64,000 nt of DNA from Aromatoleum aromaticum EbN1 (GTDB lineage Bacteria; Pseudomonadota; Gammaproteobacteria; Burkholderiales; Rhodocyclaceae): contig NC_006824.1 in assembly GCF_000025965.1 (NCBI RefSeq), positions 62,001-126,000 of the forward strand. The letters are read 5' to 3'. Shown here one piece after another: positions 1 through 64,000 of this stretch. The position numbers and the translations under genes were made by a program. The number at the start of each line of letters is the position of its first letter. The first letter of the stretch is position 1. Below the pieces are notes generated by a model. The model was not told where the DNA came from. It was given only the letters and a program-made list of their open reading frames with translations, and searched no databases.

Positions 1-48
1 TCTTCAGCAATCAATCACGCTCCCTCCTCTGCTGCTGAGTTTCGTCCG

Positions 49-1980
49 TCAAGGCGTCGATGTTCCGTGACGGTCGTCCACCCCTGAACTGACACGTATC
101 GCCATCCATGCTCCGAATACTGCGGCAATTCCCCCAGCTACCTGCACCTGAGGCGAGGGAGTCAACAGGCCGAGTCCCGCGACCAGGAAACACAAGCGCT
201 GCACAATGCCGAGCGGCCGTTTCCAGAAACCTTCGGCCGCCAGACACAGGCAGGCGACGGCAAGGATCACCGCCAGACAGGCAAATGCAATCTGCAGCGG
301 CGCTCCCGAGAGCAGAATGCCGTTGTTATACACGAAGGCAAACGGAACCACGAACGCGATCATCGCCATTCTCACCGCCGCCAGGCCGACGGCAAGAGGG
401 TTGGCGAGCGCGATCGGGGCAGCGGCAAACGCGGCAACGGCGATCGGCGGTGTCATCGCCGACAGGCTAGCGTAATAGACAAGAAACAGATGCGCAGCGA
501 TCAGCGAAACGCCGAGCTTCGTGAGCGCCGGCGCGACCAGCACCGCGGCGAGGATGTACACGCTGGGGGTCGGCATCCCCATGCCCAGCACCAGTGTGAT
601 GACTGCGGCGACCACCAGCGACAAAAACAGATCCGTGCCGGCAAGGAGGAAGATGAGTTCGGTCACCTTTGCGCCGAGTCCGGTCATCGACAGCCCGCCG
701 ACGACCAGCCCCGCGGCGGCACAGGCGGCCACGACCGGCACAACTCGCAGAGTCGCTTCCGCGAGAATCTCATAGAACCCCTTGAAACTGAGACGGGTCT
801 CGCGCTTGTACATGGCCACCGCGATCACTGCGAGGGTGCCGAATGCGGCGACGAAATTGGGGGAATAGCCAATCAGCAGCGCCACCACCAGAGCGATCAA
901 CGGGACCAGGAACATCCCTCCTCGTCGCATCGTGTCGCCGAAGGCTGGCACTTTGTCGAGACCGGCGATTCCCAGTTTGAGGGAGTTGAGGTGCACCTGC
1001 AGATAGACGCAGAAATAGTAGAGGAATGCCGGCAGGATCCCTGCAAGTGCGATATCCGTATATCGGATACCGGTGAACTCGGCCATGATGAAAGCAGCCG
1101 AACCCATCACAGGAGGCAGGATGCTGCCGCCCGTGGATGCGGCAACTTCGATTCCGCCGGCAAGGGCGCCCGAGTAGCCGAGCTTTTTCATCATCGGAAT
1201 AGTGATCGACCCGGTCGTGACCACGTCAGCCGTGGGGCTTCCGGAAATGGTCCCGTAGAGTCCGGACGAAACCACCGCGATTTTCGCGGGACCGCCGGGG
1301 CTCTTGCCGCTCACGGCGGAAGCGGCATCGAAGAAGAAATCGCCGCCTCCCGTACGCGACAGAAAGGTTCCGAACAGGCCGAACAGAAAGACATAGGTCA
1401 AAGCGACTCTGATCGGCGCACCAAAGATGCCGTCGGTCGTGAACGCGAGGATATCGAGAAAGTGGAGGTAGTCGATCGAACCGTGGCCAAGCACTCCGGG
1501 CAATCGGTCGCCCCACAGATTGTAGCCAAGAAACACCAGCACGATCGTCGTCAGCCCCGGGCCGACCGTGCGTCGTGTCGCTTCGAGAGTGATGAGCAGC
1601 AGCCCGCTTCCGCAAATAATGTCCCACAAAGTCAGCTCGTCGAGGAGCGTGATCCGGGTCACGATGCGCTCGTTGTGAAACCAGAAATACGCGGAAATTC
1701 CCATGCTCGCCGCTGCGAATAGCAGGTCGCATAGCGGAACCCGCTCCCGGCTCGAGGCTGCGGTCGCCCCGGTTGTCAGAAAGACCAATGCCAGCATCAG
1801 ACCGAGGAATACGATCGTCATCGCATAGATCTGGACAATCTGGATGGTCGTCACCCAGACGATGCCCAGCGCGACCAGCGCAGCAAAGGGTTTGAGAAGT
1901 TTGCCGGCCCAGCTGGCGGGATCTCGGCGCGCACCGGTTGTGAAAAACTTGCTAAAGAAATCGAGGCTCATACTGGACAT
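49..1980 (-). CDS. TAXI-type TRAP transporter fused permease (DctQM-like)
   Basis: Predicted 643-residue inner-membrane permease of a TRAP secondary transporter, in which the small (4-helix) and large (12-helix) membrane subunits are fused. Seen: many hydrophobic segments throughout and TRAP-permease-like stretches such as SGSPTADVVTTGSITIP and GMGMPTPSVYILA. The ATG at 1980 is chosen over longer in-frame starts because GGGGAG lies about 9 bases upstream. It sits directly downstream of the TAXI binding protein gene, the usual pairing. Its place after the CoA-transferase and decarboxylase genes suggests uptake of an aromatic dicarboxylate such as phthalate; that substrate is inference. A purine-rich AGGAGGGAG at about 19-28 (minus strand) may be the ribosome site of a further downstream gene outside the window. 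Confidence 0.9.
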   Translation of the reverse strand: MSSMSLDFFSKFFTTGARRDPASWAGKLLKPFAALVALGIVWVTTIQIVQIYAMTIVFLGLMLALVFLTTGATAASSRERVPLCDLLFAAASMGISAYFWFHNERIVTRITLLDELTLWDIICGSGLLLITLEATRRTVGPGLTTIVLVFLGYNLWGDRLPGVLGHGSIDYLHFLDILAFTTDGIFGAPIRVALTYVFLFGLFGTFLSRTGGGDFFFDAASAVSGKSPGGPAKIAVVSSGLYGTISGSPTADVVTTGSITIPMMKKLGYSGALAGGIEVAASTGGSILPPVMGSAAFIMAEFTGIRYTDIALAGILPAFLYYFCVYLQVHLNSLKLGIAGLDKVPAFGDTMRRGGMFLVPLIALVVALLIGYSPNFVAAFGTLAVIAVAMYKRETRLSFKGFYEILAEATLRVVPVVAACAAAGLVVGGLSMTGLGAKVTELIFLLAGTDLFLSLVVAAVITLVLGMGMPTPSVYILAAVLVAPALTKLGVSLIAAHLFLVYYASLSAMTPPIAVAAFAAAPIALANPLAVGLAAVRMAMIAFVVPFAFVYNNGILLSGAPLQIAFACLAVILAVACLCLAAEGFWKRPLGIVQRLCFLVAGLGLLTPSPQVQVAGGIAAVFGAWMAIRVSSGVDDRHGTSTP

Positions 1981-2215
1981 GCTCGGCTCTCCCCAATGCA
2001 AGGAGCGTCTGCAGACCATTCGTGCAGAATGGACCTCCGGTCGCGCGTCGAAGATGAACGAACGCGCGAGATCTATAAACCGGAGCTGCAGGCAGGGACG
2101 ATCAGACAGACCTATTCGGGTCCGCCCAAGAGCAATCAATGACCTTGCCGCAATTCATCTCGACAAGGACCGGAGCGCGGTGGAATTTATCCGCCGCCGC
2201 TCTGATTGGTCATAT

Positions 2216-3196
2216 CTATTTCAGTAGTCCAGCTTCACGGTAGTAAGCTTCGGCCCCCTTGTGGTAGGGGACAGTTTTCTGGCTCGTGAGGAACTCTGGA
2301 GTTATGGCTTTCAGGCTGCCATGCGCTCCCTGAAGTTTTCCAATGTGCTTGTGCAAGGCTTCCGCCAGATCATGGGCGACCTTGTCGTCCATCTTGTCAT
2401 TCACTACCAATATCGCGCTGAGTGCAAGGGTCGCGACATCGGTGGGTTGCCAGGAATAGCTTCCCGCCTTCACGACAAACGGGGCGACACTCAGCTCCTG
2501 GGAGATTTTTTTGATGACGCTGTCCGACACTGGGAGCAGAACGAGGTCGACCGCGTCGCCGGCCTGGACGATGAAACTTGTTCGCACGAATACCCCGTTT
2601 GTGAACATATCGATCCGCTTGTCCTTCATCAGATCGCCCTGTTCGTCCGATGCGGCATAGATGACATCGCCGCCCCATTTCTTGATATCGTCCAGGCTCA
2701 CGCCGATCGCCCTGAACATCTCGACTGCGACATATTCGGTGATATTGCCCCGCTTGTTGAAAGCAATCCTGATCGGCGGTTTCTTCACCGCAATATCGTC
2801 AAAAGTTCGGATCCCGTGCTCCTCCGCAAATGCCTTCGTGATGACCATCTGCATTGGCGCCCAGTCATACAGCATCGCGATCGCACGCAAATTGGTGATA
2901 GGTTTCCTGAAAGGTTTGGCGCCGAGGGTGGCAATATGCAGTTCGGCGTCGTGCGCGATTCCCAATTCAACTTTTCCCTGATCGAGGAGGGCAATATTAG
3001 CGAGTCCTCCACCCGACGTCTGATAAGTGATCGTCGATCCAGGAAAGGCGTCTTTCACGGCTCCGTCTATACCTACGCCGATCATCGTCCACAACCCGCT
3101 GGGGCTCGCCCCCGAAAGGGTCATCTTGTAGGATTCCGCCGCTGCACCGAGGCTGAAGAATGCAATGGCAAGTCCACAAACGATGTTTCGTAACAT
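2216..3196 (-). CDS. TAXI family TRAP transporter solute-binding protein
   Basis: Periplasmic substrate-binding protein of 326 residues. A signal peptide is visible (residues 1-20, cleavage after AAA), followed by the TAXI-family start with small-residue-rich ASPSGLWTMIGVGI and the TSGGGLANIALLDQG stretch that binds the ligand loop in this family. The start is supported by AAGGAG about 8 bases upstream. The stop lies 235 bp before the fused permease start, and the two would work together in substrate capture and membrane passage. It is separated from the upstream CoA-transferase gene by an IS5 copy, so it now probably relies on its own upstream region (3197-3380). Phthalate as ligand is inferred from gene context only. 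Confidence 0.9.
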   Translation of the reverse strand: MLRNIVCGLAIAFFSLGAAAESYKMTLSGASPSGLWTMIGVGIDGAVKDAFPGSTITYQTSGGGLANIALLDQGKVELGIAHDAELHIATLGAKPFRKPITNLRAIAMLYDWAPMQMVITKAFAEEHGIRTFDDIAVKKPPIRIAFNKRGNITEYVAVEMFRAIGVSLDDIKKWGGDVIYAASDEQGDLMKDKRIDMFTNGVFVRTSFIVQAGDAVDLVLLPVSDSVIKKISQELSVAPFVVKAGSYSWQPTDVATLALSAILVVNDKMDDKVAHDLAEALHKHIGKLQGAHGSLKAITPEFLTSQKTVPYHKGAEAYYREAGLLK

Positions 3197-3383
3197 GGTG
3201 TCTCCTCCTTAGTAATGATTACCAACAACGTCGGAGTGAGGTCCTGGCCAAGGACTTATAATTTGTTTTCCTACAAGCAGTTCGGCTTCTTATGTTCAGA
3301 TTATCATTGCAGTTTCCCTGCAACAAGGACGCGCGGCTCGTCCGATCCAAGTAAACGTCCACCACTCGGACGCTCGATCCCTT
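3197..3383 (-). promoter_or_regulatory. Upstream region of TRAP transporter genes with possible regulator site
   Basis: This AT-rich gap holds a TCC-N7-GGA inverted repeat at 3242-3254, the same spacing as the sites before ubiX, iclR and idi but with a GC-rich centre. It also holds a TTGCAG-N5-CTGCAA inverted repeat at 3307-3323. No promoter was assigned with confidence. Confidence 0.3.
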
Positions 3384-4227
3384 AGAACCTGTTCAAAGTC
3401 TCGGCGGGATAGCGGATACTGGCGGGATGAGACAGTGCTACCCGAGTGATATCAGCCATGAGCAGTTCGAGCAGATTCGCTCGCTGCTGGAGAGTGCGCG
3501 CAGGAAGACGGCGCCACGCAAGGTCGATCTGTACGATGTGTTCTGCGCGGTGCTGTACCTGTTGCGTACGGGCTGTCAGTGGCGCGCCTTGCCGAGCGAC
3601 TTTCCGAAGTGGCGCACCGTGCACTCGTACTTCGCCATCTGGAGCGAATTGCGCGAGGGTGGCAGTCTGCTCGAGCAGGCGCTAAAAAAATCAGGTTGGC
3701 GAGGCCCGCGAGAGACTGGGGCGCAACGCAGGCAGCACGCTGTTGATCGTGGACGCGCAGAGCGTGAAGAACACGGACACGGCGGCGAACAAGGGCTATG
3801 ACGCCGGTAAGAAGGTCTCGGGGATCAAGCGCCACATCGCCGTCGACACCCGAGGTCTGCCGCACGCGGTGGCGGTGAGCACGGCCGAGGTGACCGACCG
3901 CAAAGGGGCGCTGCTGGCGCTGAGTCGATGCAAAGCCGGGCTCGATCGGGTGCAAAGCGTGCTGGCCGATAGCGGTTATGTCGGAGGACCCTTCGCGCAG
4001 GGCGTGCGCGAGATCCTCGGCGAGCACGTGACGGTGCAGATCGCCAAGCGCAGCGAACTGCACACCTTCAAGGTGATCCCCAAGCGCTGGGTCGTCGAGC
4101 GCAGCTTTGCCTGGTTGGACAAGAACCGGCGGCTGTGGAAGAACTGCGAGCGGCTCCTGAACACCAGTCTGCAGTTCATCCACTTGGCCTTCCTCTGCCT
4201 CATGCTCAAAAGACTTTGAACAGGTTC
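3384..4227. mobile_element. IS5 family (IS427-type) insertion sequence, complete
   Basis: An 844-bp element bounded by inverted repeats GAACCTGTTCAAAGTCT at the left and its complement at the right (to 4227). TTA is present on both sides (3381-3383, 4228-4230), fitting the TNA duplication of this group. It lies between the second CoA-transferase gene and the TRAP transporter genes, in the opposite orientation to them. A deleted relative occurs at 22840-23332. Confidence 0.9.
3427..4219 (+). CDS. IS5/IS427-type transposase made by -1 frameshift
   Basis: The DDE transposase is encoded in two overlapping frames. The first frame (3427-3801) gives the N-terminal helix-turn-helix part beginning MRQCYPSDISHEQFEQIRSL. 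The second (main part 3743-4219) carries the catalytic core with IVDAQSVKNTD and the C-terminal ERSFAWLDKNRR. At 3684-3690 is an A7 run; a -1 slip there joins ALKK to NQVGEARERLGRN and continues directly into the second frame, giving the usual IS427-group protein of about 265 residues. This is standard programmed frameshifting in the group, so the gene is probably functional. Confidence 0.85.
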
Positions 4228-4350
4228 TTAGGGAAATTTTCATCTCGACTCGACGCTTGATCAGCGAAAGTGAGGCGCGAGCGCTGGAGATTCGGCCCTT
4301 TCGGGAATCATGACCGCGGACGTGGTGATCGGCGCGCAACGAGCAGAGCG

Positions 4351-5571
4351 TCACTGGAACGCTCCTTCGATCTGATATTCCGCATACTCGACGTCGGTCA
4401 TGGCGAGAAATTCCCGGAATACGAGTTCGTTGTCCTGGCCGAGGCACGGCGCTGCAGCCATGACATCGCCGGGCGTGACCGAAAGATCGAATGCCGAGAA
4501 ATAACACGCGACATCCCCGATTTCGCCGTGCAGACGACGGCGCCAGATCCGGCGATACGCGAGTTGCGGATCCCGGAACAGGTCAGCAATCGTGTTGACC
4601 GGATAGGCGTGAACCTGCGCTGCCTGGAGCCGAACGGCAGCCTCATCGGCATCCTGCGTGACTAGATACGATGAAATGATTGCATCGAGCTCCGCAATAT
4701 TTGCCTTACGCGCCGCCAGCGTCGCGAAACGTGGATTGCCCGGCAAATCGGGGCGCATCAATGCCACGGCGAGGCGCGCGAACTCCTCGTCGGACCAGCA
4801 CGAAAGCGCGAGCCAGGTGCCGCCGCCGCACTGATAAGCGTCATGTGGTGCTGCGCCGGGGTCGGTGTTGTTCGCCCGTTCCGCCACGCGGCCGTTGGTG
4901 TGGTAATCGAGCAGCGCGCCGGCGACAAACATCAGCCCGCTTTCGTACTGCGCCAGATCGATCCACGCGCCTTGGCCTATCCTTCGCTGACGGTCGAGTG
5001 CCGCGAGGACCGCGCTGGCGCCGAGCGTCGAAGCGATGAAGTCAATATACGGCCCGTACAGCAGCATCGGTGGGCCGTTGGGATCACCGGTCAAGCCGCA
5101 AAAGCCGGCAAGCGCCGACAGCTGCGAGCCGAAGCCGGGCGTCTGCGCGCGCGGACCGGTTTGCCCCATGTTGCAGCTCGAGATCATGACGACGCCCGGA
5201 TTCAGCTCGCGTGCCGTCTCGTAGCCAAGGCCGAGGCGCGACATGACGTCGGGGCGCATGTTCTCGATGACGACGTCGGCCCACGTGATCAGTCGCTGCG
5301 CCACCTCGACTCCGGCGGGAGTCTTGAGGTCCAGCGTAACGTCAAATTTAGAGTCATTGAAGATCGCGAAGCATCCGCTCCGATCGGGTCCGGGGCGGCC
5401 ATCCTTGTACGGCGGGTACTCGTTGCGGAACCCGTCGGGACGCTGACGGGATTCTACGTGCACGACCGTTGCGCCGAAGGTCGCGAGCATCTTGCCGATA
5501 TGTGGCCCCGCGGCATACGCGCCGAATTCCGCCACTTTCACGCCCGACAGGGCTTGAGAGATCGCGCTCAT
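4351..5571 (-). CDS. Family III CoA-transferase, probable succinyl-CoA:phthalate CoA-transferase subunit
   Basis: A 406-residue formyl-CoA transferase-like (family III) protein. Seen: the N-terminal VKVAEFGAYAAGPHIGKMLA segment and the active-site region IGQGAWIDLAQYES, whose Asp205 matches the aspartate that forms the acyl anhydride/CoA-thioester intermediates in this family. It overlaps the preceding CoA-transferase gene by 4 bases (ATGA), so the two are translationally coupled and probably form a heteromer. With the UbiD-like decarboxylase upstream this matches the anaerobic phthalate pathway, where CoA from succinyl-CoA is moved to phthalate and the unstable phthaloyl-CoA is decarboxylated at once. 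The substrate assignment is from synteny. Confidence 0.8.
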   Translation of the reverse strand: MSAISQALSGVKVAEFGAYAAGPHIGKMLATFGATVVHVESRQRPDGFRNEYPPYKDGRPGPDRSGCFAIFNDSKFDVTLDLKTPAGVEVAQRLITWADVVIENMRPDVMSRLGLGYETARELNPGVVMISSCNMGQTGPRAQTPGFGSQLSALAGFCGLTGDPNGPPMLLYGPYIDFIASTLGASAVLAALDRQRRIGQGAWIDLAQYESGLMFVAGALLDYHTNGRVAERANNTDPGAAPHDAYQCGGGTWLALSCWSDEEFARLAVALMRPDLPGNPRFATLAARKANIAELDAIISSYLVTQDADEAAVRLQAAQVHAYPVNTIADLFRDPQLAYRRIWRRRLHGEIGDVACYFSAFDLSVTPGDVMAAAPCLGQDNELVFREFLAMTDVEYAEYQIEGAFQ

Positions 5572-6755
5572 ACGAATTGCCCCTCCTCGGCCGTATCGAC
5601 AGCTCGGCGGGCAGCGGCGAGGCCGAGTTCGGCCAGCAATGCGCCGAGATCGATTTCCGCGCCCGCCTCATGGCGAAGCGGCGCACGTAGCTGGTCGATA
5701 ATCGCAAAACTGCCGCAATGCCGCTGCGACTCCCCGTTCGGCGTCTTCATGTCGTGCCAGAATTCCCGGGCCGCCAGTTGCGGGTCGTCGGCAATGTCAT
5801 GCATCGTCGACACCGGGTAGCCGAGCATCTCGCGGCGACTCGCCTGATCGAGGAATTCCCGCTTTGTGAGTCCGAGAAAGAATGCGGCGATCGGCCGCTC
5901 CAGCCCGTCGACCTCTTCCTGCGTCGCAAGCCTCGGGTCAAATCGTTTCCAGTCGATTTGCGCGAGATCCCCGAGTTCGGCGCCGCGCTCGCGCATCCAC
6001 GCGATCAGTTGCGCATTCGTGCGGCGCCCTGCGGGGCCGCCGTAGAGGACGAAGTTCAGATAGCCGTCCGCACAGGGCCAGAACGCGCGATAACGTGCAC
6101 CCTTGATCGAGCGCCCGGTGACATAGGCTCCGGCGCGTGTCGGAACGGTGCCTTCCATGTCCCAGAAGGCCGGCGCGTGCGACAGGGCAAGGATTACCGC
6201 GGCCTGCGCCGATACGTCCACGTGCTGCCCCTCACCTGAGGCAGTGCGATGGAGGAGCGCGGTCAGCGCGCCGACGGCCGCCTGCGCCCCCGCCCAGCAG
6301 TACGACTGTGGCACGGTCACGCGCTTGGGCGCATCGTCGGGCTCGCCCGCAAGCGACATCGCGCCGCCGGCGGCCATTAACTCGAGGTCAGACGCGAGCC
6401 AGTCGGAGCGCGGACCGGTCGAGCCGAACGGCGTGACCGATACGTGGATCAGTCGTCGGTTGAGGTTGCGCAGCCGGGTCGGATCCAAGCACCGGGCGCG
6501 CTCGCCCGGCGTTGCCGATTCGATCAGGATATCGATGCCGCCTATCAGCCGATCGAAGCCCAACCGGCCTTCAGGCGTTTCGAGATCGAGACGCAACAGC
6601 CGCTTGTTGACGTTGTAGGCCTGCCAGTCCGGGCTGTCGAGGGTGGCCCCCCGCGCCTCAACCTTGATCACGTCGGCCCCGAGATCGGCGAGCAACCGAC
6701 CGGCGAGCCAGCCGGTGCGGTTGCTCAGATCCAGGACCCGGTATGCGTTAAGCAT
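5568..6755 (-). CDS. Family III CoA-transferase, probable succinyl-CoA:phthalate CoA-transferase subunit
   Basis: A 395-residue family III CoA-transferase. It starts with the family's typical YRVLDLSNRTGWLAGRLLADL and has the active-site segment GEGQHVDVSAQ with Asp180. It is the upstream partner of the CoA-transferase ending at 4351, with a 4-base overlap. It follows the decarboxylase gene after a 27-bp gap, so all belong to one transcription unit starting at ubiX. A 75-bp copy of its 5' end survives at 16808-16882 next to the duplicated decarboxylase, showing that the ancestral duplicated unit once included this gene. Both subunits retain the catalytic-type Asp, so which one is catalytic cannot be told here. 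Confidence 0.8.
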   Translation of the reverse strand: MLNAYRVLDLSNRTGWLAGRLLADLGADVIKVEARGATLDSPDWQAYNVNKRLLRLDLETPEGRLGFDRLIGGIDILIESATPGERARCLDPTRLRNLNRRLIHVSVTPFGSTGPRSDWLASDLELMAAGGAMSLAGEPDDAPKRVTVPQSYCWAGAQAAVGALTALLHRTASGEGQHVDVSAQAAVILALSHAPAFWDMEGTVPTRAGAYVTGRSIKGARYRAFWPCADGYLNFVLYGGPAGRRTNAQLIAWMRERGAELGDLAQIDWKRFDPRLATQEEVDGLERPIAAFFLGLTKREFLDQASRREMLGYPVSTMHDIADDPQLAAREFWHDMKTPNGESQRHCGSFAIIDQLRAPLRHEAGAEIDLGALLAELGLAAARRAVDTAEEGQFV

Positions 6756-6782
6756 CGCGGACTCCTTCGGTGGCAGCAGCGG

Positions 6783-8366
6783 TCAGCGTCCCGTGCGTGC
6801 CAGGGACAGCACCCAGCCTTCCATGCGCGAGCGCATCTTCTTGATGTCGCCCTCGCCGAAGAAGGCTTCCGGCTTGACCAGATCGACGCCGTACACCGGG
6901 CGGTGGAAGTCGCTCTCGTAGCCGAACGGCACGGTCGCGTCGATCCCCATGCCGCCTTCGAACTGGGTGTTCGAGGCGGTCCATTGCTTGTCGCCCGAGG
7001 TCATCCGTTCGGCCGGCATGAAGGTCTGGCCGCGCCCGCCAGGAATCGGGTTGAGGATGTCGGTGCGCGGATTCACGCGAGTGGTCAGACACCACATGAT
7101 GTCGTCCATCGAGTAGATGTCGACGTCTTCGCTCACCGCGATCGCCAGGCGCATCCCTTGCGAGCACGACAGGATCGCGGAGAGGAAATTGCGCTGCCAG
7201 CCTTCCTCGATCTGGTTGCGCTTCTTGACCTGAATGATGCAGCCGCCCCAGTCGGTCATGCAGTACGGGATATGCACGTTCTGCACGATGCCCGGCTGCA
7301 GCCGCTCGCACAGCGCGAAGATCGCCGACTCGCGCACCGAGGTGTCGATGTTGGCGTCGTCGGCCGTGTGCACGCCGAGCGGGAAGATGATCGGCTTGCT
7401 CTCGCGCCGGCGCATCGTGATCGCGGTGACGTGGAACGTCGGCGCCTTGTACGCTTTGCCCATGTAGCCCGCCCACTCCGGGTGGAAGTGAAAGCGCCCC
7501 TGGACGTCGGCCGCTTCCGACTCGGCCGTCTCGTAGCGCTTGTCGCGCGGGTGCAGATAGCCTTCGAGTACGTACTCGGCGTCGGCGAGCGTGTAGGCGT
7601 CGATCGTGCGGCACTTGACGAGGCGCACCGGCGAGCCCTGGATCGCGCCGGCGATGCCGATCTCGTCGCAGCCCTTGGGCAGGATCGCGTAGTCGAAGCC
7701 CGAGCCGGCAACGAAGGTGCACGACGGGGGCACGCCGAAGCACATCGTCAGCGGGATCGGCTCGTCGTCCTTGTAGTGCTCGGTCATCACCTGCCACATG
7801 TGTGATCCGGGCGAGATCTGGAACGTGCCGACGTTGCCCCAGCGGAAGTTCATGCGGTTGTAGCCGATGTGGCTGCCGCCGTCGAAGTACGGGCCGACGA
7901 CGCACGAGATGCCTGAGCCGATCGTCAGCTCGGTCTCAAGCGGCGTGTGGCGGATCGCGGTCAGCCACTTGTTGACGTCGAGGTCATCGGTGATGACCTC
8001 TTCCTGCACCGGCGCCTCGTCCTGGCCGATGATGATCGGCGCGAGCGGATGGTCGATCGCACGCGCGACCTTCTTGACCCGGTCGAGCGAGTTCTCCCAG
8101 CCGAAGAGGCCTTCGACGACACGGATGTCGCCAAAGAGGTTCGTGATCGCGCGGGCATGGGGCATGCCTTTGACGTTGTTGAAGAGCATCGGCAGGCTGC
8201 CGTCGAAGATCTTCTGCAGACCGGTGATCTCGAGGTCAGGATTGACTTCCTTGTCGGTCTCGACCAGGTAGCCCTGGGTGCGGAACCACTCGAGCGCTTC
8301 ACGCAGGTCCTTGACCCCGGCCCGCAGGGCCACCGCATCGATTTCTTTCGTTGCCAGATCGTTCAT
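6783..8366 (-). CDS. pcd: Phthaloyl-CoA decarboxylase-like UbiD family enzyme
   Basis: A 527-residue UbiD-superfamily decarboxylase, probably converting phthaloyl-CoA to benzoyl-CoA with prenylated FMN, a metal and potassium. Seen: the conserved Arg region HIGYNRMNF (Arg171) aligned with the UbiD NxGxYR motif, and an acidic motif HPEWAGY (Glu297). Where classical UbiD proteins read EGPFGE, this reads QGRFHFHPE, so the first glutamate is a glutamine (Gln289) and two residues are inserted. The start MNDLATKEID at 8366 is chosen because the duplicate copy begins at the same place. It lies 49 bp downstream of ubiX and 27 bp upstream of the CoA-transferase genes. The copy at 16910-18493 differs at only about three residues. 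Confidence 0.8.
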   Translation of the reverse strand: MNDLATKEIDAVALRAGVKDLREALEWFRTQGYLVETDKEVNPDLEITGLQKIFDGSLPMLFNNVKGMPHARAITNLFGDIRVVEGLFGWENSLDRVKKVARAIDHPLAPIIIGQDEAPVQEEVITDDLDVNKWLTAIRHTPLETELTIGSGISCVVGPYFDGGSHIGYNRMNFRWGNVGTFQISPGSHMWQVMTEHYKDDEPIPLTMCFGVPPSCTFVAGSGFDYAILPKGCDEIGIAGAIQGSPVRLVKCRTIDAYTLADAEYVLEGYLHPRDKRYETAESEAADVQGRFHFHPEWAGYMGKAYKAPTFHVTAITMRRRESKPIIFPLGVHTADDANIDTSVRESAIFALCERLQPGIVQNVHIPYCMTDWGGCIIQVKKRNQIEEGWQRNFLSAILSCSQGMRLAIAVSEDVDIYSMDDIMWCLTTRVNPRTDILNPIPGGRGQTFMPAERMTSGDKQWTASNTQFEGGMGIDATVPFGYESDFHRPVYGVDLVKPEAFFGEGDIKKMRSRMEGWVLSLARTGR

Positions 8367-8415
8367 CGTGTTGCCTCCAGGTTGCTTTACTCGGGAATTT
8401 CTGGGGTATGTGCGA

Positions 8416-9015
8416 TTACTTCTGCGGCTGGAGATTGGCAACCTTGCGGTTGCGCATCTCCCCCTCCCAGCGCCGCGCGAACTCGGCCGGCAGGCCGAAT
8501 TGATCGAGAATCCGGGCAACGACGTGATCCACGATGTCGTCGACCGTCTGCGGGTGGTTATAGAACGCGGGCATCGGCGGCATGATCGTCACGCCCATCT
8601 TCGAGAGCTTGAGCATGTTCTCGAGATGGATGTCCGAGAGCGGCATCTCGCGCGTCACGAGCACCAGGCGACGCCGCTCCTTGAGGATCACGTCGGCCGC
8701 CCGATGCACCAGGTGGTCGCCCGTGCCGTGGGCGATCGCCGCGAGGCTCCTCATCGAGCACGGCGCGATCACCATCCCTTCGGTCACGAACGAGCCCGAC
8801 GAGATCGACGCGCCCATGTTGCCTTCGACGTGATCGACCGCGGCGAGCGCCCGCACCTGCTTGGCCGTGTAGGACGTCTCGTGCTCGATCGTCTGGATCG
8901 CCCACTTGCTCAGCACCAGGTGCGTCTCCACGTCGGTGCCCTGCAGCGCCTCGAGCAACCGAACCCCGAACACCACCCCCGTCGCCCCAGTGATCCCCAC
9001 TATCAGTCTTTTCAT
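8416..9015 (-). CDS. ubiX: UbiX-like flavin prenyltransferase
   Basis: A 199-residue protein that should attach a dimethylallyl group to reduced FMN, giving the prenylated FMN used by UbiD-type enzymes. Seen: the N-terminal flavoprotein motif LIVGITGATG, the APCSMRSLAAIAHG loop, and the C-terminal LKERRRLVLVTREMPL and HLENM segments typical of UbiX. The ATG at 9015 is preferred because GAGGGG lies just upstream; a longer TTG start at 9030 is possible. It is the first gene of the minus-strand phthalate unit, 49 bp before pcd. Two regulator-like TCC-N7-GGA motifs lie upstream. A copy at 18541-19140 differs at two residues (Ser/Pro and Val/Met). Confidence 0.9.
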   Translation of the reverse strand: MKRLIVGITGATGVVFGVRLLEALQGTDVETHLVLSKWAIQTIEHETSYTAKQVRALAAVDHVEGNMGASISSGSFVTEGMVIAPCSMRSLAAIAHGTGDHLVHRAADVILKERRRLVLVTREMPLSDIHLENMLKLSKMGVTIMPPMPAFYNHPQTVDDIVDHVVARILDQFGLPAEFARRWEGEMRNRKVANLQPQK

Positions 9016-9063
9016 ATGCCCCTCGCTCAAGGAATCAGTACAACTCCAGATGACTGCTGATAG

Positions 9064-9076
9064 TCCGTTATATGGA
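9064..9076 (-). promoter_or_regulatory. Probable IclR-type operator upstream of ubiX copy 1
   Basis: TCCGTTATATGGA, an inverted repeat of the TCC-N7-GGA type, about 50 bp before the ubiX start. Five similar sites lie at 9184, 19189, 19307, 20389 and 20498. The likely binder is the IclR protein encoded at 19579-20367; this is inference from position and symmetry. Confidence 0.55.
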
Positions 9077-9183
9077 CATTTATGCTAGAGATTTCGCCCC
9101 TCAAATAACGTTGCTGCGCCTCACTTGCTGATTACTCTAATTACCACTTGCAAGACAGGCAATCCATCTAGCCGAATTACTAT

Positions 9184-9196
9184 TTCAATATATGGA
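9184..9196 (-). promoter_or_regulatory. Second operator-like site upstream of ubiX copy 1
   Basis: TTCAATATATGGA, matching the TYC-N7-GGA motif, 120 bp upstream of the first site. The 9065-9350 gap has no supportable gene; it is AT-rich compared with its surroundings and fits a control region. Confidence 0.45.
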
Positions 9197-9350
9197 CTAT
9201 TGTTTTTGCTCGAATGCCACCTTGCAACCGATCAAAGAGCGAGTGAAGGCGAACCAGGAGTACCGGGGGGATACATGCGGGGGCTTGATCGAGCTTCGTG
9301 ACCCCGCCCTGATGGAACCAGCGATCAGCCCCGAAAATCGCGTTAGTCAG

Positions 9351-10274
9351 CTATTGCCACATGATGAACGCGGTGCCGAGCGCCCCGAGCCCGGCGGCGC
9401 ACAGCACCGGTGCCGTCAGCCCATCTTTGGAACGGAAGAGCGTCACCGACAGCAGGATCGTGACGAAGGTTTCCATGGAGGTGATCAGCGCCACGCGGGA
9501 GACCGTGCTGTAGCTAATCGCGGCAAAAAAGAAGATCTGCCCCAGGGAACTCAGCACGCCGGCCGCGACGATCCAGGGGTCAAAGCTCGTGAATGTGTTA
9601 CGGATCGCCTGTCGGTAACTACCGAGAAAGGCCCCCGCCAGCATGAAGACGAGCGAGCCAACGACGGCACCGATCAGCGTCCCGAGCGTCGGATCGGGAA
9701 GCAGCATCAGGCCCTGCTTGCGTGCAACGTAACCCACTGCATAGGCGAGCGCCGACACCGGGCCATAGACGTAGCCCACGTTGACCCATGTGCCCAGATA
9801 TTCACGCCCGGAGCTGTCAATGACCACGCCCGAGCTTTGCCTGGAGGTCTGTAGCGACTGCTTTACCAGCACGCAGAAACTGGAAAAAATCAGCAGCATG
9901 CCCGCGATCAGCGCTGCGTCCATCGGTTCCCCGAGCACCAGCACGCCAAGCAGCACCGAAAACACAGGATTGAGCCGTTTGACCGCGGAGGCGCGCACGG
10001 CGCCCAGATGCTGCACGGAGGCGAACACGAACACCCGACCGATGAACATCGTCAGCACGCCGGCTCCCGCGAACCACGCGAGTGCCGGCGCGTCGACGCG
10101 TGGCAGCGCATTTCCCCAGGTCAAGTAGATCCACGTCGCGAACGCCATCGTGCTGGTGATCAGGATGGAAAGAAAGGCGCCGTTGTCCTGTGAACCCCGC
10201 TCCACGGCGCGTCCGATTGCTACGTTCGATGACGCAAAAAAAGTCATCGATAACACGGCCAGCCACTCACCCAC
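9351..10274 (-). CDS. EamA/DMT family membrane transporter
   Basis: A 307-residue integral inner-membrane protein with about ten hydrophobic helices arranged as two EamA repeats (roughly residues 1-140 and 170-305). The repeat signatures ALIAGMLLIFSSFCVLV and APVLCAAGLGALGTAFIM close each half. It starts with GTG at 10274, with GGGGAG about 10 bases upstream. Members of this superfamily export metabolites or take up organic compounds; no substrate can be assigned here. It lies downstream of the porin gene on the same strand, so a role in moving aromatic acids or products across the envelope is plausible but only inferred. Confidence 0.8.
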   Translation of the reverse strand: MGEWLAVLSMTFFASSNVAIGRAVERGSQDNGAFLSILITSTMAFATWIYLTWGNALPRVDAPALAWFAGAGVLTMFIGRVFVFASVQHLGAVRASAVKRLNPVFSVLLGVLVLGEPMDAALIAGMLLIFSSFCVLVKQSLQTSRQSSGVVIDSSGREYLGTWVNVGYVYGPVSALAYAVGYVARKQGLMLLPDPTLGTLIGAVVGSLVFMLAGAFLGSYRQAIRNTFTSFDPWIVAAGVLSSLGQIFFFAAISYSTVSRVALITSMETFVTILLSVTLFRSKDGLTAPVLCAAGLGALGTAFIMWQ

Positions 10275-10466
10275 AACGACTTACTCCCCGATCGGTCGGA
10301 GCAGGAATCCTGAGTCCTCCTCGAATTTCGTCCGGATTCGGTGGACAGCCGTGACCTGACGAAGGTGAATCACTGGCGCGCCAGCGTCGAAAATTAAAGG
10401 CCCCGTGCCGAAGGGCCCACTGCCGCCCGCCGTGCTCCCCTACCGTACGATGCATGCCACGCCGGC

Positions 10467-11660
10467 TCAAAAACTGTGACTTATGCCCAAGGCCGCCTGC
10501 GTAATGTCAGCGCCCGTATCGGCACTCCCGTTCTCCATATTATTGAAGCGGGCCGACCGACCATTGGTGAGTCTGGTAGCCATCGCAAACAAGGAGGTTC
10601 TCTTGGAGAGGCTGTAGCTCCCCCCGAGCGACCACATGTCACCGTCCAGTCCGCTCGTCGAGCAGGCGGCACCGCCGACGAGCGAACAACTGTCAGCTGA
10701 GGCGCGCGCATAGGAGATCGCGGCAAGCCAGTTGCCGAAACGATGGTCAAAGCCGAGTGACCACGCGTTCTGCTTGTACTCCTTAAAGCGGTTCGGCAGG
10801 CCGTCCGTTTCCTTGTACTTCAGCATCGCGTAATTCCCTTCGATCCGGCTATTGCCGAATTTGTACCGGAGCGTCGCACGCGTCCCCGTGTCCTTCGAAT
10901 TCGCGTCCGGGGCCGCTGTGAAGTTCGACAAAGCTGCAGGAGCATTGCGGGAACCACCGAAATAGTCTGTATGGATTTCGTGCGCCACCGCGACGTAGAG
11001 GCCGCCACGGCCGAAAATTACGCCGTACGACTGCAGATGCGGGTCGCGCTCATCGGTCTTTCCTTCGTCGGTCGCGTATTGCGCGTGCACTTGGAAACCA
11101 GCGAATTTTGGAGACTCGTACAGGATGGTGTTGGGTGGCCGCAAATGGAAGCTGCCGGGTTTGCTGATACCGAACGCGGGCTTGGAAAGGATATTGCTGT
11201 TGGAGACGAAGTTCCCGCTACTGATGCCGAGGAAGTTCATTCCGTCGCCCAGCGATTTGTAAACACTGTCGTGAATGCCCAGCTTTACCAGGCCGAAGTC
11301 GCCGGAGAGACCGACAAAGCTGTTACGAGCGGAGGACAAGCCGGTATTGCTATCGATCGAAACGCGCTGCTCAATCTGAAAATGCGCCTTGTAACCGTTA
11401 CCGAGATCCTCCGAGCCGCGAAAACCTAATCTGGAGTTGGAAGCATTGATCTCAGTATGGCTGGCGATATTGTTACCCCCGGGCGCGCCAGTGAGTGTGC
11501 TGACGGGCGCCCCGGGGCGAGTCGCACCGGTCGTTTTTGCCTGCCCGATCTGCGGATAGAGCTTGCCGTAGATCACCACGTTCGATGAATCCGCTTGCGC
11601 AACCAGCGGCACCATCAGTCCTCCAGTTACTACTATCACATAAAGTCTCTTCTTCCTCAC
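10467..11660 (-). CDS. Gram-negative porin, betaproteobacterial OmpC-like family
   Basis: An outer-membrane trimeric-type porin of 397 residues. Seen: a basic start and hydrophobic signal segment (VRKKRLYVIVVTGGLMVPLV, cleavage after VAQA), then the typical first strand SNVVIYGKLYPQIG, the GFRGSEDLGNGYKAHFQIEQ segment, and a terminal phenylalanine (LGISHSF) needed for outer-membrane assembly. The GTG at 11660 is preferred over an upstream ATG at 11774 because it directly precedes the signal peptide and has AGGGAG about 9 bases upstream. Placed between the decarboxylase/ABC operon and the EamA transporter, it may admit aromatic acids; this is inference. Confidence 0.88.
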   Translation of the reverse strand: MRKKRLYVIVVTGGLMVPLVAQADSSNVVIYGKLYPQIGQAKTTGATRPGAPVSTLTGAPGGNNIASHTEINASNSRLGFRGSEDLGNGYKAHFQIEQRVSIDSNTGLSSARNSFVGLSGDFGLVKLGIHDSVYKSLGDGMNFLGISSGNFVSNSNILSKPAFGISKPGSFHLRPPNTILYESPKFAGFQVHAQYATDEGKTDERDPHLQSYGVIFGRGGLYVAVAHEIHTDYFGGSRNAPAALSNFTAAPDANSKDTGTRATLRYKFGNSRIEGNYAMLKYKETDGLPNRFKEYKQNAWSLGFDHRFGNWLAAISYARASADSCSLVGGAACSTSGLDGDMWSLGGSYSLSKRTSLFAMATRLTNGRSARFNNMENGSADTGADITQAALGISHSF

Positions 11661-12090
11661 GGCGATTTCTCCCTGGAAATTAGGACCTACTCCTCCTGAT
11701 CGACTGAATGCTCCGGCGTCCTCTTTGAAGCCATTCCGAACCCGAGGCGCCGTTTTTCTCTCTGTTACGGACAAAAAATTGCCCCGGGAGCAGGCAAACC
11801 TGCTCGCGTTTTCATGGGGATTTTTGTGGTTTCCTTCGAAAACAGTCCGCTTGCGCCGGTTTGCGCAGCGGAAGGCCTAATCGGTTCGCACCGCTTTTGC
11901 CCCCTCGCGACTCGGACCCGCTCGTTTGTCTAATCGCGGCGGCTTCCTAGCTCTCATCAGGTAGACCGCCGCCTTAATCACTCTGGAATACGGGGGACCA
12001 TAACTCGCGATCTCGTTTCTAAACTCAGTAGGCCTGCCCGCGCCGTCCGGAGGATCATCAATTGCCTCTGACGGTCGCGCGAGCACAACT
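11661..12090. other. Intergenic region before the porin gene
   Basis: About 430 bp without a supportable gene. It contains the terminator-like hairpin at 11788-11805 and probably the porin promoter. No operator of the TCC-N7-GGA type was found. Confidence 0.5.
11788..11805 (-). terminator. Terminator-like hairpin after the UbiD/ABC operon
   Basis: A 7-bp perfect stem, GAGCAGG and CCTGCTC, with a 4-base loop. On the minus strand it is followed by CCGGGGCAATTTTTTG. It lies about 290 bp past the stop of the 12091 decarboxylase gene and before the porin gene, so it may separate the two units. Confidence 0.45.
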
Positions 12091-13605
12091 TCAGCCGAGC
12101 AGATAACCGAATTTCTCGCGCGCCTCGCGCAGGTCCTTTGGACTCAGTCGATTGACCAGGGGGAAGCGATCGCGCCAATGGAACGGCCGGCACGCATCGA
12201 TGATCGCGCGCGAGTTCGTGTAATTACCCTTTTCACGATCCTCGGGGGTGAGGCGCGGATCGAGTGGTGTGCTCCACGAGTTGGTGATGATGTCGATTGA
12301 CGTCGCCGGATCGGAGCGCGTCACCACTGCCCACATCACCTCCTCCAGGTTGGATGCGTCGACGTCGTCGTCGACGACCACTACGTACTTGCCCGCGTAC
12401 GCGCCCACGTGACACTGGCTGGCGATATGGCCGACCTGCTTGACGTGGCCGGGATAGCGCTGCTTGATCGCCACCGCAAGCAGCATGCGCGCACCCCCGC
12501 ACTCGTGTGCCCATGCGGCGGTAATGTCGGGCACGCCGGCCTTCTCGATTTCCTGCTTCAGCAACGCTGAACGCGTCACCGCACGGTAGCGCGCCATTTC
12601 GTCCGGCGGGCACAGCGGGGGGCAACCGAGGATGATCGGGTTGTTGCGATGGTAGATCGCCTTGATCTCGAGAACGGGCTCCTCGCGCACGTCGCTCGCG
12701 TAGTAGCCGGTCCACTCGCCGAACGGACCTTCCTTCTTGCGTCGTGTCGGATGCACGTAGCCCTCGATGACGAGTTCGGCGTTGGCCGGAATCGGGATGC
12801 CGGTGACCTTGCCGCGCACCATCTTCTGCGCCTTGCCACGCATCGCTCCAACCATGTCGAATTCGCACACGCCGTATGGCACTTCGCTGCACGCCATCAG
12901 GAACGTCAGCGGATCGCCGCCGACGACGATCGCTGTCGGCATCGGCTCGCCGCGCGCCTCGTACTTGTCGCGGTGGATACGACCATGCTTGCCCGGGGAA
13001 ATGTAGAAACCGACGGTCTTCTTGTCGTGGATCATGACCCGATAAGTGCCCGCGTTGAGCCATTTCTCGTCGGGATCCATCGTGATGTTGTAGCTGCCGG
13101 TTCCGATGTAGCGGCCCCCGTCATGCTCGTGCCACTGCGGTGTCGGAAACTTCGTAATGTCGATGTCGTCGCCCATCAGCACATTTTCGAAGATCGGACC
13201 ATACTCGACGATCTCGTGCGGGAGCGGCTCCATGTCGCGCAGGCTGTTCTCGAGGAAGGCCTGCGACAGCTCCAGCCGGGACAGATCCGTTGGAAAACCG
13301 AGGGTCATGTTCTTGCGGCTTCCGCCGAAGAAGTTGACGAGCACGCGGTGGCCCTTCTCGCACCCGGGCACGTCGTCGAAAATCACACAGGGCGCCGCAT
13401 CCGAATGCATCGCGAGGTCGGCCGCCATGCCGATCTCCTTTTGCCATGTCGCGCCCTGGATCACATGCACTTCACCCAGTTTCTCAGCTTCGACAATCCA
13501 CTCGCGCAGATCCTCGTAGGCAATCTGGCAACGCTGTTCGAGGTCCCGTCGCCCTACGCCTTCCTGGACGCCTCCGACCGCTCTGTTCAAAGCGTTATCA
13601 TTCAC
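12091..13605 (-). CDS. UbiD family decarboxylase (second type)
   Basis: A 504-residue prenylated-FMN-dependent (de)carboxylase. All three classical active-site elements are visible: Arg189 in NAGTYRVMIH, and Glu292 and Glu297 in KEGPFGEWTGYY. It is thus a standard UbiD fold, clearly distinct from the pcd-type genes on either side. The start is GTG at 13605 with AGGAGAAG 7 bases upstream. It is the fourth gene of the SBP-ATPase-permease-decarboxylase unit, 60 bp after the ABC permease, suggesting that the ABC system imports its aromatic acid. No dedicated ubiX lies in this unit, so it presumably uses prenylated FMN made by the two neighbouring UbiX copies. The substrate is unknown. Confidence 0.85.
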   Translation of the reverse strand: MNDNALNRAVGGVQEGVGRRDLEQRCQIAYEDLREWIVEAEKLGEVHVIQGATWQKEIGMAADLAMHSDAAPCVIFDDVPGCEKGHRVLVNFFGGSRKNMTLGFPTDLSRLELSQAFLENSLRDMEPLPHEIVEYGPIFENVLMGDDIDITKFPTPQWHEHDGGRYIGTGSYNITMDPDEKWLNAGTYRVMIHDKKTVGFYISPGKHGRIHRDKYEARGEPMPTAIVVGGDPLTFLMACSEVPYGVCEFDMVGAMRGKAQKMVRGKVTGIPIPANAELVIEGYVHPTRRKKEGPFGEWTGYYASDVREEPVLEIKAIYHRNNPIILGCPPLCPPDEMARYRAVTRSALLKQEIEKAGVPDITAAWAHECGGARMLLAVAIKQRYPGHVKQVGHIASQCHVGAYAGKYVVVVDDDVDASNLEEVMWAVVTRSDPATSIDIITNSWSTPLDPRLTPEDREKGNYTNSRAIIDACRPFHWRDRFPLVNRLSPKDLREAREKFGYLLG

Positions 13606-13665
13606 TTGGTCTTCTCCTGCGTTGAAGCCGCGCCGAATCCCGGCCCGGCAATTTGAAAGGATTGG

Positions 13666-14475
13666 TTAGTGGGCCGTCTTCCATGGCACAAGCCAGCGTT
13701 CGAGCTCGGTAAGCGCGAGCGAGAACAGGAAACCGAGCAGCGCGATGACGATGAGGCCGACATACATCGTTTCCACCGACAGAATTTCCCACGCGTTCCA
13801 GATCATGTGCCCGAGGCCGCTGTTGGCGCCGACCATCTCGGCGATCGTGATCAGGATCAGGCCCAGGCCGACCCCGAGCTTGACGCCGGTCATGATCAGC
13901 GGCATCGCCCCCGGTAATGCGATCGTGCGGAACACCTGCCAGCGGCTCGCCTTGAAGTTGTGGCCGACATCCAGATAGATTTTGTTGATCTCCATGACAC
14001 CGGCCATCGAGTTGATCAGCACCGGATAGAACACTCCGGTCGCGACCATGACGATTTTCGACGCCTCGCCGAGGCCGAAGATCAGCAGGATCAACGGCAG
14101 GATCGCGCTCTTCGGGATTGGGTAGGTCGCCGCGACCAGCGGATCGAATACCGCGCGGATTGGCCGATACAGTCCCATGACAATGCCGAGCAGCAGCGCC
14201 GGGATGCCGCCGAGCAGCATCCCCCAGAACAGCCTCGTCAGGCTTGCCGCGGTATCAGTCCACAGGGACCCCGACACGACCAATGCCACGAGCTTCACGG
14301 CCACCTGCGACGGCGCGGGAAAAAAGCGCGCGTCGATTGCGCCGGACTGCACGCACAGCTCCCACAACACGATCAGCGCCAGCGGCGATACGATGCCGAT
14401 CAATCGGTCTCGATTCCTTGCCGATCGCACTTTCGTACGTGTCTCGGCAACGCGCGCCTTCTTTGCGATGCTCAT
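13666..14475 (-). CDS. ABC transporter permease, nitrate/taurine (SsuC/TauC) type
   Basis: A 269-residue inner-membrane subunit with about six hydrophobic helices. It has the permease (EAA) loop region near FKASRWQVFRTIALPGAMPLIMTGVKLG, which contacts the ATPase. It overlaps the ATPase gene by 4 bases (ATGA), showing translational coupling. The family carries sulfonates, nitrate, pyrimidine precursors and aromatic acids including phthalates; the neighbour UbiD gene favours an aromatic carboxylate here. Confidence 0.9.
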   Translation of the reverse strand: MSIAKKARVAETRTKVRSARNRDRLIGIVSPLALIVLWELCVQSGAIDARFFPAPSQVAVKLVALVVSGSLWTDTAASLTRLFWGMLLGGIPALLLGIVMGLYRPIRAVFDPLVAATYPIPKSAILPLILLIFGLGEASKIVMVATGVFYPVLINSMAGVMEINKIYLDVGHNFKASRWQVFRTIALPGAMPLIMTGVKLGVGLGLILITIAEMVGANSGLGHMIWNAWEILSVETMYVGLIVIALLGFLFSLALTELERWLVPWKTAH

Positions 14476-15329
14476 GACCTTACCCCCTCCTCATCCTGGG
14501 CACGGGCGCGGCGGACCTCGTCGCGCAGCTCGTCCCAGATGTTGTAGACGAGCGCGCCGTATTCGGGCCGGGCGCGAAGCTCGAGAACATGCCGGGGGCG
14601 TTCGAACGGCACGTTCACGACCATCTTCACCTTGCCCGGATGGGCGCTCATCACGAGAATGCGATCGCCAAGCGTGACTGCTTCATCAACGCTGTGCGTA
14701 ATGAACAGCACCGTCTTGCGCGTCTCGTCCCAGATGCGCAGCAGCTCCTCCTGCAGTAGGAGCTTGTTCTGCTCATCGAGCGCCGAAAACGGCTCGTCCA
14801 TCAGCAGAATTTCGGGATCGTTGGCGAATGCCCGTGCGATCGAGACGCGCTGACGCATGCCCCCCGACAGCTGGTGCGGAAACGCGTCGGCGAAACGCGA
14901 CAGCCCGATTCGCGAAAGGTAGTGACCGACCGTCTCCTTGATTTCGGTCTTCGGCCGACCGCGCATCACGAGTCCGTAGGCCGCGTTCTGCCACACCGTC
15001 ATCCACGGGAACAGTGAGTCGCCTTGGAACACCATCGAGTTCTCGGGTCGCCCGCTGCCGGAATGCGCAATCTCAACGCTGCCGCTCGACTCGCTCTCGA
15101 GCCCGCCGAGAATCCGCAGCAGCGTCGTCTTGCCGCAGCCGCTCGGGCCGACGATCATGAAGAAGCAGCCCTCGGGAATGTCGAGGGACACCGCGTCGAG
15201 AGCGGCGAAGCGCCCGCGACGCGTCTCGAAGCTCTTGCCGAGGTTGCGGATGCGGATTTTCGGTGGGGTCTGCGCACTCGCCACACAGGCCGCCTGCGCA
15301 AGGACGTCCTGGATCGAATCGTCGCTCAC
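14472..15329 (-). CDS. ABC transporter ATP-binding protein, nitrate/taurine type
   Basis: A 285-residue cytoplasmic ATPase that energises the adjacent permease. Seen: Walker A GPSGCGKTTLL, the ABC signature LSGGMRQRVSIARA, Walker B ILLMDEPFSALD and the switch histidine in LFITHSVDEA. It overlaps both neighbours by 4 bases, so the three subunits are made together. All residues needed for ATP hydrolysis are present. Confidence 0.93.
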   Translation of the reverse strand: MSDDSIQDVLAQAACVASAQTPPKIRIRNLGKSFETRRGRFAALDAVSLDIPEGCFFMIVGPSGCGKTTLLRILGGLESESSGSVEIAHSGSGRPENSMVFQGDSLFPWMTVWQNAAYGLVMRGRPKTEIKETVGHYLSRIGLSRFADAFPHQLSGGMRQRVSIARAFANDPEILLMDEPFSALDEQNKLLLQEELLRIWDETRKTVLFITHSVDEAVTLGDRILVMSAHPGKVKMVVNVPFERPRHVLELRARPEYGALVYNIWDELRDEVRRARAQDEEGVRS

Positions 15330-16372
15330 TGGAGGCTCCTTTTCGCTTCATACGTGCCGAGATCCTTGAGTGCTGCCTCGACAAACGTGTGGTCGACCGC
15401 CTGCTCCACAGTGACATTGCCCTGGATCAGCCCCTCGTCCTTGAAGAACTGCAGATCGTTGCGCAAGCTTGGCTCGTGGACCTTGCCGTTCGGATTGCAC
15501 CCGTTCGCGCTGAGGAGGCGGTAGGTCGCCGGATCCTTGAGCGCCGTACTCGCTGTCAGGATGGCAATGATGTCGTCGCTGCTCGGCCCGACGAGCCGTC
15601 CGTCCTTCAACGCATCGTTGTAGTCGCGCACGCCGCGCAGGTAAGCACGCATGAATTTGCGAGCCACTTCCGGCTTCTCGCGTGCGAACGGGCCGGAATA
15701 GAGCACGACCGCGAGCTGATGATCCGGATACGCCTCGTCGTCGCCGAGCACCTTCACGGCCGCGCCGCTCTGGATTGCCCGGGTTGCGGACGGCTCGGTC
15801 GTCAGTGCCGCGTCAACCGCCGCGTTCTGCAGCGCCATCACGTGCTGAGGAAAACCCATGTAGACGCGCTCCACGTCGGCCGTTTTCAGGTCCGCCTTCT
15901 TCAGCATCTCGTTGAGAGTGGATGTCGATGCGCTGCCGGGGGCGCTACCGGCGATCTTCATGCCCTTTAGATCCTTCAGCTCCTTGAATCGGCCGCTATC
16001 GACCAGATCCTTGCGCACCAGCAGCGGCTGATAGCCGTATCCCGGTGGCGTCGAGCCCTTGTCGGCAACTATCTTGATGCTGATGCCGCGAGCGATCGCG
16101 TTGTAGAGCCCCGCAGACGGCGAGCCGCCGCCGACGTCAAGGTGACCGGCGCCGAGTGGAGCAATCATCTTCGCCGCCGAGTCGAACGGAGTGAAGACGA
16201 TTTCCAGCCCCTCCTCGCGGAAATAACCTTTCTTGTCAGCGATGAGAAAACCGGCGTCGCTACTGGAATTGACAACACCGACGCGAACTTCGGTCGAGTC
16301 GTTGGCGGCGCAGTTGAGCGCCCACACCGCAAGACAGGTTGCCGATAAAAATCTTAAACATGCTGTTTTCAT
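15326..16372 (-). CDS. ABC transporter substrate-binding protein (NMT1/SsuA type)
   Basis: A 348-residue periplasmic binding protein and first gene of the ABC/decarboxylase unit. Signal peptide: MKTACLRFLSATCLAVWALN, with cleavage around NCAA. The mature start STEVRVGVVNSSSDAGFLIADKKGYF matches the SsuA/ThiY-like fold. The ATG at 16372 is chosen because AAAGGAGGAG lies about 8 bases upstream; an upstream in-frame ATG at 16459 would destroy the signal peptide. Ligand unknown, probably an aromatic acid. Confidence 0.88.
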   Translation of the reverse strand: MKTACLRFLSATCLAVWALNCAANDSTEVRVGVVNSSSDAGFLIADKKGYFREEGLEIVFTPFDSAAKMIAPLGAGHLDVGGGSPSAGLYNAIARGISIKIVADKGSTPPGYGYQPLLVRKDLVDSGRFKELKDLKGMKIAGSAPGSASTSTLNEMLKKADLKTADVERVYMGFPQHVMALQNAAVDAALTTEPSATRAIQSGAAVKVLGDDEAYPDHQLAVVLYSGPFAREKPEVARKFMRAYLRGVRDYNDALKDGRLVGPSSDDIIAILTASTALKDPATYRLLSANGCNPNGKVHEPSLRNDLQFFKDEGLIQGNVTVEQAVDHTFVEAALKDLGTYEAKRSLQ

Positions 16373-16807
16373 CGAATACTCCTCCTTTGTCGTTCCTCGA
16401 CGTTGCAACTCCGCACAAGCGATGTCCGAGCGCGACGTCTTCTTTCTGCGAACCCACACGCGGACGAAACAACGCCTTCACCGAAACATCCGGCATTCGC
16501 CCGAACCGTATTGCGATACGCCCTTCGCAGCGCATGACATGCTGAAAGAATCTATTGTTGTAGTTATGGCGCTCCTGTTCTTCACCTTGATCCAGCCGGA
16601 AAGACTGATATCGGGCGGGAGCTGGGCGCAGGTTAAGTCTTCCCGTCCTCCGCTTACTGGTTTCACCTGCGACTGGCCGTGCCCAGGCGGCACGAGTTGC
16701 GCGACACATCCGTCGGCAGGACCGATCTCCCGCCGGCGCTCCTGTCCGACACTCCTGTGTTGATTGCAGCGACCGCTGCCGAGAATCACGCCCTTTCAAC
16801 AGTTGCG
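16373..16807. other. Intergenic region between ABC operon and duplicated pcd unit
   Basis: About 435 bp in which no gene can be supported. Short open frames are present but lack convincing ribosome sites or recognisable products. It probably contains the ABC operon promoter and the recombination joint that created the duplicate at 16808. Confidence 0.4.
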
Positions 16808-16882
16808 GAGATCGGCGAGCAACCGACCGGCGAGCCAGCCGGTGCGGTTGCTCAGATCCAGGACCCGGTATGCGTTAAGCAT
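16808..16882 (-). pseudogene. 5' remnant of the CoA-transferase gene
   Basis: The 75 bp encodes the first 25 residues (MLNAYRVLDLSNRTGWLAGR onward) of the protein at 5568-6755, then similarity ends abruptly at 16807. It marks the breakpoint of the duplication and is non-functional. Confidence 0.85.
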
Positions 16883-16909
16883 CGCGGACTCCTTCGGTGG
16901 CAGCAGCGG

Positions 16910-18493
16910 TCAGCGTCCCGTGCGTGCCAGGGACAGCACCCAGCCTTCCATGCGCGAGCGCATCTTCTTGATGTCGCCCTCGCCGAAGAAGGCTTCCGGC
17001 TTGACCAGATCGACGCCGTACACCGGGCGGTGGAAGTCGCTCTCGTAGCCGAACGGCACGGTCGCGTCGATCCCCATGCCGCCTTCGAACTGGGTGTTCG
17101 AGGCGGTCCATTGCTTGTCGCCCGAGGTCATCCGTTCGGCCGGCATGAAGGTCTGGCCGCGCCCGCCAGGAATCGGGTTGAGGATGTCGGTGCGCGGATT
17201 CACGCGAGTGGTCAGACACCACATGATGTCGTCCATCGAGTAGATGTCGACGTCTTCGCTCACCGCGATCGCCAGGCGCATCCCTTGCGAGCACGACAGG
17301 ATCGCGGAGAGGAAATTGCGCTGCCAGCCTTCCTCGATCTGGTTGCGCTTCTTGACCTGAATGATGCAGCCGCCCCAGTCGGTCATGCAGTACGGGATAT
17401 GCACGTTCTGCACGATGCCCGGCTGCAGCCGCTCGCACAGCGCGAAGATCGCCGACTCGCGCACCGAGGTGTCGATGTTGGCGTCGTCGGCCGTGTGCAC
17501 GCCGAGCGGGAAGATGATCGGCTTGCTCTCGCGCCGGCGCATCGTGATCGCGGTGACGTGGAACGTCGGCGCCTTGTAGGCCTTGCCCATGTAGCCCGCC
17601 CACTCCGGGTGGAAGTGAAAGCGCCCCTGGACGTCAGCCGCTTCCGACTCGGCCGTCTCGTAGCGCTTGTCGCGCGGGTGCAGATAGCCTTCGAGCACGT
17701 ACTCGGCGTCGGCGAGCGTGTAGGCGTCGATCGTGCGGCACTTGACGAGGCGCACCGGCGAGCCCTGGATCGCGCCGGCGATGCCGATCTCGTCGCAGCC
17801 CTTGGGCAGGATCGCGTAGTCGAAGCCCGAGCCGGCAACGAAGGTGCACGACGGGGGCACGCCGAAGCACATCGTCAGCGGGATCGGCTCGTCGTCCTTG
17901 TAGTGCTCGGTCATCACCTGCCACATGTGTGATCCGGGCGAGATCTGGAACGTGCCGACGTTGCCCCAGCGGAAGTTCATGCGGTTGTAGCCGATGTGGC
18001 TGCCACCGTCGAAGTACGGGCCGACGACGCACGAGATGCCCGAGCCGATCGTCAGCTCGGTCTCAAGCGGCGTGTGGCGGATCGCGGTCAGCCACTTGTT
18101 GACGTCGAGGTCATCGGTGATCACTTCTTCCTGCACCGGCGCCTCGTCCTGGCCGATGATGATCGGTGCGAGCGGATGGTCGATCGCATGCGCGACCTTC
18201 TTGACCCGGTCGAGCGAGTTCTCCCAGCCGAAGAGGCCTTCGACGACACGGATGTCGCCAAAGAGGTTCGTGATCGCGCGGGCATGGGGCATGCCTTTGA
18301 CGTTGTTGAAGAGCATCGGCAGGCTGCCGTCGAAGATCTTCTGCAGACCGGTGATTTCGAGGTCGGGATTGACTTCCTTGTCGGTCTCGACCAGGTAGCC
18401 CTGGGCGCGGAACCACTCGAGCGCTTCGCGCAGGTCCTTGACCCCGGCCCGCTGGGCCACCGCATCGATTTCTTTCGTTGCCAGATCGTTCAT
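16910..18493 (-). CDS. pcd: Phthaloyl-CoA decarboxylase-like UbiD family enzyme, second copy
   Basis: A 527-residue protein essentially identical to the product at 6783-8366; the visible changes are Leu14 to Gln, Thr30 to Ala and Arg102 to His, all outside the active site. It retains Arg171, Glu297 and the unusual Gln289 with the two-residue insertion. It lies 47 bp downstream of the second ubiX. Because its CoA-transferase partner is truncated, it must share the transferase encoded at 4351-6755, so the copy probably raises decarboxylase dosage. Confidence 0.82.
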   Translation of the reverse strand: MNDLATKEIDAVAQRAGVKDLREALEWFRAQGYLVETDKEVNPDLEITGLQKIFDGSLPMLFNNVKGMPHARAITNLFGDIRVVEGLFGWENSLDRVKKVAHAIDHPLAPIIIGQDEAPVQEEVITDDLDVNKWLTAIRHTPLETELTIGSGISCVVGPYFDGGSHIGYNRMNFRWGNVGTFQISPGSHMWQVMTEHYKDDEPIPLTMCFGVPPSCTFVAGSGFDYAILPKGCDEIGIAGAIQGSPVRLVKCRTIDAYTLADAEYVLEGYLHPRDKRYETAESEAADVQGRFHFHPEWAGYMGKAYKAPTFHVTAITMRRRESKPIIFPLGVHTADDANIDTSVRESAIFALCERLQPGIVQNVHIPYCMTDWGGCIIQVKKRNQIEEGWQRNFLSAILSCSQGMRLAIAVSEDVDIYSMDDIMWCLTTRVNPRTDILNPIPGGRGQTFMPAERMTSGDKQWTASNTQFEGGMGIDATVPFGYESDFHRPVYGVDLVKPEAFFGEGDIKKMRSRMEGWVLSLARTGR

Positions 18494-18540
18494 CGTATTG
18501 CCTCCAGGTTGCTTTACTCGGGAATCGGGGGTGTGTGCGA

Positions 18541-19140
18541 TTACTTCTGCGGCTGGAGATTGGCAACCTTGCGGTTGCGCATCTCCCCCTCCCAGCGCCG
18601 CGCGAACTCGGCCGGCAGGCCGAATTGATCGAGAATCCGGGCAACGACGTGATCCACGATGTCGTCGACCGTCTGCGGGTGGTTATAGAACGCGGGCATC
18701 GGCGGCATGATCGTCACGCCCATCTTCGAGAGCTTGAGCATGTTCTCGAGATGGATGTCCGAGAGCGGCATCTCGCGCGTCACGAGCACCAGGCGACGCC
18801 GCTCCTTGAGGATCACGTCGGCCGCCCGATGCACCAGATGGTCGCCCGTGCCGTGCGCGATCGCCGCAAGGCTCCTCATCGAGCACGGCGCGATCACCAT
18901 CCCTTCGGTCATGAACGAGCCCGACGAGATCGACGCCCCCATGTTGCCCTCGACGTGATCGACCGCGGCGAGCGCGCGCACCTGCTTGGCCGTGTAGGGC
19001 GTCTCGTGCTCGATCGTCTGGATCGCCCACTTGCTCAGCACCAGGTGCGTCTCCACGTCGGTGCCCTGCAGCGCCTCGAGCAGCCGAACCCCGAACACCA
19101 CCCCCGTCGCCCCCGTGATCCCCACTATCAGTCTCTTCAT
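18541..19140 (-). CDS. ubiX: UbiX-like flavin prenyltransferase, second copy
   Basis: A 199-residue protein with the same LIVGITGATG and APCSMRSLAAIAHG motifs as the copy at 8416-9015, differing at two residues. The ATG at 19140 is chosen for the same reason (GAGGGG just upstream). Its upstream region has its own TCC-N7-GGA sites at 19189 and 19307, so it appears independently expressed and under the same control. Together with idi at 20613 it would increase prenylated FMN supply. Confidence 0.9.
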   Translation of the reverse strand: MKRLIVGITGATGVVFGVRLLEALQGTDVETHLVLSKWAIQTIEHETPYTAKQVRALAAVDHVEGNMGASISSGSFMTEGMVIAPCSMRSLAAIAHGTGDHLVHRAADVILKERRRLVLVTREMPLSDIHLENMLKLSKMGVTIMPPMPAFYNHPQTVDDIVDHVVARILDQFGLPAEFARRWEGEMRNRKVANLQPQK

Positions 19141-19188
19141 ATGCCCCTCGCTCAAGGAATCAGTGCAACTCCAGATGACTGACGATAG

Positions 19189-19201
19189 TCCATAATACGG
19201 A
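19189..19201 (-). promoter_or_regulatory. Operator-like site upstream of ubiX copy 2
   Basis: TCCATAATACGGA, TCC-N7-GGA type, 49 bp before the start codon, at the same distance as the site before ubiX copy 1 although the bases around it differ between the copies. Conservation of the motif amid diverged flanks supports function. Confidence 0.55.
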
Positions 19202-19306
19202 CCTTTTTAACAACCTGGCTCTGCACTTAATTCGTGATAACTGCGGCCTTGGAGAAACTTTAGAGAGGAATACCGCAGCAGACAATCCATATTTCTGACA
19301 TTTTAT

Positions 19307-19319
19307 TCCATATTTTGGA
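19307..19319 (-). promoter_or_regulatory. Second operator-like site upstream of ubiX copy 2
   Basis: TCCATATTTTGGA, the most symmetric of the sites, 118 bp from the first one. A weaker TCCATATTTCTGA lies at 19286-19298. The paired arrangement mirrors that before ubiX copy 1 (120 bp spacing). Confidence 0.55.
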
Positions 19320-19370
19320 CTGCCGTTATCGGGCGCCTTGCAGGGGAAATGAGAGGCGGAGTTGAATTGC

Positions 19371-19425
19371 GCAGGTTCTGCGAAGGAACCTGCCACAGTC
19401 GGCCGGCCGGATTACGAGGCCGGCC
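19371..19425. repeat. Two adjacent inverted repeats between ubiX copy 2 and iclR
   Basis: GCAGGTTC-N7-GAACCTGC (19371-19393) is a perfect 8-bp inverted repeat, followed by a GGCCGGC...GGCCGGC-type structure at about 19402-19425. They lie in the 19141-19578 gap, where no gene is supported; their role, terminator or binding site, is unknown. Confidence 0.4.
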
Positions 19426-19517
19426 CGTTGGGCGATACACCTGCCTGCACAAACAGGGAACGCAAGCGCATTCAACGTCGGCAAGACTATCGACGGACGA
19501 GAAAATGATGTGCGAAT

Positions 19518-19552
19518 GGATTCCCGGGTGTCGCCAGGACATCCGGGAATCC
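19518..19552 (-). terminator. Hairpin after iclR, probable terminator
   Basis: A long stem, GGATTCCCGG and CCGGGAATCC with internal TGTC/GGACA pairing, 27 bp beyond the iclR stop. On the minus strand it is followed a few bases later by CATCATTTTC. It probably separates iclR from the ubiX copy 2 promoter region. Confidence 0.5.
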
Positions 19553-19578
19553 GGTTGCTTACGTGTGTAGAGCGTGCC

Positions 19579-20367
19579 TCAAGGGCGGGCCGTGTCGCTT
19601 ACGGCGGCCTCGAGATTGATGATTTCGGCCCGAATCAGCGCAACTAGCTCCTTCTGGCGCTCGTCGGTCATCCGGCTGGAGATCGCGCCGACGCTGATCG
19701 CAAGGAAAGGCTCTCCCGAGCGGGAGCGGATCGGCAACCCGACCGAAGTGGCGCCGGGCGTTATACGGGCGTCGTTAAGCGCGTAACCCAGCTCCCTGCA
19801 CCGCTTCAGCAAGCGCATCAGCGCGGGGACCGTGAGGTTGTTGTACGCCCCCAATCTGAGAGCGTTGGCGGAAACGACGTCGTCAATGGCCTGATCCGGC
19901 AAGGACATCAGCAGCGCCAGGCCGCCCGCCCCCACACCCAGAGGGCGTCGAGTGCCGACATCGAGAGTGAGCGTGCGGATCGGAAAGGAACCTTCGGCGC
20001 GATCTATGCATACCGTATCAAACCCGCTTCGTATCGTGAGGAATACCGTGTCGCCGGTCTTTTCGGCGAGCCTTGCGAGGACCGGCCGACAAACATCGCG
20101 CAGATTGAAACTCGATGAGGCAGCAAGTCCAAGCTCGAAAACCAGATGCCCGAGAAAATAGCGGCGCGTCTGCGCATCCTGCTTGACCAGGCCTTCGGCG
20201 ATCAGGCATTTCAATATCCGGTGGGCAGTTGGCCGCTCAAGCCTCGAATGCGACGAGATGTCGACCAGACGCAATCCCGTGCCATTGCGGGAAGCGAGGA
20301 TCCGCAAGACGTGCGCGGCGCGCTGGATGCTTTGGGTCCCCGTGCCAGGGCTATTGCTGTCGCTCAT
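19579..20367 (-). CDS. IclR family transcriptional regulator
   Basis: A 262-residue regulator with an N-terminal winged helix-turn-helix (about residues 10-75: SIQRAAHVLRILAS..., RPTAHRILKCLIAEGLV) and a C-terminal ligand-binding domain (FPIRTLTLDVGTRRPLGVGA; GYALNDARITPGATSVGLPI). The ATG at 20367 has AAAGGGAG about 8 bases upstream and begins MSDSNSPGTGTQ; a longer in-frame start at 20490 is less likely because it would run through the putative promoter. It is divergent from idi and adjacent to the duplicated ubiX-pcd. The TCC-N7-GGA site at 20389 in its own leader suggests autoregulation. The likely effector is phthalate, phthaloyl-CoA or benzoyl-CoA; this is inference. Confidence 0.9.
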   Translation of the reverse strand: MSDSNSPGTGTQSIQRAAHVLRILASRNGTGLRLVDISSHSRLERPTAHRILKCLIAEGLVKQDAQTRRYFLGHLVFELGLAASSSFNLRDVCRPVLARLAEKTGDTVFLTIRSGFDTVCIDRAEGSFPIRTLTLDVGTRRPLGVGAGGLALLMSLPDQAIDDVVSANALRLGAYNNLTVPALMRLLKRCRELGYALNDARITPGATSVGLPIRSRSGEPFLAISVGAISSRMTDERQKELVALIRAEIINLEAAVSDTARP

Positions 20368-20388
20368 CGGGAAGCTCCCTTTCATAAT

Positions 20389-20401
20389 TCCACACTTTGG
20401 A
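20389..20401. promoter_or_regulatory. Operator-like site in the iclR leader
   Basis: TCCACACTTTGGA, TCC-N7-GGA type, 22 bp upstream of the iclR start codon, a position suited to autorepression. Confidence 0.5.
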
Positions 20402-20497
20402 ATTTTATCGGCCGCTTCCGCCTTGTCAACGCTCACTTCGAGACGTAGATTTATTGATATGCAGCGTTCTATTGCCAATATCACTGCCAAAAATCAG

Positions 20498-20510
20498 TTC
20501 ATATTCCGGA
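20498..20510. promoter_or_regulatory. Operator-like site upstream of idi
   Basis: TTCATATTCCGGA, fitting TYC-N7-GGA, about 100 bp before the idi start in the divergent iclR/idi region. Confidence 0.5.
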
Positions 20511-20612
20511 CTGTTGCATTAGGCACGGAGTCTGATGGTGGCGCCTCGAATTCCGGTGATGCCGGATTCCCGGCAGGCACTGCATTTCTCTATCCTGTCT
20601 GCGGGAGGCCCA

Positions 20613-21182
20613 ATGGAAGACCAAGTGATTCTGGTGGACGAGCATGACAATAAGGTCGGCTTCGCAGGCAAGATGGCGGCCCACCAACGCGGTGCGCTGC
20701 ACCGCGCCATCTCGATATTCGTGTTCGATTCCCATAGCCGGCTGATGCTGCAACGGCGCGCGGCAGGCAAATATCATTCGGGCGGGCTGTGGAGCAATAC
20801 CTGCTGCAGCCATCCCCGCCCGAACGAGGAGAGCGCCGATGCCGCGCGTCGTCGCTTGCGGGAGGAAATGGGCGTCGATTGCGAACTGAAGAAGGCGTTC
20901 AGCTTTGTATACCGGACAAAGTTCGGCAGCGGTCTCATCGAACACGAATTTGATCACGTGTTCTTCGGCAACCATGACGGTCGTCCGGTATTGAATCCGG
21001 ACGAGGCCGACGACTGGAAGTGGGTGGACTTGACGGAATTGACGGTCGACGTCCGCAAGCGCCCCGAAACGTACAGTTTCTGGCTGGCGGCCTGCCTCGA
21101 TCGTGTCATCAGCTGTCGGTCCTTGAACGGAGCCGGGGCGGCAGCACAGAAAATTGGATCAACAATCACTTTGATGGCATGA
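20613..21182 (+). CDS. idi: Isopentenyl-diphosphate delta-isomerase, type I
   Basis: A 189-residue Nudix-fold isomerase converting IPP to DMAPP. Seen: metal-binding histidines in AAHQRGALHRA (His24, His30), the catalytic cysteine motif NTCCSHPR (Cys65, His67), the Nudix-like ARRRLREEMG helix and the acidic pair in LIEHEFDHVFFG (Glu110, Glu112). The ATG at 20613 follows GGGAGG at the right distance. The gene is unusual in a catabolic cluster but makes sense beside two ubiX copies, because flavin prenyltransferase uses a dimethylallyl phosphate derived from DMAPP. It is divergent from the IclR gene and shares the operator motif with ubiX. Confidence 0.93.
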   Translation: MEDQVILVDEHDNKVGFAGKMAAHQRGALHRAISIFVFDSHSRLMLQRRAAGKYHSGGLWSNTCCSHPRPNEESADAARRRLREEMGVDCELKKAFSFVYRTKFGSGLIEHEFDHVFFGNHDGRPVLNPDEADDWKWVDLTELTVDVRKRPETYSFWLAACLDRVISCRSLNGAGAAAQKIGSTITLMA

Positions 21183-21240
21183 GTGCTGCCAAGGATAAAG
21201 CTTAAGTCCAACAGTGTCGCCGGGGCGGGGACGTCACTAG

Positions 21241-22786
21241 CAGCGTGTCGGACTTGAGCACCGCCGGCGCTGTATCCGGGGGCTTGATTTCACAATGTGA
21301 GAAACGGTCGGCATTTCAGGTTCCAATCAGCGGTTTCCTGTCCGAAATCGCAATGCCCCTGTCCTTTTTTCTCACTGCGGACGCAATACGGCCATGCGCT
21401 TCAAGTTCCACGCCAAGCACACCAGGGTCCACTCGGCGCGCACGTTGTCGAGCCCGCGCAGCAGGAACTGGCGAAATCCCATCACCGACTTGATGATGCC
21501 GAACACCGGTTCCACGGTCTGTTTCCGGAGCGCGTAGGCGGCGCGGCCGGCCCGGGTCTTGAGGGCGTGCTTCATCTGTTCGACGGGGCTGGCGGGCTGC
21601 TCGAGCGGGGCGGGCTCTTCGAAGCGGCGGCGCCAATCCGGATGGTGCTCGTCGCGCCCGACCGCGATCAGCGGTTCGATCCCGGCGGCCTGGCAGCGCT
21701 CGACGTTGCGCTCGCTGAAGAAACCGGTGTCGGCCAGCAGTTGGTCGGGCTGATTGAGCCCTTCGGGCAGGGCCGCGATGCGGGCCAGCATCGGCTCGAC
21801 CTGCTCCTTGTCGTTGCCCGCCTGGGTGAGGTGGGGCACCATCACCAGCATCGACTCCGTATCGACCAGCGCCTGCGCGTTGTAGCACTGCTCGAAGCCG
21901 CCGCCGGTCACTTTCATGATGCGCGAGTCTTCGTCGGTCAGATTGAGCTGGTCGTCCGCGCGCGGACCGGGGGCAGGCGGGGTCGGCGGCTTGCCGCCGG
22001 GCTTCTTGCCGGTGGCCGCCGCCTTGGCCTGACGCTTGGCCAGCTTGGCATCAAACTCGGCCTGTTCGCGCTCGAAGCGCTCCTTGGCGCGCGCTTCGAT
22101 CTTGGCCTTGGCGGCCGCGATGGCGGCCAGCCGGTCTTCTCGGCGCTGGATCTCCGCGGGCAGATCCACGCCCTCGGGCACGCAGCTCCGATCGGCCGCT
22201 TCGGCCAGCGCGAGCATCTCCTGCACTTCGGCCTTGAGCTGGGCCTCGATCTTCTCGGCGTGCCCATACGAGAGCGCGCTGTGTCGGCTGGCGTTGGCGT
22301 GGATCTTGGTACCGTCCAGGCTCACGGTGCCAAAGCGCGAGAGCTGGTTCTCGCGGGCGACTTGCAGCACCTGCACGAAGGCATCGGCGAACTGATCGCC
22401 GAAACGGCGGCGGAACGTCGCCAGCGTGTCGTGGTCCGGATGCTGGTCGCACGCGATGAAGCGGAAGGCCAGCGAGTCGTACGTGGCCCGCTCGATCTTG
22501 CGGCTCGAATGGGTTCCCGTCGCGTAGCCGTAGATCAGCAGCGACAGCAGCAGCGCCGGGTGGTAGGCATCGCTACCGCGGCCCGCGTAGGCGCGCTCCA
22601 ATGCCGACAGGTCCAGCCCTTCCACCACATCGACCACGTAGCGCGCCAAGTGCGATTCGGGCAGCCAGTCCTGCACCGACGGTGGTAGCAGGTAGTCCGT
22701 TTGGCGATCGATCGGGCGGAAGCGGCTCATGCTCTCGGGTTCCAGGGGCGACGCGTCATTTTACAGGGGATAGTCCGACACGCTGC
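21241..22786. mobile_element. IS1182 family insertion sequence (type A)
   Basis: A 1546-bp element with inverted ends CAGCGTGTCGGACT and AGTCCGACACGCTG, flanked by CTAG on both sides (21237-21240 and 22787-22790), the apparent 4-bp target duplication. It is related to, but clearly different from, the two identical IS1182 copies at 31586 and 52158. Confidence 0.88.
21372..22730 (-). CDS. IS1182 family transposase (type A)
   Basis: A 452-residue DDE transposase that begins MSRFRPIDRQTDYLLPPSVQ and has an N-terminal DUF772-like domain (ERAYAGRGSDAYHP...LLIYGYATG), a charged coiled-coil linker rich in Ala/Lys/Glu/Arg, and the C-terminal catalytic part ending in VFGIIKSVMGFRQFLLRGLD. All parts are intact, so the element may be active. 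Confidence 0.9.
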   Translation of the reverse strand: MSRFRPIDRQTDYLLPPSVQDWLPESHLARYVVDVVEGLDLSALERAYAGRGSDAYHPALLLSLLIYGYATGTHSSRKIERATYDSLAFRFIACDQHPDHDTLATFRRRFGDQFADAFVQVLQVARENQLSRFGTVSLDGTKIHANASRHSALSYGHAEKIEAQLKAEVQEMLALAEAADRSCVPEGVDLPAEIQRREDRLAAIAAAKAKIEARAKERFEREQAEFDAKLAKRQAKAAATGKKPGGKPPTPPAPGPRADDQLNLTDEDSRIMKVTGGGFEQCYNAQALVDTESMLVMVPHLTQAGNDKEQVEPMLARIAALPEGLNQPDQLLADTGFFSERNVERCQAAGIEPLIAVGRDEHHPDWRRRFEEPAPLEQPASPVEQMKHALKTRAGRAAYALRKQTVEPVFGIIKSVMGFRQFLLRGLDNVRAEWTLVCLAWNLKRMAVLRPQ

Positions 22787-22839
22787 TAGACGTCCGAATC
22801 GGGCGCGGCATCGGCCCGAGAGGCACCGTACGTCGCTGA

Positions 22840-23332
22840 GAACCTGTTCAAAGTCTTTTGAGCAAACGGGCCAGGAATGCGAGGTGGATGAACTGCAAGC
22901 TGGTGTTGAGCAGCCGCTCGCAGTTCTTCCATAGTCGCCTGTTTTTTTCCAGCCAGGCAAAGCTGCGCTCGACGATCCAGCGCTTGGGCATCACCTCGAA
23001 CGCGTGGGGTTCGCGGCGCTTGGCGATCTGCACCGTCACGCCCTGACCCAGGATCTCGCGCACGCCCTGCGCGAAGGGCTGGCCCCTATAGCCGCTGTCG
23101 CACAGCACGCTTTGCACCCGCTCGGGCAGCATGCGCCCCTGGCAGCCACTCCTGAGCAGATACAACACCGCGCAGAACACTTCGTTGAGGTCCACGCGCC
23201 TCGGACAGGTCTTCCTGCGCGCACTCTGCAGCAGCGGACGGATGATCTCGAACTGTTCGCGACTGATGTCGCTCGGATAGCTCTTCCTCATCCCTCAAAG
23301 TTCTCATAACTCCAGAGACTTTGAACAGGTTC
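22840..23332. mobile_element. Internally deleted IS5/IS427 element
   Basis: A 493-bp derivative with both ends intact (GAACCTGTTCAAAGTCT and complement) but lacking about 350 bp of the middle compared with the 844-bp copy at 3384-4227. The flanks are TGA at left and TTA at right, so any duplication is imperfect. It interrupts the small gene at 23333-23512. Confidence 0.85.
22848..23291 (-). pseudogene. Fused remnant of IS5 transposase
   Basis: An open frame of 147 residues joining the N-terminal MRKSYPSDISREQF...LYLLRSGCQ directly to VLCDSGYRGQPFAQGV and the C-terminal ERSFAWLEKNRR. The central part with the first catalytic aspartate is missing, so it cannot catalyse transposition, but it keeps the DNA-binding region and an open frame. 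Confidence 0.8.
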
Positions 23333-23512
23333 TTAGGGCTCAAGCGCCCTGCCCTCGGGTACGAACCACTTGCACGCCCCCGGTTCGCAGCGCGACGCGA
23401 GCGCCCTGACGGCGTCCTTGTTCCGGTAAGCGACTGTCAGACAGGTGTCAGGCAACCGTTTCTCCTCCGCTTCATCATTTCTCGTGAGGGCTAAGGACGT
23501 TGGCCCGGCCAT
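23333..23512 (-). pseudogene. Small DUF5710-like gene cut by the IS5 derivative
   Basis: An ATG at 23512 opens a 59-residue frame containing LTVAYRNKDAVRALASRC followed by KWFVPEGRALEP. This resembles the short DUF5710 repeat (AYxxKDxxKALGARWD...KWYVPEG). The TAA stop is created by the IS flank. On the other side of the IS, 22791-22839 continues the same frame as SATYGASRADAAPDSDV and would stop at the TAG of the IS1182 target CTAG, giving an ancestral protein of about 76 residues. Function unknown; such modules are common on plasmids and integrative elements. Confidence 0.45.
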
Positions 23513-23795
23513 GCCTGCCGCCTGATTGCGATCAGCGCATCGTGGAGGAAAGACAGAACTGTCATCGCCTCCTCCGCAGAGCGATCCGTGTCCACGCCCG
23601 CCCGTGCGGATGCCTTGCGGTTTGCCCTGTAAAGGAATTTATGGCCACCGCCCGCCCGATCGTCTCGACCGGGGCGCCTGCCGCGTTCGTCATTCTGGCC
23701 ATCGGAGCATTTCAGCCAGCGTGACCGTATGCGATTGAACTGCCTGGCGTCAGGGTGACCCGGGGCGTCGTCGGGGGTATGCTATCAGAAGGAAG
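23513..23795. other. Region upstream of the HIT gene
   Basis: No gene could be supported. Several short open frames exist on both strands, but none has a convincing start plus recognisable sequence. Confidence 0.3.
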
Positions 23796-23909
23796 ATGTT
23801 TGCCTGCCCATTCTGCACCCTGCCGCCCGAACGCATCGAGTTCTCCAACATGCACGGGGTGGTGATCCGTGTCACTGCCGGATGTAAGTTGATACGGGCT
23901 GCCGATTGA

Positions 23910-25819
<1,910 letters not shown>

Positions 25820-25827
25820 GGGCCGCG

Positions 25828-25884
25828 CGACGGAGCGCCCCTGCGGTCGGGCCTTCGGCCCTCCCTTCGGGGCGCTCCGTCGCA
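25828..25884. terminator. Large hairpin at the right end of IS21
   Basis: GCGACGGAGCGCCCC and its exact complement GGGGCGCTCCGTCGC enclose a second GGGCC/GGCCC stem. It lies just after the istB stop, so it may end istAB transcription or shield the element from outside transcription. Confidence 0.45.
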
Positions 25885-26275
25885 CATGTCAATGGGATAG
25901 AGGTGTATCAGTTTTAAATCGGCAACCGCCGGGAAAGCGTGTCAGTTTTAAATCGGCATTGACAATCCGCGATGGCTATCCCGTTTCCCCCGGCCACACC
26001 CTCGTAATCCCGCGCCGGCACATCGCCTCCTACTTCGATATCGAAGGCGAGGAGCGGGACGCCCTGCTTGCCTTGCTCGACGAGGCGAAGCGCCGCCTGG
26101 ACAAGGCGCTGCATCCCGACGGCTACAACATCGGAATCAACGACGGGGCGGCGGCGGGTCAGACCATCCCGCATCTGCACATCCATCTCATCCCGCGCTA
26201 TCACGCGGACCGGAACGATCCGCGCGGGGGCGTGCGCTGGGTCATCCCCGACAAGGCCGACTATTGGACGCCCCG

Positions 26276-27331
26276 ATGAGCGTGCCTGGCGCCGAGGCGC
26301 AGATCCGGTTCCTGCAGCAGATCCAGCGCCTCTTTGGCGAAGGGGAGTTTTCCGCCACCTACAAATTCGCGCTGCTCCTGTCCTTGGCCGAGCTCGCGGT
26401 CGAACGGGGCGACGACAGCGGCGCGGCGCTCGAACTGCCGCTCGCAGCCGTGGCCGAGAAGTTCGCCGAGCTCTACTGGCGGCAGCTGGCCGTCTACAGC
26501 TCGGGGCAGGCAGGCGCGCAGGCCGCGGTGCTGCACCAGAACCATGGCGCCCAAGCCGCCATCGTCCAGCACCTCGCGCCGATCCACCGTGAGGTCCAGG
26601 GCCAGTACGGTGCCGCCCGACAACACCCCGAGTGGGAGGGGGTGCTACGCGCGGTGGCAAACACCGTGCGCGCCATGCCGCTGCGCCACCTGCAGATGCT
26701 CGGCGGCACGCTCGAGCCGTTTCTCTACCATTACCCGTGTCCTCGAGGGGTCGTCCGCCTCAAGCCCGGTGTCGCCTTCAACCTACGGCGCTACCACGTA
26801 CTCATCCAGCAACTGGCCAGGGCGGGCTGGGTCGAGCACGTGCGAGGCAATCGGCTCAACGCGCCCATGTTGGGCTGGCGGGACGATCTCGAAACGTTCA
26901 TGTTCGGTGCCCCCCGCGCGCCGCTTGCCGAGGTGGCCCGCGTGCTCGGGCCGCTGCAGTCGCATCGCTGTTTCTACTGCCGCGAGCGGATCACGAGCCA
27001 GGCCGAAGTCGATCACTTCATTCCATGGTCGCGCTACCCACGGGACACGGCCCACAATTTCGTGCTGGCTCACCATGGCTGCAACAACGACAAGCGCCAG
27101 ATGCTCGCAGCAGGCCGCCATCTGGAAGCCTGGATGGAGCGCTTCGGGCGCTACGGCAACGAGATCGGGCAGGCCTTGTCCGACAAAGGGTTCGTGGTCG
27201 ATCCGCAGTGCTCGATCCGGGTCGCGCGCTGGGCTTACGAGGAAGCCTTTCGCATGGGCGCTTCAGCCTGGAAGGAAAAAGGCATGACCGAGCTGCTCAG
27301 GCCGTCGAGCCTCGCGGTGTTCGCGGACTGA
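26276..27331 (+). CDS. HNH endonuclease domain protein
   Basis: A 351-residue protein with a C-terminal HNH nuclease motif: zinc-type CFYCRERI, the catalytic VDHFIPWSRYPRD, then HNFVLAHHGCNNDKRQ (about residues 230-275). The N-terminal 220 residues are helical and unrecognised. Its ATG overlaps the HIT gene stop, and an SRAP gene follows 100 bp later. The IS21 in the HIT gene may have cut it off from its normal promoter. Possible roles are restriction of foreign DNA or nucleic-acid cleavage in a defence or toxin module; none is proven by the sequence. Confidence 0.8.
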   Translation: MSVPGAEAQIRFLQQIQRLFGEGEFSATYKFALLLSLAELAVERGDDSGAALELPLAAVAEKFAELYWRQLAVYSSGQAGAQAAVLHQNHGAQAAIVQHLAPIHREVQGQYGAARQHPEWEGVLRAVANTVRAMPLRHLQMLGGTLEPFLYHYPCPRGVVRLKPGVAFNLRRYHVLIQQLARAGWVEHVRGNRLNAPMLGWRDDLETFMFGAPRAPLAEVARVLGPLQSHRCFYCRERITSQAEVDHFIPWSRYPRDTAHNFVLAHHGCNNDKRQMLAAGRHLEAWMERFGRYGNEIGQALSDKGFVVDPQCSIRVARWAYEEAFRMGASAWKEKGMTELLRPSSLAVFAD

Positions 27332-27430
27332 TTGGGCGAGACGCTCGCCCGGCCCCTCCGCGGCCCTGCCATGCGGGCCGGCGGATCGCAGCGGCGCGTC
27401 CCGATCCGCCATGATTGGAGGATTCCGAAG

Positions 27431-28063
27431 ATGTGTTCCAACTATCGACCTGCTCGGAGTGCCGAGCTTGCGCACTTTGGCGTCGCACCGCCTGAACTCC
27501 CGCTGGCGGACAAGGACGCCTATCCGGGCAGTGCCGCACCGATGATCTATCAGCCGCCCGAAGGCGGCGGCTGGTCGTGCGTGGCCGCCACCTTCGGACT
27601 GCTGCCCGTCTGGGCCAAGGACCGGGCCCTGGCCAAGCGCACCTACAACGCGCGGACCGAGACGGTGGCCGAGAAACCCTCGTTCCGAAGCGCTTGGCAC
27701 AAGCGCCAGGTGTGCATTGTTCCGGCCGCAGCGATCTACGAGCCGTGCTACGAGACCGGCAAGGCCGTCTGGTGGCGCATTGCCCGGGCCGATGGCGCCC
27801 CCATGGCGATTGCGGGGTTGTGGGAGCGCAAATCGTGGGAGGCAGGCGTGCCGAGTTGGTCCTTCACCCTGCTCACGGTGAATGCCGAGACGCATCCGCT
27901 CATGCGCCGCTTTCACAAACCGGATGACGAGAAACGCACGGTGGTGGTGCTCGATGGCGACGCCCCCGAGGCGTGGCTCGCGGCCGAAAGTAACACCGAT
28001 CTGCGGGCGCTGCTTAGGCCGTGCGCGGAGACGCTTCTGTTTGCCGGCCCGGGCAGGCTATAG
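27431..28063 (+). CDS. SRAP domain protein (HMCES/YedK family)
   Basis: A 210-residue protein beginning MCSNYR. After methionine removal the Cys2 becomes the N-terminal nucleophile that forms a stable crosslink with abasic sites in single-stranded DNA. Seen: the family segments TYNARTETVAEKPSFRSAW, CIVPAAAIYEPC (replacing the usual GFYEW region) and LLTVNAETHPLMRRFHK with the conserved histidine. Length matches the family. GGAGG lies about 8 bases before the ATG. It is probably co-transcribed with the HNH gene. SRAP genes are often found with mobile elements and damage-response loci. Confidence 0.88.
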   Translation: MCSNYRPARSAELAHFGVAPPELPLADKDAYPGSAAPMIYQPPEGGGWSCVAATFGLLPVWAKDRALAKRTYNARTETVAEKPSFRSAWHKRQVCIVPAAAIYEPCYETGKAVWWRIARADGAPMAIAGLWERKSWEAGVPSWSFTLLTVNAETHPLMRRFHKPDDEKRTVVVLDGDAPEAWLAAESNTDLRALLRPCAETLLFAGPGRL

Positions 28064-28112
28064 CGTAGGGAGAAGCGAGTCAGAGGGCCACCGATCCGGT
28101 CTCGCAGCAAAT

Positions 28113-28496
28113 TCAGGCGACAGCAGGCTGCTGACGCGCGAGCTTTTGCGCCGCCACTGCCAGCGCATCGAGCGAGCCCCCGTTCGCAAGCCACGCTTCG
28201 ACCCAGTGGGGTTTTCGCCCACGTCCGGACCAAGCCAGTTCCCGGTTATTCGGGTGGCGGAACTTCACCGGCAGGGGCGCCTTGGCGGGCGCAGCCGTCT
28301 TCGATCTAGCTTTCCGGGGTGTTGCGAACACGGGGCTTGCCATCACCTCGTCGAGCGACAGGCCGTGCTCGCGGGCGAGCTTCTGCAGTTTGCGAAGGAC
28401 GACGGCCTTGCTTGCGGACTGGCGCTTTCCGATTTCCTTGTCGATCCGCCCGCTCAACTGCTTGAGCTGGGGGAGCGTGAGCTGATCGAGATTCAT
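28113..28496 (-). CDS. H-NS family nucleoid protein
   Basis: A 127-residue H-NS-like protein with an N-terminal helical oligomerisation part (LPQLKQLSGRIDKEIGKRQ...LRKLQKLAREHGL) and the C-terminal AT-hook-like DNA-binding motif KFRHPNNRELAWSGRGRKPHWVEAWL. The start at MNLDQLTL is chosen over longer frames because the family starts near there. It is typical of betaproteobacterial islands and plasmids, where it silences horizontally acquired AT-rich genes. Confidence 0.9.
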   Translation of the reverse strand: MNLDQLTLPQLKQLSGRIDKEIGKRQSASKAVVLRKLQKLAREHGLSLDEVMASPVFATPRKARSKTAAPAKAPLPVKFRHPNNRELAWSGRGRKPHWVEAWLANGGSLDALAVAAQKLARQQPAVA

Positions 28497-28589
28497 GACG
28501 TATTTGCAATGACTTCGTGATGAGGGCATGAGCGGCGCATCACGCCATGGCAGGCGGCATCCAGACACGTGCGAGTGGTACGAAAGTGA

Positions 28590-29693
28590 TACTAACATTC
28601 TCGTAAGTATTGTCACACCATGAGACAATACGCGGATGAAATGCAAACGGAACTCGGACGGTCGTGCGATCGACCACCACTCGCTTCAGGTGATGCGCCA
28701 GCAGGCGATCAAGGCGGTTCGGGAAGGCCAGACGGTGCAAAGCGTAGCGGCCGCCTTCGGCGTGAATGTGCGCAGCGTCTTTCGGTGGCTGGCCGACTTC
28801 GCCCAGGGCGGGCAAAACGCGTTGCTCGCCAAGCCGATTCCCGGGCGCCCGTCGAAAGTGAGCACGGAGGAGATGCGCTGGCTCGCGCAGGCGGTGCGGG
28901 ACCACACGCCGCTGCAGTACAAGTTCGAGTTCGGGCTGTGGACGCTGTCGCTGATCCGCGCGCTGATTCATCGGCAGTTCGGCAAGGCGCTGTCGATCGC
29001 CACCGTCAGCCGGCTCATGAAAGGACTCGGCTTCAGCGCGCAGAAGCCGCTCTACCAGGCATGGCAACAGGACGCCGCGCTGGTGCGGCAATGGGAGGCG
29101 GAGACCTATCCGGCGATCCGCTCCGAAGCGCGTGCGGCGGGCGCGACGATCTACTTCGCCGACGAGTCGGGCATCCGTTCCGACTACCACACCGGCACGA
29201 CGTGGGCGCCGCGTGGGCAGACGCCGGTGGTCGAAGTGACCGGCCGGCGCTTCTCGCTGAACATGATCTCGGCGGTGAGCCCGCAGGGCGAATTTCGCTT
29301 CATGCTGCACGAAGGCTCGGTCACCGCCACGGTGTTTCGCGAGTTCCTCAAGCGGTTGATGATCGGCGCCGACAAACCGGTCTTCGTCATCGTCGACGGG
29401 CACCCCATTCACAAGGCCAAGTTGGTTCGGGCCTACGTCGACAGCCTCGAAGGCCAACTCAGGCTCTTCTACCTGCCGCCGTACTCGCCGCAACTGAACC
29501 CCGACGAACAGGTCTGGGCGCACGTGAAGCGTCAGGTCTCGAAGCGCCTGGTGCAGGACAAGGACGAAATGAAGCGCCTGGCCTTGGGCGCGCTGCGCCG
29601 GATTCAACGACTGCCCAGCCTCGTCAAATCGTTCTTCCTTCAGCCCGAGTGCCAATACGCACTTATCTGACATTACTTTTTAAAAAGTTAGTA
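28590..29693. mobile_element. IS630 family insertion sequence
   Basis: An element of about 1.1 kb with ends sharing TACTAAC...AAGTA-TGTCA in inverted orientation, beginning and ending with TA, the standard IS630 target. It carries one transposase gene. Confidence 0.85.
28636..29670 (+). CDS. IS630 family transposase
   Basis: A 344-residue transposase with an N-terminal helix-turn-helix (VQSVAAAFGVNVRSVFRWL) and the DDE catalytic residues in IYFADESGIRSD, VIVDGHPIHKA and LPPYSPQLNPDEQVW. All motifs are intact. It starts MKCKRNSDGR immediately inside the left end. Confidence 0.92.
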   Translation: MKCKRNSDGRAIDHHSLQVMRQQAIKAVREGQTVQSVAAAFGVNVRSVFRWLADFAQGGQNALLAKPIPGRPSKVSTEEMRWLAQAVRDHTPLQYKFEFGLWTLSLIRALIHRQFGKALSIATVSRLMKGLGFSAQKPLYQAWQQDAALVRQWEAETYPAIRSEARAAGATIYFADESGIRSDYHTGTTWAPRGQTPVVEVTGRRFSLNMISAVSPQGEFRFMLHEGSVTATVFREFLKRLMIGADKPVFVIVDGHPIHKAKLVRAYVDSLEGQLRLFYLPPYSPQLNPDEQVWAHVKRQVSKRLVQDKDEMKRLALGALRRIQRLPSLVKSFFLQPECQYALI

Positions 29694-29891
29694 ATTCGTC
29701 CCGACCTAGATTCGGCGCTTGCCGGACTGTCGTCGCGCGTGCCATCACAGGAATGCCCCCACGACGCCTCCCATGGCCATGGTCAGATCGTTTGCACGAA
29801 GAGAGTCACGGGAGATCGTCGATGTCGCAACGACGCATGAAATGCCGATAGAATATCCGGCGATTCGACATCCACCAGCGAGGAACGTCCC

Positions 29892-30164
29892 ATGCCGCCT
29901 GCGAAGACCAGCAATTTTTGGTTCCACACGAACGCTGACGTTGTCGCTCGACGCAAGATGCTCGGCCTGAACCAGAGTGAATTCTGGATGCGGCTCGGCA
30001 TCACGCAGTCAGGGGCATCTCGCTATGAATCCGGACGCACTATCCCGAATCCGGTGAAGATCCTGCTTCAGGTGGCCTACGGTTCCGACGCGCAGACGAC
30101 CGTGGCAGTCGCAGAACTTCGGGAGATGCCTAAACGGCCGGAAAAGCAACCTGAAAGGCGGTAG
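29892..30164 (+). CDS. Small XRE-type helix-turn-helix regulator
   Basis: A 90-residue protein with a Cro/C1-type helix-turn-helix: VVARRKMLGLNQSEFWMRLGITQSGASRYESG, then IPNPVKILLQVAYG. GAGG lies about 9 bases before the ATG. It stands alone between IS630 and psiF; its target is unknown. The preceding 29694-29891 holds no recognisable gene. Confidence 0.8.
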   Translation: MPPAKTSNFWFHTNADVVARRKMLGLNQSEFWMRLGITQSGASRYESGRTIPNPVKILLQVAYGSDAQTTVAVAELREMPKRPEKQPERR

Positions 30165-30249
30165 CAGAAGCGGGCTGTCAAGAAAGCTCCCCGCACGAAC
30201 GATCAGCCGAGGGGCTTCGGCTACCTGCCGTAAGTCGCCTCAATGTAGC

Positions 30250-30495
30250 TCAGTTCCCGACGGCATCCCCCGCGCACTTCTTGACGAAGCTGGCACGTGC
30301 AGCGCCCGCGAGTTTCTTCTCGGTCGCCATGACTTCGCAGGCCGCTTGTGCGTCCCGCGAACACTTCTTCATGAAGCTCGCTTTGGCGGCGCCTGACAGC
30401 TTCTTCTCGGCAGATCGAGCGCTGCAAGAGCCTTCTTCCGCATGGGTTGCGACACTGACGAGTGCCATCAGAAGAGCCAGAATCAACGCGCGCAT
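30250..30495 (-). CDS. psiF: PsiF repeat family periplasmic protein
   Basis: An 81-residue secreted protein. Signal peptide MRALILALLMALVSVATHA, followed by two PsiF repeats (EKKLSGAAKASFMKKC and EKKLAGAARASFVKKC). The family is phosphate-starvation inducible in enterobacteria; function unknown. It is a chromosomal-type housekeeping gene, suggesting that this stretch is close to native sequence. Confidence 0.88.
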   Translation of the reverse strand: MRALILALLMALVSVATHAEEGSCSARSAEKKLSGAAKASFMKKCSRDAQAACEVMATEKKLAGAARASFVKKCAGDAVGN

Positions 30496-30796
30496 TTATA
30501 TCTCCGCAGGGGGCTCGATCACGCCGATCGCGCAGCCAAGGTACCCCATCATCATGACGTCTTCAAGTTGAATTCTCCTGCGATACACTCAGATCGCGAT
30601 GCCGCAGAACACTTAGCCCCTTTGTAGGCGGCACCTCTCGTCGACGCTGCGGTCGTCCAGCCGATGCGCGCCCCGCCGACGACCCGGGTCCTGCCACGAA
30701 CGACCTCGCCGCGCCAAAGCGACCACGGAGCTTGACGCTAACAGCGGCCAGTGGGGTATGGTGGCGCCCCCGCCCAAGACTGACTCACGAAAACGT

Positions 30797-31531
30797 ATGC
30801 GAACGCGTTCCGTCGTTGCCCTAGCCGCCCTGCTGCTGACAACCACTAATTATGCCGCTGGCAACGGCTTTCGCAGTTGCCCGGACGCTTTCCCGGGCCC
30901 CCCTCCGGTCATCAAGCGGTCCGCGGATTGGAAGCTGCGCGAACTGTGCTACGACGCGTTCGCACTTCTGCATTCAGGCAAGACCCGCACGCCGCTGTTC
31001 GTGGTTGAGAAGCTCACCCGCGCAAGCTTGGCTGACGCGGACGACGAGGAACGGACCAATCGGTTCTTCGCCGACGCCCGCCTGCCCAGATTAGAGCGCG
31101 CGCACCTCGAGGATTACTACCGGTCGGGCTTTGACCATGGTCACATGGCACCGGCGGCGGACATGCCAACCGCTCAAGCGATGGCGCAGAGTTTTTCGTT
31201 GGCGAACGTGGTTCCCCAGGCGCCGAACAACAACAGGCGGGTTTGGGCCAAAGTCGAGCGGGATACCCGCGCCTACGTGAAGCGCAGCGGATCGACCGTT
31301 CACGTATTCACAGGCCCGGCATGGCAAGGGCACCGAGCCACCATTGGCTCCAGTCCCGTCGCGGTACCGACCCATGTGTACAAGCTCGTGTATGACGCTA
31401 CCAAGAACCGCGCGTGGGCGCACTGGCTGCCCAACACTGATGAAGCTCGCCTGGGCAGGCCCATTTCGTACGAGGCGTTGACGCAGCACCTCGGGTTTGA
31501 ACTGTTGCCGGGAAAGCGCCCATCCCCCTAA
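30797..31531 (+). CDS. Secreted DNA/RNA non-specific endonuclease (NUC1/EndoG family)
   Basis: A 244-residue nuclease with an N-terminal signal peptide (MRTRSVVALAALLLTTTNYAA, start chosen to give it). The catalytic region FDHGHMAPAADM corresponds to the DRGH motif, here DHGH, with the general-base histidine, and QAPNNNRRVWAKVE carries the metal-binding asparagine. The family cleaves DNA and RNA and acts in the periplasm or outside the cell. It stands immediately upstream of the IS1182 insertion at 31586 and shows no operon partner. Confidence 0.88.
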   Translation: MRTRSVVALAALLLTTTNYAAGNGFRSCPDAFPGPPPVIKRSADWKLRELCYDAFALLHSGKTRTPLFVVEKLTRASLADADDEERTNRFFADARLPRLERAHLEDYYRSGFDHGHMAPAADMPTAQAMAQSFSLANVVPQAPNNNRRVWAKVERDTRAYVKRSGSTVHVFTGPAWQGHRATIGSSPVAVPTHVYKLVYDATKNRAWAHWLPNTDEARLGRPISYEALTQHLGFELLPGKRPSP

Positions 31532-31585
31532 ACCCGCTGCCGGTCGTGCCGTGGGAAGCTGCGAACAGGAATGGCGGCTGTCTAG

Positions 31586-33130
31586 CAGCCTGTCGGGCTT
31601 TCACAGAGATAGGCGATAATCCCAGCCAGACGAACTGACGGAATCGGCTGCGATGGCGTTCCACCCGATAGATCGAGACACAGACTTTCTGTTGCCGCCC
31701 TCGGTGCAGGACTGGCTGCCGGAAGCGCATCTGGCGCGGTACGTGGTGGACGTCGTCGAGCAGCTGGATTTGTCGGCGATGGAGCGGGCGTACGCCGGCC
31801 GTGGCAGCGACGCTTATCATCCGGCAACGCTGCTGGCGCTGCTGATCTACGGCTACGCCACCGGGACCTTCTCGAGCCGCAAGATCGAGCGCGCGACCTA
31901 CGACTCGCTGGCGTTCCGTTACATCGCCTGCAACCGGCATCCCGACCACGACACGCTGGCCAATTTCAGGAAGCGTTTCGGCGGGGAGTTCGAAGCGGCC
32001 TTTGTCCAGGTGCTGCAGGTAGCCCGCGAGAACCAGCTCTCACGCTTTGGCACGGTGAGTCTGGACGGGACCAAGATCCACGCCAATGCGAGCCGGCACA
32101 GTGCGCTCTCCTATGGCCACGCACGGACGATCGAGGCGCAGCTCAAGGTCGAGGTGCAGGAGCTCATGAAGCTGGCCGCGGCGGCCGATCAATCCTCGCT
32201 GCCGGACGGGGTGAAGCTGCCCGACGAGATTCGTCGTCGCGAGGACCGGCTAGCGGCGATCGCGGCGGCGAAGGCCAAGATCGAAGCGCGTGCCGCGGAG
32301 CGCTTCGAACGCGAACAGGCCGAGCACCAGGCCAAGCTCGCGAAGCGGCAGGCGCAGGAAGCCAAGACCGGCAAGAAGCCGGGGGGCAAGCCGCCGAAGC
32401 CGCCGCAAGCCGGTCCGCGCGCCGACGATCAGATCAACCTGACCGACGAAGAGTCCCGGATCATGCCGGTGTCGGGCGGCGGATTCGAGCAGAGCTACAA
32501 CGCGCAGGCGGTGGTCGATACTGAGTCGATGCTCATCCTCGCCACTCACGTGACCCAGGCGACCAACGACAAGGAACAGGTCGCGCCGATGCTCGCGAAA
32601 GTCCAGTCCAATCCCGAGGGGTTGAACCGGCCGGCGACCTGGCTCGCTGACACCGGTTACTACAGCGAAAAGAACGTCACGGCGTGCGTCGCCGCGAAGA
32701 TCGAACCGCTGATCGCGGTCAAGCGCGACGAGCACCATCCGGATTGGCGGGAGCGTTTCAGCGAACCTGAACCGTTGGCCGCAGGCGCCTCGGCGGTCGA
32801 GACGATGAAGCACAAGCTCAAGACCCGGGCCGGCCGCGCGGCCTATGCGCTGCGTAAGCAAACGGTCGAGCCGGTATTCGGCATCATCAAGTCGGTGATG
32901 GGCTTCCGCCAGTTTCTGCTGCGCGGCCTTGATAACGTGACAAACGAATGGACCCTCGTTTGCCTCGCGTGGAATTTGAAGCGCATGGCCGTATTGCGTC
33001 CGCAGTAAGCAAACGGACGGGGAATCGTGCGCGTTCTCGCAGAAATCACGATGAAAACGGCCTTCAGGCCCGATTCGCGTTCCGCATCGCGAACACTACC
33101 CCACCCAGGGTGGCGTAGTCCGACAGGCTG
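31586..33130. mobile_element. IS1182 family insertion sequence (type B), copy 1
   Basis: A 1545-bp element with ends CAGCCTGTCGGGCT and AGTCCGACAGGCTG, flanked by CTAG on both sides (31582-31585, 33131-33134). A copy in opposite orientation with an identical transposase lies at 52158-53702. Confidence 0.9.
31653..33008 (+). CDS. IS1182 family transposase (type B)
   Basis: A 451-residue transposase, MAFHPIDRDTDFLLPPSVQ..., with the same three-part structure as the protein at 21372 (N-terminal domain, Ala/Lys/Glu/Arg coiled coil, catalytic C-terminus VFGIIKSVMGFRQFLLRGLD). Its amino acid sequence is identical to that at 52280-53635, showing recent transposition. Confidence 0.92.
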   Translation: MAFHPIDRDTDFLLPPSVQDWLPEAHLARYVVDVVEQLDLSAMERAYAGRGSDAYHPATLLALLIYGYATGTFSSRKIERATYDSLAFRYIACNRHPDHDTLANFRKRFGGEFEAAFVQVLQVARENQLSRFGTVSLDGTKIHANASRHSALSYGHARTIEAQLKVEVQELMKLAAAADQSSLPDGVKLPDEIRRREDRLAAIAAAKAKIEARAAERFEREQAEHQAKLAKRQAQEAKTGKKPGGKPPKPPQAGPRADDQINLTDEESRIMPVSGGGFEQSYNAQAVVDTESMLILATHVTQATNDKEQVAPMLAKVQSNPEGLNRPATWLADTGYYSEKNVTACVAAKIEPLIAVKRDEHHPDWRERFSEPEPLAAGASAVETMKHKLKTRAGRAAYALRKQTVEPVFGIIKSVMGFRQFLLRGLDNVTNEWTLVCLAWNLKRMAVLRPQ

Positions 33131-33323
33131 CTAGTAATGGTGACTGAGTGCTTCCGACCCTTATGGAAAGCTTTCCATAAGGGTCGTTGGACTAAACCGC
33201 TGGCGCGGTAGGGGGTGATCCACGCGCGGTGCCGAAGCCGGCACATTCCCACAAAGCCCGCGTTGGAGAAGGATGGGGTGGCTGTTCGCAGCCCTTCGTT
33301 CCTTCCCAATCAGGAGCTTTGCC

Positions 33324-34202
33324 ATGACACCCCTTCGCCAGCGCATGCTCGAAGACATGGGCGTTCGCAATCTCGCCCCGAACACCCAGTCGGCCTACCT
33401 GAAGCAAGTCTCCGCCTATGCAAGGTACTTCGATTGCTCGCCCGACGAACTCGGGCCGGAGCAGGTTCGCGCCTATCAGGTCTATCTGACGCAGACCCGC
33501 AAACTCACCCCCTCCACGGTCAGTGTCGCGACCGGCGCGCTGCGATTTCTCTACAAGGTGACACTCAAGCGCGCCTGGGCGGTGGAAGAGATTCCAATGC
33601 CCAAGCGGTCCTTCAAGCTCCCGGTGGTACTGAGCCGCGAAGAGGTGTCGCAGTTCCTGGCGTCGGTCGACCATCTCATGCATCGCACGATCCTGATGAC
33701 GGCCTATGCCGCCGGGCTGCGCGTCTCGGAAGCGACCCACCTCAAGGTGAGCGACATCGACAGCCAGCGCATGGTCTTGCGGGTCGACCAGGGCAAAGGA
33801 CGCAAGGATCGCTACGTGATGCTCTCGCCGCGGCTGCTCGAGGCGTTGCGGGTCTACTGGAAGTCCGCGCGGCCAACGCTGTGGCTGTTTCCGGGTGACG
33901 TGCCGGGTCAGCCGATCACCCGCAATGCGGTGGGATTGGCGTGCCAGAAGGCTCGGCGCGCCTGCGGCATTCGGAAACCGATTACCCCGCACTCGCTTCG
34001 ACATGCCTTCGCCACACACCTGCTCGAATCCGGCACCGACGTGCGCACCATCCAGTTGCTGCTCGGCCATCGCAGTCTCGCCACGACCTCGCGCTACCTG
34101 AAGGTCGCCACCAGCACCGTGTGCGCGACGACGAGCCCGTTCGACCTGTTGCCGAAAGTGGTGGTGGATCCGCCGCAGCCGAGTCCGCCCGTCCATTTCT
34201 GA
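33324..34202 (+). CDS. Tyrosine recombinase accompanying the IS91 transposase
   Basis: A 292-residue integrase with a SAM-like N-terminal domain (NLAPNTQSAYLKQVSAYARYF) and the catalytic residues Arg in AGLRVSEATHL, His-x-x-Arg in PHSLRHAFATHLL, the His/Trp position in LLGHRSLATT and the nucleophile in SRYLKVA. The start at MTPLRQRM is preferred over an earlier ATG because AGGAG precedes it. The gene ends 9 bp before the transposase gene. Its role in IS91-type movement is uncertain; it may resolve intermediates. Confidence 0.88.
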   Translation: MTPLRQRMLEDMGVRNLAPNTQSAYLKQVSAYARYFDCSPDELGPEQVRAYQVYLTQTRKLTPSTVSVATGALRFLYKVTLKRAWAVEEIPMPKRSFKLPVVLSREEVSQFLASVDHLMHRTILMTAYAAGLRVSEATHLKVSDIDSQRMVLRVDQGKGRKDRYVMLSPRLLEALRVYWKSARPTLWLFPGDVPGQPITRNAVGLACQKARRACGIRKPITPHSLRHAFATHLLESGTDVRTIQLLLGHRSLATTSRYLKVATSTVCATTSPFDLLPKVVVDPPQPSPPVHF

Positions 34203-34211
34203 GACCGGGGC

Positions 34212-35411
34212 GTGCGCGCCACCGGGCTCGAGGTGGCGGACATCTTTCGTCAGGCCGGGCCCATCTATCGCCGGGACCACGCGGCTACCCTCAGCCGCGG
34301 GCAGTACCAGGTCATGCGCGCGATCGAGCGTTGCCGCACCGCGGCCCTCGGCGGACACGTCGAGCAGTGCGACGCCTGCGGTCACCAGCGCATCGCGTTC
34401 AATAGCTGCCGCAATCGGCACTGTCCCAAATGTCAGTCCCTGGTGCGGGCGCAATGGCTCGAAGCGCGCCAGGCCGATCTGCTCCCCGTCGAGTATTTCC
34501 ACGTCGTCTTCACCGTCCCCGAGGACATCGCGGCGATCAGCTATCAGAACAAGAGCGTGGTCTACGAGATCCTGTTTCACGCCACCGCCGAGACCTTGCG
34601 CATCATCGCCGCCGATCCGAGGCACCTCGGGGCCGAGCTCGGTTTCATCGCCATCCTGCATACCTGGGGGCAGAATATGCTGCATCACCCGCATCTGCAC
34701 TGCGTCGTGCCGGGCGGGGGCGTGTCGGCCGACGGCGAGCGCTGGATCGCGTGCCGCCGCGGGTTCTTCCTGCCCGTGCGGGTGCTGTCGCGGCTGTTCC
34801 GGCACCTGTTCCTCAAGCGCTTGCAACAGGCCTTTGATGCGGGCGAGCTCCACTTCTTCAATGCCCTCGCGGCGCTGCACGCGCCCGCTGTCTTCGCCCG
34901 GCATCTGGCGCGCGCGAGACGATCCGAGTGGGTGGTTTTCGCCAAACCGCCGTTCGGCGGCCCGCAGCAGGTCCTCGAATATCTTGGCCGCTATACCCAT
35001 CGCGTCGCCATCTCGAACAATCGCCTCGTCGCCTGCACCGACGATGAGGTGAGCTTTCGCTGGAAGGACTACCGCCACCACGGGCGCAACAAAGTCATGC
35101 GCCTGGAGGCGCACGAATTCATCCGCCGCTTCCTGCTGCATGTCCTGCCGGCGGGGTTCCATCGTATCCGGCATTACGGATTTCTCGCCAACCGCCTTCG
35201 CGCGAGCGCGCTCGCCCACTGCCGGGCGTTGCTCAGCGCCCCCGCGCCAGAACCGCAGACCGACGCGCCGCGCGACTACCGTGAGCGCTACCAGCAGCTC
35301 ACCGGAAGGTCACTACGCGACTGCCCGCAATGTGGCCGGGGTCACATGGTGTGCCTCGAGACCTTCCTGCCCGGCGCCTTGCCCCGCGCGCCGCCGCGAG
35401 TGCCGTCATGA
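34212..35411 (+). CDS. IS91 family HUH transposase
   Basis: A 399-residue rolling-circle transposase. Seen: the N-terminal zinc finger CDACGHQRIAFNSCRNRHCPKC, the HUH metal motif HPHLHCVVPGGG, and the catalytic tyrosine region YLGRYTHRVAISNNR. The start is GTG at 34212. All functional motifs are intact. Confidence 0.9.
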   Translation: MRATGLEVADIFRQAGPIYRRDHAATLSRGQYQVMRAIERCRTAALGGHVEQCDACGHQRIAFNSCRNRHCPKCQSLVRAQWLEARQADLLPVEYFHVVFTVPEDIAAISYQNKSVVYEILFHATAETLRIIAADPRHLGAELGFIAILHTWGQNMLHHPHLHCVVPGGGVSADGERWIACRRGFFLPVRVLSRLFRHLFLKRLQQAFDAGELHFFNALAALHAPAVFARHLARARRSEWVVFAKPPFGGPQQVLEYLGRYTHRVAISNNRLVACTDDEVSFRWKDYRHHGRNKVMRLEAHEFIRRFLLHVLPAGFHRIRHYGFLANRLRASALAHCRALLSAPAPEPQTDAPRDYRERYQQLTGRSLRDCPQCGRGHMVCLETFLPGALPRAPPRVPS

Positions 35412-35650
35412 ATGCGACCGCTGCCGATTTCCTGAACGCTTCCCTGGCATCCAAGAGAGGCGCCGGGACTCCTGTCGCCAGGCACGGCCGAAACCGCCGG
35501 AGCGGCTCCGCGTCGTCGGCGCGGTGCTCGCCCGGGCAGCCACCCCAGGCATCCGAAGGCGCCGCAATCATCGCTCGGGCGTCATTTCCACGAGCCATTC
35601 CGGCAGCCATTCACGCCTTCGCCGCTCGCACCACGATTCAATCCCCATAG
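35408..35650 (+). CDS. Small hypothetical protein after the IS91 transposase
   Basis: An 80-residue frame whose ATG overlaps the transposase stop (ATGA), starting MNATAADFLNASLASKRGAG. The coupling suggests real translation, but the composition (Ala/Arg/Ser-rich) resembles random GC-rich sequence and no family is recognised. Confidence 0.25.
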   Translation: MNATAADFLNASLASKRGAGTPVARHGRNRRSGSASSARCSPGQPPQASEGAAIIARASFPRAIPAAIHAFAARTTIQSP

Positions 35651-35769
35651 CCCCACCCGCGTGCCGGCGGTTCAGTCCAACAGGCTTTTTAGCCTACCGA
35701 ACGCGGTCATCCCGGAGCGCCCGCATCAGCACCTGCTCGCCGCGTTCGCCAGGCTAAAAACCCTCTGCA

Positions 35770-35798
35770 TTATGCAAAGTTCTCGATTATGGAAAGTC
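35770..35798. repeat. RIT 1 left terminal inverted repeat
   Basis: 29 bp matching 47463-47491 exactly in inverted orientation. It contains two direct TTATG copies 17 bp apart (35770, 35787), like the other RIT ends in this window. Confidence 0.95.
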
Positions 35799-35880
35799 GC
35801 TGACGTGATGGACGTTCAAGGGCAGACAGCAAGCGAGACGTTCGGCAGTAACTCGGCGGCGAGCTCGACATAATTTCTCG

Positions 35881-35914
35881 GGTCTCCTGAAGTGGTAGCT
35901 CACTTCAGGAGACC
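35881..35914 (+). promoter_or_regulatory. RIT 1 leader hairpin covering the ritA ribosome site
   Basis: A perfect 14-bp stem (GGTCTCCTGAAGTG / CACTTCAGGAGACC) with a 6-base loop. Its 3' arm contains AGGAGA, the ritA Shine-Dalgarno, 3 bases before the ATG at 35918. A CATAAT -10-like box lies at 35869-35874. The two other RIT elements have equivalent structures at 43819-43858 and 63185-63215. Confidence 0.7.
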
Positions 35915-36770
35915 GCCATGAACACGAACACACCCCAGCCAGCGTCGATCGAGCCGGCTGCCGTTGTATCCAAAGACCACATCGACGAGGAACTGCAGCG
36001 CTACGACGCGTACCTGCGGGACCTGCGTGGGCTGTCGCCGGGGAGTCGAAGTAGCTGCTTGCGTGTGGCACACCGACTACTGCGCCAGAAATTTGGAAAC
36101 GGCGCCGTCGATATCGCCCGACTGCGGCCAGCCGATGTGCGGCAGTTTCTTGCCGACCAACTGGAGGCGCGCCGAACGCCTTCCAATGCCTCCACGCTGG
36201 CCTCGGGACTGCGCAGCTACTTCCGCTATCGAAGCACTTGCGGCGACCCCGCCGATAGACTGACCGCTGTCATTTCGTCACCGGCGCATTGGAACTTGGC
36301 GAGCTTGCCGCACGCGCTGACGGGGGAAGAGGTGGAGCGACTCCTGGACTCCTTCAGGTTCGCTCGTCGGTGGCCGAAACGCGGTTATGCCATTGTTCGC
36401 TGCGCGTTGGACTTGGGGTTGCGGGCCGGAGAAATCGCCCGCCTGACGATCAGCGACATCGACTGGCATGCTGGGACGGTGACGCTGAGGGGTACGAAGT
36501 CGTTTCGGCAGGACATTCTGCCCTTGCCGATCGAGACCGGGCAGGCGCTTGCTGACTATCTGCTGCGCATTCCGACGAACGTGACCGCCTGCACCGACGA
36601 ACGTGACCGGTGGGGTCTGCGCGCGAAGCGTGGTGTTCAGATTCTAACCGCGTTGGTCACGATGACGCTCGATTCGAGGCCTGATGCAGACTTATCCACA
36701 GGCGGCCGCCAGCGCGCCTCATACGCTGGCGGGCGGGCGCCTGTGGGTAAGGCGTCTCGCGCGCACGGCC

Positions 36771-37505
36771 TCATGCCTTTTCCTTTCTTCTCATCGACTC
36801 GTCCTTGAGGGCGAGCTTGTGCGCGGCGTGCACGACGCGATCGAGAATGGCATCGGCGAAGGTCGGGTCGCCCAAGTAGGTGTGCCAGTGCTCGATCGGC
36901 AGCTGGCTGGTGATCACGGTCGAACGCGTGCCGACCCGGTCGTCGAGCAGCTCCAGCAGGTCGCTTCGCTCCTGAGCCGACGGCGCGGCCAGGCCCCAAT
37001 CGTCGATGACGATGAGATCCATGCGCGCGAGCTGCATGAGGCGTCGGCTGAAGCTGCCGTCGGCATGCGCGATGCGCAGCTCCTCGAAGAGCCGCGGCAG
37101 ACGCACGTAGTAGGCCGCGAGGCCCTGCCGGCACGCCGCGTTGGCGAGCGCGCAGGCGAGCCAGGTCTTGCCGCTGCCGGTGGGGCCCGTGATGAGGCAG
37201 TTCTGGTGGTGACGAATCCATTGACCGGTGCCGAGCGCGGCGATCTGGCTGCGCTCGAGGCCGCGCCCGGCGCGGTAGTCGACGTCCTCCAGGCAGGCGG
37301 CAGCGGCTTTGATGCGGGCGGCCTTGAGCAGCCGATCGATGCGTTTGCCGTCGCGCAGCAGAATCTCGCGATCGATGAGCTGGGCGAAACGCTCCTCGAA
37401 GCTGAGCGCGGTGATGGCGGGCTGGGTGAGCTGCTCCTCGAAGGCGCGGGCCATGCCTTCCAGGCGCAGGGTGCGCAGTTGTTGCAGGCTGTGTTGCATC
37501 AGCAT
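36771..37505 (-). CDS. istB: IS21 helper ATPase IstB (second IS21)
   Basis: A 244-residue AAA+ ATPase: Walker [15 protein letters not shown], Walker [12 protein letters not shown] and the C-terminal [21 protein letters not shown]. The start MLMQHSLQ at 37505 has CGGAGAA upstream. It appears intact although its istA partner is broken. Confidence 0.92.
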
Positions 37506-38414
37506 CGATGTTCTCCGGTGGGTGGAATCAGTGGTAGTAGCGCGCACCGCGCAGGTTCTCGTGAGCGGCCGGTAGCGCAAGCTCGCTTTGCTGCGCAGTG
37601 GATGCGGGCAGCGGCGCGCGGTCGAGCCCGCTCTTGAGGATCGAGGCGACGTTGCGGTAACGCATCGCCCCGAGGGTGACGGCGCGGGTCGCCGCGGCTT
37701 CGAGGCGTTCGTTGCCGTATTGACGACCGAGGCGCATCAGCCCGAGGCATGCCCGGTAGCCCTGCTCGGGGTGCGGCATGCGTTCGAGTTGGTGGCTGAC
37801 CACCTGCTCGGTGTGAGGTCCGACCGTGGCGCCCCACCCGATGAGTTTGCCCGGGGACCACTGGCGGTGCGCCTGATGCGATGCGGGCATGTGCTCGGTG
37901 AGCGTGGTGAAAGCCCCGTGCCGGTGGCTTCTCGCATGCACCGCAACGCGGCGGCCCGCGGCAAAGCATTCGATGCTGCTCGCGGTGATGCGCAACTCCA
38001 CCGGTTGGCCGGCGAGCGCATACGGCACGCTGTAGTAATGCCCGTCGAACTCGACGTGGTAGTCGATGTTGGGCTTGGCCCGTTTCCATTGGGCGAACTG
38101 GAACGCGGTGGCGGGCAACGGGCGCAGCGCCGGCCGATCGAGCGTCTCGAACGCTTCGTGGCGCGAGCCTGGCAGGCGCCGGAAGGCACGCGTGTTCAGC
38201 GGCTCGAGTAACGCGGCGATCGCCTCGTTCAACTCCCCCAGCGAGAAGAAACGCCGGTGACGCAGCCGCGCCAGAATCCAGCGCTGCACGATCTGCACGC
38301 CGACTTCGACCTTGGCCTTCTATCAAGTCAGCAACTGCTGCCCGTGAGGGTAGTCAAGCGCCCATAACCTTCGAGATCACCCATCCGTTCCATCCCCTGC
38401 GCGGGGTCGAGTTT

Positions 38415-38645
38415 ATGCTGGTCACGCGCAAGTGGAACTGGGGCGAAGATCGGGTCATGTACTTCGATAGCCGAGCGCGATTGCGCTCGATGCTGATCTC
38501 GTGGACGAATCTCGCCGGTGATGATCTCTTCAGCCAGATCTCCGCGGGACGCTCCTGGTTTCGTACGGACGACCTGCTCAAGCTCGCCGCGCTACTCGAG
38601 GATCTGCGGCCAGCACTGCAACGCAGAGGCCGTCGTGTCAAGTAA
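38415..38645 (+). CDS. DUF5372-like small protein of the serine-recombinase element
   Basis: 76 residues from the ATG at 38415: LVTRKWNWGEDRVMYFD...LRSMLISWTNLAG...ISAGRSWFRTDDLLKLAALLEDL. This resembles the DUF5372 family, which is often adjacent to recombinases. The same frame continues upstream with family-like PITFEITHPFHPLRGVEF but has no normal start codon before the element's left end at 38320. So the gene is either 5'-truncated by the element boundary or uses an unusual start. Function unknown. Confidence 0.6.
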   Translation: MLVTRKWNWGEDRVMYFDSRARLRSMLISWTNLAGDDLFSQISAGRSWFRTDDLLKLAALLEDLRPALQRRGRRVK

Positions 38646-38761
38646 ATTGTGCCGCGCACGTAAGCTAAATTTCGCCGCTATGAGTGCTGCACTTCGGCCG
38701 AGCAGGCGTAGATATGCCCGGATGTTTAAGGATATCCGCGCGCACTCTGTGGTTCTGCACC

Positions 38762-38790
38762 TTGACAGCGGTTATTGTGCGGCATATTTT
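38762..38790 (+). promoter_or_regulatory. Sigma70-type promoter of the recombinase operon
   Basis: TTGACA (38762-38767), 17-bp spacer, TATTTT (38785-38790), about 30 bp before the helix-turn-helix gene start at 38822. It is one of the clearest consensus promoters in the window. Confidence 0.6.
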
Positions 38791-38821
38791 ACAATACATA
38801 CGTTCCACGAGATCTGCTCTC

Positions 38822-39558
38822 ATGTCCAAGCGCGATGCCAAGGCCGAGCGCCTCAAACAACTCGGCGTGCTCAACCCGAACCCGGAGCGGGTGCGCGCCC
38901 CCTGGTTCCAGACAGGCGGGTTCTTCGACGCCCGCGATCTGGTGCAGGTGAAGTACGAGATGTTGCGGCAGGTGAGCCTCGAGGGCGCGTCCAAAGCCGA
39001 TGCCGCGGCGCTGTTCGGTCTGTCGCGTCCCACCTTCTATCAGGCCGAAGCGGCCTTTGCCCGCGACGGACTGGCGGGGCTGCTGCCGCGCCAGCGGGGG
39101 CCGAAGGGCGCGCACAAGCTCAAGCCCGAGGTGATGAGCTTCATCGAGCAGCACCTCGAAGGCGACGGTCAAATCCACGCCCGCATGCTGGCGCTCAACC
39201 TGGAGACCGAGTTGGGCGTGTCGGTGCATCCCCGCAGCATCGAGCGCGCGATGGCGCGCAAAAAAAAACCCTAAGGCATGGCGATCTGCAGCGGCTCCCG
39301 CTCACTGTCGTCGAGACTTACGAGGCGCTGCGTACCGAAGTCCTGACGGGTCAGGCCCGCCCCGAGGGGCTCGGCGCCATCGTCTATCACGGCATGCTAA
39401 ACGGATTGACGCTGATCCTGACGAGCCCGCCCGTTGCGTCCTTCGTCCAGAGTGCCCCGGCAGGCGCCGTCGCCCCCATCCCGAACAACCGTCAATTCGT
39501 GCGCCTGCTCGCCAACATGCTGCTGCGAACCCAGTCGGAGGTGGTCCATGTTTACTGA
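38822..39558 (+). CDS. Helix-turn-helix protein with probable -1 frameshift extension
   Basis: The first frame (38822-39274) gives 150 residues: MSKRDAKAERLKQLGVLNPN, a helix-turn-helix around SKADAAALFGLSRPTFYQAE, and a second helical part VHPRSIERAMARKKKP, stopping right after a run of nine A (39260-39268). A -1 slip in that run continues as ARKKKTLRHGDLQRLPLTVV to the stop at 39558, adding about 96 residues and making a 245-residue fusion that overlaps the recombinase start by 11 bases. The second frame has no obvious own start near its beginning. A sequencing or natural indel in the A run is the alternative. It probably binds element ends or regulates the recombinase. Confidence 0.65.
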
Positions 39559-41632
39559 AACCCATCAGAAGGTCACTGCCGATCATCTCAGCCGCGATGC
39601 CTTCCTCTATGTGCGCCAGTCCTCGCTGCGCCAAGTGTTCGAGAACACCGAGAGCACCAAGCGTCAGTATGCCCTGCGCGAGCGGGCGAGCGCACTGGGC
39701 TGGCCGATCGAGCGCATCCATGTGATCGACAGCGACCTGGGGCGCTCGGGAGCGAGCGCCGAGGGGCGGGACGGCTTCCAGCAGCTGGTCAGCGAGGTGG
39801 CGATTGGCCATGCCGGCATCGTGCTCGGTTTGGAGGTCTCGCGCCTGGCGCGCAACAACGCGGACTGGCATCGCCTGATCGAACTGGCAGCGCTCTCCCA
39901 CACCCTGATTCTGGACGAGGATGGGATCTACGATCCGGCGCATTTCAACGACCGGCTGCTGCTGGGGCTGAAGGGCACGATGAGCGAGGCCGAACTGCAT
40001 GTACTCAGGGCTCGCCTGCAGGGCGGCATCCGCAACAAGGCGCGCCGCGGCGAGTTGGAATTGGCCCTGCCGATCGGGCTCGTTTATGGTGCCGACGGTT
40101 CGGTCGTTCTGGACCCCGACCGGCAGATCCAGGACACGCTGCGCCTGCTGTTCGTGAGCTTTGCCGAATGCGGCTCGGCAAGCGCCGTGGTGCGCCGGTT
40201 TCAACGCGAGGGGTGGGCGTTCCCGCGCCGCATCCGTGGCGGCATCGGCAAGGGCGAATTGCTGTGGGCGACGCTGGACCACTCGCGCGCGGTGCAGATC
40301 CTGCACAACCCGCGCTATGCCGGCGCCTTCGTCTATGGGCGCACCCGTGGCGGGCGCAACGCGCAGCTCAAGTCCGTTCAGCACAAGGTGGCGCGCGAAC
40401 AGTGGCACGTTCTGATCCGCGATGCGCATGTGGGGTACATCGACTGGGAGGAGTACGAGCGCAATCAGGCGACACTCAAGCAGAACGTGGGCGGCTTTGG
40501 TGAGGCGTCCCGAGGTCGGGTGCCGCGCGAGGGCACGGGGCTGCTGCAGGGGCGCGTGGTTTGCGGCCTGTGCGGGGCGCGCATGCGCGTGCGCTATCAG
40601 GAGGTCGAGGGCCGTCTCGAACCGTATTACCAGTGCACGGACGCGGTGGTACGCCGCGCCGGCAAGCTGTGTCAGTCGGTGCGCGGGCGCCCGATCGACG
40701 AGGCGATCAGTGCGCTGCTGCTGGAGAGCGTGGCACCGGCGGCCATCGAGGTCGCCCTTGCGGTGCAGGAAGAGATCGCCGGGCGCCTCGAGCAGGCCGA
40801 GACGCTGCGCGCCTCGCAACTGGAGCGGGCACGGTACGAAGCGGAACTCGCGCGGCGTCGTTACCTCAAGGTCGATCCGGACAATCGCCTGGTGGCCGAC
40901 GCGCTGGAGGCAGACTGGAACGCGCGGCTGCGTCAGCTCGATGCGCTGCAGCGCGAGCATGAGCGCCAGCGCGCCGCCGACCAGGGGCTGCTCGGCGAGG
41001 AGGCGCGCGGACGCATCCTCGCGCTCGCGAAGGAGTTCCGGCATGTCTGGAATGATCCGCGCACCGAGCCGATCGAGCGCAAGCGCATGATGGCGCTGCT
41101 CATCGAAGATGTGACGCTCGTCAAGGCCGACCGGGTGTCCATTCACGTTCGCTTCCGCGGTGGCAAGACCCGCTCGTTGCTGATCGACAAGCCGAAGCCG
41201 ATCGCCCAGATCCGCAAGACGTCGCCGCAGGTAGTGCAGACGGTGGACGAACTGCTCGAGACCTGCACGGACCGGCAGGTCGCAGCGCGACTCAACGAAC
41301 TGGGCTACCGCAATTGGCAAGGCCAGAGCTTCACCTTCAAGAAGGTGATCGTCCTGCGCAATGCCTATCACCTGAAGAGCCGCTTCGAACGCCTGCGTGA
41401 GCGCGGCATGCGGACCGGGGACGAGTTGGCAAAGCAACTGGACGTATGCCCCACCACCATTCACCAGTGGGGGCGGCAAGGCTTGCTGCGGCGCCATCTC
41501 TACGGCAACAATCACCGTTGCCTGTACGAGCCAGTCGGAGAGGTCCTCGTCACCAAGGGGGCCGGCGGGCGCTATGGAAGCAGGTCGCCGACGCTCATCG
41601 CCGTTTCATCAACCACACAAGGTGCAATATGA
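39548..41632 (+). CDS. Large serine recombinase
   Basis: A 694-residue site-specific recombinase. The N-terminal catalytic domain has the nucleophile in FLYVRQSSLRQVFENTESTK, then GRSGASAEGRDGFQQL and GLEVSRLARNNADWHRL. The middle recombinase domain includes LHNPRYAGAFVYGR. A zinc ribbon follows (CGLCGARMRVRY...YYQC...C), then a coiled-coil-rich segment and a C-terminal MerR-like reading head (DELAKQLDVCPTTIHQWGRQGLL). It probably excises and inserts the 3.3-kb element. All catalytic residues are present. The start at 39548 overlaps the preceding frame. Confidence 0.92.
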   Translation: MFTETHQKVTADHLSRDAFLYVRQSSLRQVFENTESTKRQYALRERASALGWPIERIHVIDSDLGRSGASAEGRDGFQQLVSEVAIGHAGIVLGLEVSRLARNNADWHRLIELAALSHTLILDEDGIYDPAHFNDRLLLGLKGTMSEAELHVLRARLQGGIRNKARRGELELALPIGLVYGADGSVVLDPDRQIQDTLRLLFVSFAECGSASAVVRRFQREGWAFPRRIRGGIGKGELLWATLDHSRAVQILHNPRYAGAFVYGRTRGGRNAQLKSVQHKVAREQWHVLIRDAHVGYIDWEEYERNQATLKQNVGGFGEASRGRVPREGTGLLQGRVVCGLCGARMRVRYQEVEGRLEPYYQCTDAVVRRAGKLCQSVRGRPIDEAISALLLESVAPAAIEVALAVQEEIAGRLEQAETLRASQLERARYEAELARRRYLKVDPDNRLVADALEADWNARLRQLDALQREHERQRAADQGLLGEEARGRILALAKEFRHVWNDPRTEPIERKRMMALLIEDVTLVKADRVSIHVRFRGGKTRSLLIDKPKPIAQIRKTSPQVVQTVDELLETCTDRQVAARLNELGYRNWQGQSFTFKKVIVLRNAYHLKSRFERLRERGMRTGDELAKQLDVCPTTIHQWGRQGLLRRHLYGNNHRCLYEPVGEVLVTKGAGGRYGSRSPTLIAVSSTTQGAI

Positions 41633-42959
41633 AGCCTTCGCCTTGTCCTGCGGCTTGTAAGGGCGCGCGGGCAGGATCGCCACGCCGTAGTGCGCGGCGA
41701 ACTCGGCGGTGGTGCGCTGCAGTTGCGGCTCATACCGGTCGGCTTGACCGATGAGCGAGCGCGTATTGTCGGGCACGACGAGCTCGGGCACGCCGCCGAT
41801 GAAGGCCAGCGCCCGGGCGAGCGAGCCCAGCCAGTCGGCCTGCGACTGCGTCGCCGTGGCGCAGGCGAACGTATAGCTCGAGGCGCCGAGCACCGCGACG
41901 AAGATCTGCGCGCGCGAAATCTCGCCCGTGTCGGCGTCGACGATCGGCACCGTGTGGCCCGCGTAATCGATGAAGAGTTTCTCGCCGGCGCGGTGCACTT
42001 GGCGCATCGAGCGCTTGAGCGTGCGGGCGAACGCGCGGTACAGGTCGCAAAAGCGCGAGTACTGATAGCTCGGCCCGTCGGCCGTCTGCGCGTACTCTTC
42101 CCACAGCAACGCCAGCGTGACGTTCTTTCGCTTGAGCCCCTGATGCACCGCCGCCAGATCCGGCGCCGCGTAGCCCACGCTCGCGCCACGTCCACGCCTG
42201 GTCACCCCCAGCACCCGGCGCAGCTCGGCCTCGTCGGCCGCTGACAACTCGGCCCACGGCCGGCCGCACTCCTCGGCCGCCTTCACATACTTGGCGACCA
42301 CTCCTTTGGAAATCGACAGCGCGCGGGCAATGCGCTCGTGCGACAGCGTGCAGTCGTATTTGAGCCGCAACAGCTCCCTGATCTTGTGCATGGCAATCCG
42401 CTCCGCCGGCATCCTCGGTCTCCGCGCAAAGCGCGCGAGGGTAGCCGGCCTGACAAACGACGTTGCCACGCTTGGCCTCACAAACCCGTTCCGATTTGAT
42501 CGTGACCGACGATTCCGACAACGTGACCGCCCATTCCGACAACTGGCCGAAATCGGTCACGATCAAATCGGAATCCGCGGTCACGACCCGCGGATTCACC
42601 GGTCACACTATTTCGGAATCAGCGGTCACGTTGGGTCGGAATCCGCATCTGCAGCACGAGCGCCCTCCGAGCACCAGTTCTGCCATCTTTGTGCGTCCTA
42701 TGGCGCCGCGCGGTGAGCCCAGCACAGCGGGTGCGATTCAGAAAGTAATCACTAATGCATATCAACGCAGCGGCCTACCACATTCTGGATCGCATGCATT
42801 GCGCCACACGCTCGCATGCCGACTCGTGGAGCACGGAAGTTCGCTCAAGGAGGTCGCCGATCTTCTGCGCCACCGTTCGCTGAACACGACGCTGATCTAC
42901 GCCAAGCTCGACACGCCAAAGCTCTCGACGGTGCCGCTACCGTGGCCTGGGAGCGAATC

Positions 42960-43730
42960 ATGAGCGCGCGTCTCCGCCTGCAGACGAGAGTCGCCGACTA
43001 TCTGGCCGAGCGCCGTCGGCTTGGTTTCGAGCTGCAGTCCCACGACACACTCCTGGCTGACTTTGCGCAGTTCGTCGCCGATCGGCATCACCACGGCCCG
43101 CTGACCGTCGAGCTGATGGCCGATTGGGTACGAACCGGTAAAGGGGGAATCGGTACACCGGAAACCTGGTACCGCCGGATGGCGATACTGCGTCGATTCA
43201 TCCGCTATCTGCGACAGTTTGAGCCGCAAACCGAGATGCCCGAGGCGTCGATCTTCGGGCCTGAACCGGGCCGGGTGGCGCCCCACATCTACCGCGAAGA
43301 GGAGATCGTTGATCTGCTGGTCGCTGCCCGCACACTGGGGCCACGCGGCAGCTTGCGTCCGGCGACCTTCGAAACCTTGTTTGGCCTGATGGCCTCGACC
43401 GGGTTGCGCGTGTCCGAAGCGCTTCACCTGGGCGATACCGACGTCGATCTCAAGCGCGGGATGCTGACCGTACGACAGACCAAGTTCGCCAAGTCGCGCC
43501 AATTGCCCTTGCATCCGAGCACGATCGAAGTGCTGGCACGCTACCGGCGGCAGCGAATACGGCACGTACCGACAACGGCCAACACGCCGTTCTTCATTGG
43601 CAGTCGAGGTCGGCGGCTGGGGCGGCCGCTCGGCGATCGACAGGTTCATCGCGTCTTCAATGCCCTGCGTGATCGCCTCGACTGGGTCAATCGAGGTGCG
43701 CATGCAGCACCGCGCCTGCATGATCTTCGT
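42960..43730 (+). pseudogene. ritB: RIT 1 ritB, 3' end lost at RIT 2 insertion
   Basis: Starts with ATG overlapping the ritA stop and encodes MSARLRLQTRVADYLAERRR..., with the catalytic Arg in STGLRVSEALHL. It ends immediately after LHDLRH, where the 26-bp end of RIT 2 begins. About 60 C-terminal residues with the nucleophile are missing compared with RIT 2 ritB, so it is inactive. Confidence 0.9.
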
Positions 43731-43818
43731 CACTATCTACCCTTCCTGACTATGTCTCGTTGTGCCGCTAGATCCCGAAGTTTCAAGTACTTGCAGCAGC
43801 TTAGAGAAAGATAATCTG

Positions 43819-43858
43819 GACTCCTCTCAGCACCCCCCGTAATTCGGGGAGAGGAGTC
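43819..43858 (+). promoter_or_regulatory. RIT 2 leader hairpin covering the ritA ribosome site
   Basis: A 10-bp perfect outer stem (GACTCCTCTC / GAGAGGAGTC) plus an inner CCCC/GGGG pairing. The 3' arm contains the ribosome site GAGAGGAG just before the ATG at 43863. GATAAT lies upstream at 43810-43815 as a possible -10 box. Confidence 0.65.
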
Positions 43859-43862
43859 GATC

Positions 43863-45101
43863 ATGACCTACTTCATCCATGAGCAAGTCGTTCTATCGCG
43901 GCCGCCTGAAGGGCCGCTGGCGGCACACCTTGCGTCATTTGCGAACTTCGTGGGCGAACAGGGGTACAGCGTTTTTTCGCTGAGGCGGCACGTTCGGATC
44001 GCTGCAGGTTTTAGTCGATGGCTTGGACAAAGCGGAATCCAGGTGGACAGCATCTGCAGTGCGCACGCCGTCGAGTATTTACGTGATCGCGCCCGGTATC
44101 TGCGACCTGGTCGCGGTGATACGGCGGTGCTTCAACACCTCATTACCTTTCTGCGCCGTGAGGGCGTGATTCCGCAGGAGAAGGTCGAGCCCACCCGACT
44201 GACCGCAGTTGAGCACTGTGTCCAAGACTATGCGCAGTATTTGTGCGAAGCACGTGGTTTAGCCACAGCAACGATCATCAACTACGTGCCGTTCGTCCGG
44301 GAGTTTCTCAAGCAACAATTTGGCGAGGAAGGCGCCACGCTCTCGCGCCTGAATGCCAGCGATGTCGTGAGATTTGTGCAGGGCCAAGTTCCGCGCCTGC
44401 ATCTGAAGCGCGCGAAGCTCATGACCACCGCGCTGCGCTCCTTCCTGCGCTATGCGCGTTATCGTGGCGACGTCACCCGGGATCTGGCCGCCGCCGTACC
44501 GGTCGTGGCGAACTGGTCGATGACGTCGATCCCGCGGGCGATCGCAGCCGAAGAAGTCCGTCAGTTGCTGGGCAGCATCGATCGGGATCAGCCGACAGGG
44601 CGCCGTGACTATGCCATCTTGCTGCTGCTCGCACGACTGGGCTTGCGTTCGGGCGAAGTGGCATTTCTCGAACTCGATGACATCGACTGGAACGCAGGAC
44701 AATTGCATGTACGCGGCAAAGGTGGCCAGCGAAACGAGTTTCCCTTGCCGGTCGAGGTCGGCGAAGCGATCGTCGCCTACCTGCACTCGGGGCGCCCGCG
44801 TAGCGCCAGCCGTCGCGTATTCTTGCGTACCAGAGCGCCGAACCGCGGTTTCCAGGGAGCGTGCGGTGTGTGCTCCCTGGTCCGGCACGCGATCGAGCGC
44901 GCCGGCATCCACGCCCCTACGAGGGGGGCGCATCAGTTTCGCCACGGATTGGCCACCGAGATGTTGCGCCAGGGCGCCTCGCTGGGCGAGATCGGCGAGC
45001 TGCTGGGTCACCGCCATCCACAGACCACGAAGATCTACACCAAGGTCGACCTCGAGGCATTGCGCACCCTGGCTCTGCCGTGGCCCGGAGGTGCGCGATG
45101 A
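43863..45101 (+). CDS. ritA: RIT 2 tyrosine recombinase RitA
   Basis: A 412-residue tyrosine recombinase, longest of the trio. It has an extra N-terminal region (about 1-120) and a core SAM-like domain. Catalytic residues are Arg in RLGLRSGEVAFLEL, His-x-x-Arg in GAHQFRHGLATEML, His in ELLGHRHPQTTKIY and Tyr in KIYTKVDLEALR. The stop overlaps the ritB start (ATGA). Its start codon lies 4 bases after the leader hairpin. Confidence 0.93.
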   Translation: MTYFIHEQVVLSRPPEGPLAAHLASFANFVGEQGYSVFSLRRHVRIAAGFSRWLGQSGIQVDSICSAHAVEYLRDRARYLRPGRGDTAVLQHLITFLRREGVIPQEKVEPTRLTAVEHCVQDYAQYLCEARGLATATIINYVPFVREFLKQQFGEEGATLSRLNASDVVRFVQGQVPRLHLKRAKLMTTALRSFLRYARYRGDVTRDLAAAVPVVANWSMTSIPRAIAAEEVRQLLGSIDRDQPTGRRDYAILLLLARLGLRSGEVAFLELDDIDWNAGQLHVRGKGGQRNEFPLPVEVGEAIVAYLHSGRPRSASRRVFLRTRAPNRGFQGACGVCSLVRHAIERAGIHAPTRGAHQFRHGLATEMLRQGASLGEIGELLGHRHPQTTKIYTKVDLEALRTLALPWPGGAR

Positions 45102-46042
45102 ACACGCTGCGACAGGCCGTTCAAGAGTACCTGAGTCTGCGGCGCGCTCTGGGGTTCAAGCTGCGCGAGGCGGGCAAGGCGTTACATGACTTCGTCACGT
45201 TCATGGAGCGGCGCCGCGCCGACTATGTAACGCATGAGTTGGCGCTCGCCTGGGCGCAACAACCTTCAAACGTCCAACCGGCGCACTGGGCGCAGCGACT
45301 GAGTTTCGTACGCGGATTTGCTCGCCATCACAGTGCCACGGACCCACGCACGCAGATTCCGCCGCCGGGCTTGTTGCCGTTTCAACCCAAGCGAGCGCGC
45401 CCGTACCTGTACTCGGATGAGGAGATTCGGCGCTTGCTGGGCGCGGCGCTCACGATGCCGTGCCGTTATGAACGCGGTGCGCTGCGCCCGTGGACCTTCC
45501 ATGCCCTTTTCGGGTTACTGAGCGTCTCGGGCCTGCGCCTGGGCGAAGCCCGCAACCTCCAGCTTCAGGACGTGGATCTCGAGGCGGCGGCGTTGACGAT
45601 TCGCGGTGCCAAGTTCGGCAAGTCTCGACTCGTACCTTTGCATGGCTCCACCTGCGAAGTACTTGCCGACTACATCGCGCGACGCAACCGTCATTGGGAG
45701 GCACGGCCGGTGTCCTCCTACCTGTTCGTATCCAGCTCGGGCAATCGTTTGGACGGCGGCGATATTCACCGAACTTTCTACGCCTTGTCGCGGCAGATTG
45801 GATTACGCGGGGTATCGGACAGTCACGGACCACGCCTGCACGACATGAGGCACGCATTTGCGACAAATACCCTCGTGCGCTGGTACCAATGTGATCAAGA
45901 TCCGCAGCGTCAGCTGCCGATCCTGTCCGCCTACCTCGGCCATGTCCACGTCGAGGATACGCAGTGGTACTTGAGCAGTTCTCCGGAACTGATGCGCGAG
46001 GCGATGCGCCGGCTCGAGCGGCGCTGGGAGGATCGGCCATGA
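45098..46042 (+). CDS. ritB: RIT 2 tyrosine recombinase RitB
   Basis: A 314-residue recombinase. Catalytic residues: Arg in SGLRLGEARNLQL, His-x-x-Arg in RLHDMRHAFATNTL, His in AYLGHVHVEDTQWYL with the Tyr following. It starts by overlapping ritA and ends by overlapping ritC, so all three proteins should be made in similar amounts. Confidence 0.93.
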   Translation: MNTLRQAVQEYLSLRRALGFKLREAGKALHDFVTFMERRRADYVTHELALAWAQQPSNVQPAHWAQRLSFVRGFARHHSATDPRTQIPPPGLLPFQPKRARPYLYSDEEIRRLLGAALTMPCRYERGALRPWTFHALFGLLSVSGLRLGEARNLQLQDVDLEAAALTIRGAKFGKSRLVPLHGSTCEVLADYIARRNRHWEARPVSSYLFVSSSGNRLDGGDIHRTFYALSRQIGLRGVSDSHGPRLHDMRHAFATNTLVRWYQCDQDPQRQLPILSAYLGHVHVEDTQWYLSSSPELMREAMRRLERRWEDRP

Positions 46043-47037
46043 TCACCCCTGCCAGCTTTGCTGCGCTGTTGGAGCGTTTCTTTACCCAGCGCCTGATGCA
46101 GCAACGCCAAGCGAGTCCGCACACGATCAGCTCCTATCGCGATACCTTTCGTCAATTTCTGAAATTCGTTCAGCAACGGCTGCATAAGTCACCGTCACGG
46201 CTGAGCCTGGAGGAGATCGATGCCCCATTGATCGTGGCGTTTCTCGATGACTTGGAGAAGTGCAGACGGGTGAGCATCCGTAGCCGTAATCTGCGCCTCA
46301 CTGCGATCCACTCCTTCTTTCGTTACGTGGCATTCGAGGCCCCCGAGCATTCCGCGCAGATCCAGCGGGTGCTCGCCATCCCCAGCAAGCGCTTCACGCG
46401 CAACTTGGTCTCGTTTCTCGCACGTGCCGAAGTCGATGCCTTGCTGGCGGCTCCGGATCAGCACACGTGGTCTGGCCGGCGCGATCACGCCTTTTTGCTG
46501 GTGGCGGTGCAGACAGGGCTACGTTTGTCTGAAATGACCGGGCTCAAACGCGACGACCTCATCCTCGGGGCCGGCGCTCACGTGCGCGTGGTGGGCAAGG
46601 GTCGCAAGGAACGCTGTACGCCGCTGGCCAAGTCCACGCTCACCGTGTTGAAAGCCTGGCTGCGCGAGCCGCAACGCGGAGAGGGCGACGTGCTCTTCCC
46701 CAGCGCCAAGGGCGAGCGTCTCAGCGTCCACGGCGTGCAGTACTTGCTGAACAAGCATCGCTTGGCGGCCTCGGAGGCGTGCCCTTCGTTGACGCAGAAG
46801 CGAATCACTGTTCACCGCTTGAGGCACACGATGGCCATGGACCTGCTTCAAGCGGGCGTTGATCGTTCGGTGATTGCCTTGTGGCTCGGACACGAATCGG
46901 TGGAGACCACGCAGATCTATCTCGATGCGAACCTCGAAATGAAGGAGCAGGCCCTTGCGAAGACAGCTCCACCCCACGGCACGCCCGGGCGCTATAAACC
47001 GGGAGACCAGCTCCTGAACTTCTTGAATAGTCTGTAG
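46039..47037 (+). CDS. ritC: RIT 2 tyrosine recombinase RitC
   Basis: A 332-residue recombinase with Arg in TGLRLSEMTGLKR, His-x-x-Arg in VHRLRHTMAMDLLQAG, His in ALWLGHESVETTQ and Tyr in QIYLDANLEMKEQAL. It ends about 95 bp before the right terminal repeat. Its last 80 residues match the RIT 1 ritC remnant at 47157-47397. Confidence 0.93.
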   Translation: MITPASFAALLERFFTQRLMQQRQASPHTISSYRDTFRQFLKFVQQRLHKSPSRLSLEEIDAPLIVAFLDDLEKCRRVSIRSRNLRLTAIHSFFRYVAFEAPEHSAQIQRVLAIPSKRFTRNLVSFLARAEVDALLAAPDQHTWSGRRDHAFLLVAVQTGLRLSEMTGLKRDDLILGAGAHVRVVGKGRKERCTPLAKSTLTVLKAWLREPQRGEGDVLFPSAKGERLSVHGVQYLLNKHRLAASEACPSLTQKRITVHRLRHTMAMDLLQAGVDRSVIALWLGHESVETTQIYLDANLEMKEQALAKTAPPHGTPGRYKPGDQLLNFLNSL

Positions 47038-47156
47038 GGCAGACAAAAACTATGTCGGGTGATGTGTAAGGCACCACGCAAGGCACCACGCGATTTGTCG
47101 AACGATCGTGAAAGCTCCTCTGGGTCACTCGACATAGTCAGGAAGGGTAGATAGTG

Positions 47157-47397
47157 GCGACTATCTCTTCAGCGACATAGGAGGCATACGACGGCGATGC
47201 ATCTGCTGCAGGCCGGCGTCGACATCAGCGTGATCGCGCTGTGGCTCGGTCACGAGAGTCCGGTGACGACCCATCAATACGTCGAGGCCGATCTGGCGAT
47301 GAAGGAACGCGCTTTGGCCAGACTCCACGAACCCGACGCCAAAATCCAACGCTATCGGGCTCCTGACTCCCTGATCGACTTCCTGAAGACCCTGTGA
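47157..47397 (+). pseudogene. ritC: RIT 1 ritC, only the 3' end left
   Basis: The frame runs from the RIT 2 right end as ...RHTTAMHLLQAGVDISVIALWLGHESPVTTHQY to LIDFLKTL, with the catalytic His and Tyr but without the N-terminal two thirds. It begins at the same conserved His-x-x-Arg-type position at which ritB was cut, so about 1 kb of RIT 1 (3' ritB and 5' ritC) was lost. Confidence 0.88.
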
Positions 47398-47462
47398 TTA
47401 TGAAAATGCCGCAACGCACGCGTGCCGCCGCCCTCCGGGCGTCGGCGCGAGCCGCACCCACT

Positions 47463-47491
47463 GACTTTCCATAATCGAGAACTTTGCATAA
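47463..47491. repeat. RIT 1 right terminal inverted repeat
   Basis: GACTTTCCATAATCGAGAAC..., the exact complement of 35770-35798. It lies 244 bp upstream of the STAND NTPase gene start. Confidence 0.95.
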
Positions 47492-50400
47492 CGACCCTTT
47501 GGAGACATTCCGGAGGTCTGTTCCGCGGGCACACCGCAGGTTTTGATGTCAGGCGCGGTGGCTTCGGCACCTCCTCGGCGGTACACTTTGTCGGTGCAAC
47601 TCCGTGATGCGGAACTAGCGATCGGCGACCTACGACGCGCTTCAAGCCCACCATAAGGCGGCGAGGAGCCTGCACCCCCTGCTTCTCGCCGACAGATATG
47701 ACAATAATCCAGAGCTACAAGCGTTCGGAAGTTGATGGCCACGTCTAAGAATAAATCGAAGCCGAAAGCGCCTCGCGGCAGCAGCGCGAAACGCGCGCCT
47801 GCGACGCTGCGGTCGACAAGCGGTGCCGGGTTCGAGTTCGAGGACCTTATCAGCGCCTGTCAGTTGGTGAAGGCCCTGTCAGGTGAGCAGGCACCGGGTA
47901 TTGGCGGCGTAGTCACGCAGGTCCAAGCCCAAGTCTCGGTCTTGGGATGGCGCATCGACGATGTGCTGCTGACGGCCCAGGCCACCACCGCGCCGCGGCG
48001 ACTTGCGATCTCGGCGAAGGGCAATTTGCAGGTGACCGCGGCTGGCCTCCCCGCTGACTTCGCGACGCGCACTTGGGAACAGTGGCGTGACTCGCAGGGG
48101 CCATTCAATCGTTCGACTGACGGACTGGCCTTAGTGACGCTCGGCACCCATCAGGCGTTCGACCCGACGTGGCGAGAAGTGAAGAACGCGTGCAGCGGAA
48201 CGGATACGGCGCTCACGATGAGCCGCATCCGCAGCAACACGAGGCAGTCGCATGTCTTCGACAGCGTCCAGAAGCCCGGCGACGCGTCCGACGAAGAGAC
48301 CATTGAGCTCATTCGCCGCCTGCACGTGCTGCCGACCGACTTGCAGCTCGCGCACTCCGAGAACGAAACCCAGGCTGTCGCGCAATGCCGTCGCTTGCTC
48401 TCATCTGGCCGTGACGACGAAGCGCAGGCTCTCTGGAAGACGCTCATCAACGTCGCGAAAGATGTGCGCCTTCGCAGCGGGACAATCACCATTCCGGACC
48501 TATTGTCCTTGCTCCGGCGCCAGTTTGACCTCCGCCATCATCCAGATTTTGAGCGTGATTGGGAGACGCTCTCTAACATCACAGCAGACCACAAGGCGCG
48601 GATAGAAACGGAACTGCCCTCAGGCTATGCCGTGCCCCGCACGGCGGAGAAGGCGTCGCTCCAGGCAGCGGTCGCCGACAACCGGGTCACGGTGGTGTTC
48701 GGGGAGTCGGGCTCAGGCAAGTCGGCGCTGGTCAAATCGGTTTTGGACAGCGCGTATCCATCTTGGAACCAGGTGTGGTTCGGTCCTGAACACCTGAAGA
48801 CGGCGCTCAGCGCGGCACGCCGCAGCGCACTTCCCTTGACGCACGAACTTTCGCTTGTACTGAACGCTACGGTGAAGCCGCAGAACGTGCTGGTCATCGA
48901 CTCGGCGGAACGCATAGAGGCCGGCGAGTTCGTCGTCATCCGCAAGCTGCTTCAAGCCATCCTGCCGAATGACGGCGAAGAGACCGAGGGGGGATGGCGG
49001 GTCGTCATCGTCACGCAAACGCAGAGCTGGGGCGAAGGCGAAGAGACGATACCCGGTGGGCGTAAAGCGCACTTGGTCGAGGTTGAAGCACTCAAGAGGG
49101 ATGAGGTGAAGCAGGCGCTTCTGCCGTCGCCCATCTTGGGCTGGTTGGCTGCGCATGACGATACCATCGCGGCGCTGACGAACCTGCGGACGCTCGCTTG
49201 GGTCATTAATGCGGGCGCGGCGCTAGGGTCGAACACCAGCGGACTGGCGTCTCACACCGCCATCGCCGACCGTCTCTGGAAGTACTGGACGAAGGACCGC
49301 GCGGACGTTCAGGCCCTGATGATGCGCCTCGCCCAGCGAGAAGCATCGTTTGAGCGCAGCTTCGCGCTGACCGACTTGGAGCCGGCGGACGCGGCGACCT
49401 TCACGCGGCGGCCCGAGGAGCTTCCACTGAGCCTGAACGAGCGGTCCAACCGCATCGAGTTCGAGCACGATCTCGCGGCGGATTGGGCGCGCTTCCAGTT
49501 CCTGAAACAGATTTGGACGGACACGCCGCAGTGGGCCACCCTGGCGGGCAGTCCGCTCTGGACGAACTCGCTCCGGATGCTGGGCCAGTTCCTCCTGCGA
49601 CAGCAGACCGAGACCGGCATGGCCTGGGACGTCGCCTTCAGGGCCGCGGAGGCTGCGAAGAACGAGCCGGCGGGCAATATCCTCCTTGATGCGCTCTGCT
49701 TGGACCCCGACGCTGAACGCTTCCTGATCGAACGCGTCGACCTCCTGCTCGACAACAGCGCAAAGCACTTCACGCGGCTGCTTCTGCGCTTCCACCACAT
49801 CGCGACGGTGCCGACCGGCGGCGGCCTAGGACCGAGCGCGGCGGTCGGCTTGTACATGGAGGCGCACTACCGCTCAATTGTCCTTGGCCGGTGGCCGCCC
49901 GTACTTCGCTTCCTCATCGCGCAGCGGGAGCGACTGGCAGGGCTGGTTTCGTCCGCTCTCGCGAAGGTCATCGAGACCTGGCTGACGCAGACGCCGCGCA
50001 CGCTGAGCAGTGGCAATCCGATGCCTTTCCGCCTGGAGATGGCGGAGATGGCGCTCGCCATGGCTCGGACCGTACAGGTCGAGAAGGGCCATGGCGTGAT
50101 GTACCTGACGCGTGAGCCGTTGCTGTACACCGCACCACTGGCTGGCGCGGCCGACCTGCCAACCGAGGTCGGGAACTGGGCGCTCGAACTCGCGGGACGC
50201 CGAGAGATCGACGCTGACGTCAGACGGCGCATTGCCGAGGTTCAATTACAGCAGGCGAAGGCTCACGACGAGCGTCTGAAGACCGATGCCGAATACAAGG
50301 CACGGCACGAAGAACGGAAGCAGATGCCGCTCTCCATCGGGTCGTTTCGCGAGCGCTTGCCGCCTTGGCCCCTGGGGGCCAGAGACAAAGTCGACAAGGA

Positions 50401-52157
50401 TTTTCGGACCGCCTGCATCAAGGAGAACGGCATCCATTCTCTGATGGAGGCGCAGCCTAAGCTGGCGGCCGAAGTCCTGCTAGCTCTCATCATTGAAGAC
50501 CAGCCGGAACAGGAGTACGGATCCGCGCGGTTTGAAATGGGCCTCGGCCTCGAATACTCCGAGGACGCTTACCCGACGGCCTACTGGAAGAGCCCGTTCT
50601 TCTCCTTCCTCCAGCTCGCTCCAGAAACGGCGCTCACCTCGCTCATCGCGCTGGTGAACTTCTGCACGGAGCGCTGGATCGCCGAGATCATGAGGGGGCG
50701 CACCAGTGAGGCTCCCGGGGTGACGCTGCAATTTTCGGACGGGTCGGAGAAGACCTTCCCTGGCTGGTGGCAGGTATTCGGCTGGCCGCAGTCCAACGAC
50801 TTGCGAAACGGTAATTTGTACTGCGCTCTCGATGCGTTGGAGCGCTGGCTTATGCTGCGGCTCGACGCGGGTGAGAACATCACCGCTGATATCGAGAGGA
50901 TACTCCGGGAGGGGAACTCCGCGGCGCTCGTCAGCGTGCTTCTCAACGTCGCCAAGTATCGACCGTCCCTGCTGGCGGGGCCGCTCGCGGCCCTACTGAC
51001 GTCCCCAAACCTGTTCTTTTGGGACAGCGTGCGCGTGAAGCAGATTGGCTACAACTTCATCGAATGGAAATGGCTCCAAGGCGGCGAGGCGATGTTCAAT
51101 TTCGCCCGTGATTGGACCCTGGCTCCCCATCGCCAACGGGAGTTCCTTGATGTTGTTGTCGAACTCCTGTTGGCCGACGACGACGTTGCGCGGCGTCTTC
51201 AAGCGCTGCTGCCGACCTGGGTGCTGCCCGAAGACCGGAAGGAGGCGTTGGATCACAAGCTGCTCTTCGCCGCGCTTGACCGGGCCAACTATCAGGCCGT
51301 CACCGACCCGGCGACTGGCGCAGAAAACCAGTGCTTCGTCTGTCCTGACGAATTGAGCCTTGAGGTGCAGTCATGGCAGACCGATAGCGCGCCCACCCAC
51401 GCATATCTTCTAGTGCCGGACCGGTGCGAGCAGCGGCTTCGTGGCGGCCAACCGCTCACCGACGATGAGGCCGCGTACCTCTTCAATCTGTTCAAAGAGT
51501 GTGAGGCGGGAGGGGAAGGGGACAATGAGGATGCGATATCGAGATGCCGTTTCGCTGCAGCCAGTACGATCGTTGCATTGGGCGGTGCTTGGCTCTCCCA
51601 GAACCCTGACGCGCAGAAGCACTCACTCGAAGTCGTGCGCGCTGGTGTGGCGGCGATCGCGTCGACAGGAGAAGAGATTCGCAAGCAGCGCATGGGGAGC
51701 GTCCGCGACGAGCTGGGATTTGTCGCCTACGCGGTCATGCACCTGTGGCTCGCCGATGGAGATGGCGTTCAGGAATGGGAGACCGTCGTCCTGCGCCTTC
51801 TGACGAGCGGCGACACGCGAGCGGCCGCTGTTGTAGTCGACGTTGCCTATGCCAATCGAGAGCAGCTTGGCGCCGCATGGTGGCGGCTGCTCCACGCCGG
51901 GCTCTTCTGGTCGGGCCTCATCCCGCTTGCTCCACAATACGGTGATGGCGACGATGCAGAGCGCGCCTGGAGAGTGTGGCTCGCGCGGCTGCGACGTTTT
52001 CCTCTCCGTGGCCCGAACGCGACGCCGGATGAGCTCGATTTCAAGCGTGTCGTCGCGGGCCGAGAACGTTTGGACTTCCAGCGCCGCACGCGGCTGTACG
52101 AGGCCGGTGACAAGAATTGGCGGGGAAAGCCGGAACGCAAACGAGGCGGCTCCCTAG

Positions 52158-53702
52158 CAGCCTGTCGGACTACGCCACCCTGGGTGGGGTAGTGTTCGCG
52201 ATGCGGAACGCGAATCGGGCCTGAAGGCCGTTTTCATCGTGATTTCTGCGAGAACGCGCACGATTCCCCGTCCGTTTGCTTACTGCGGACGCAATACGGC
52301 CATGCGCTTCAAATTCCACGCGAGGCAAACGAGGGTCCATTCGTTTGTCACGTTATCAAGGCCGCGCAGCAGAAACTGGCGGAAGCCCATCACCGACTTG
52401 ATGATGCCGAATACCGGCTCGACCGTTTGCTTACGCAGCGCATAGGCCGCGCGGCCGGCCCGGGTCTTGAGCTTGTGCTTCATCGTCTCGACCGCCGAGG
52501 CGCCTGCGGCCAACGGTTCAGGTTCGCTGAAACGCTCCCGCCAATCCGGATGGTGCTCGTCGCGCTTGACCGCGATCAGCGGTTCGATCTTCGCGGCGAC
52601 GCACGCCGTGACGTTCTTTTCGCTGTAGTAACCGGTGTCAGCGAGCCAGGTCGCCGGCCGGTTCAACCCCTCGGGATTGGACTGGACTTTCGCGAGCATC
52701 GGCGCGACCTGTTCCTTGTCGTTGGTCGCCTGGGTCACGTGAGTGGCGAGGATGAGCATCGACTCAGTATCGACCACCGCCTGCGCGTTGTAGCTCTGCT
52801 CGAATCCGCCGCCCGACACCGGCATGATCCGGGACTCTTCGTCGGTCAGGTTGATCTGATCGTCGGCGCGCGGACCGGCTTGCGGCGGCTTCGGCGGCTT
52901 GCCCCCCGGCTTCTTGCCGGTCTTGGCTTCCTGCGCCTGCCGCTTCGCGAGCTTGGCCTGGTGCTCGGCCTGTTCGCGTTCGAAGCGCTCCGCGGCACGC
53001 GCTTCGATCTTGGCCTTCGCCGCCGCGATCGCCGCTAGCCGGTCCTCGCGACGACGAATCTCGTCGGGCAGCTTCACCCCGTCCGGCAGCGAGGATTGAT
53101 CGGCCGCCGCGGCCAGCTTCATGAGCTCCTGCACCTCGACCTTGAGCTGCGCCTCGATCGTCCGTGCGTGGCCATAGGAGAGCGCACTGTGCCGGCTCGC
53201 ATTGGCGTGGATCTTGGTCCCGTCCAGACTCACCGTGCCAAAGCGTGAGAGCTGGTTCTCGCGGGCTACCTGCAGCACCTGGACAAAGGCCGCTTCGAAC
53301 TCCCCGCCGAAACGCTTCCTGAAATTGGCCAGCGTGTCGTGGTCGGGATGCCGGTTGCAGGCGATGTAACGGAACGCCAGCGAGTCGTAGGTCGCGCGCT
53401 CGATCTTGCGGCTCGAGAAGGTCCCGGTGGCGTAGCCGTAGATCAGCAGCGCCAGCAGCGTTGCCGGATGATAAGCGTCGCTGCCACGGCCGGCGTACGC
53501 CCGCTCCATCGCCGACAAATCCAGCTGCTCGACGACGTCCACCACGTACCGCGCCAGATGCGCTTCCGGCAGCCAGTCCTGCACCGAGGGCGGCAACAGA
53601 AAGTCTGTGTCTCGATCTATCGGGTGGAACGCCATCGCAGCCGATTCCGTCAGTTCGTCTGGCTGGGATTATCGCCTATCTCTGTGAAAGCCCGACAGGC
53701 TG
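52158..53702. mobile_element. IS1182 family insertion sequence (type B), copy 2
   Basis: 1545 bp, inverted relative to the copy at 31586-33130, flanked by CTAG (52154-52157 and 53703-53706). It lies within the STAND NTPase gene, about 280 codons from its end. Confidence 0.93.
52280..53635 (-). CDS. IS1182 family transposase (type B), second copy
   Basis: 451 residues, identical at the protein level to the product of 31653-33008. Intact and presumably functional, oriented against the interrupted gene. Confidence 0.92.
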   Translation of the reverse strand: MAFHPIDRDTDFLLPPSVQDWLPEAHLARYVVDVVEQLDLSAMERAYAGRGSDAYHPATLLALLIYGYATGTFSSRKIERATYDSLAFRYIACNRHPDHDTLANFRKRFGGEFEAAFVQVLQVARENQLSRFGTVSLDGTKIHANASRHSALSYGHARTIEAQLKVEVQELMKLAAAADQSSLPDGVKLPDEIRRREDRLAAIAAAKAKIEARAAERFEREQAEHQAKLAKRQAQEAKTGKKPGGKPPKPPQAGPRADDQINLTDEESRIMPVSGGGFEQSYNAQAVVDTESMLILATHVTQATNDKEQVAPMLAKVQSNPEGLNRPATWLADTGYYSEKNVTACVAAKIEPLIAVKRDEHHPDWRERFSEPEPLAAGASAVETMKHKLKTRAGRAAYALRKQTVEPVFGIIKSVMGFRQFLLRGLDNVTNEWTLVCLAWNLKRMAVLRPQ

Positions 53703-54807
53703 CTAGACGGTCACTTCCTCGGTGTGGTTTTTAACTGGCTCATCGACGGCGGTGGCACTGGCGACCGCGATCTCGACACGCGATTGGCGCTCCGCATCTG
53801 GGATTACGACGCGACGCGCGCCAAGGCGCGCGAGAAGAAGCATGGCGAGTACGACCTGCCGAGCCAGAACCTCGGCTACGATATCCTTCTGAAGCTCGCA
53901 GCCTTGTCGATTACGGCGCCCGCAGGGGAAGACCGTGAGGTTTGGGAACCCGTTCTCGTCCATGGTCCGGCCGCACACTATGCGCTGCAGCACTTCATCG
54001 GTGGCTTATTCCTGCGCCTAGGGAAGGGTGACGACCCGGTGGCATTCGAGCGCGTCTGGCGGGCCACCGCGGAGTACGGCCTCGCAGCCAATTGGTCTCA
54101 ACCCGGTCTCTGGTTCTACGGCGAGCGCTTGATTTGCGACCTGCTCGGCTTCGGCAACGAGGACGCGCTGTCCCGGCTGAACTCGGACGCGGCCCTGCGG
54201 ATGAAGGATGTCTACGAGTGCTGGGCCGCCGCGCACTTGGCTCGCGACGAAGAATGCGTCACCCGTTTCTGCCACTTCCTGACGACAAAGTTCGGAGCCC
54301 CACTTCGGCTTGACGGACTTCGCTGGCTCGCCGTCATGCTGAAGGAGCGCGAACCTTCCAATCGCTGGTACCGCGAGGGTACGAACGACGCATTGGTGGA
54401 GTTGGTGGCGGTAGCATTGAGTTCCGACGCACAGGGCCTGTCGCAACACGCTCAGGCGCGGCAGGCGCTTGTCGAGATAGCGGCTGCACTTGCAGGTATG
54501 AACATCCCAGTCGCCCTGGCCCTACAAGAGCGCATTAAGCAACTGCGATAGCGGTCGAGAACAGGCTTCACGTGGTCGGCGTGACGGAAGTTCGCTCGCC
54601 GCCCCAAACTCAACGTCTGCAATTGGCCGATAACACCGGTTCGCCCATCGTGCTGGGAAGCTGACGGTGTTACGCCGACTAGATGCTGATACGACGATTC
54701 GTAGCTCACCTCACCCATCGCTTGAGGTATCACCAACTTTTTGCGGGCAAGCGAGAATGACGCGGATAGTGCCGACCGAAAGGGTGGCTCCGGTGTAAGC
54801 TCTCCTA

Positions 54808-55299
54808 ATGAGAACGCTGCTAATCGTCTACCACACCATGACCGGGGGTACGATGCAGATGGCACGCTCCGCGGCGGCCGGTGCCTCTGCGGATGGAACG
54901 GTGGCAGTGCAGCTCTTCCATGCCCGGGAGGCCGGCCCTCAGGATGTCCTGGATGCGGATGGGTACATCTTTGCAACCCCTGAGAACCTGGCTGCCATCT
55001 CCGGGCAGATGAAGGACTTCTTCGATCGTAGTTACTACCCTGTGCTGGACCGTATCAATGGGCGTCCCTATGCGACCCTTGTCTGCGCAGGCAGTGACGG
55101 CGCCAACGCGGCACGACAGATTGATCGCATCGCCACCGGTTGGCGGCTGAGACGGATCGCACCCCCACTGATCGTCTGCACGCATGCCCAAACTACCGAG
55201 GCGATCCTTCGGCCCAAGCAAATCGCCATGGAGGATCTTCGACGCTGCGGAGAGCTCGGAGCCGCGATGGCAGCCGGTCTGGCGATGGGTATCTTTTGA
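54808..55299 (+). CDS. Flavodoxin-like/NAD(P)H-dependent FMN reductase family protein
   Basis: A 163-residue flavodoxin-fold protein. Seen: the N-terminal phosphate-binding loop LLIVYHTMTGGTMQMARSA, the flavin-contact segment GYIFATPENLAAISGQMKDFFDRSYY, and VCAGSDGANAARQIDRI. Such proteins bind FMN and shuttle electrons or reduce quinones. No redox partner is adjacent. It sits alone between the two large NTPase-type genes, with gaps of 256 and 323 bp, so participation in a defence system is possible but unsupported. The ribosome site is weak (GTAAGCTCTCC). Confidence 0.82.
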   Translation: MRTLLIVYHTMTGGTMQMARSAAAGASADGTVAVQLFHAREAGPQDVLDADGYIFATPENLAAISGQMKDFFDRSYYPVLDRINGRPYATLVCAGSDGANAARQIDRIATGWRLRRIAPPLIVCTHAQTTEAILRPKQIAMEDLRRCGELGAAMAAGLAMGIF

Positions 55300-55622
55300 G
55301 GCGGACTTCCAGGCCCTACACCTGCTGACGGATGCGTTGCGGTCTTTTGGGACACCGAGCCCCAACGACCGTTCAGGCCGAGGACCGGAAGTCGGCCTCA
55401 CCTGCCGTTCAGTTCCCGCGGAACGACCGGCTACGGTCTGCGCTAATGCAGCCATTGATCGTGCTACAGGTGAGAACGGTAGCGCTCATAGGGACGACCG
55501 ACGGTGCTCCAATTCTGAGTTGCCCGTCGCCTGCACGGCAATGCGCCAAGTTGTCTCCACATCCAGACGGCTTCAGCCAATGCTGATAACATTGTCAATT
55601 AGGATGACCATGTGGAGCGAAG
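55300..55622. other. Intergenic region before the 1633-residue gene
   Basis: 323 bp without a supportable gene; GC content falls toward its right end (TGATAACATTGTCAATTAGG near 55581-55600), suggesting the promoter of the downstream gene. No inverted repeat of note was seen. Confidence 0.4.
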
Positions 55623-58600
55623 ATGGGTGCAACGACTGAGATTGTGGAAAATTGGAATTTCGTCACCGATTTTCCCGAATTGCCAGGTAACTTGATCGAG
55701 CGGCCGCATCTTCTGCTGACGATGGCTGAAGCTCTAAGCAGTGAAGCTCCAATTCTTTTCTTGGAGGGCGAAGAGGGAGACGGAGCAACTACAACGCTAG
55801 CTCAGTTTTGTCATTTGTACCCCACCCAGACGTTCTCCCTCTTCATCAAACCGGCCAGCCGTATTACATACGGGTTGGAATATTTGCGCCTAGCACTTGC
55901 AGAGCAGTTTCACTGGTATGTGTACGGAGAGACGCTGCGAAAAGACCTCCTAAGCGTTAGCGAGTTTGAGGATCTGCGTCTCAAGGCGTTGAGGCACCAC
56001 CGCTCCCAAGTTCTCTACTTCGTCATTGATGGGCTTCATCAGATTCCCCTCGAAGACCGCTCAGTCATCTCGCAGGTTTTTAAAGAACTACTTCCAACTG
56101 GAGCCTCTAGGTGCCGCTTTATTGTCACTGGTCAACAGGCAGAACTTGGTTCTTATATTCATGTCAGTGTCAAATCCAAACATTACCGATTGCTCAAGCT
56201 GTCTTTGGATGAGTGTGGACAGTTCTTGCGGGGCACAGGAATCGAGGATCGCGACTGCAAGAAGGTCTATGAACTATGCAAGGGGGGAAGCCCTGGTCGC
56301 ATTGCAGTGATCAGACGGCTTCTCCTAGCCGGCACCTCGCTGTCTGCCATTCTTGAGACCGATCCCGCGAAGTATCTGGAGTTTGTAAAGCTTGAGTTCG
56401 AAGTCCTCAGGGAGTTAAGGGAGAACGAGCTCTTAGTGGTTTCGAGCATCGCCTTCTCAAAGATCGGGCAGTCCGTGAAAGACCTGTGTGCTTTGTCGGG
56501 TGCGCAGGAGAGCGAGATCGCGGAGTTGTTAGCCAAGTGCCAGTTCCTCAAAATCTCACCGAGTCAAGGCGTAGAGTTCATCTCCGAGACACACCGAAAG
56601 TATGCGGCGAAGCAGTTGGAGTCGCTTCAACGGTCCGCCCTGGAGGCTCAACTGACCTATCTACAGCAGAACCCGAGAAGTGAGACGTCTTTGCGGTTCT
56701 TGCCTGCCTACCTAGAAACGCTAAATCGGCAAGAGGCGATCTTGCAGTTGCTATCATCGGATTACTATAGCGACCTGCTCCAAACGACTCAGTCATTCTC
56801 TGCCCTGAAGACTCAGGCCGAAATGGGCGCACGGAGCGCACAGGCACTTAAGCGCGCACACGACGTATTCAAGTTCTCATTGCAGCGCTCAATCTTCGCC
56901 AGCACTAGCATGGCTGACGGATCTTCCGACCGCGTAAAGGCGCTAGTTGCATTGGGTAAATCGAACGCCGCCATGGCGTTAGCGAACGCAGAGGCGACGA
57001 AGGAGGATCGTTTGGCGCTGCTTAGCGCATTTGCCCGTCGTCTGAGCGAGCGCAACGGTAAGTTGGACTCCGAGATCGCAGAATATATAAAGCGCCTGAT
57101 TGCAGAGGTCGATTTTAGTTCCATGGGCGATATGGCGATGAACATCGCAGCGGACATCCTGATGTTCGACCCCGATGCCGCAATTGGAATCATCGAGTCC
57201 GCGGTCAAGGGAGCCACGGCGGCTGTCAAGGACGCCGCGTATGCCGAGCTGTCCTTTTCGGCTTCACTAGCGAAACTGAAACACAAGGCCAAGATCGAGG
57301 ATAAAGCACGCGCTCGCATCTCCGATCAAGCACTTCAGCACATCGCGTACTCATTCGAGCTGATGGCTGAGAGGTTGGACTCGATGGAGCTGATGGGCAT
57401 CCTGTCGAGGATGCCTACTGCACACCAAGTTTACTTCCTGCGCTCTTTCGTAAACATCAAGCGCAAAGACCCTCGAATTCTAGATCTAATAGAACTTGGC
57501 CTCGACATCATCATTAAGGAAATAGAGTACACACCTCGCGCCAAAGACTTGGCAGAACTATGTGCTCCCTTCCTGGTTACCATTGAAGACCGCAGCCGGC
57601 TGAAGAGGCTGGTAACGCGCTTTGACAGCCAACTTGGGCTAGTGGGTAAGGCTGCACAGTCACGGGATTTGACCGTGCTGCAAATGAGGCTGGCCGCGGC
57701 CGAGTATCAGTACGAGAAACAATTGGCATGCCAGCGGGTGGCTCAAACCTACTATGAAGTGCTGGACATCAAGACCCCAGAAGTCCAACTCGAGTGCTTA
57801 GCCATCATGCTGGGCGCTCTAGCCAAGCTGGATAAGGAAGGTGTCTTGGAAGCACAGGAGGGGTTTCGCGCAGTAATCAAGGCTGACTTGGACAAGCTGT
57901 TAGCGGTCGTTCTTAAGGACACTGGAGACCACATTAGCACGGTTTCCCCCGCCCTGAAGGCTTTAGCGGCAGACGACTGCAAAGCCGCATTGGATCTCGC
58001 GGGGGGGCTAAATATCCTTCCCAGGCGCGATGTGGCGTACCAGACAGTCGCTGCGATACTGGTGGCTCAGCGGTACAACGAACCCAGATTGGCCTCCGTG
58101 AAGCAGGCTTTGAACTTGATAAGTTGCGATGATCTGCGCTCGCGTGCAACTGAGGACCTGCTGAGCTACCTGGATGCAAACGCCGACAAGTCTGCGTGGG
58201 TTCCGCATGTTGAGGGACTGAGACAGCACCTGATGAGCGCCTATGCGCTCAGCCACTGGGATTGCTGGATGTTCAAAGCCTCTGCAGCCGGGGGTTTAGG
58301 ATATAACATACAGCTTCTGTGCGAGCGAATTAGGGAGGCCCTTGCACGGGTGGGGTCACCCTTGGAGGAGGCGAAGGTCTACTTTCGTGCCGCAGAAGCA
58401 TTAGCGGAAGGCGAACCAGACATCGCGCAACAGTACTACAACGAGGGGCTTAGAGTAAGCCGGGCTACTCCCTTCAGTAGCGGTTCAACTGCCAAGCTTT
58501 TCGAACTGTGTCTGTCGTTGGTCGGGCGCTCAATGGCTCCCCTCGCTCGGAGCGGGATGCTGGATGGCGATAAGTTGAGCCGTCACGCCACGCTCATTGA

Positions 58601-60524
58601 TCATCTGCCCGGCATCATTCCCAAGGTGCGAGTACTCAACGAAATCGCGGAACGGATGTGGTGTGCCAAGCGAGAGGATTTGGCGAACAGGTTAGTCAGC
58701 GAACAATTGCGACCGCTGCTGGAACAGGCACGCACCACTCACGCATCGATTGGCCGGACGGCCATTCGCATTGCCTTTCCATCGTTATGTGCCTCCCACT
58801 TGCGCCTCGCCGTGCCTCTGCTGCTGGAGTTACCAGACACTGATGCCGACGGCGCTTTATTGGATGCCTCAATGCTCAGGGTGCGCCATCTATGTAGCCA
58901 GGAGCCCGATGGAAATGGGAGGTCCGACTACAGCAAACTGGAGGCAGGCGACATTGCCGACGTGATCGAGCTAGTCCAGCATGCTCGTATGGATTCAACT
59001 ATCTTCTCAATAATAAAAACGCTAGTCGAAGCTATCAGCGACAGGGCGAACAAGACGAGGTTCACCGCATCGCAGAAGGCTGACTGGTCGAGTAGACTCC
59101 GACCGATCGTCGATGAAAAGCTGCCGGATCAGAAGAATATCAAGCACGACGGTTATCAAATTGTTTGCTTAGCGCAAATCTATTCATTAGTTGATTTTCC
59201 TTGGAGTCAGTGGGACGCACTGGAAAAGCGGGCGCAAGCGATTGACAATTGCGCCGACCGCGGATTTATCTACACTGAACTGGCCGCCGCGCTCCCACGG
59301 AAGTTTGCGGAGAGCCACCGAAAACGCCTACTCAATAAGGCGGTCGAGGAGATCAACAAGATACCCTCACCGGTTGACCGTCTGTCCCATCTCCAAGGAT
59401 ACGTCCAGGAGGCTCATGCGAATGATTCTGCCGCGTCTGCGCGAGAATGCCTAAAGGCGGCAATGAAGCTGTCGATTGAAATCGAAGGCCACTCGCAAGT
59501 GGCTCAGCATCGCAGGGAACTTATCGATATTGCCGATCAGATCGATCCAGGTCTGGCGGACGAATTAATCGAGTTGGTCGATGACGATCCAGCGCGTGCA
59601 GAGTTGAAGTCCGATGCCAAGCAAGCTGCGGCACTGGCCAAAGCTAAGCGAGAGATGGCCAATGCCAAGCAGCTCAAGGATGCGGTCAAGTGCGAGATCG
59701 ACCTGTTGCCCTTGGCCGCGTGGCGTAACCTGGGGGCGCTTGAGGCGGGACGTCTAGAGGTCAAAGCTCCCGAAGTGATGACAAGTTACGTAACCATGGC
59801 GGCCGACGGAACACTTCATCAGGCTTACCCTGTCCTTTCGTGGCATCTCGCAAACATGGAGCGCAAGTACGTCCAGCAGCAGGACGTGAGATCGCATCTC
59901 GTTCCAATTTGTGAAGCTCTGCTGCTATCGACAGAACTTACGTACTCACTATTGCGCAAGGTGTCGGGCAAGGGTGCTGACGTGCGGGAAGAAACCGGAG
60001 AGGAGGGAATGCTAGTGCGACGGCGAAGCCGGGCGGAGGCGGTCGCTTATATCGAAAATTGGCTGCAGCAAAATGCCGACGAGTATGTCGTTTATTGCGA
60101 TGCGTACTTCTCAACTAGGGACATCCACTTGCTACGCGTGTGCTTGGCGCAAGCGCCACAATGCAAGGTCTATGTAATCGCTAGCAAGCCACACCTGCTG
60201 AAAGAGCGCGAGCTGGGAGAGGAACCATTTGAGCGAGCTTGGCGCGAGCAAAGCGATCAGGACCCCCCTGAAACAGAGATCATTGCTCCCGCGTTTGTCG
60301 ACGCCCCCAATAAGCACGTGCTTCATGACCGATGGCTGCTAACTAAGGATGCGGGGCTGCGATTGGGAACATCATTCAACTCCCTCGGGGTGGAGCGTCT
60401 GACGGAGGTGTCTGAAATGGAGACTACTCAAGTCAACGTGTTGCGCGAGCAGATCGAAAAGTACCTCAACCGGCAGCGGGTTGTCGACGGCGCACGTATT
60501 CAGTACAGCTCCTTTACTCTGTAG
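55623..60524 (+). CDS. Large P-loop-like/helical-repeat protein with C-terminal PLD-like domain
   Basis: 1633 residues, cytoplasmic. N-terminal NTPase-like module (about 25-330): ILFLEGEEGDGATTTLAQF resembles Walker A but has Ala55 where lysine is expected; VLYFVIDGLHQIP (Asp136) resembles Walker B, followed by SRCRFIVTGQQ. The middle (about 330-1480) is helix-rich, consistent with repeat solenoids of STAND-type sensors. The C-terminus has two phospholipase D-like strands, EYVVYCDAYFSTRDIHLLR and VLHDRWLLTKDAGLRLGTSFNSLG (His1568, Arg1570, Asp1576, then GTSFN). The ATG follows GGAGCG. Base composition is less GC-rich than the catabolic genes, suggesting transfer. The gene is intact beside a broken Avs-like gene. 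An anti-phage sensor-effector role is inferred. Confidence 0.7.
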   Translation: MGATTEIVENWNFVTDFPELPGNLIERPHLLLTMAEALSSEAPILFLEGEEGDGATTTLAQFCHLYPTQTFSLFIKPASRITYGLEYLRLALAEQFHWYVYGETLRKDLLSVSEFEDLRLKALRHHRSQVLYFVIDGLHQIPLEDRSVISQVFKELLPTGASRCRFIVTGQQAELGSYIHVSVKSKHYRLLKLSLDECGQFLRGTGIEDRDCKKVYELCKGGSPGRIAVIRRLLLAGTSLSAILETDPAKYLEFVKLEFEVLRELRENELLVVSSIAFSKIGQSVKDLCALSGAQESEIAELLAKCQFLKISPSQGVEFISETHRKYAAKQLESLQRSALEAQLTYLQQNPRSETSLRFLPAYLETLNRQEAILQLLSSDYYSDLLQTTQSFSALKTQAEMGARSAQALKRAHDVFKFSLQRSIFASTSMADGSSDRVKALVALGKSNAAMALANAEATKEDRLALLSAFARRLSERNGKLDSEIAEYIKRLIAEVDFSSMGDMAMNIAADILMFDPDAAIGIIESAVKGATAAVKDAAYAELSFSASLAKLKHKAKIEDKARARISDQALQHIAYSFELMAERLDSMELMGILSRMPTAHQVYFLRSFVNIKRKDPRILDLIELGLDIIIKEIEYTPRAKDLAELCAPFLVTIEDRSRLKRLVTRFDSQLGLVGKAAQSRDLTVLQMRLAAAEYQYEKQLACQRVAQTYYEVLDIKTPEVQLECLAIMLGALAKLDKEGVLEAQEGFRAVIKADLDKLLAVVLKDTGDHISTVSPALKALAADDCKAALDLAGGLNILPRRDVAYQTVAAILVAQRYNEPRLASVKQALNLISCDDLRSRATEDLLSYLDANADKSAWVPHVEGLRQHLMSAYALSHWDCWMFKASAAGGLGYNIQLLCERIREALARVGSPLEEAKVYFRAAEALAEGEPDIAQQYYNEGLRVSRATPFSSGSTAKLFELCLSLVGRSMAPLARSGMLDGDKLSRHATLIDHLPGIIPKVRVLNEIAERMWCAKREDLANRLVSEQLRPLLEQARTTHASIGRTAIRIAFPSLCASHLRLAVPLLLELPDTDADGALLDASMLRVRHLCSQEPDGNGRSDYSKLEAGDIADVIELVQHARMDSTIFSIIKTLVEAISDRANKTRFTASQKADWSSRLRPIVDEKLPDQKNIKHDGYQIVCLAQIYSLVDFPWSQWDALEKRAQAIDNCADRGFIYTELAAALPRKFAESHRKRLLNKAVEEINKIPSPVDRLSHLQGYVQEAHANDSAASARECLKAAMKLSIEIEGHSQVAQHRRELIDIADQIDPGLADELIELVDDDPARAELKSDAKQAAALAKAKREMANAKQLKDAVKCEIDLLPLAAWRNLGALEAGRLEVKAPEVMTSYVTMAADGTLHQAYPVLSWHLANMERKYVQQQDVRSHLVPICEALLLSTELTYSLLRKVSGKGADVREETGEEGMLVRRRSRAEAVAYIENWLQQNADEYVVYCDAYFSTRDIHLLRVCLAQAPQCKVYVIASKPHLLKERELGEEPFERAWREQSDQDPPETEIIAPAFVDAPNKHVLHDRWLLTKDAGLRLGTSFNSLGVERLTEVSEMETTQVNVLREQIEKYLNRQRVVDGARIQYSSFTL

Positions 60525-60532
60525 CAGCGAAT

Positions 60533-60559
60533 GGGGGCAGGTAAGTATTTACTTCCCCC
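60533..60559 (+). terminator. Hairpin after the 1633-residue gene
   Basis: GGGGG-C-AGGTAA, loop GTAT, TTACTT-CCCCC starting 9 bases after the stop. It is a stem of about 11 pairs with one bulge and no clear T run, so its strength is uncertain. Confidence 0.45.
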
Positions 60560-60600
60560 GGCAGCGCAAACTTTGCCATGATCAGGGGCCGGTTTGGACC

Positions 60601-61032
60601 CCGGAGTTCGACAGTTAATCTCGTAACTATCTGATTTCGCTAGAGGCGACTTTCAAACGTGCCCCTACAACAGCGTCAGCTGCTCAGGCGCGACCGGTTT
60701 TTTCACCCGCAGGGCACTGAGGACCTCGTTCTGGTGTGCGTTGATGGAAGACACCCCCGTCACAGGTTCGGCGGCGCCGAGCCGGACGCGGTGGTGCTGG
60801 ATGCGATGCAGCTGCTCGAGCGCCCGCTCGGGGGTGAGGCCGGTGTGCGCGGCGCGCAGCCGCGCGCGCATGATGCGGTGCAGGATCAGCGCCATGAAGC
60901 AGATCGAGGCGTGTGCGCGGATGCGTTCGGGCAACCGGTGATAGACCGGCCCAATCTCGATCTCGGATTTGAGCACCTTGAAGCCGCGCTCGATGTCGGC
61001 GAGCGCCTTGTAGCGCGTGACGACGTCGGCAG
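60601..61032. mobile_element. Truncated IS1634-type element
   Basis: 432 bp beginning with the terminal repeat CCGGAGTTCGACAGTT and running through the 3' end of the transposase gene. It stops where the complete copy begins. It differs from the matching part of that copy at a few bases, so it is not an assembly echo of identical sequence. Confidence 0.85.
60665..61032 (-). pseudogene. C-terminal fragment of IS1634 transposase
   Basis: It encodes the last ~120 residues (VLKSEIEIGPVYHRLPERIR ... PVAPEQLTLL) and lacks the start and most of the catalytic domain. Confidence 0.85.
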
Positions 61033-62957
61033 CCGGAGTTCGACAGTTAATCTCGTAACTATCTGATTTCGCTAGAGGCGACTTTCAAACGTGCCCCTAC
61101 AACAGCGTCAGCTGCTCAGGCGCGACCGGTTTTTTCACCCGCAGGGCACTGAGGACCTCGTTCTGGTGTGCGTTGATGGAAGACACCCCCGTCACAGGTT
61201 CGGCGGCGCCGAGCCGGACGCGGTGGTGCTGGATGCGATGCAGCTGCTCGAGCGCCCGCTCGGGGGTGAGCCCGGTGTGCGCCGCACGCAGCCGCGCGCG
61301 CATGATGCGGTGCAGGATCAGCGCCATGAAGCAGATCGAGGCGTGTGCGCGGATGCGTTCGGGCAACCGGTGATAGACCGGCCCGATCTCGATCTCGGAT
61401 TTGAGCACCTTGAAGCCGCGCTCGATGTCGGCGAGCGCCTTGTAGCGCGTGACGACGTCGGCAGGGGCGAGATCCTTCGTGTTGGTCACGAGCAGGAGCT
61501 TGCCGTCCATGAGTTCGGCAAGCCGCCGGGCCGTCTCGTCGATTTCGTAGCGGAAGAGCTCGGCCTTGAGGTCGACGCGGATGATTTTGGACAGATGCGC
61601 CTCGCACACCGCGTGGTAGAAGCGCGCCTTGGCCCCGCTGTCCGAGAGTTTGCGGCCGCGGTGCTTGACCCCGCCGTCTTGCTCGACGAGCTTGCTGGCC
61701 CAGGCTTCGCCCTGCGCGATGAGCGCGGCGATCTCGCCGTTGCGCCGTGTGCTCTGCACCGCGGCTGTCGCCGGAGCGTGGGCGACGATGAGCCGCAGCC
61801 CCTGCCAAGCGAGTTCGCCGGTCACCTCGGCCCTCGCCTGCGTGCAGTGCGTGCGCTGGAAGGGGCCGAGGAGCTCGGCGAACTCGTGATAGCGCCGCCC
61901 CGGCACCGCGATGATGAACTCGAGCGGCTCACCGCTCGCGAGCCGCACCGCCTCGAGCGCCTCGAGGTTGTCCAGGCTGAGCAACCCGCGGTCGGCCACG
62001 AGGATAAGCCGGCGCACTTCGGGGAAGCGTTCGAGCACCGTCGTGAGGGTGGGCAGGAGCGTCGTCGTCTCGGCCGCGTTGCCCGCGAACACCTCGTGAT
62101 AGATCGGAAGCCCGTCGGCCGTCTGCACCACGCCAAGCATGAACTGGCGGGCAATCAACCCCTCTTTGGCCATGCCGAAGGCGCGTACGTCGCCGGCCAC
62201 GTTCGTGAGCCCCTCGGCGCGGATCGTGGTGAGATCGTAGAAGACGACCGACAGGTCCTGATCGACGAGCGGGCGCAGGAGTCCCGTCACCACCGCATCG
62301 ACCGCCGCCTGGTGAGCCATCAGCGCATCCATGCTGCGCAGCAATTGCTGATGCGTGATCGCCTTGACGTCGACCTCGGGCAGCGCGACCGTCTCGAGCC
62401 AGCGCAGCACGCCGAGCTTGGAGTCCGGATCGCACAGGCGGTTGAGCACCATCACGCGGATGAGCGCCTCGACATCGGTCGTGTGGCGCGTACGGCGAAA
62501 CACCCGGCGCAGCGCCCCGAAGCCCAACTCCTTCCACAGCTCGGTGAGCGCCCAGACGTCGCCCAGTGCGCGGGCCGATTCGAACGCGACCGAAGGGGCC
62601 GCCGGGCGCTCGCCCATGGGTTCTCGGCCGGAGATCCTGAGCAGCCCGCTGATCACCGAGTCGAGCTCGCCGCCGACCTGGTCGAGGCGACCGAGCGTTG
62701 CCACGGTACGCTTCTTCACCCGCCCGGCATCGTCCCGATAGGACTGGACGAGTTGAAGGTAGCGGCGGCCGCCGGAGGTGGTGATCTTGACGAACATGCC
62801 GCCACTTTAGCAGCACGGCATACATCGTCAAGCAAGGTCGTAGCTGTTACAAACGTGCCACCACAAGAGTTTCGGAAAAATCGGGCTGAAACCCGCATGA
62901 ATGCTGAGGCGGGTTTTCAAAAAACGGCGTTTTTCGGGCTGAACTGTCGAACTCCGG
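61033..62957. mobile_element. IS1634-type insertion sequence, complete
   Basis: 1925 bp with 16-bp inverted repeats CCGGAGTTCGACAGTT and AACTGTCGAACTCCGG. It is placed in direct tandem after the truncated copy. The right flank (62958 on) does not continue the truncated copy, so the rest of that copy was deleted. Confidence 0.88.
61097..62797 (-). CDS. IS1634 family transposase
   Basis: 566 residues, MFVKITTSGGRRYLQLVQSY... The DDE residues lie in SVVFYDLTTIRAEG, RLILVADRGLLSLDNLEAL and the glutamate near IERGFKVLKSEIEIGPVYHR. Length and motifs match the family, and the gene is intact. Confidence 0.9.
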   Translation of the reverse strand: MFVKITTSGGRRYLQLVQSYRDDAGRVKKRTVATLGRLDQVGGELDSVISGLLRISGREPMGERPAAPSVAFESARALGDVWALTELWKELGFGALRRVFRRTRHTTDVEALIRVMVLNRLCDPDSKLGVLRWLETVALPEVDVKAITHQQLLRSMDALMAHQAAVDAVVTGLLRPLVDQDLSVVFYDLTTIRAEGLTNVAGDVRAFGMAKEGLIARQFMLGVVQTADGLPIYHEVFAGNAAETTTLLPTLTTVLERFPEVRRLILVADRGLLSLDNLEALEAVRLASGEPLEFIIAVPGRRYHEFAELLGPFQRTHCTQARAEVTGELAWQGLRLIVAHAPATAAVQSTRRNGEIAALIAQGEAWASKLVEQDGGVKHRGRKLSDSGAKARFYHAVCEAHLSKIIRVDLKAELFRYEIDETARRLAELMDGKLLLVTNTKDLAPADVVTRYKALADIERGFKVLKSEIEIGPVYHRLPERIRAHASICFMALILHRIMRARLRAAHTGLTPERALEQLHRIQHHRVRLGAAEPVTGVSSINAHQNEVLSALRVKKPVAPEQLTLL

Positions 62958-63184
62958 TGGACCGAGTCTTGCAGCCTAAGTGTTAGGGGTAGGTTCTCGC
63001 TTTCTGAACGGCAGCAGGTGACCGGCTTCCGTCATTCAAAATCCTTTCGCTTAATGACCGGTACGGCCGATTATGTGGATGCCTCGATTATGTTGAGCTT
63101 CCCGAGGTGCAGTTTGTAGAGACTGATGGTCGCGGGCTTTTGCGGGCCGAGGATGGGGTTCTGAGCTCGACATAATTTCAGCGC

Positions 63185-63215
63185 TCTCCTGAAGTGGAGT
63201 TTCCACTCCAGGAGA
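63185..63215 (+). promoter_or_regulatory. RIT 3 leader hairpin covering the ritA ribosome site
   Basis: TCTCCTGAAGTGGA and TCCACTCCAGGAGA form a 14-bp stem with one mismatch; the 3' arm holds AGGAGA, 5 bases before the ATG at 63221. CATAAT lies at 63171-63176. Confidence 0.65.
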
Positions 63216-63220
63216 CGCTC

Positions 63221-64000
63221 ATGAACCGAACCTCGCCGTCCCGGAGCGCGCAGCGTGTGCGCTCTTCTGCAGAAATTCCCGCTCCCATCGCTGACGAACT
63301 GCGTCGGTACGACGACCACCTGCGTGACGTACGCGGCCTTTCGGCAGGCACGCGTCGCGACCGCTGCCGCATCGTCGAACAGCTATTGAGGAAGAAGTTT
63401 GCCGATGGCGTCGTCAACATGGCCACGCTACGTGCGGTCGATGTTCGCCGCTTCATCGCTCGGCAACTGGGGGACAGCCCCTCGCATTCCGCCGCAGCCC
63501 AATTGGCATCGGCCTTGCGAAGTTACCTCCGCTACCGAACCATCTGCGGCGACTCGGTTGCCGGACTGAACGCAGTCATTTCCTCTCCGGTGCAGTGGAA
63601 GCTTGCTTCGCTGCCGCGCGCCCTCCGGCCGGACCAAGTTCAACGGCTGCTGGGTGCATTCCCCTACGGGCGCTGGCCCCGACGAGGTTATGCCATTGTC
63701 CGCTGCGCACTCGACATGGGACTGCGCGCTGGCGAGATTGCGAACCTGCTGATCGAAGACATCGACTGGCGCGAAGGCACCGTCACGCTGAAGGGCACGA
63801 AGTCGCGACGGCAGGATGTCCTGCCGCTGCCGATGGCGACCGGACAAGCGTTAGCGGACTACCTGCAGCATGAGCGTCCAGCAATCTCAAGCCGGGCGAT
63901 CTTCCTTTGCCGCCGCGGTTCGCGTGACATCCCGATCACCACTGATGCGGTTCAGAACGTGATCCGCCGTGCCTGCCGACGGGTCGGCTTGCCCGATTCC
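63221..64000 (+). CDS. ritA: RIT 3 tyrosine recombinase RitA, 5' part
   Basis: The first 260 residues of a tyrosine recombinase, cut by the window end. It begins MNRTSPSRSAQRVRSS, with a SAM-like domain RDVRGLSAGTRRDRCRIVEQ and the catalytic Arg in MGLRAGEIANLLI. It is strongly similar along its length to RIT 1 RitA (for example WKLASLPRAL, GYAIVRCALD, TGQALADYL). The His-x-x-Arg and Tyr regions lie outside the window. Confidence 0.88.
   Translation, partial: MNRTSPSRSAQRVRSSAEIPAPIADELRRYDDHLRDVRGLSAGTRRDRCRIVEQLLRKKFADGVVNMATLRAVDVRRFIARQLGDSPSHSAAAQLASALRSYLRYRTICGDSVAGLNAVISSPVQWKLASLPRALRPDQVQRLLGAFPYGRWPRRGYAIVRCALDMGLRAGEIANLLIEDIDWREGTVTLKGTKSRRQDVLPLPMATGQALADYLQHERPAISSRAIFLCRRGSRDIPITTDAVQNVIRRACRRVGLPDS

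Follow-up and report, generated by a model that had tools for sequence, protein, structure and literature searches.

A type I isopentenyl-diphosphate isomerase gene as a probable private source of DMAPP for prenylated FMN in an anaerobic phthalate cluster

Here we report that the idi gene in a phthalate gene cluster of Aromatoleum aromaticum EbN1 is very probably a dedicated DMAPP-supply gene for prenylated FMN (prFMN), which is controlled together with ubiX and pcd, most likely by the adjacent IclR-type regulator via paired palindromes. A dedicated supply under joint control had been proposed in an earlier note, made from the letters of this DNA. Comparison across genomes supports it, because idi co-occurs with pcd, lies next to ubiX, is preceded by conserved paired sites and has a counterpart in a second idi-ubiX pair. 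In the proposed mechanism Idi would convert IPP to DMAPP, the prenyl donor; UbiX would join DMAPP to FMN to give prFMN, and prFMN would activate phthaloyl-CoA decarboxylase. The iclR-idi region and the DNA in front of ubiX-pcd(-sptAB) contain paired palindromes with an approximate consensus KTCCA-N5-TGGAM and a spacing of mostly 107-122 bp, and the IclR regulator would most likely bind there. On phthalate, the supply of precursor would then increase in step with prenyltransferase and decarboxylase. We infer from the sequence that IclR binds these sites, what induces the system, in which direction the control acts and how metabolism benefits.

The window, i.e. the whole stretch of 64,000 nucleotides that was analysed (C3:62001-126000), lies on a contig of 223,670 bp, which we take to be plasmid 2 of strain EbN1. 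The genome comprises 4,727,255 bp in three contigs, of which C1 has 4,296,230 bp. The window holds the gene set of an anaerobic phthalate cluster, with a UbiD-type decarboxylase gene, ubiX and two genes of family III CoA transferases, for which we assume the spt names. It is one of the anaerobic phthalate clusters of Aromatoleum, Azoarcus and Thauera (sptA, sptB, pcd, ubiX). In the part of PMC13040137 consulted, EbN1 is listed among the phthalate degraders, and pcd- and ubiX-type genes are ascribed to all known phthalate clusters. The name pcd follows from the cluster context and this pathway literature (PMC13040137), and its product is taken as the phthaloyl-CoA decarboxylase. The genes on the minus strand run in the order DctM-type TRAP transporter and binding protein, sptB-like, sptA-like, pcd copy 1, ubiX copy 1, EamA-type transporter, porin, a third UbiD gene with ABC-transporter genes, pcd copy 2, ubiX copy 2 and iclR. 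The main genes are:

4351-5571, minus strand: CoA-transferase family III gene, sptB-like (PF02515)
5568-6755, minus strand: CoA-transferase family III gene, sptA-like, downstream of pcd copy 1 (PF02515)
6783-8366, minus strand: pcd copy 1 (UbiD-family models; within the duplication)
8416-9015, minus strand: ubiX copy 1 (TIGR00421, 253.8 bits; start set by analogy with copy 2)
12091-13605, minus strand: third UbiD-family gene (PF01977), with ABC-transporter genes (PF00528, PF00005)
16910-18493, minus strand: pcd copy 2, UbiD-family gene of the putative phthaloyl-CoA decarboxylase (PF01977, PF20695, PF20696)
18541-19140, minus strand: ubiX copy 2, flavin prenyltransferase gene (TIGR00421, 253.3 bits, cut-off 108.9; ATG at 19140)
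19579-20367, minus strand: IclR-family regulator gene, divergent from idi (IclR_C, PF01614; HTH_IclR, PF09339; start taken as ATG 20367, which is preceded by a GGGAG-like sequence)
20613-21182, plus strand: idi, gene of a type I (Nudix-fold) isopentenyl-diphosphate Delta-isomerase by family and residues, 189 aa (NF002995, TIGR02150)

The pcd-ubiX pair is present as a 2.4-kb duplication (6681-9081 and 16808-19206) with 98.4% identical DNA. In a relative, G675, it is likewise doubled (L136:5260-7838 and 13766-16345; 2.6 kb, 99.9%); that duplication is slightly longer, fresher and apparently a separate event. The gene dosage of the pair was apparently increased repeatedly, in the window and in G675. 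The EbN1 genome as a whole contains four ubiX and two idi genes.

The earlier note had recognized an isomerase gene adjoining an iclR gene, and both assignments hold. Idi exceeds the cut-offs of two NCBIfam models, NF002995 with 166.5 bits (cut-off 127) and TIGR02150 with 122.5 bits (cut-off 105.8). Its start is ATG 20613, which it has in common with the chromosomal paralogue (MEDQVILVD), and not 20535; the stop is at 21182. The window protein and the paralogue agree at 68%. The best structure matches of Idi are solved isomerases, and Idi shares both the family and nine catalytic or metal-binding residues with the known type I IPP isomerases (1I9A and 1NFS, which we take to be E. coli Idi, and others). 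These nine residues, presumably H25, H32, H69, C67, E87, Y104, E114, E116 and W161 in E. coli Idi, are all present in the alignment of the window protein and in 14 of 14 intact members of the isomerase clade described below; Cys65, Glu112, Tyr100 and Trp157 of Idi are kept in all 14 together with the metal ligands. By family and active site the product is a type I IPP isomerase, and from this we infer IPP/DMAPP isomerase activity. Pairwise comparisons of idi (Nei-Gojobori) gave dN/dS pairs of 0.023/0.237, 0.144/1.077, 0.083/0.695, 0.16/1.027, 0.206/1.375, 0.224/1.173 and 0.137/1.172, with 0.008/0.028 for the closest pair. The ratio is 0.10-0.19 in seven of the eight pairs and 0.29 in the closest one; these low values indicate that idi is under purifying selection.

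Type I idi matched in 12 of 395 genomes of the family and was over the cut-off in 11. The pcd gene (E <= 1e-60) was found in 12 of 395 family genomes, in 4 of the 68 genera sampled; the two counts are taken as covering the same 395 genomes, and the handles given agree. All 11 genomes with an idi over the cut-off contain pcd, and the only genome with pcd and no idi is G119. The sub-threshold idi belongs to G116, a genome without a Pcd match. Fisher's test of the association gives p = 1.5e-20 with kinship ignored, a value that overstates the association because the genomes are related. In the order, idi was present in 3 of 399 genomes, with EbN1 among them. The fact that idi is rare in the family and tied to pcd indicates that it is not a housekeeping gene. 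A search for a type II isomerase as a hidden back-up found none over the cut-off in 23 genomes, 21 of which had weak sub-threshold matches. In the plasmid collection neither a near search with the pcd-ubiX DNA nor a protein search using Pcd yielded a match; a protein search with Idi returned 129 records, all below 60% identity.

Within the genus, idi is present in all six genomes with pcd (EbN1 included) versus none of the 11 without it. This distribution is difficult to reconcile with a role in general isoprenoid balance, in which the isomerase would serve ubiquinone and membrane lipids during anaerobic growth on aromatics and not prFMN. It is true that the IPP isomerase reaction feeds every isoprenoid and that prFMN needs little carbon. 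However, the neighbours of idi are UbiX and UbiD enzymes, those of a phenylphosphate-carboxylase cluster included. Together, these results make a role in general isoprenoid balance very unlikely.

A dedicated DMAPP supply is also plausible on metabolic grounds. The MEP pathway yields IPP in excess over DMAPP, and most of the genomes sampled in the family and order are without a type I isomerase; an isomerase made together with UbiX would lift DMAPP. Phthaloyl-CoA is very unstable, and the consulted sections of PMC13040137 ascribe its capture to high decarboxylase levels. The demand for prFMN should therefore be high; in addition, the pcd-ubiX pair is doubled both in the window and in G675. Furthermore, isopentenyl monophosphate binds UbiX without reacting, as stated in an excerpt of PMC6541611; on this evidence the isopentenyl isomer cannot stand in for the dimethylallyl donor.

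The gene neighbourhoods of the relatives point in the same direction. In eight of the 12 genomes with pcd (EbN1, G648, G662, G697, G675, G100, G006 and G570), which represent three genera, idi lies about 1.5 kb or less from ubiX and 2.2 kb from pcd. In G006 and G570 it heads a same-strand array, idi-ubiX-pcd-sptA-sptB-ubiD; a homologue of the third UbiD gene of the window lies 3' of sptB on the same strand in both. The phthalate-type idi of G708 is located near a contig end and is flanked on its two sides by an IclR gene and by a strong pair of operator-like sites, respectively. The members of this pair are 121 bp apart, as in the spacing upstream of ubiX, and the contig ends before any ubiX is readable. 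G708 has a second idi, at a distance of 0.09 kb from a ubiX. In G745, idi and pcd share a contig but are separated by 66 kb, and idi adjoins an IclR gene of the window type and another UbiD gene. In G071 it occurs on a different contig from pcd with no ubiX or UbiD gene within about 9 kb, and it falls in the subclade of the chromosomal copy; at the pcd locus of this genome iclR and pcd are direct neighbours. In G119, which has pcd, ubiX and iclR, the latter two directly adjoin each other; idi is absent from this place and was not found anywhere in the 87%-complete assembly. Because G119 contains the cluster without idi, the gene is not strictly required. The chromosomal idi of EbN1 (L012:3817-4350) is 0.36 kb upstream of a ubiX.

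In view of the fact that idi keeps its place next to ubiX and pcd across three genera and two layouts, the purifying selection with conserved sites, the occurrence on multi-megabase contigs (3.7 Mb in G675, 4.4 Mb in G100) and the second idi-ubiX pair elsewhere in the EbN1 genome, it is highly improbable that idi is an unrelated passenger on a transposon-rich plasmid island, even though the contig of 223,670 bp is taken to be a plasmid, idi is followed by a transposase gene at a distance of about 190 bp and several IS copies occur in the window.

The earlier note had named dimethylallyl phosphate (DMAP) as the donor used by UbiX. This is only part of the picture: O157 UbiX accepts DMAP but takes DMAPP as well, with a higher yield from DMAPP (PMC6541611). 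The closest solved structure to the window UbiX is 1SBZ, which is this O157 UbiX, and the window enzyme shares its His at the position treated in PMC6541611. Since O157 UbiX accepts DMAPP and the window UbiX shares its His, the window enzyme may use DMAPP directly, with no monophosphate step. The same paper (PMC6541611) states that this residue is not the sole determinant of the donor. As a separate candidate, His or Gln versus Phe at this position was considered as a marker of linkage to idi and rejected; the unlinked ubiX copy of EbN1 also encodes Gln.

The donor question also bears on a further alternative, namely that the Nudix-fold protein is a phosphohydrolase that converts DMAPP to DMAP and so feeds a UbiX specific for DMAP. 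In vitro, this conversion is carried out by E. coli NudJ (PMC12359138), and the window protein retains the EExG segment of the Nudix box. However, EExG is also found in isomerases outside the clade, in seven of the 13 readable rows (of 31); in this tally 13 of 121 rows were readable and none of the 14 clade members was among them. The general NUDIX domain PF00293 matches Idi, as is expected of isomerase and hydrolase alike. The hydrolase equivalogs gave scores far below their cut-offs (NF041653, 43.3 of 300; NF011922, 34.4 of 152), and the isomerase models were the best. The isomerase cut-offs are exceeded, the isomerase residues are intact in all 14 members and the His of the DMAPP-accepting enzyme is also present in the window UbiX. 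A phosphohydrolase is thus a most improbable identity for this protein.

Next to the isomerase itself, the candidate control sites argue for joint regulation of idi and ubiX. The window contains an exact copy of the pattern TTCCANNNNNTGGAA at a single place, 20388-20402. When two mismatches or fewer are allowed, 24 matches are found versus 15.4 +/- 3.9 expected, and shuffled sequences gave this many twice in 100 trials; the pattern by itself is barely above chance and therefore weak evidence. The exact pattern KTCCANNNNNTGGAM was found at 13 places genome-wide, fewer than its backwards control (32), and was dropped because the pattern alone is not informative at this scale. A symmetric 23-bp matrix was built from 28 sites at the loci of 10 relatives. 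These sites, none of which belongs to the window, were hand-picked from the hits of a pattern that itself derives from the window; pattern hits judged weak and one of two identical G675 copies were omitted. The earlier note had claimed an operator-like motif common to idi and both ubiX copies, and the relatives' matrix bears this out: its seven best matches in the 64-kb window are all in the control regions of iclR-idi, ubiX copy 2 and ubiX copy 1. They score 15.4-27.4, and the next match scores 11.9. Four further 20-kb stretches of the genome gave top scores of 14.0, 13.1, 8.3 and 5.0. Because such outside matches reach 14.0, six of the sites (>= 18.9) are clear and the one at 19285 (15.4) is marginal. 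The sites and the predicted promoters are:

9063-9077, unstranded: operator-like site upstream of ubiX copy 1; score 21.5
9183-9197, unstranded: operator-like site upstream of ubiX copy 1, 120 bp from 9063; score 22.8
19188-19202, unstranded: operator-like site upstream of ubiX copy 2; score 24.1
19285-19299, unstranded: marginal third site upstream of ubiX copy 2; score 15.4
19306-19320, unstranded: operator-like site upstream of ubiX copy 2, 118 bp from 19188; score 24.6
20388-20402, unstranded: operator-like palindrome TTCCACACTTTGGAA, the iclR-proximal member of the iclR-idi pair; score 27.4, best in the window
20402-20429, minus strand: predicted sigma70-like promoter of iclR, TTGACA-16-TAAAAT; 11 of 12 in the consensus scan
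20423-20451, plus strand: weak promoter-like site facing idi, TTGTCA-17-TAGATT; 9 of 12 in the consensus scan
20497-20511, unstranded: operator-like site GTTCATATTCCGGAC, the idi-proximal member, 109 bp from the first; score 18.9, sixth best

The proximal site of idi itself, at 20497, was absent from the earlier note. The two promoter-like sites in the iclR-idi region compare with 0.9 expected. The fact that the site at 20388-20402 touches the -10 element of a good sigma70-like iclR promoter suggests autoregulation of iclR. The earlier note had also assumed co-regulation of idi with three UbiD decarboxylases. Comparison supports this for the two pcd copies, which follow the motif via ubiX, but not for the third UbiD gene (12091-13605) and its ABC genes, as the matrix scan of the window gave no operator-like site upstream of 13605.

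The paired arrangement is conserved among the relatives, whose sites were scored with each genome left out of the matrix in turn. All ten phthalate-type idi genes have two sites upstream, and in nine of them both score at least 13. The spacing in bp and, in brackets, the lower score of the pair are 109 (20.2) in the window, 109 (20.2) in G648, 108 (23.7) in G662, 107 (13.4) in G675, 96 (15.9) in G697, 108 (13.6) in G708, 107 (6.9) in G100, 108 (14.3) in G745, 121 (21.8) in G006 and 122 (16.8) in G570. With a second score of 6.9, the idi of G100 has one good site only. The better idi site and the ubiX sites exceed the rest of the locus in the window, G648, G662, G100, G006 and G570. G675 has one strong site elsewhere (21.5; L136:2787-2801), 169 bp upstream of a transporter binding-protein gene; its window counterpart at 3357-3371 is weak (8.4). 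G708 has four strong sites (18.1-24.6; L147:4395-4993) that are remote from idi and outscore the idi pair. Sites also lie upstream of a further UbiD gene in G071 (27.6 and 26.1; L139:7730-7890) and G570 (22.7 and 16.8, shared with idi), and weaker ones in G006 (15.1) and G119 (12.8). The UbiD gene concerned in G071 and G570 is more distant than the homologue of the third UbiD gene. The motif is thus not exclusive to idi and ubiX, since some relatives have strong sites elsewhere, and the regulon in relatives is probably larger than these two genes because sites precede further genes, including UbiD genes.

The matrix scan found the plasmid motif absent from the chromosomal idi-ubiX pair of EbN1. 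As a separate observation, a second palindrome, TCTCRCATTATGAGA, lies upstream of both the ubiX of this pair (L012:4629) and a distant chromosomal UbiD gene (L011:4001), and a near-identical copy lies between idi and ubiX in G708 (L146:9196). These sites may mark a further regulon that includes an idi-ubiX pair of its own.

We then analyzed the phylogenetic relationship of the isomerases. The maximum-likelihood tree contains 87 proteins: those of 14 loci of the relatives and EbN1, the decayed copy of G116, two of the order, 41 of 76 other loci and 29 loci of the phylum survey. The 14 idi genes and the G116 copy form one clade with a support of 100/96. Window Idi is thereby separate from other type I isomerases, in a clade that is mostly tied to UbiX/UbiD clusters. 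The earlier note had proposed a survey of idi beside ubiX or ubiD. In this clade ubiX is within 3.5 kb of idi in 12 of 15 members, the exceptions being G745, the contig-end idi of G708 and G071, versus none within 100 kb on the same contig in 44 other proteobacterial genomes with an idi over the cut-off. These 44 are 42 of 398 surveyed genomes (EbN1 not counted) plus G178 and G255, and distances are defined for same-contig pairs. Thirty of the 44 have a ubiX over the cut-off, with a nearest same-contig distance, by eye, of about 117 kb. No UbiX or UbiD was present in the examined flanks of the 76 other idi loci, some of which are short.

Members of the clade occur in more than one kind of pathway. 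At locus L018 of a Janthinobacterium MAG, a phenylphosphate carboxylase beta model scores 564.9 (cut-off 468.95), and the neighbours are PEP-synthase-like subunits, UbiX, an acyl-CoA ligase and idi; this looks like a phenol-carboxylation cluster. G116 has a similar phenol-carboxylation-like gene set with a decayed idi. In that copy (L102:8918-9442) the stretch with two metal-ligand His residues is missing and there is an internal stop. So, judged by their neighbours, isomerases of this clade have become part of at least two named pathway types and of a further chromosomal UbiD cluster. We give an even chance to the broader idea that UbiX and this specialised clade form a portable prFMN-supply module in at least three UbiD clusters (phthalate decarboxylation, phenylphosphate carboxylation and one chromosomal), with DMAPP supply, and not UbiX, capping the amount of active UbiD enzyme.

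The description of known phthalate clusters in the consulted part of PMC13040137 includes neither idi nor an IclR regulon, and IclR is not mentioned in that text. Full-text searches of an open-licence collection listed no paper that reports idi in phthalate or UbiD clusters in its title or the first lines of its abstract; an earlier mention elsewhere is possible. LpdD and PhdC are, like idi, products or genes that help UbiD enzymes to obtain active cofactor; as far as the excerpts of the sources go, these two act on binding or maturation of prFMN, whereas idi would act on precursor supply. It can be difficult to produce UbiD enzymes in active form in a foreign host (PMC10865409), and a published prFMN protocol adds prenol and riboflavin to the culture (excerpt of PMC10807440). 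If the proposed role of idi is true, a private isomerase explains the cofactor supply for a decarboxylase needed in large amounts, idi is a one-gene addition to try in biotechnology, and an idi next to ubiX marks heavy prFMN use in clusters without assigned function. The gene also turns the question of whether prFMN is limiting in vivo into a clean gene-deletion experiment.

A further neighbourhood, one among the 129 Idi records of the plasmid collection, is on plasmid pD of Ensifer adhaerens (L181:10363-13375). By annotation it combines a P450, idi and an isopentenyl transferase; an isomerase gene here likewise lies beside a likely DMAPP user, which makes it another possible pathway-private isomerase. 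Its product would, from the annotation, be a prenylated small molecule, whereas that of the window system is a flavin cofactor.

The window contains a transposase element in identical inverted copies at 31580-33134 and 52154-53708, and a 79% relative of this element at 21356-22721, just downstream of idi. Two very large genes, at 47732-54551 and 55623-60524, appear NTPase-like by eye and are possible defence genes on the same basis. The first of these is seemingly broken by the transposase element at 52280-53635.
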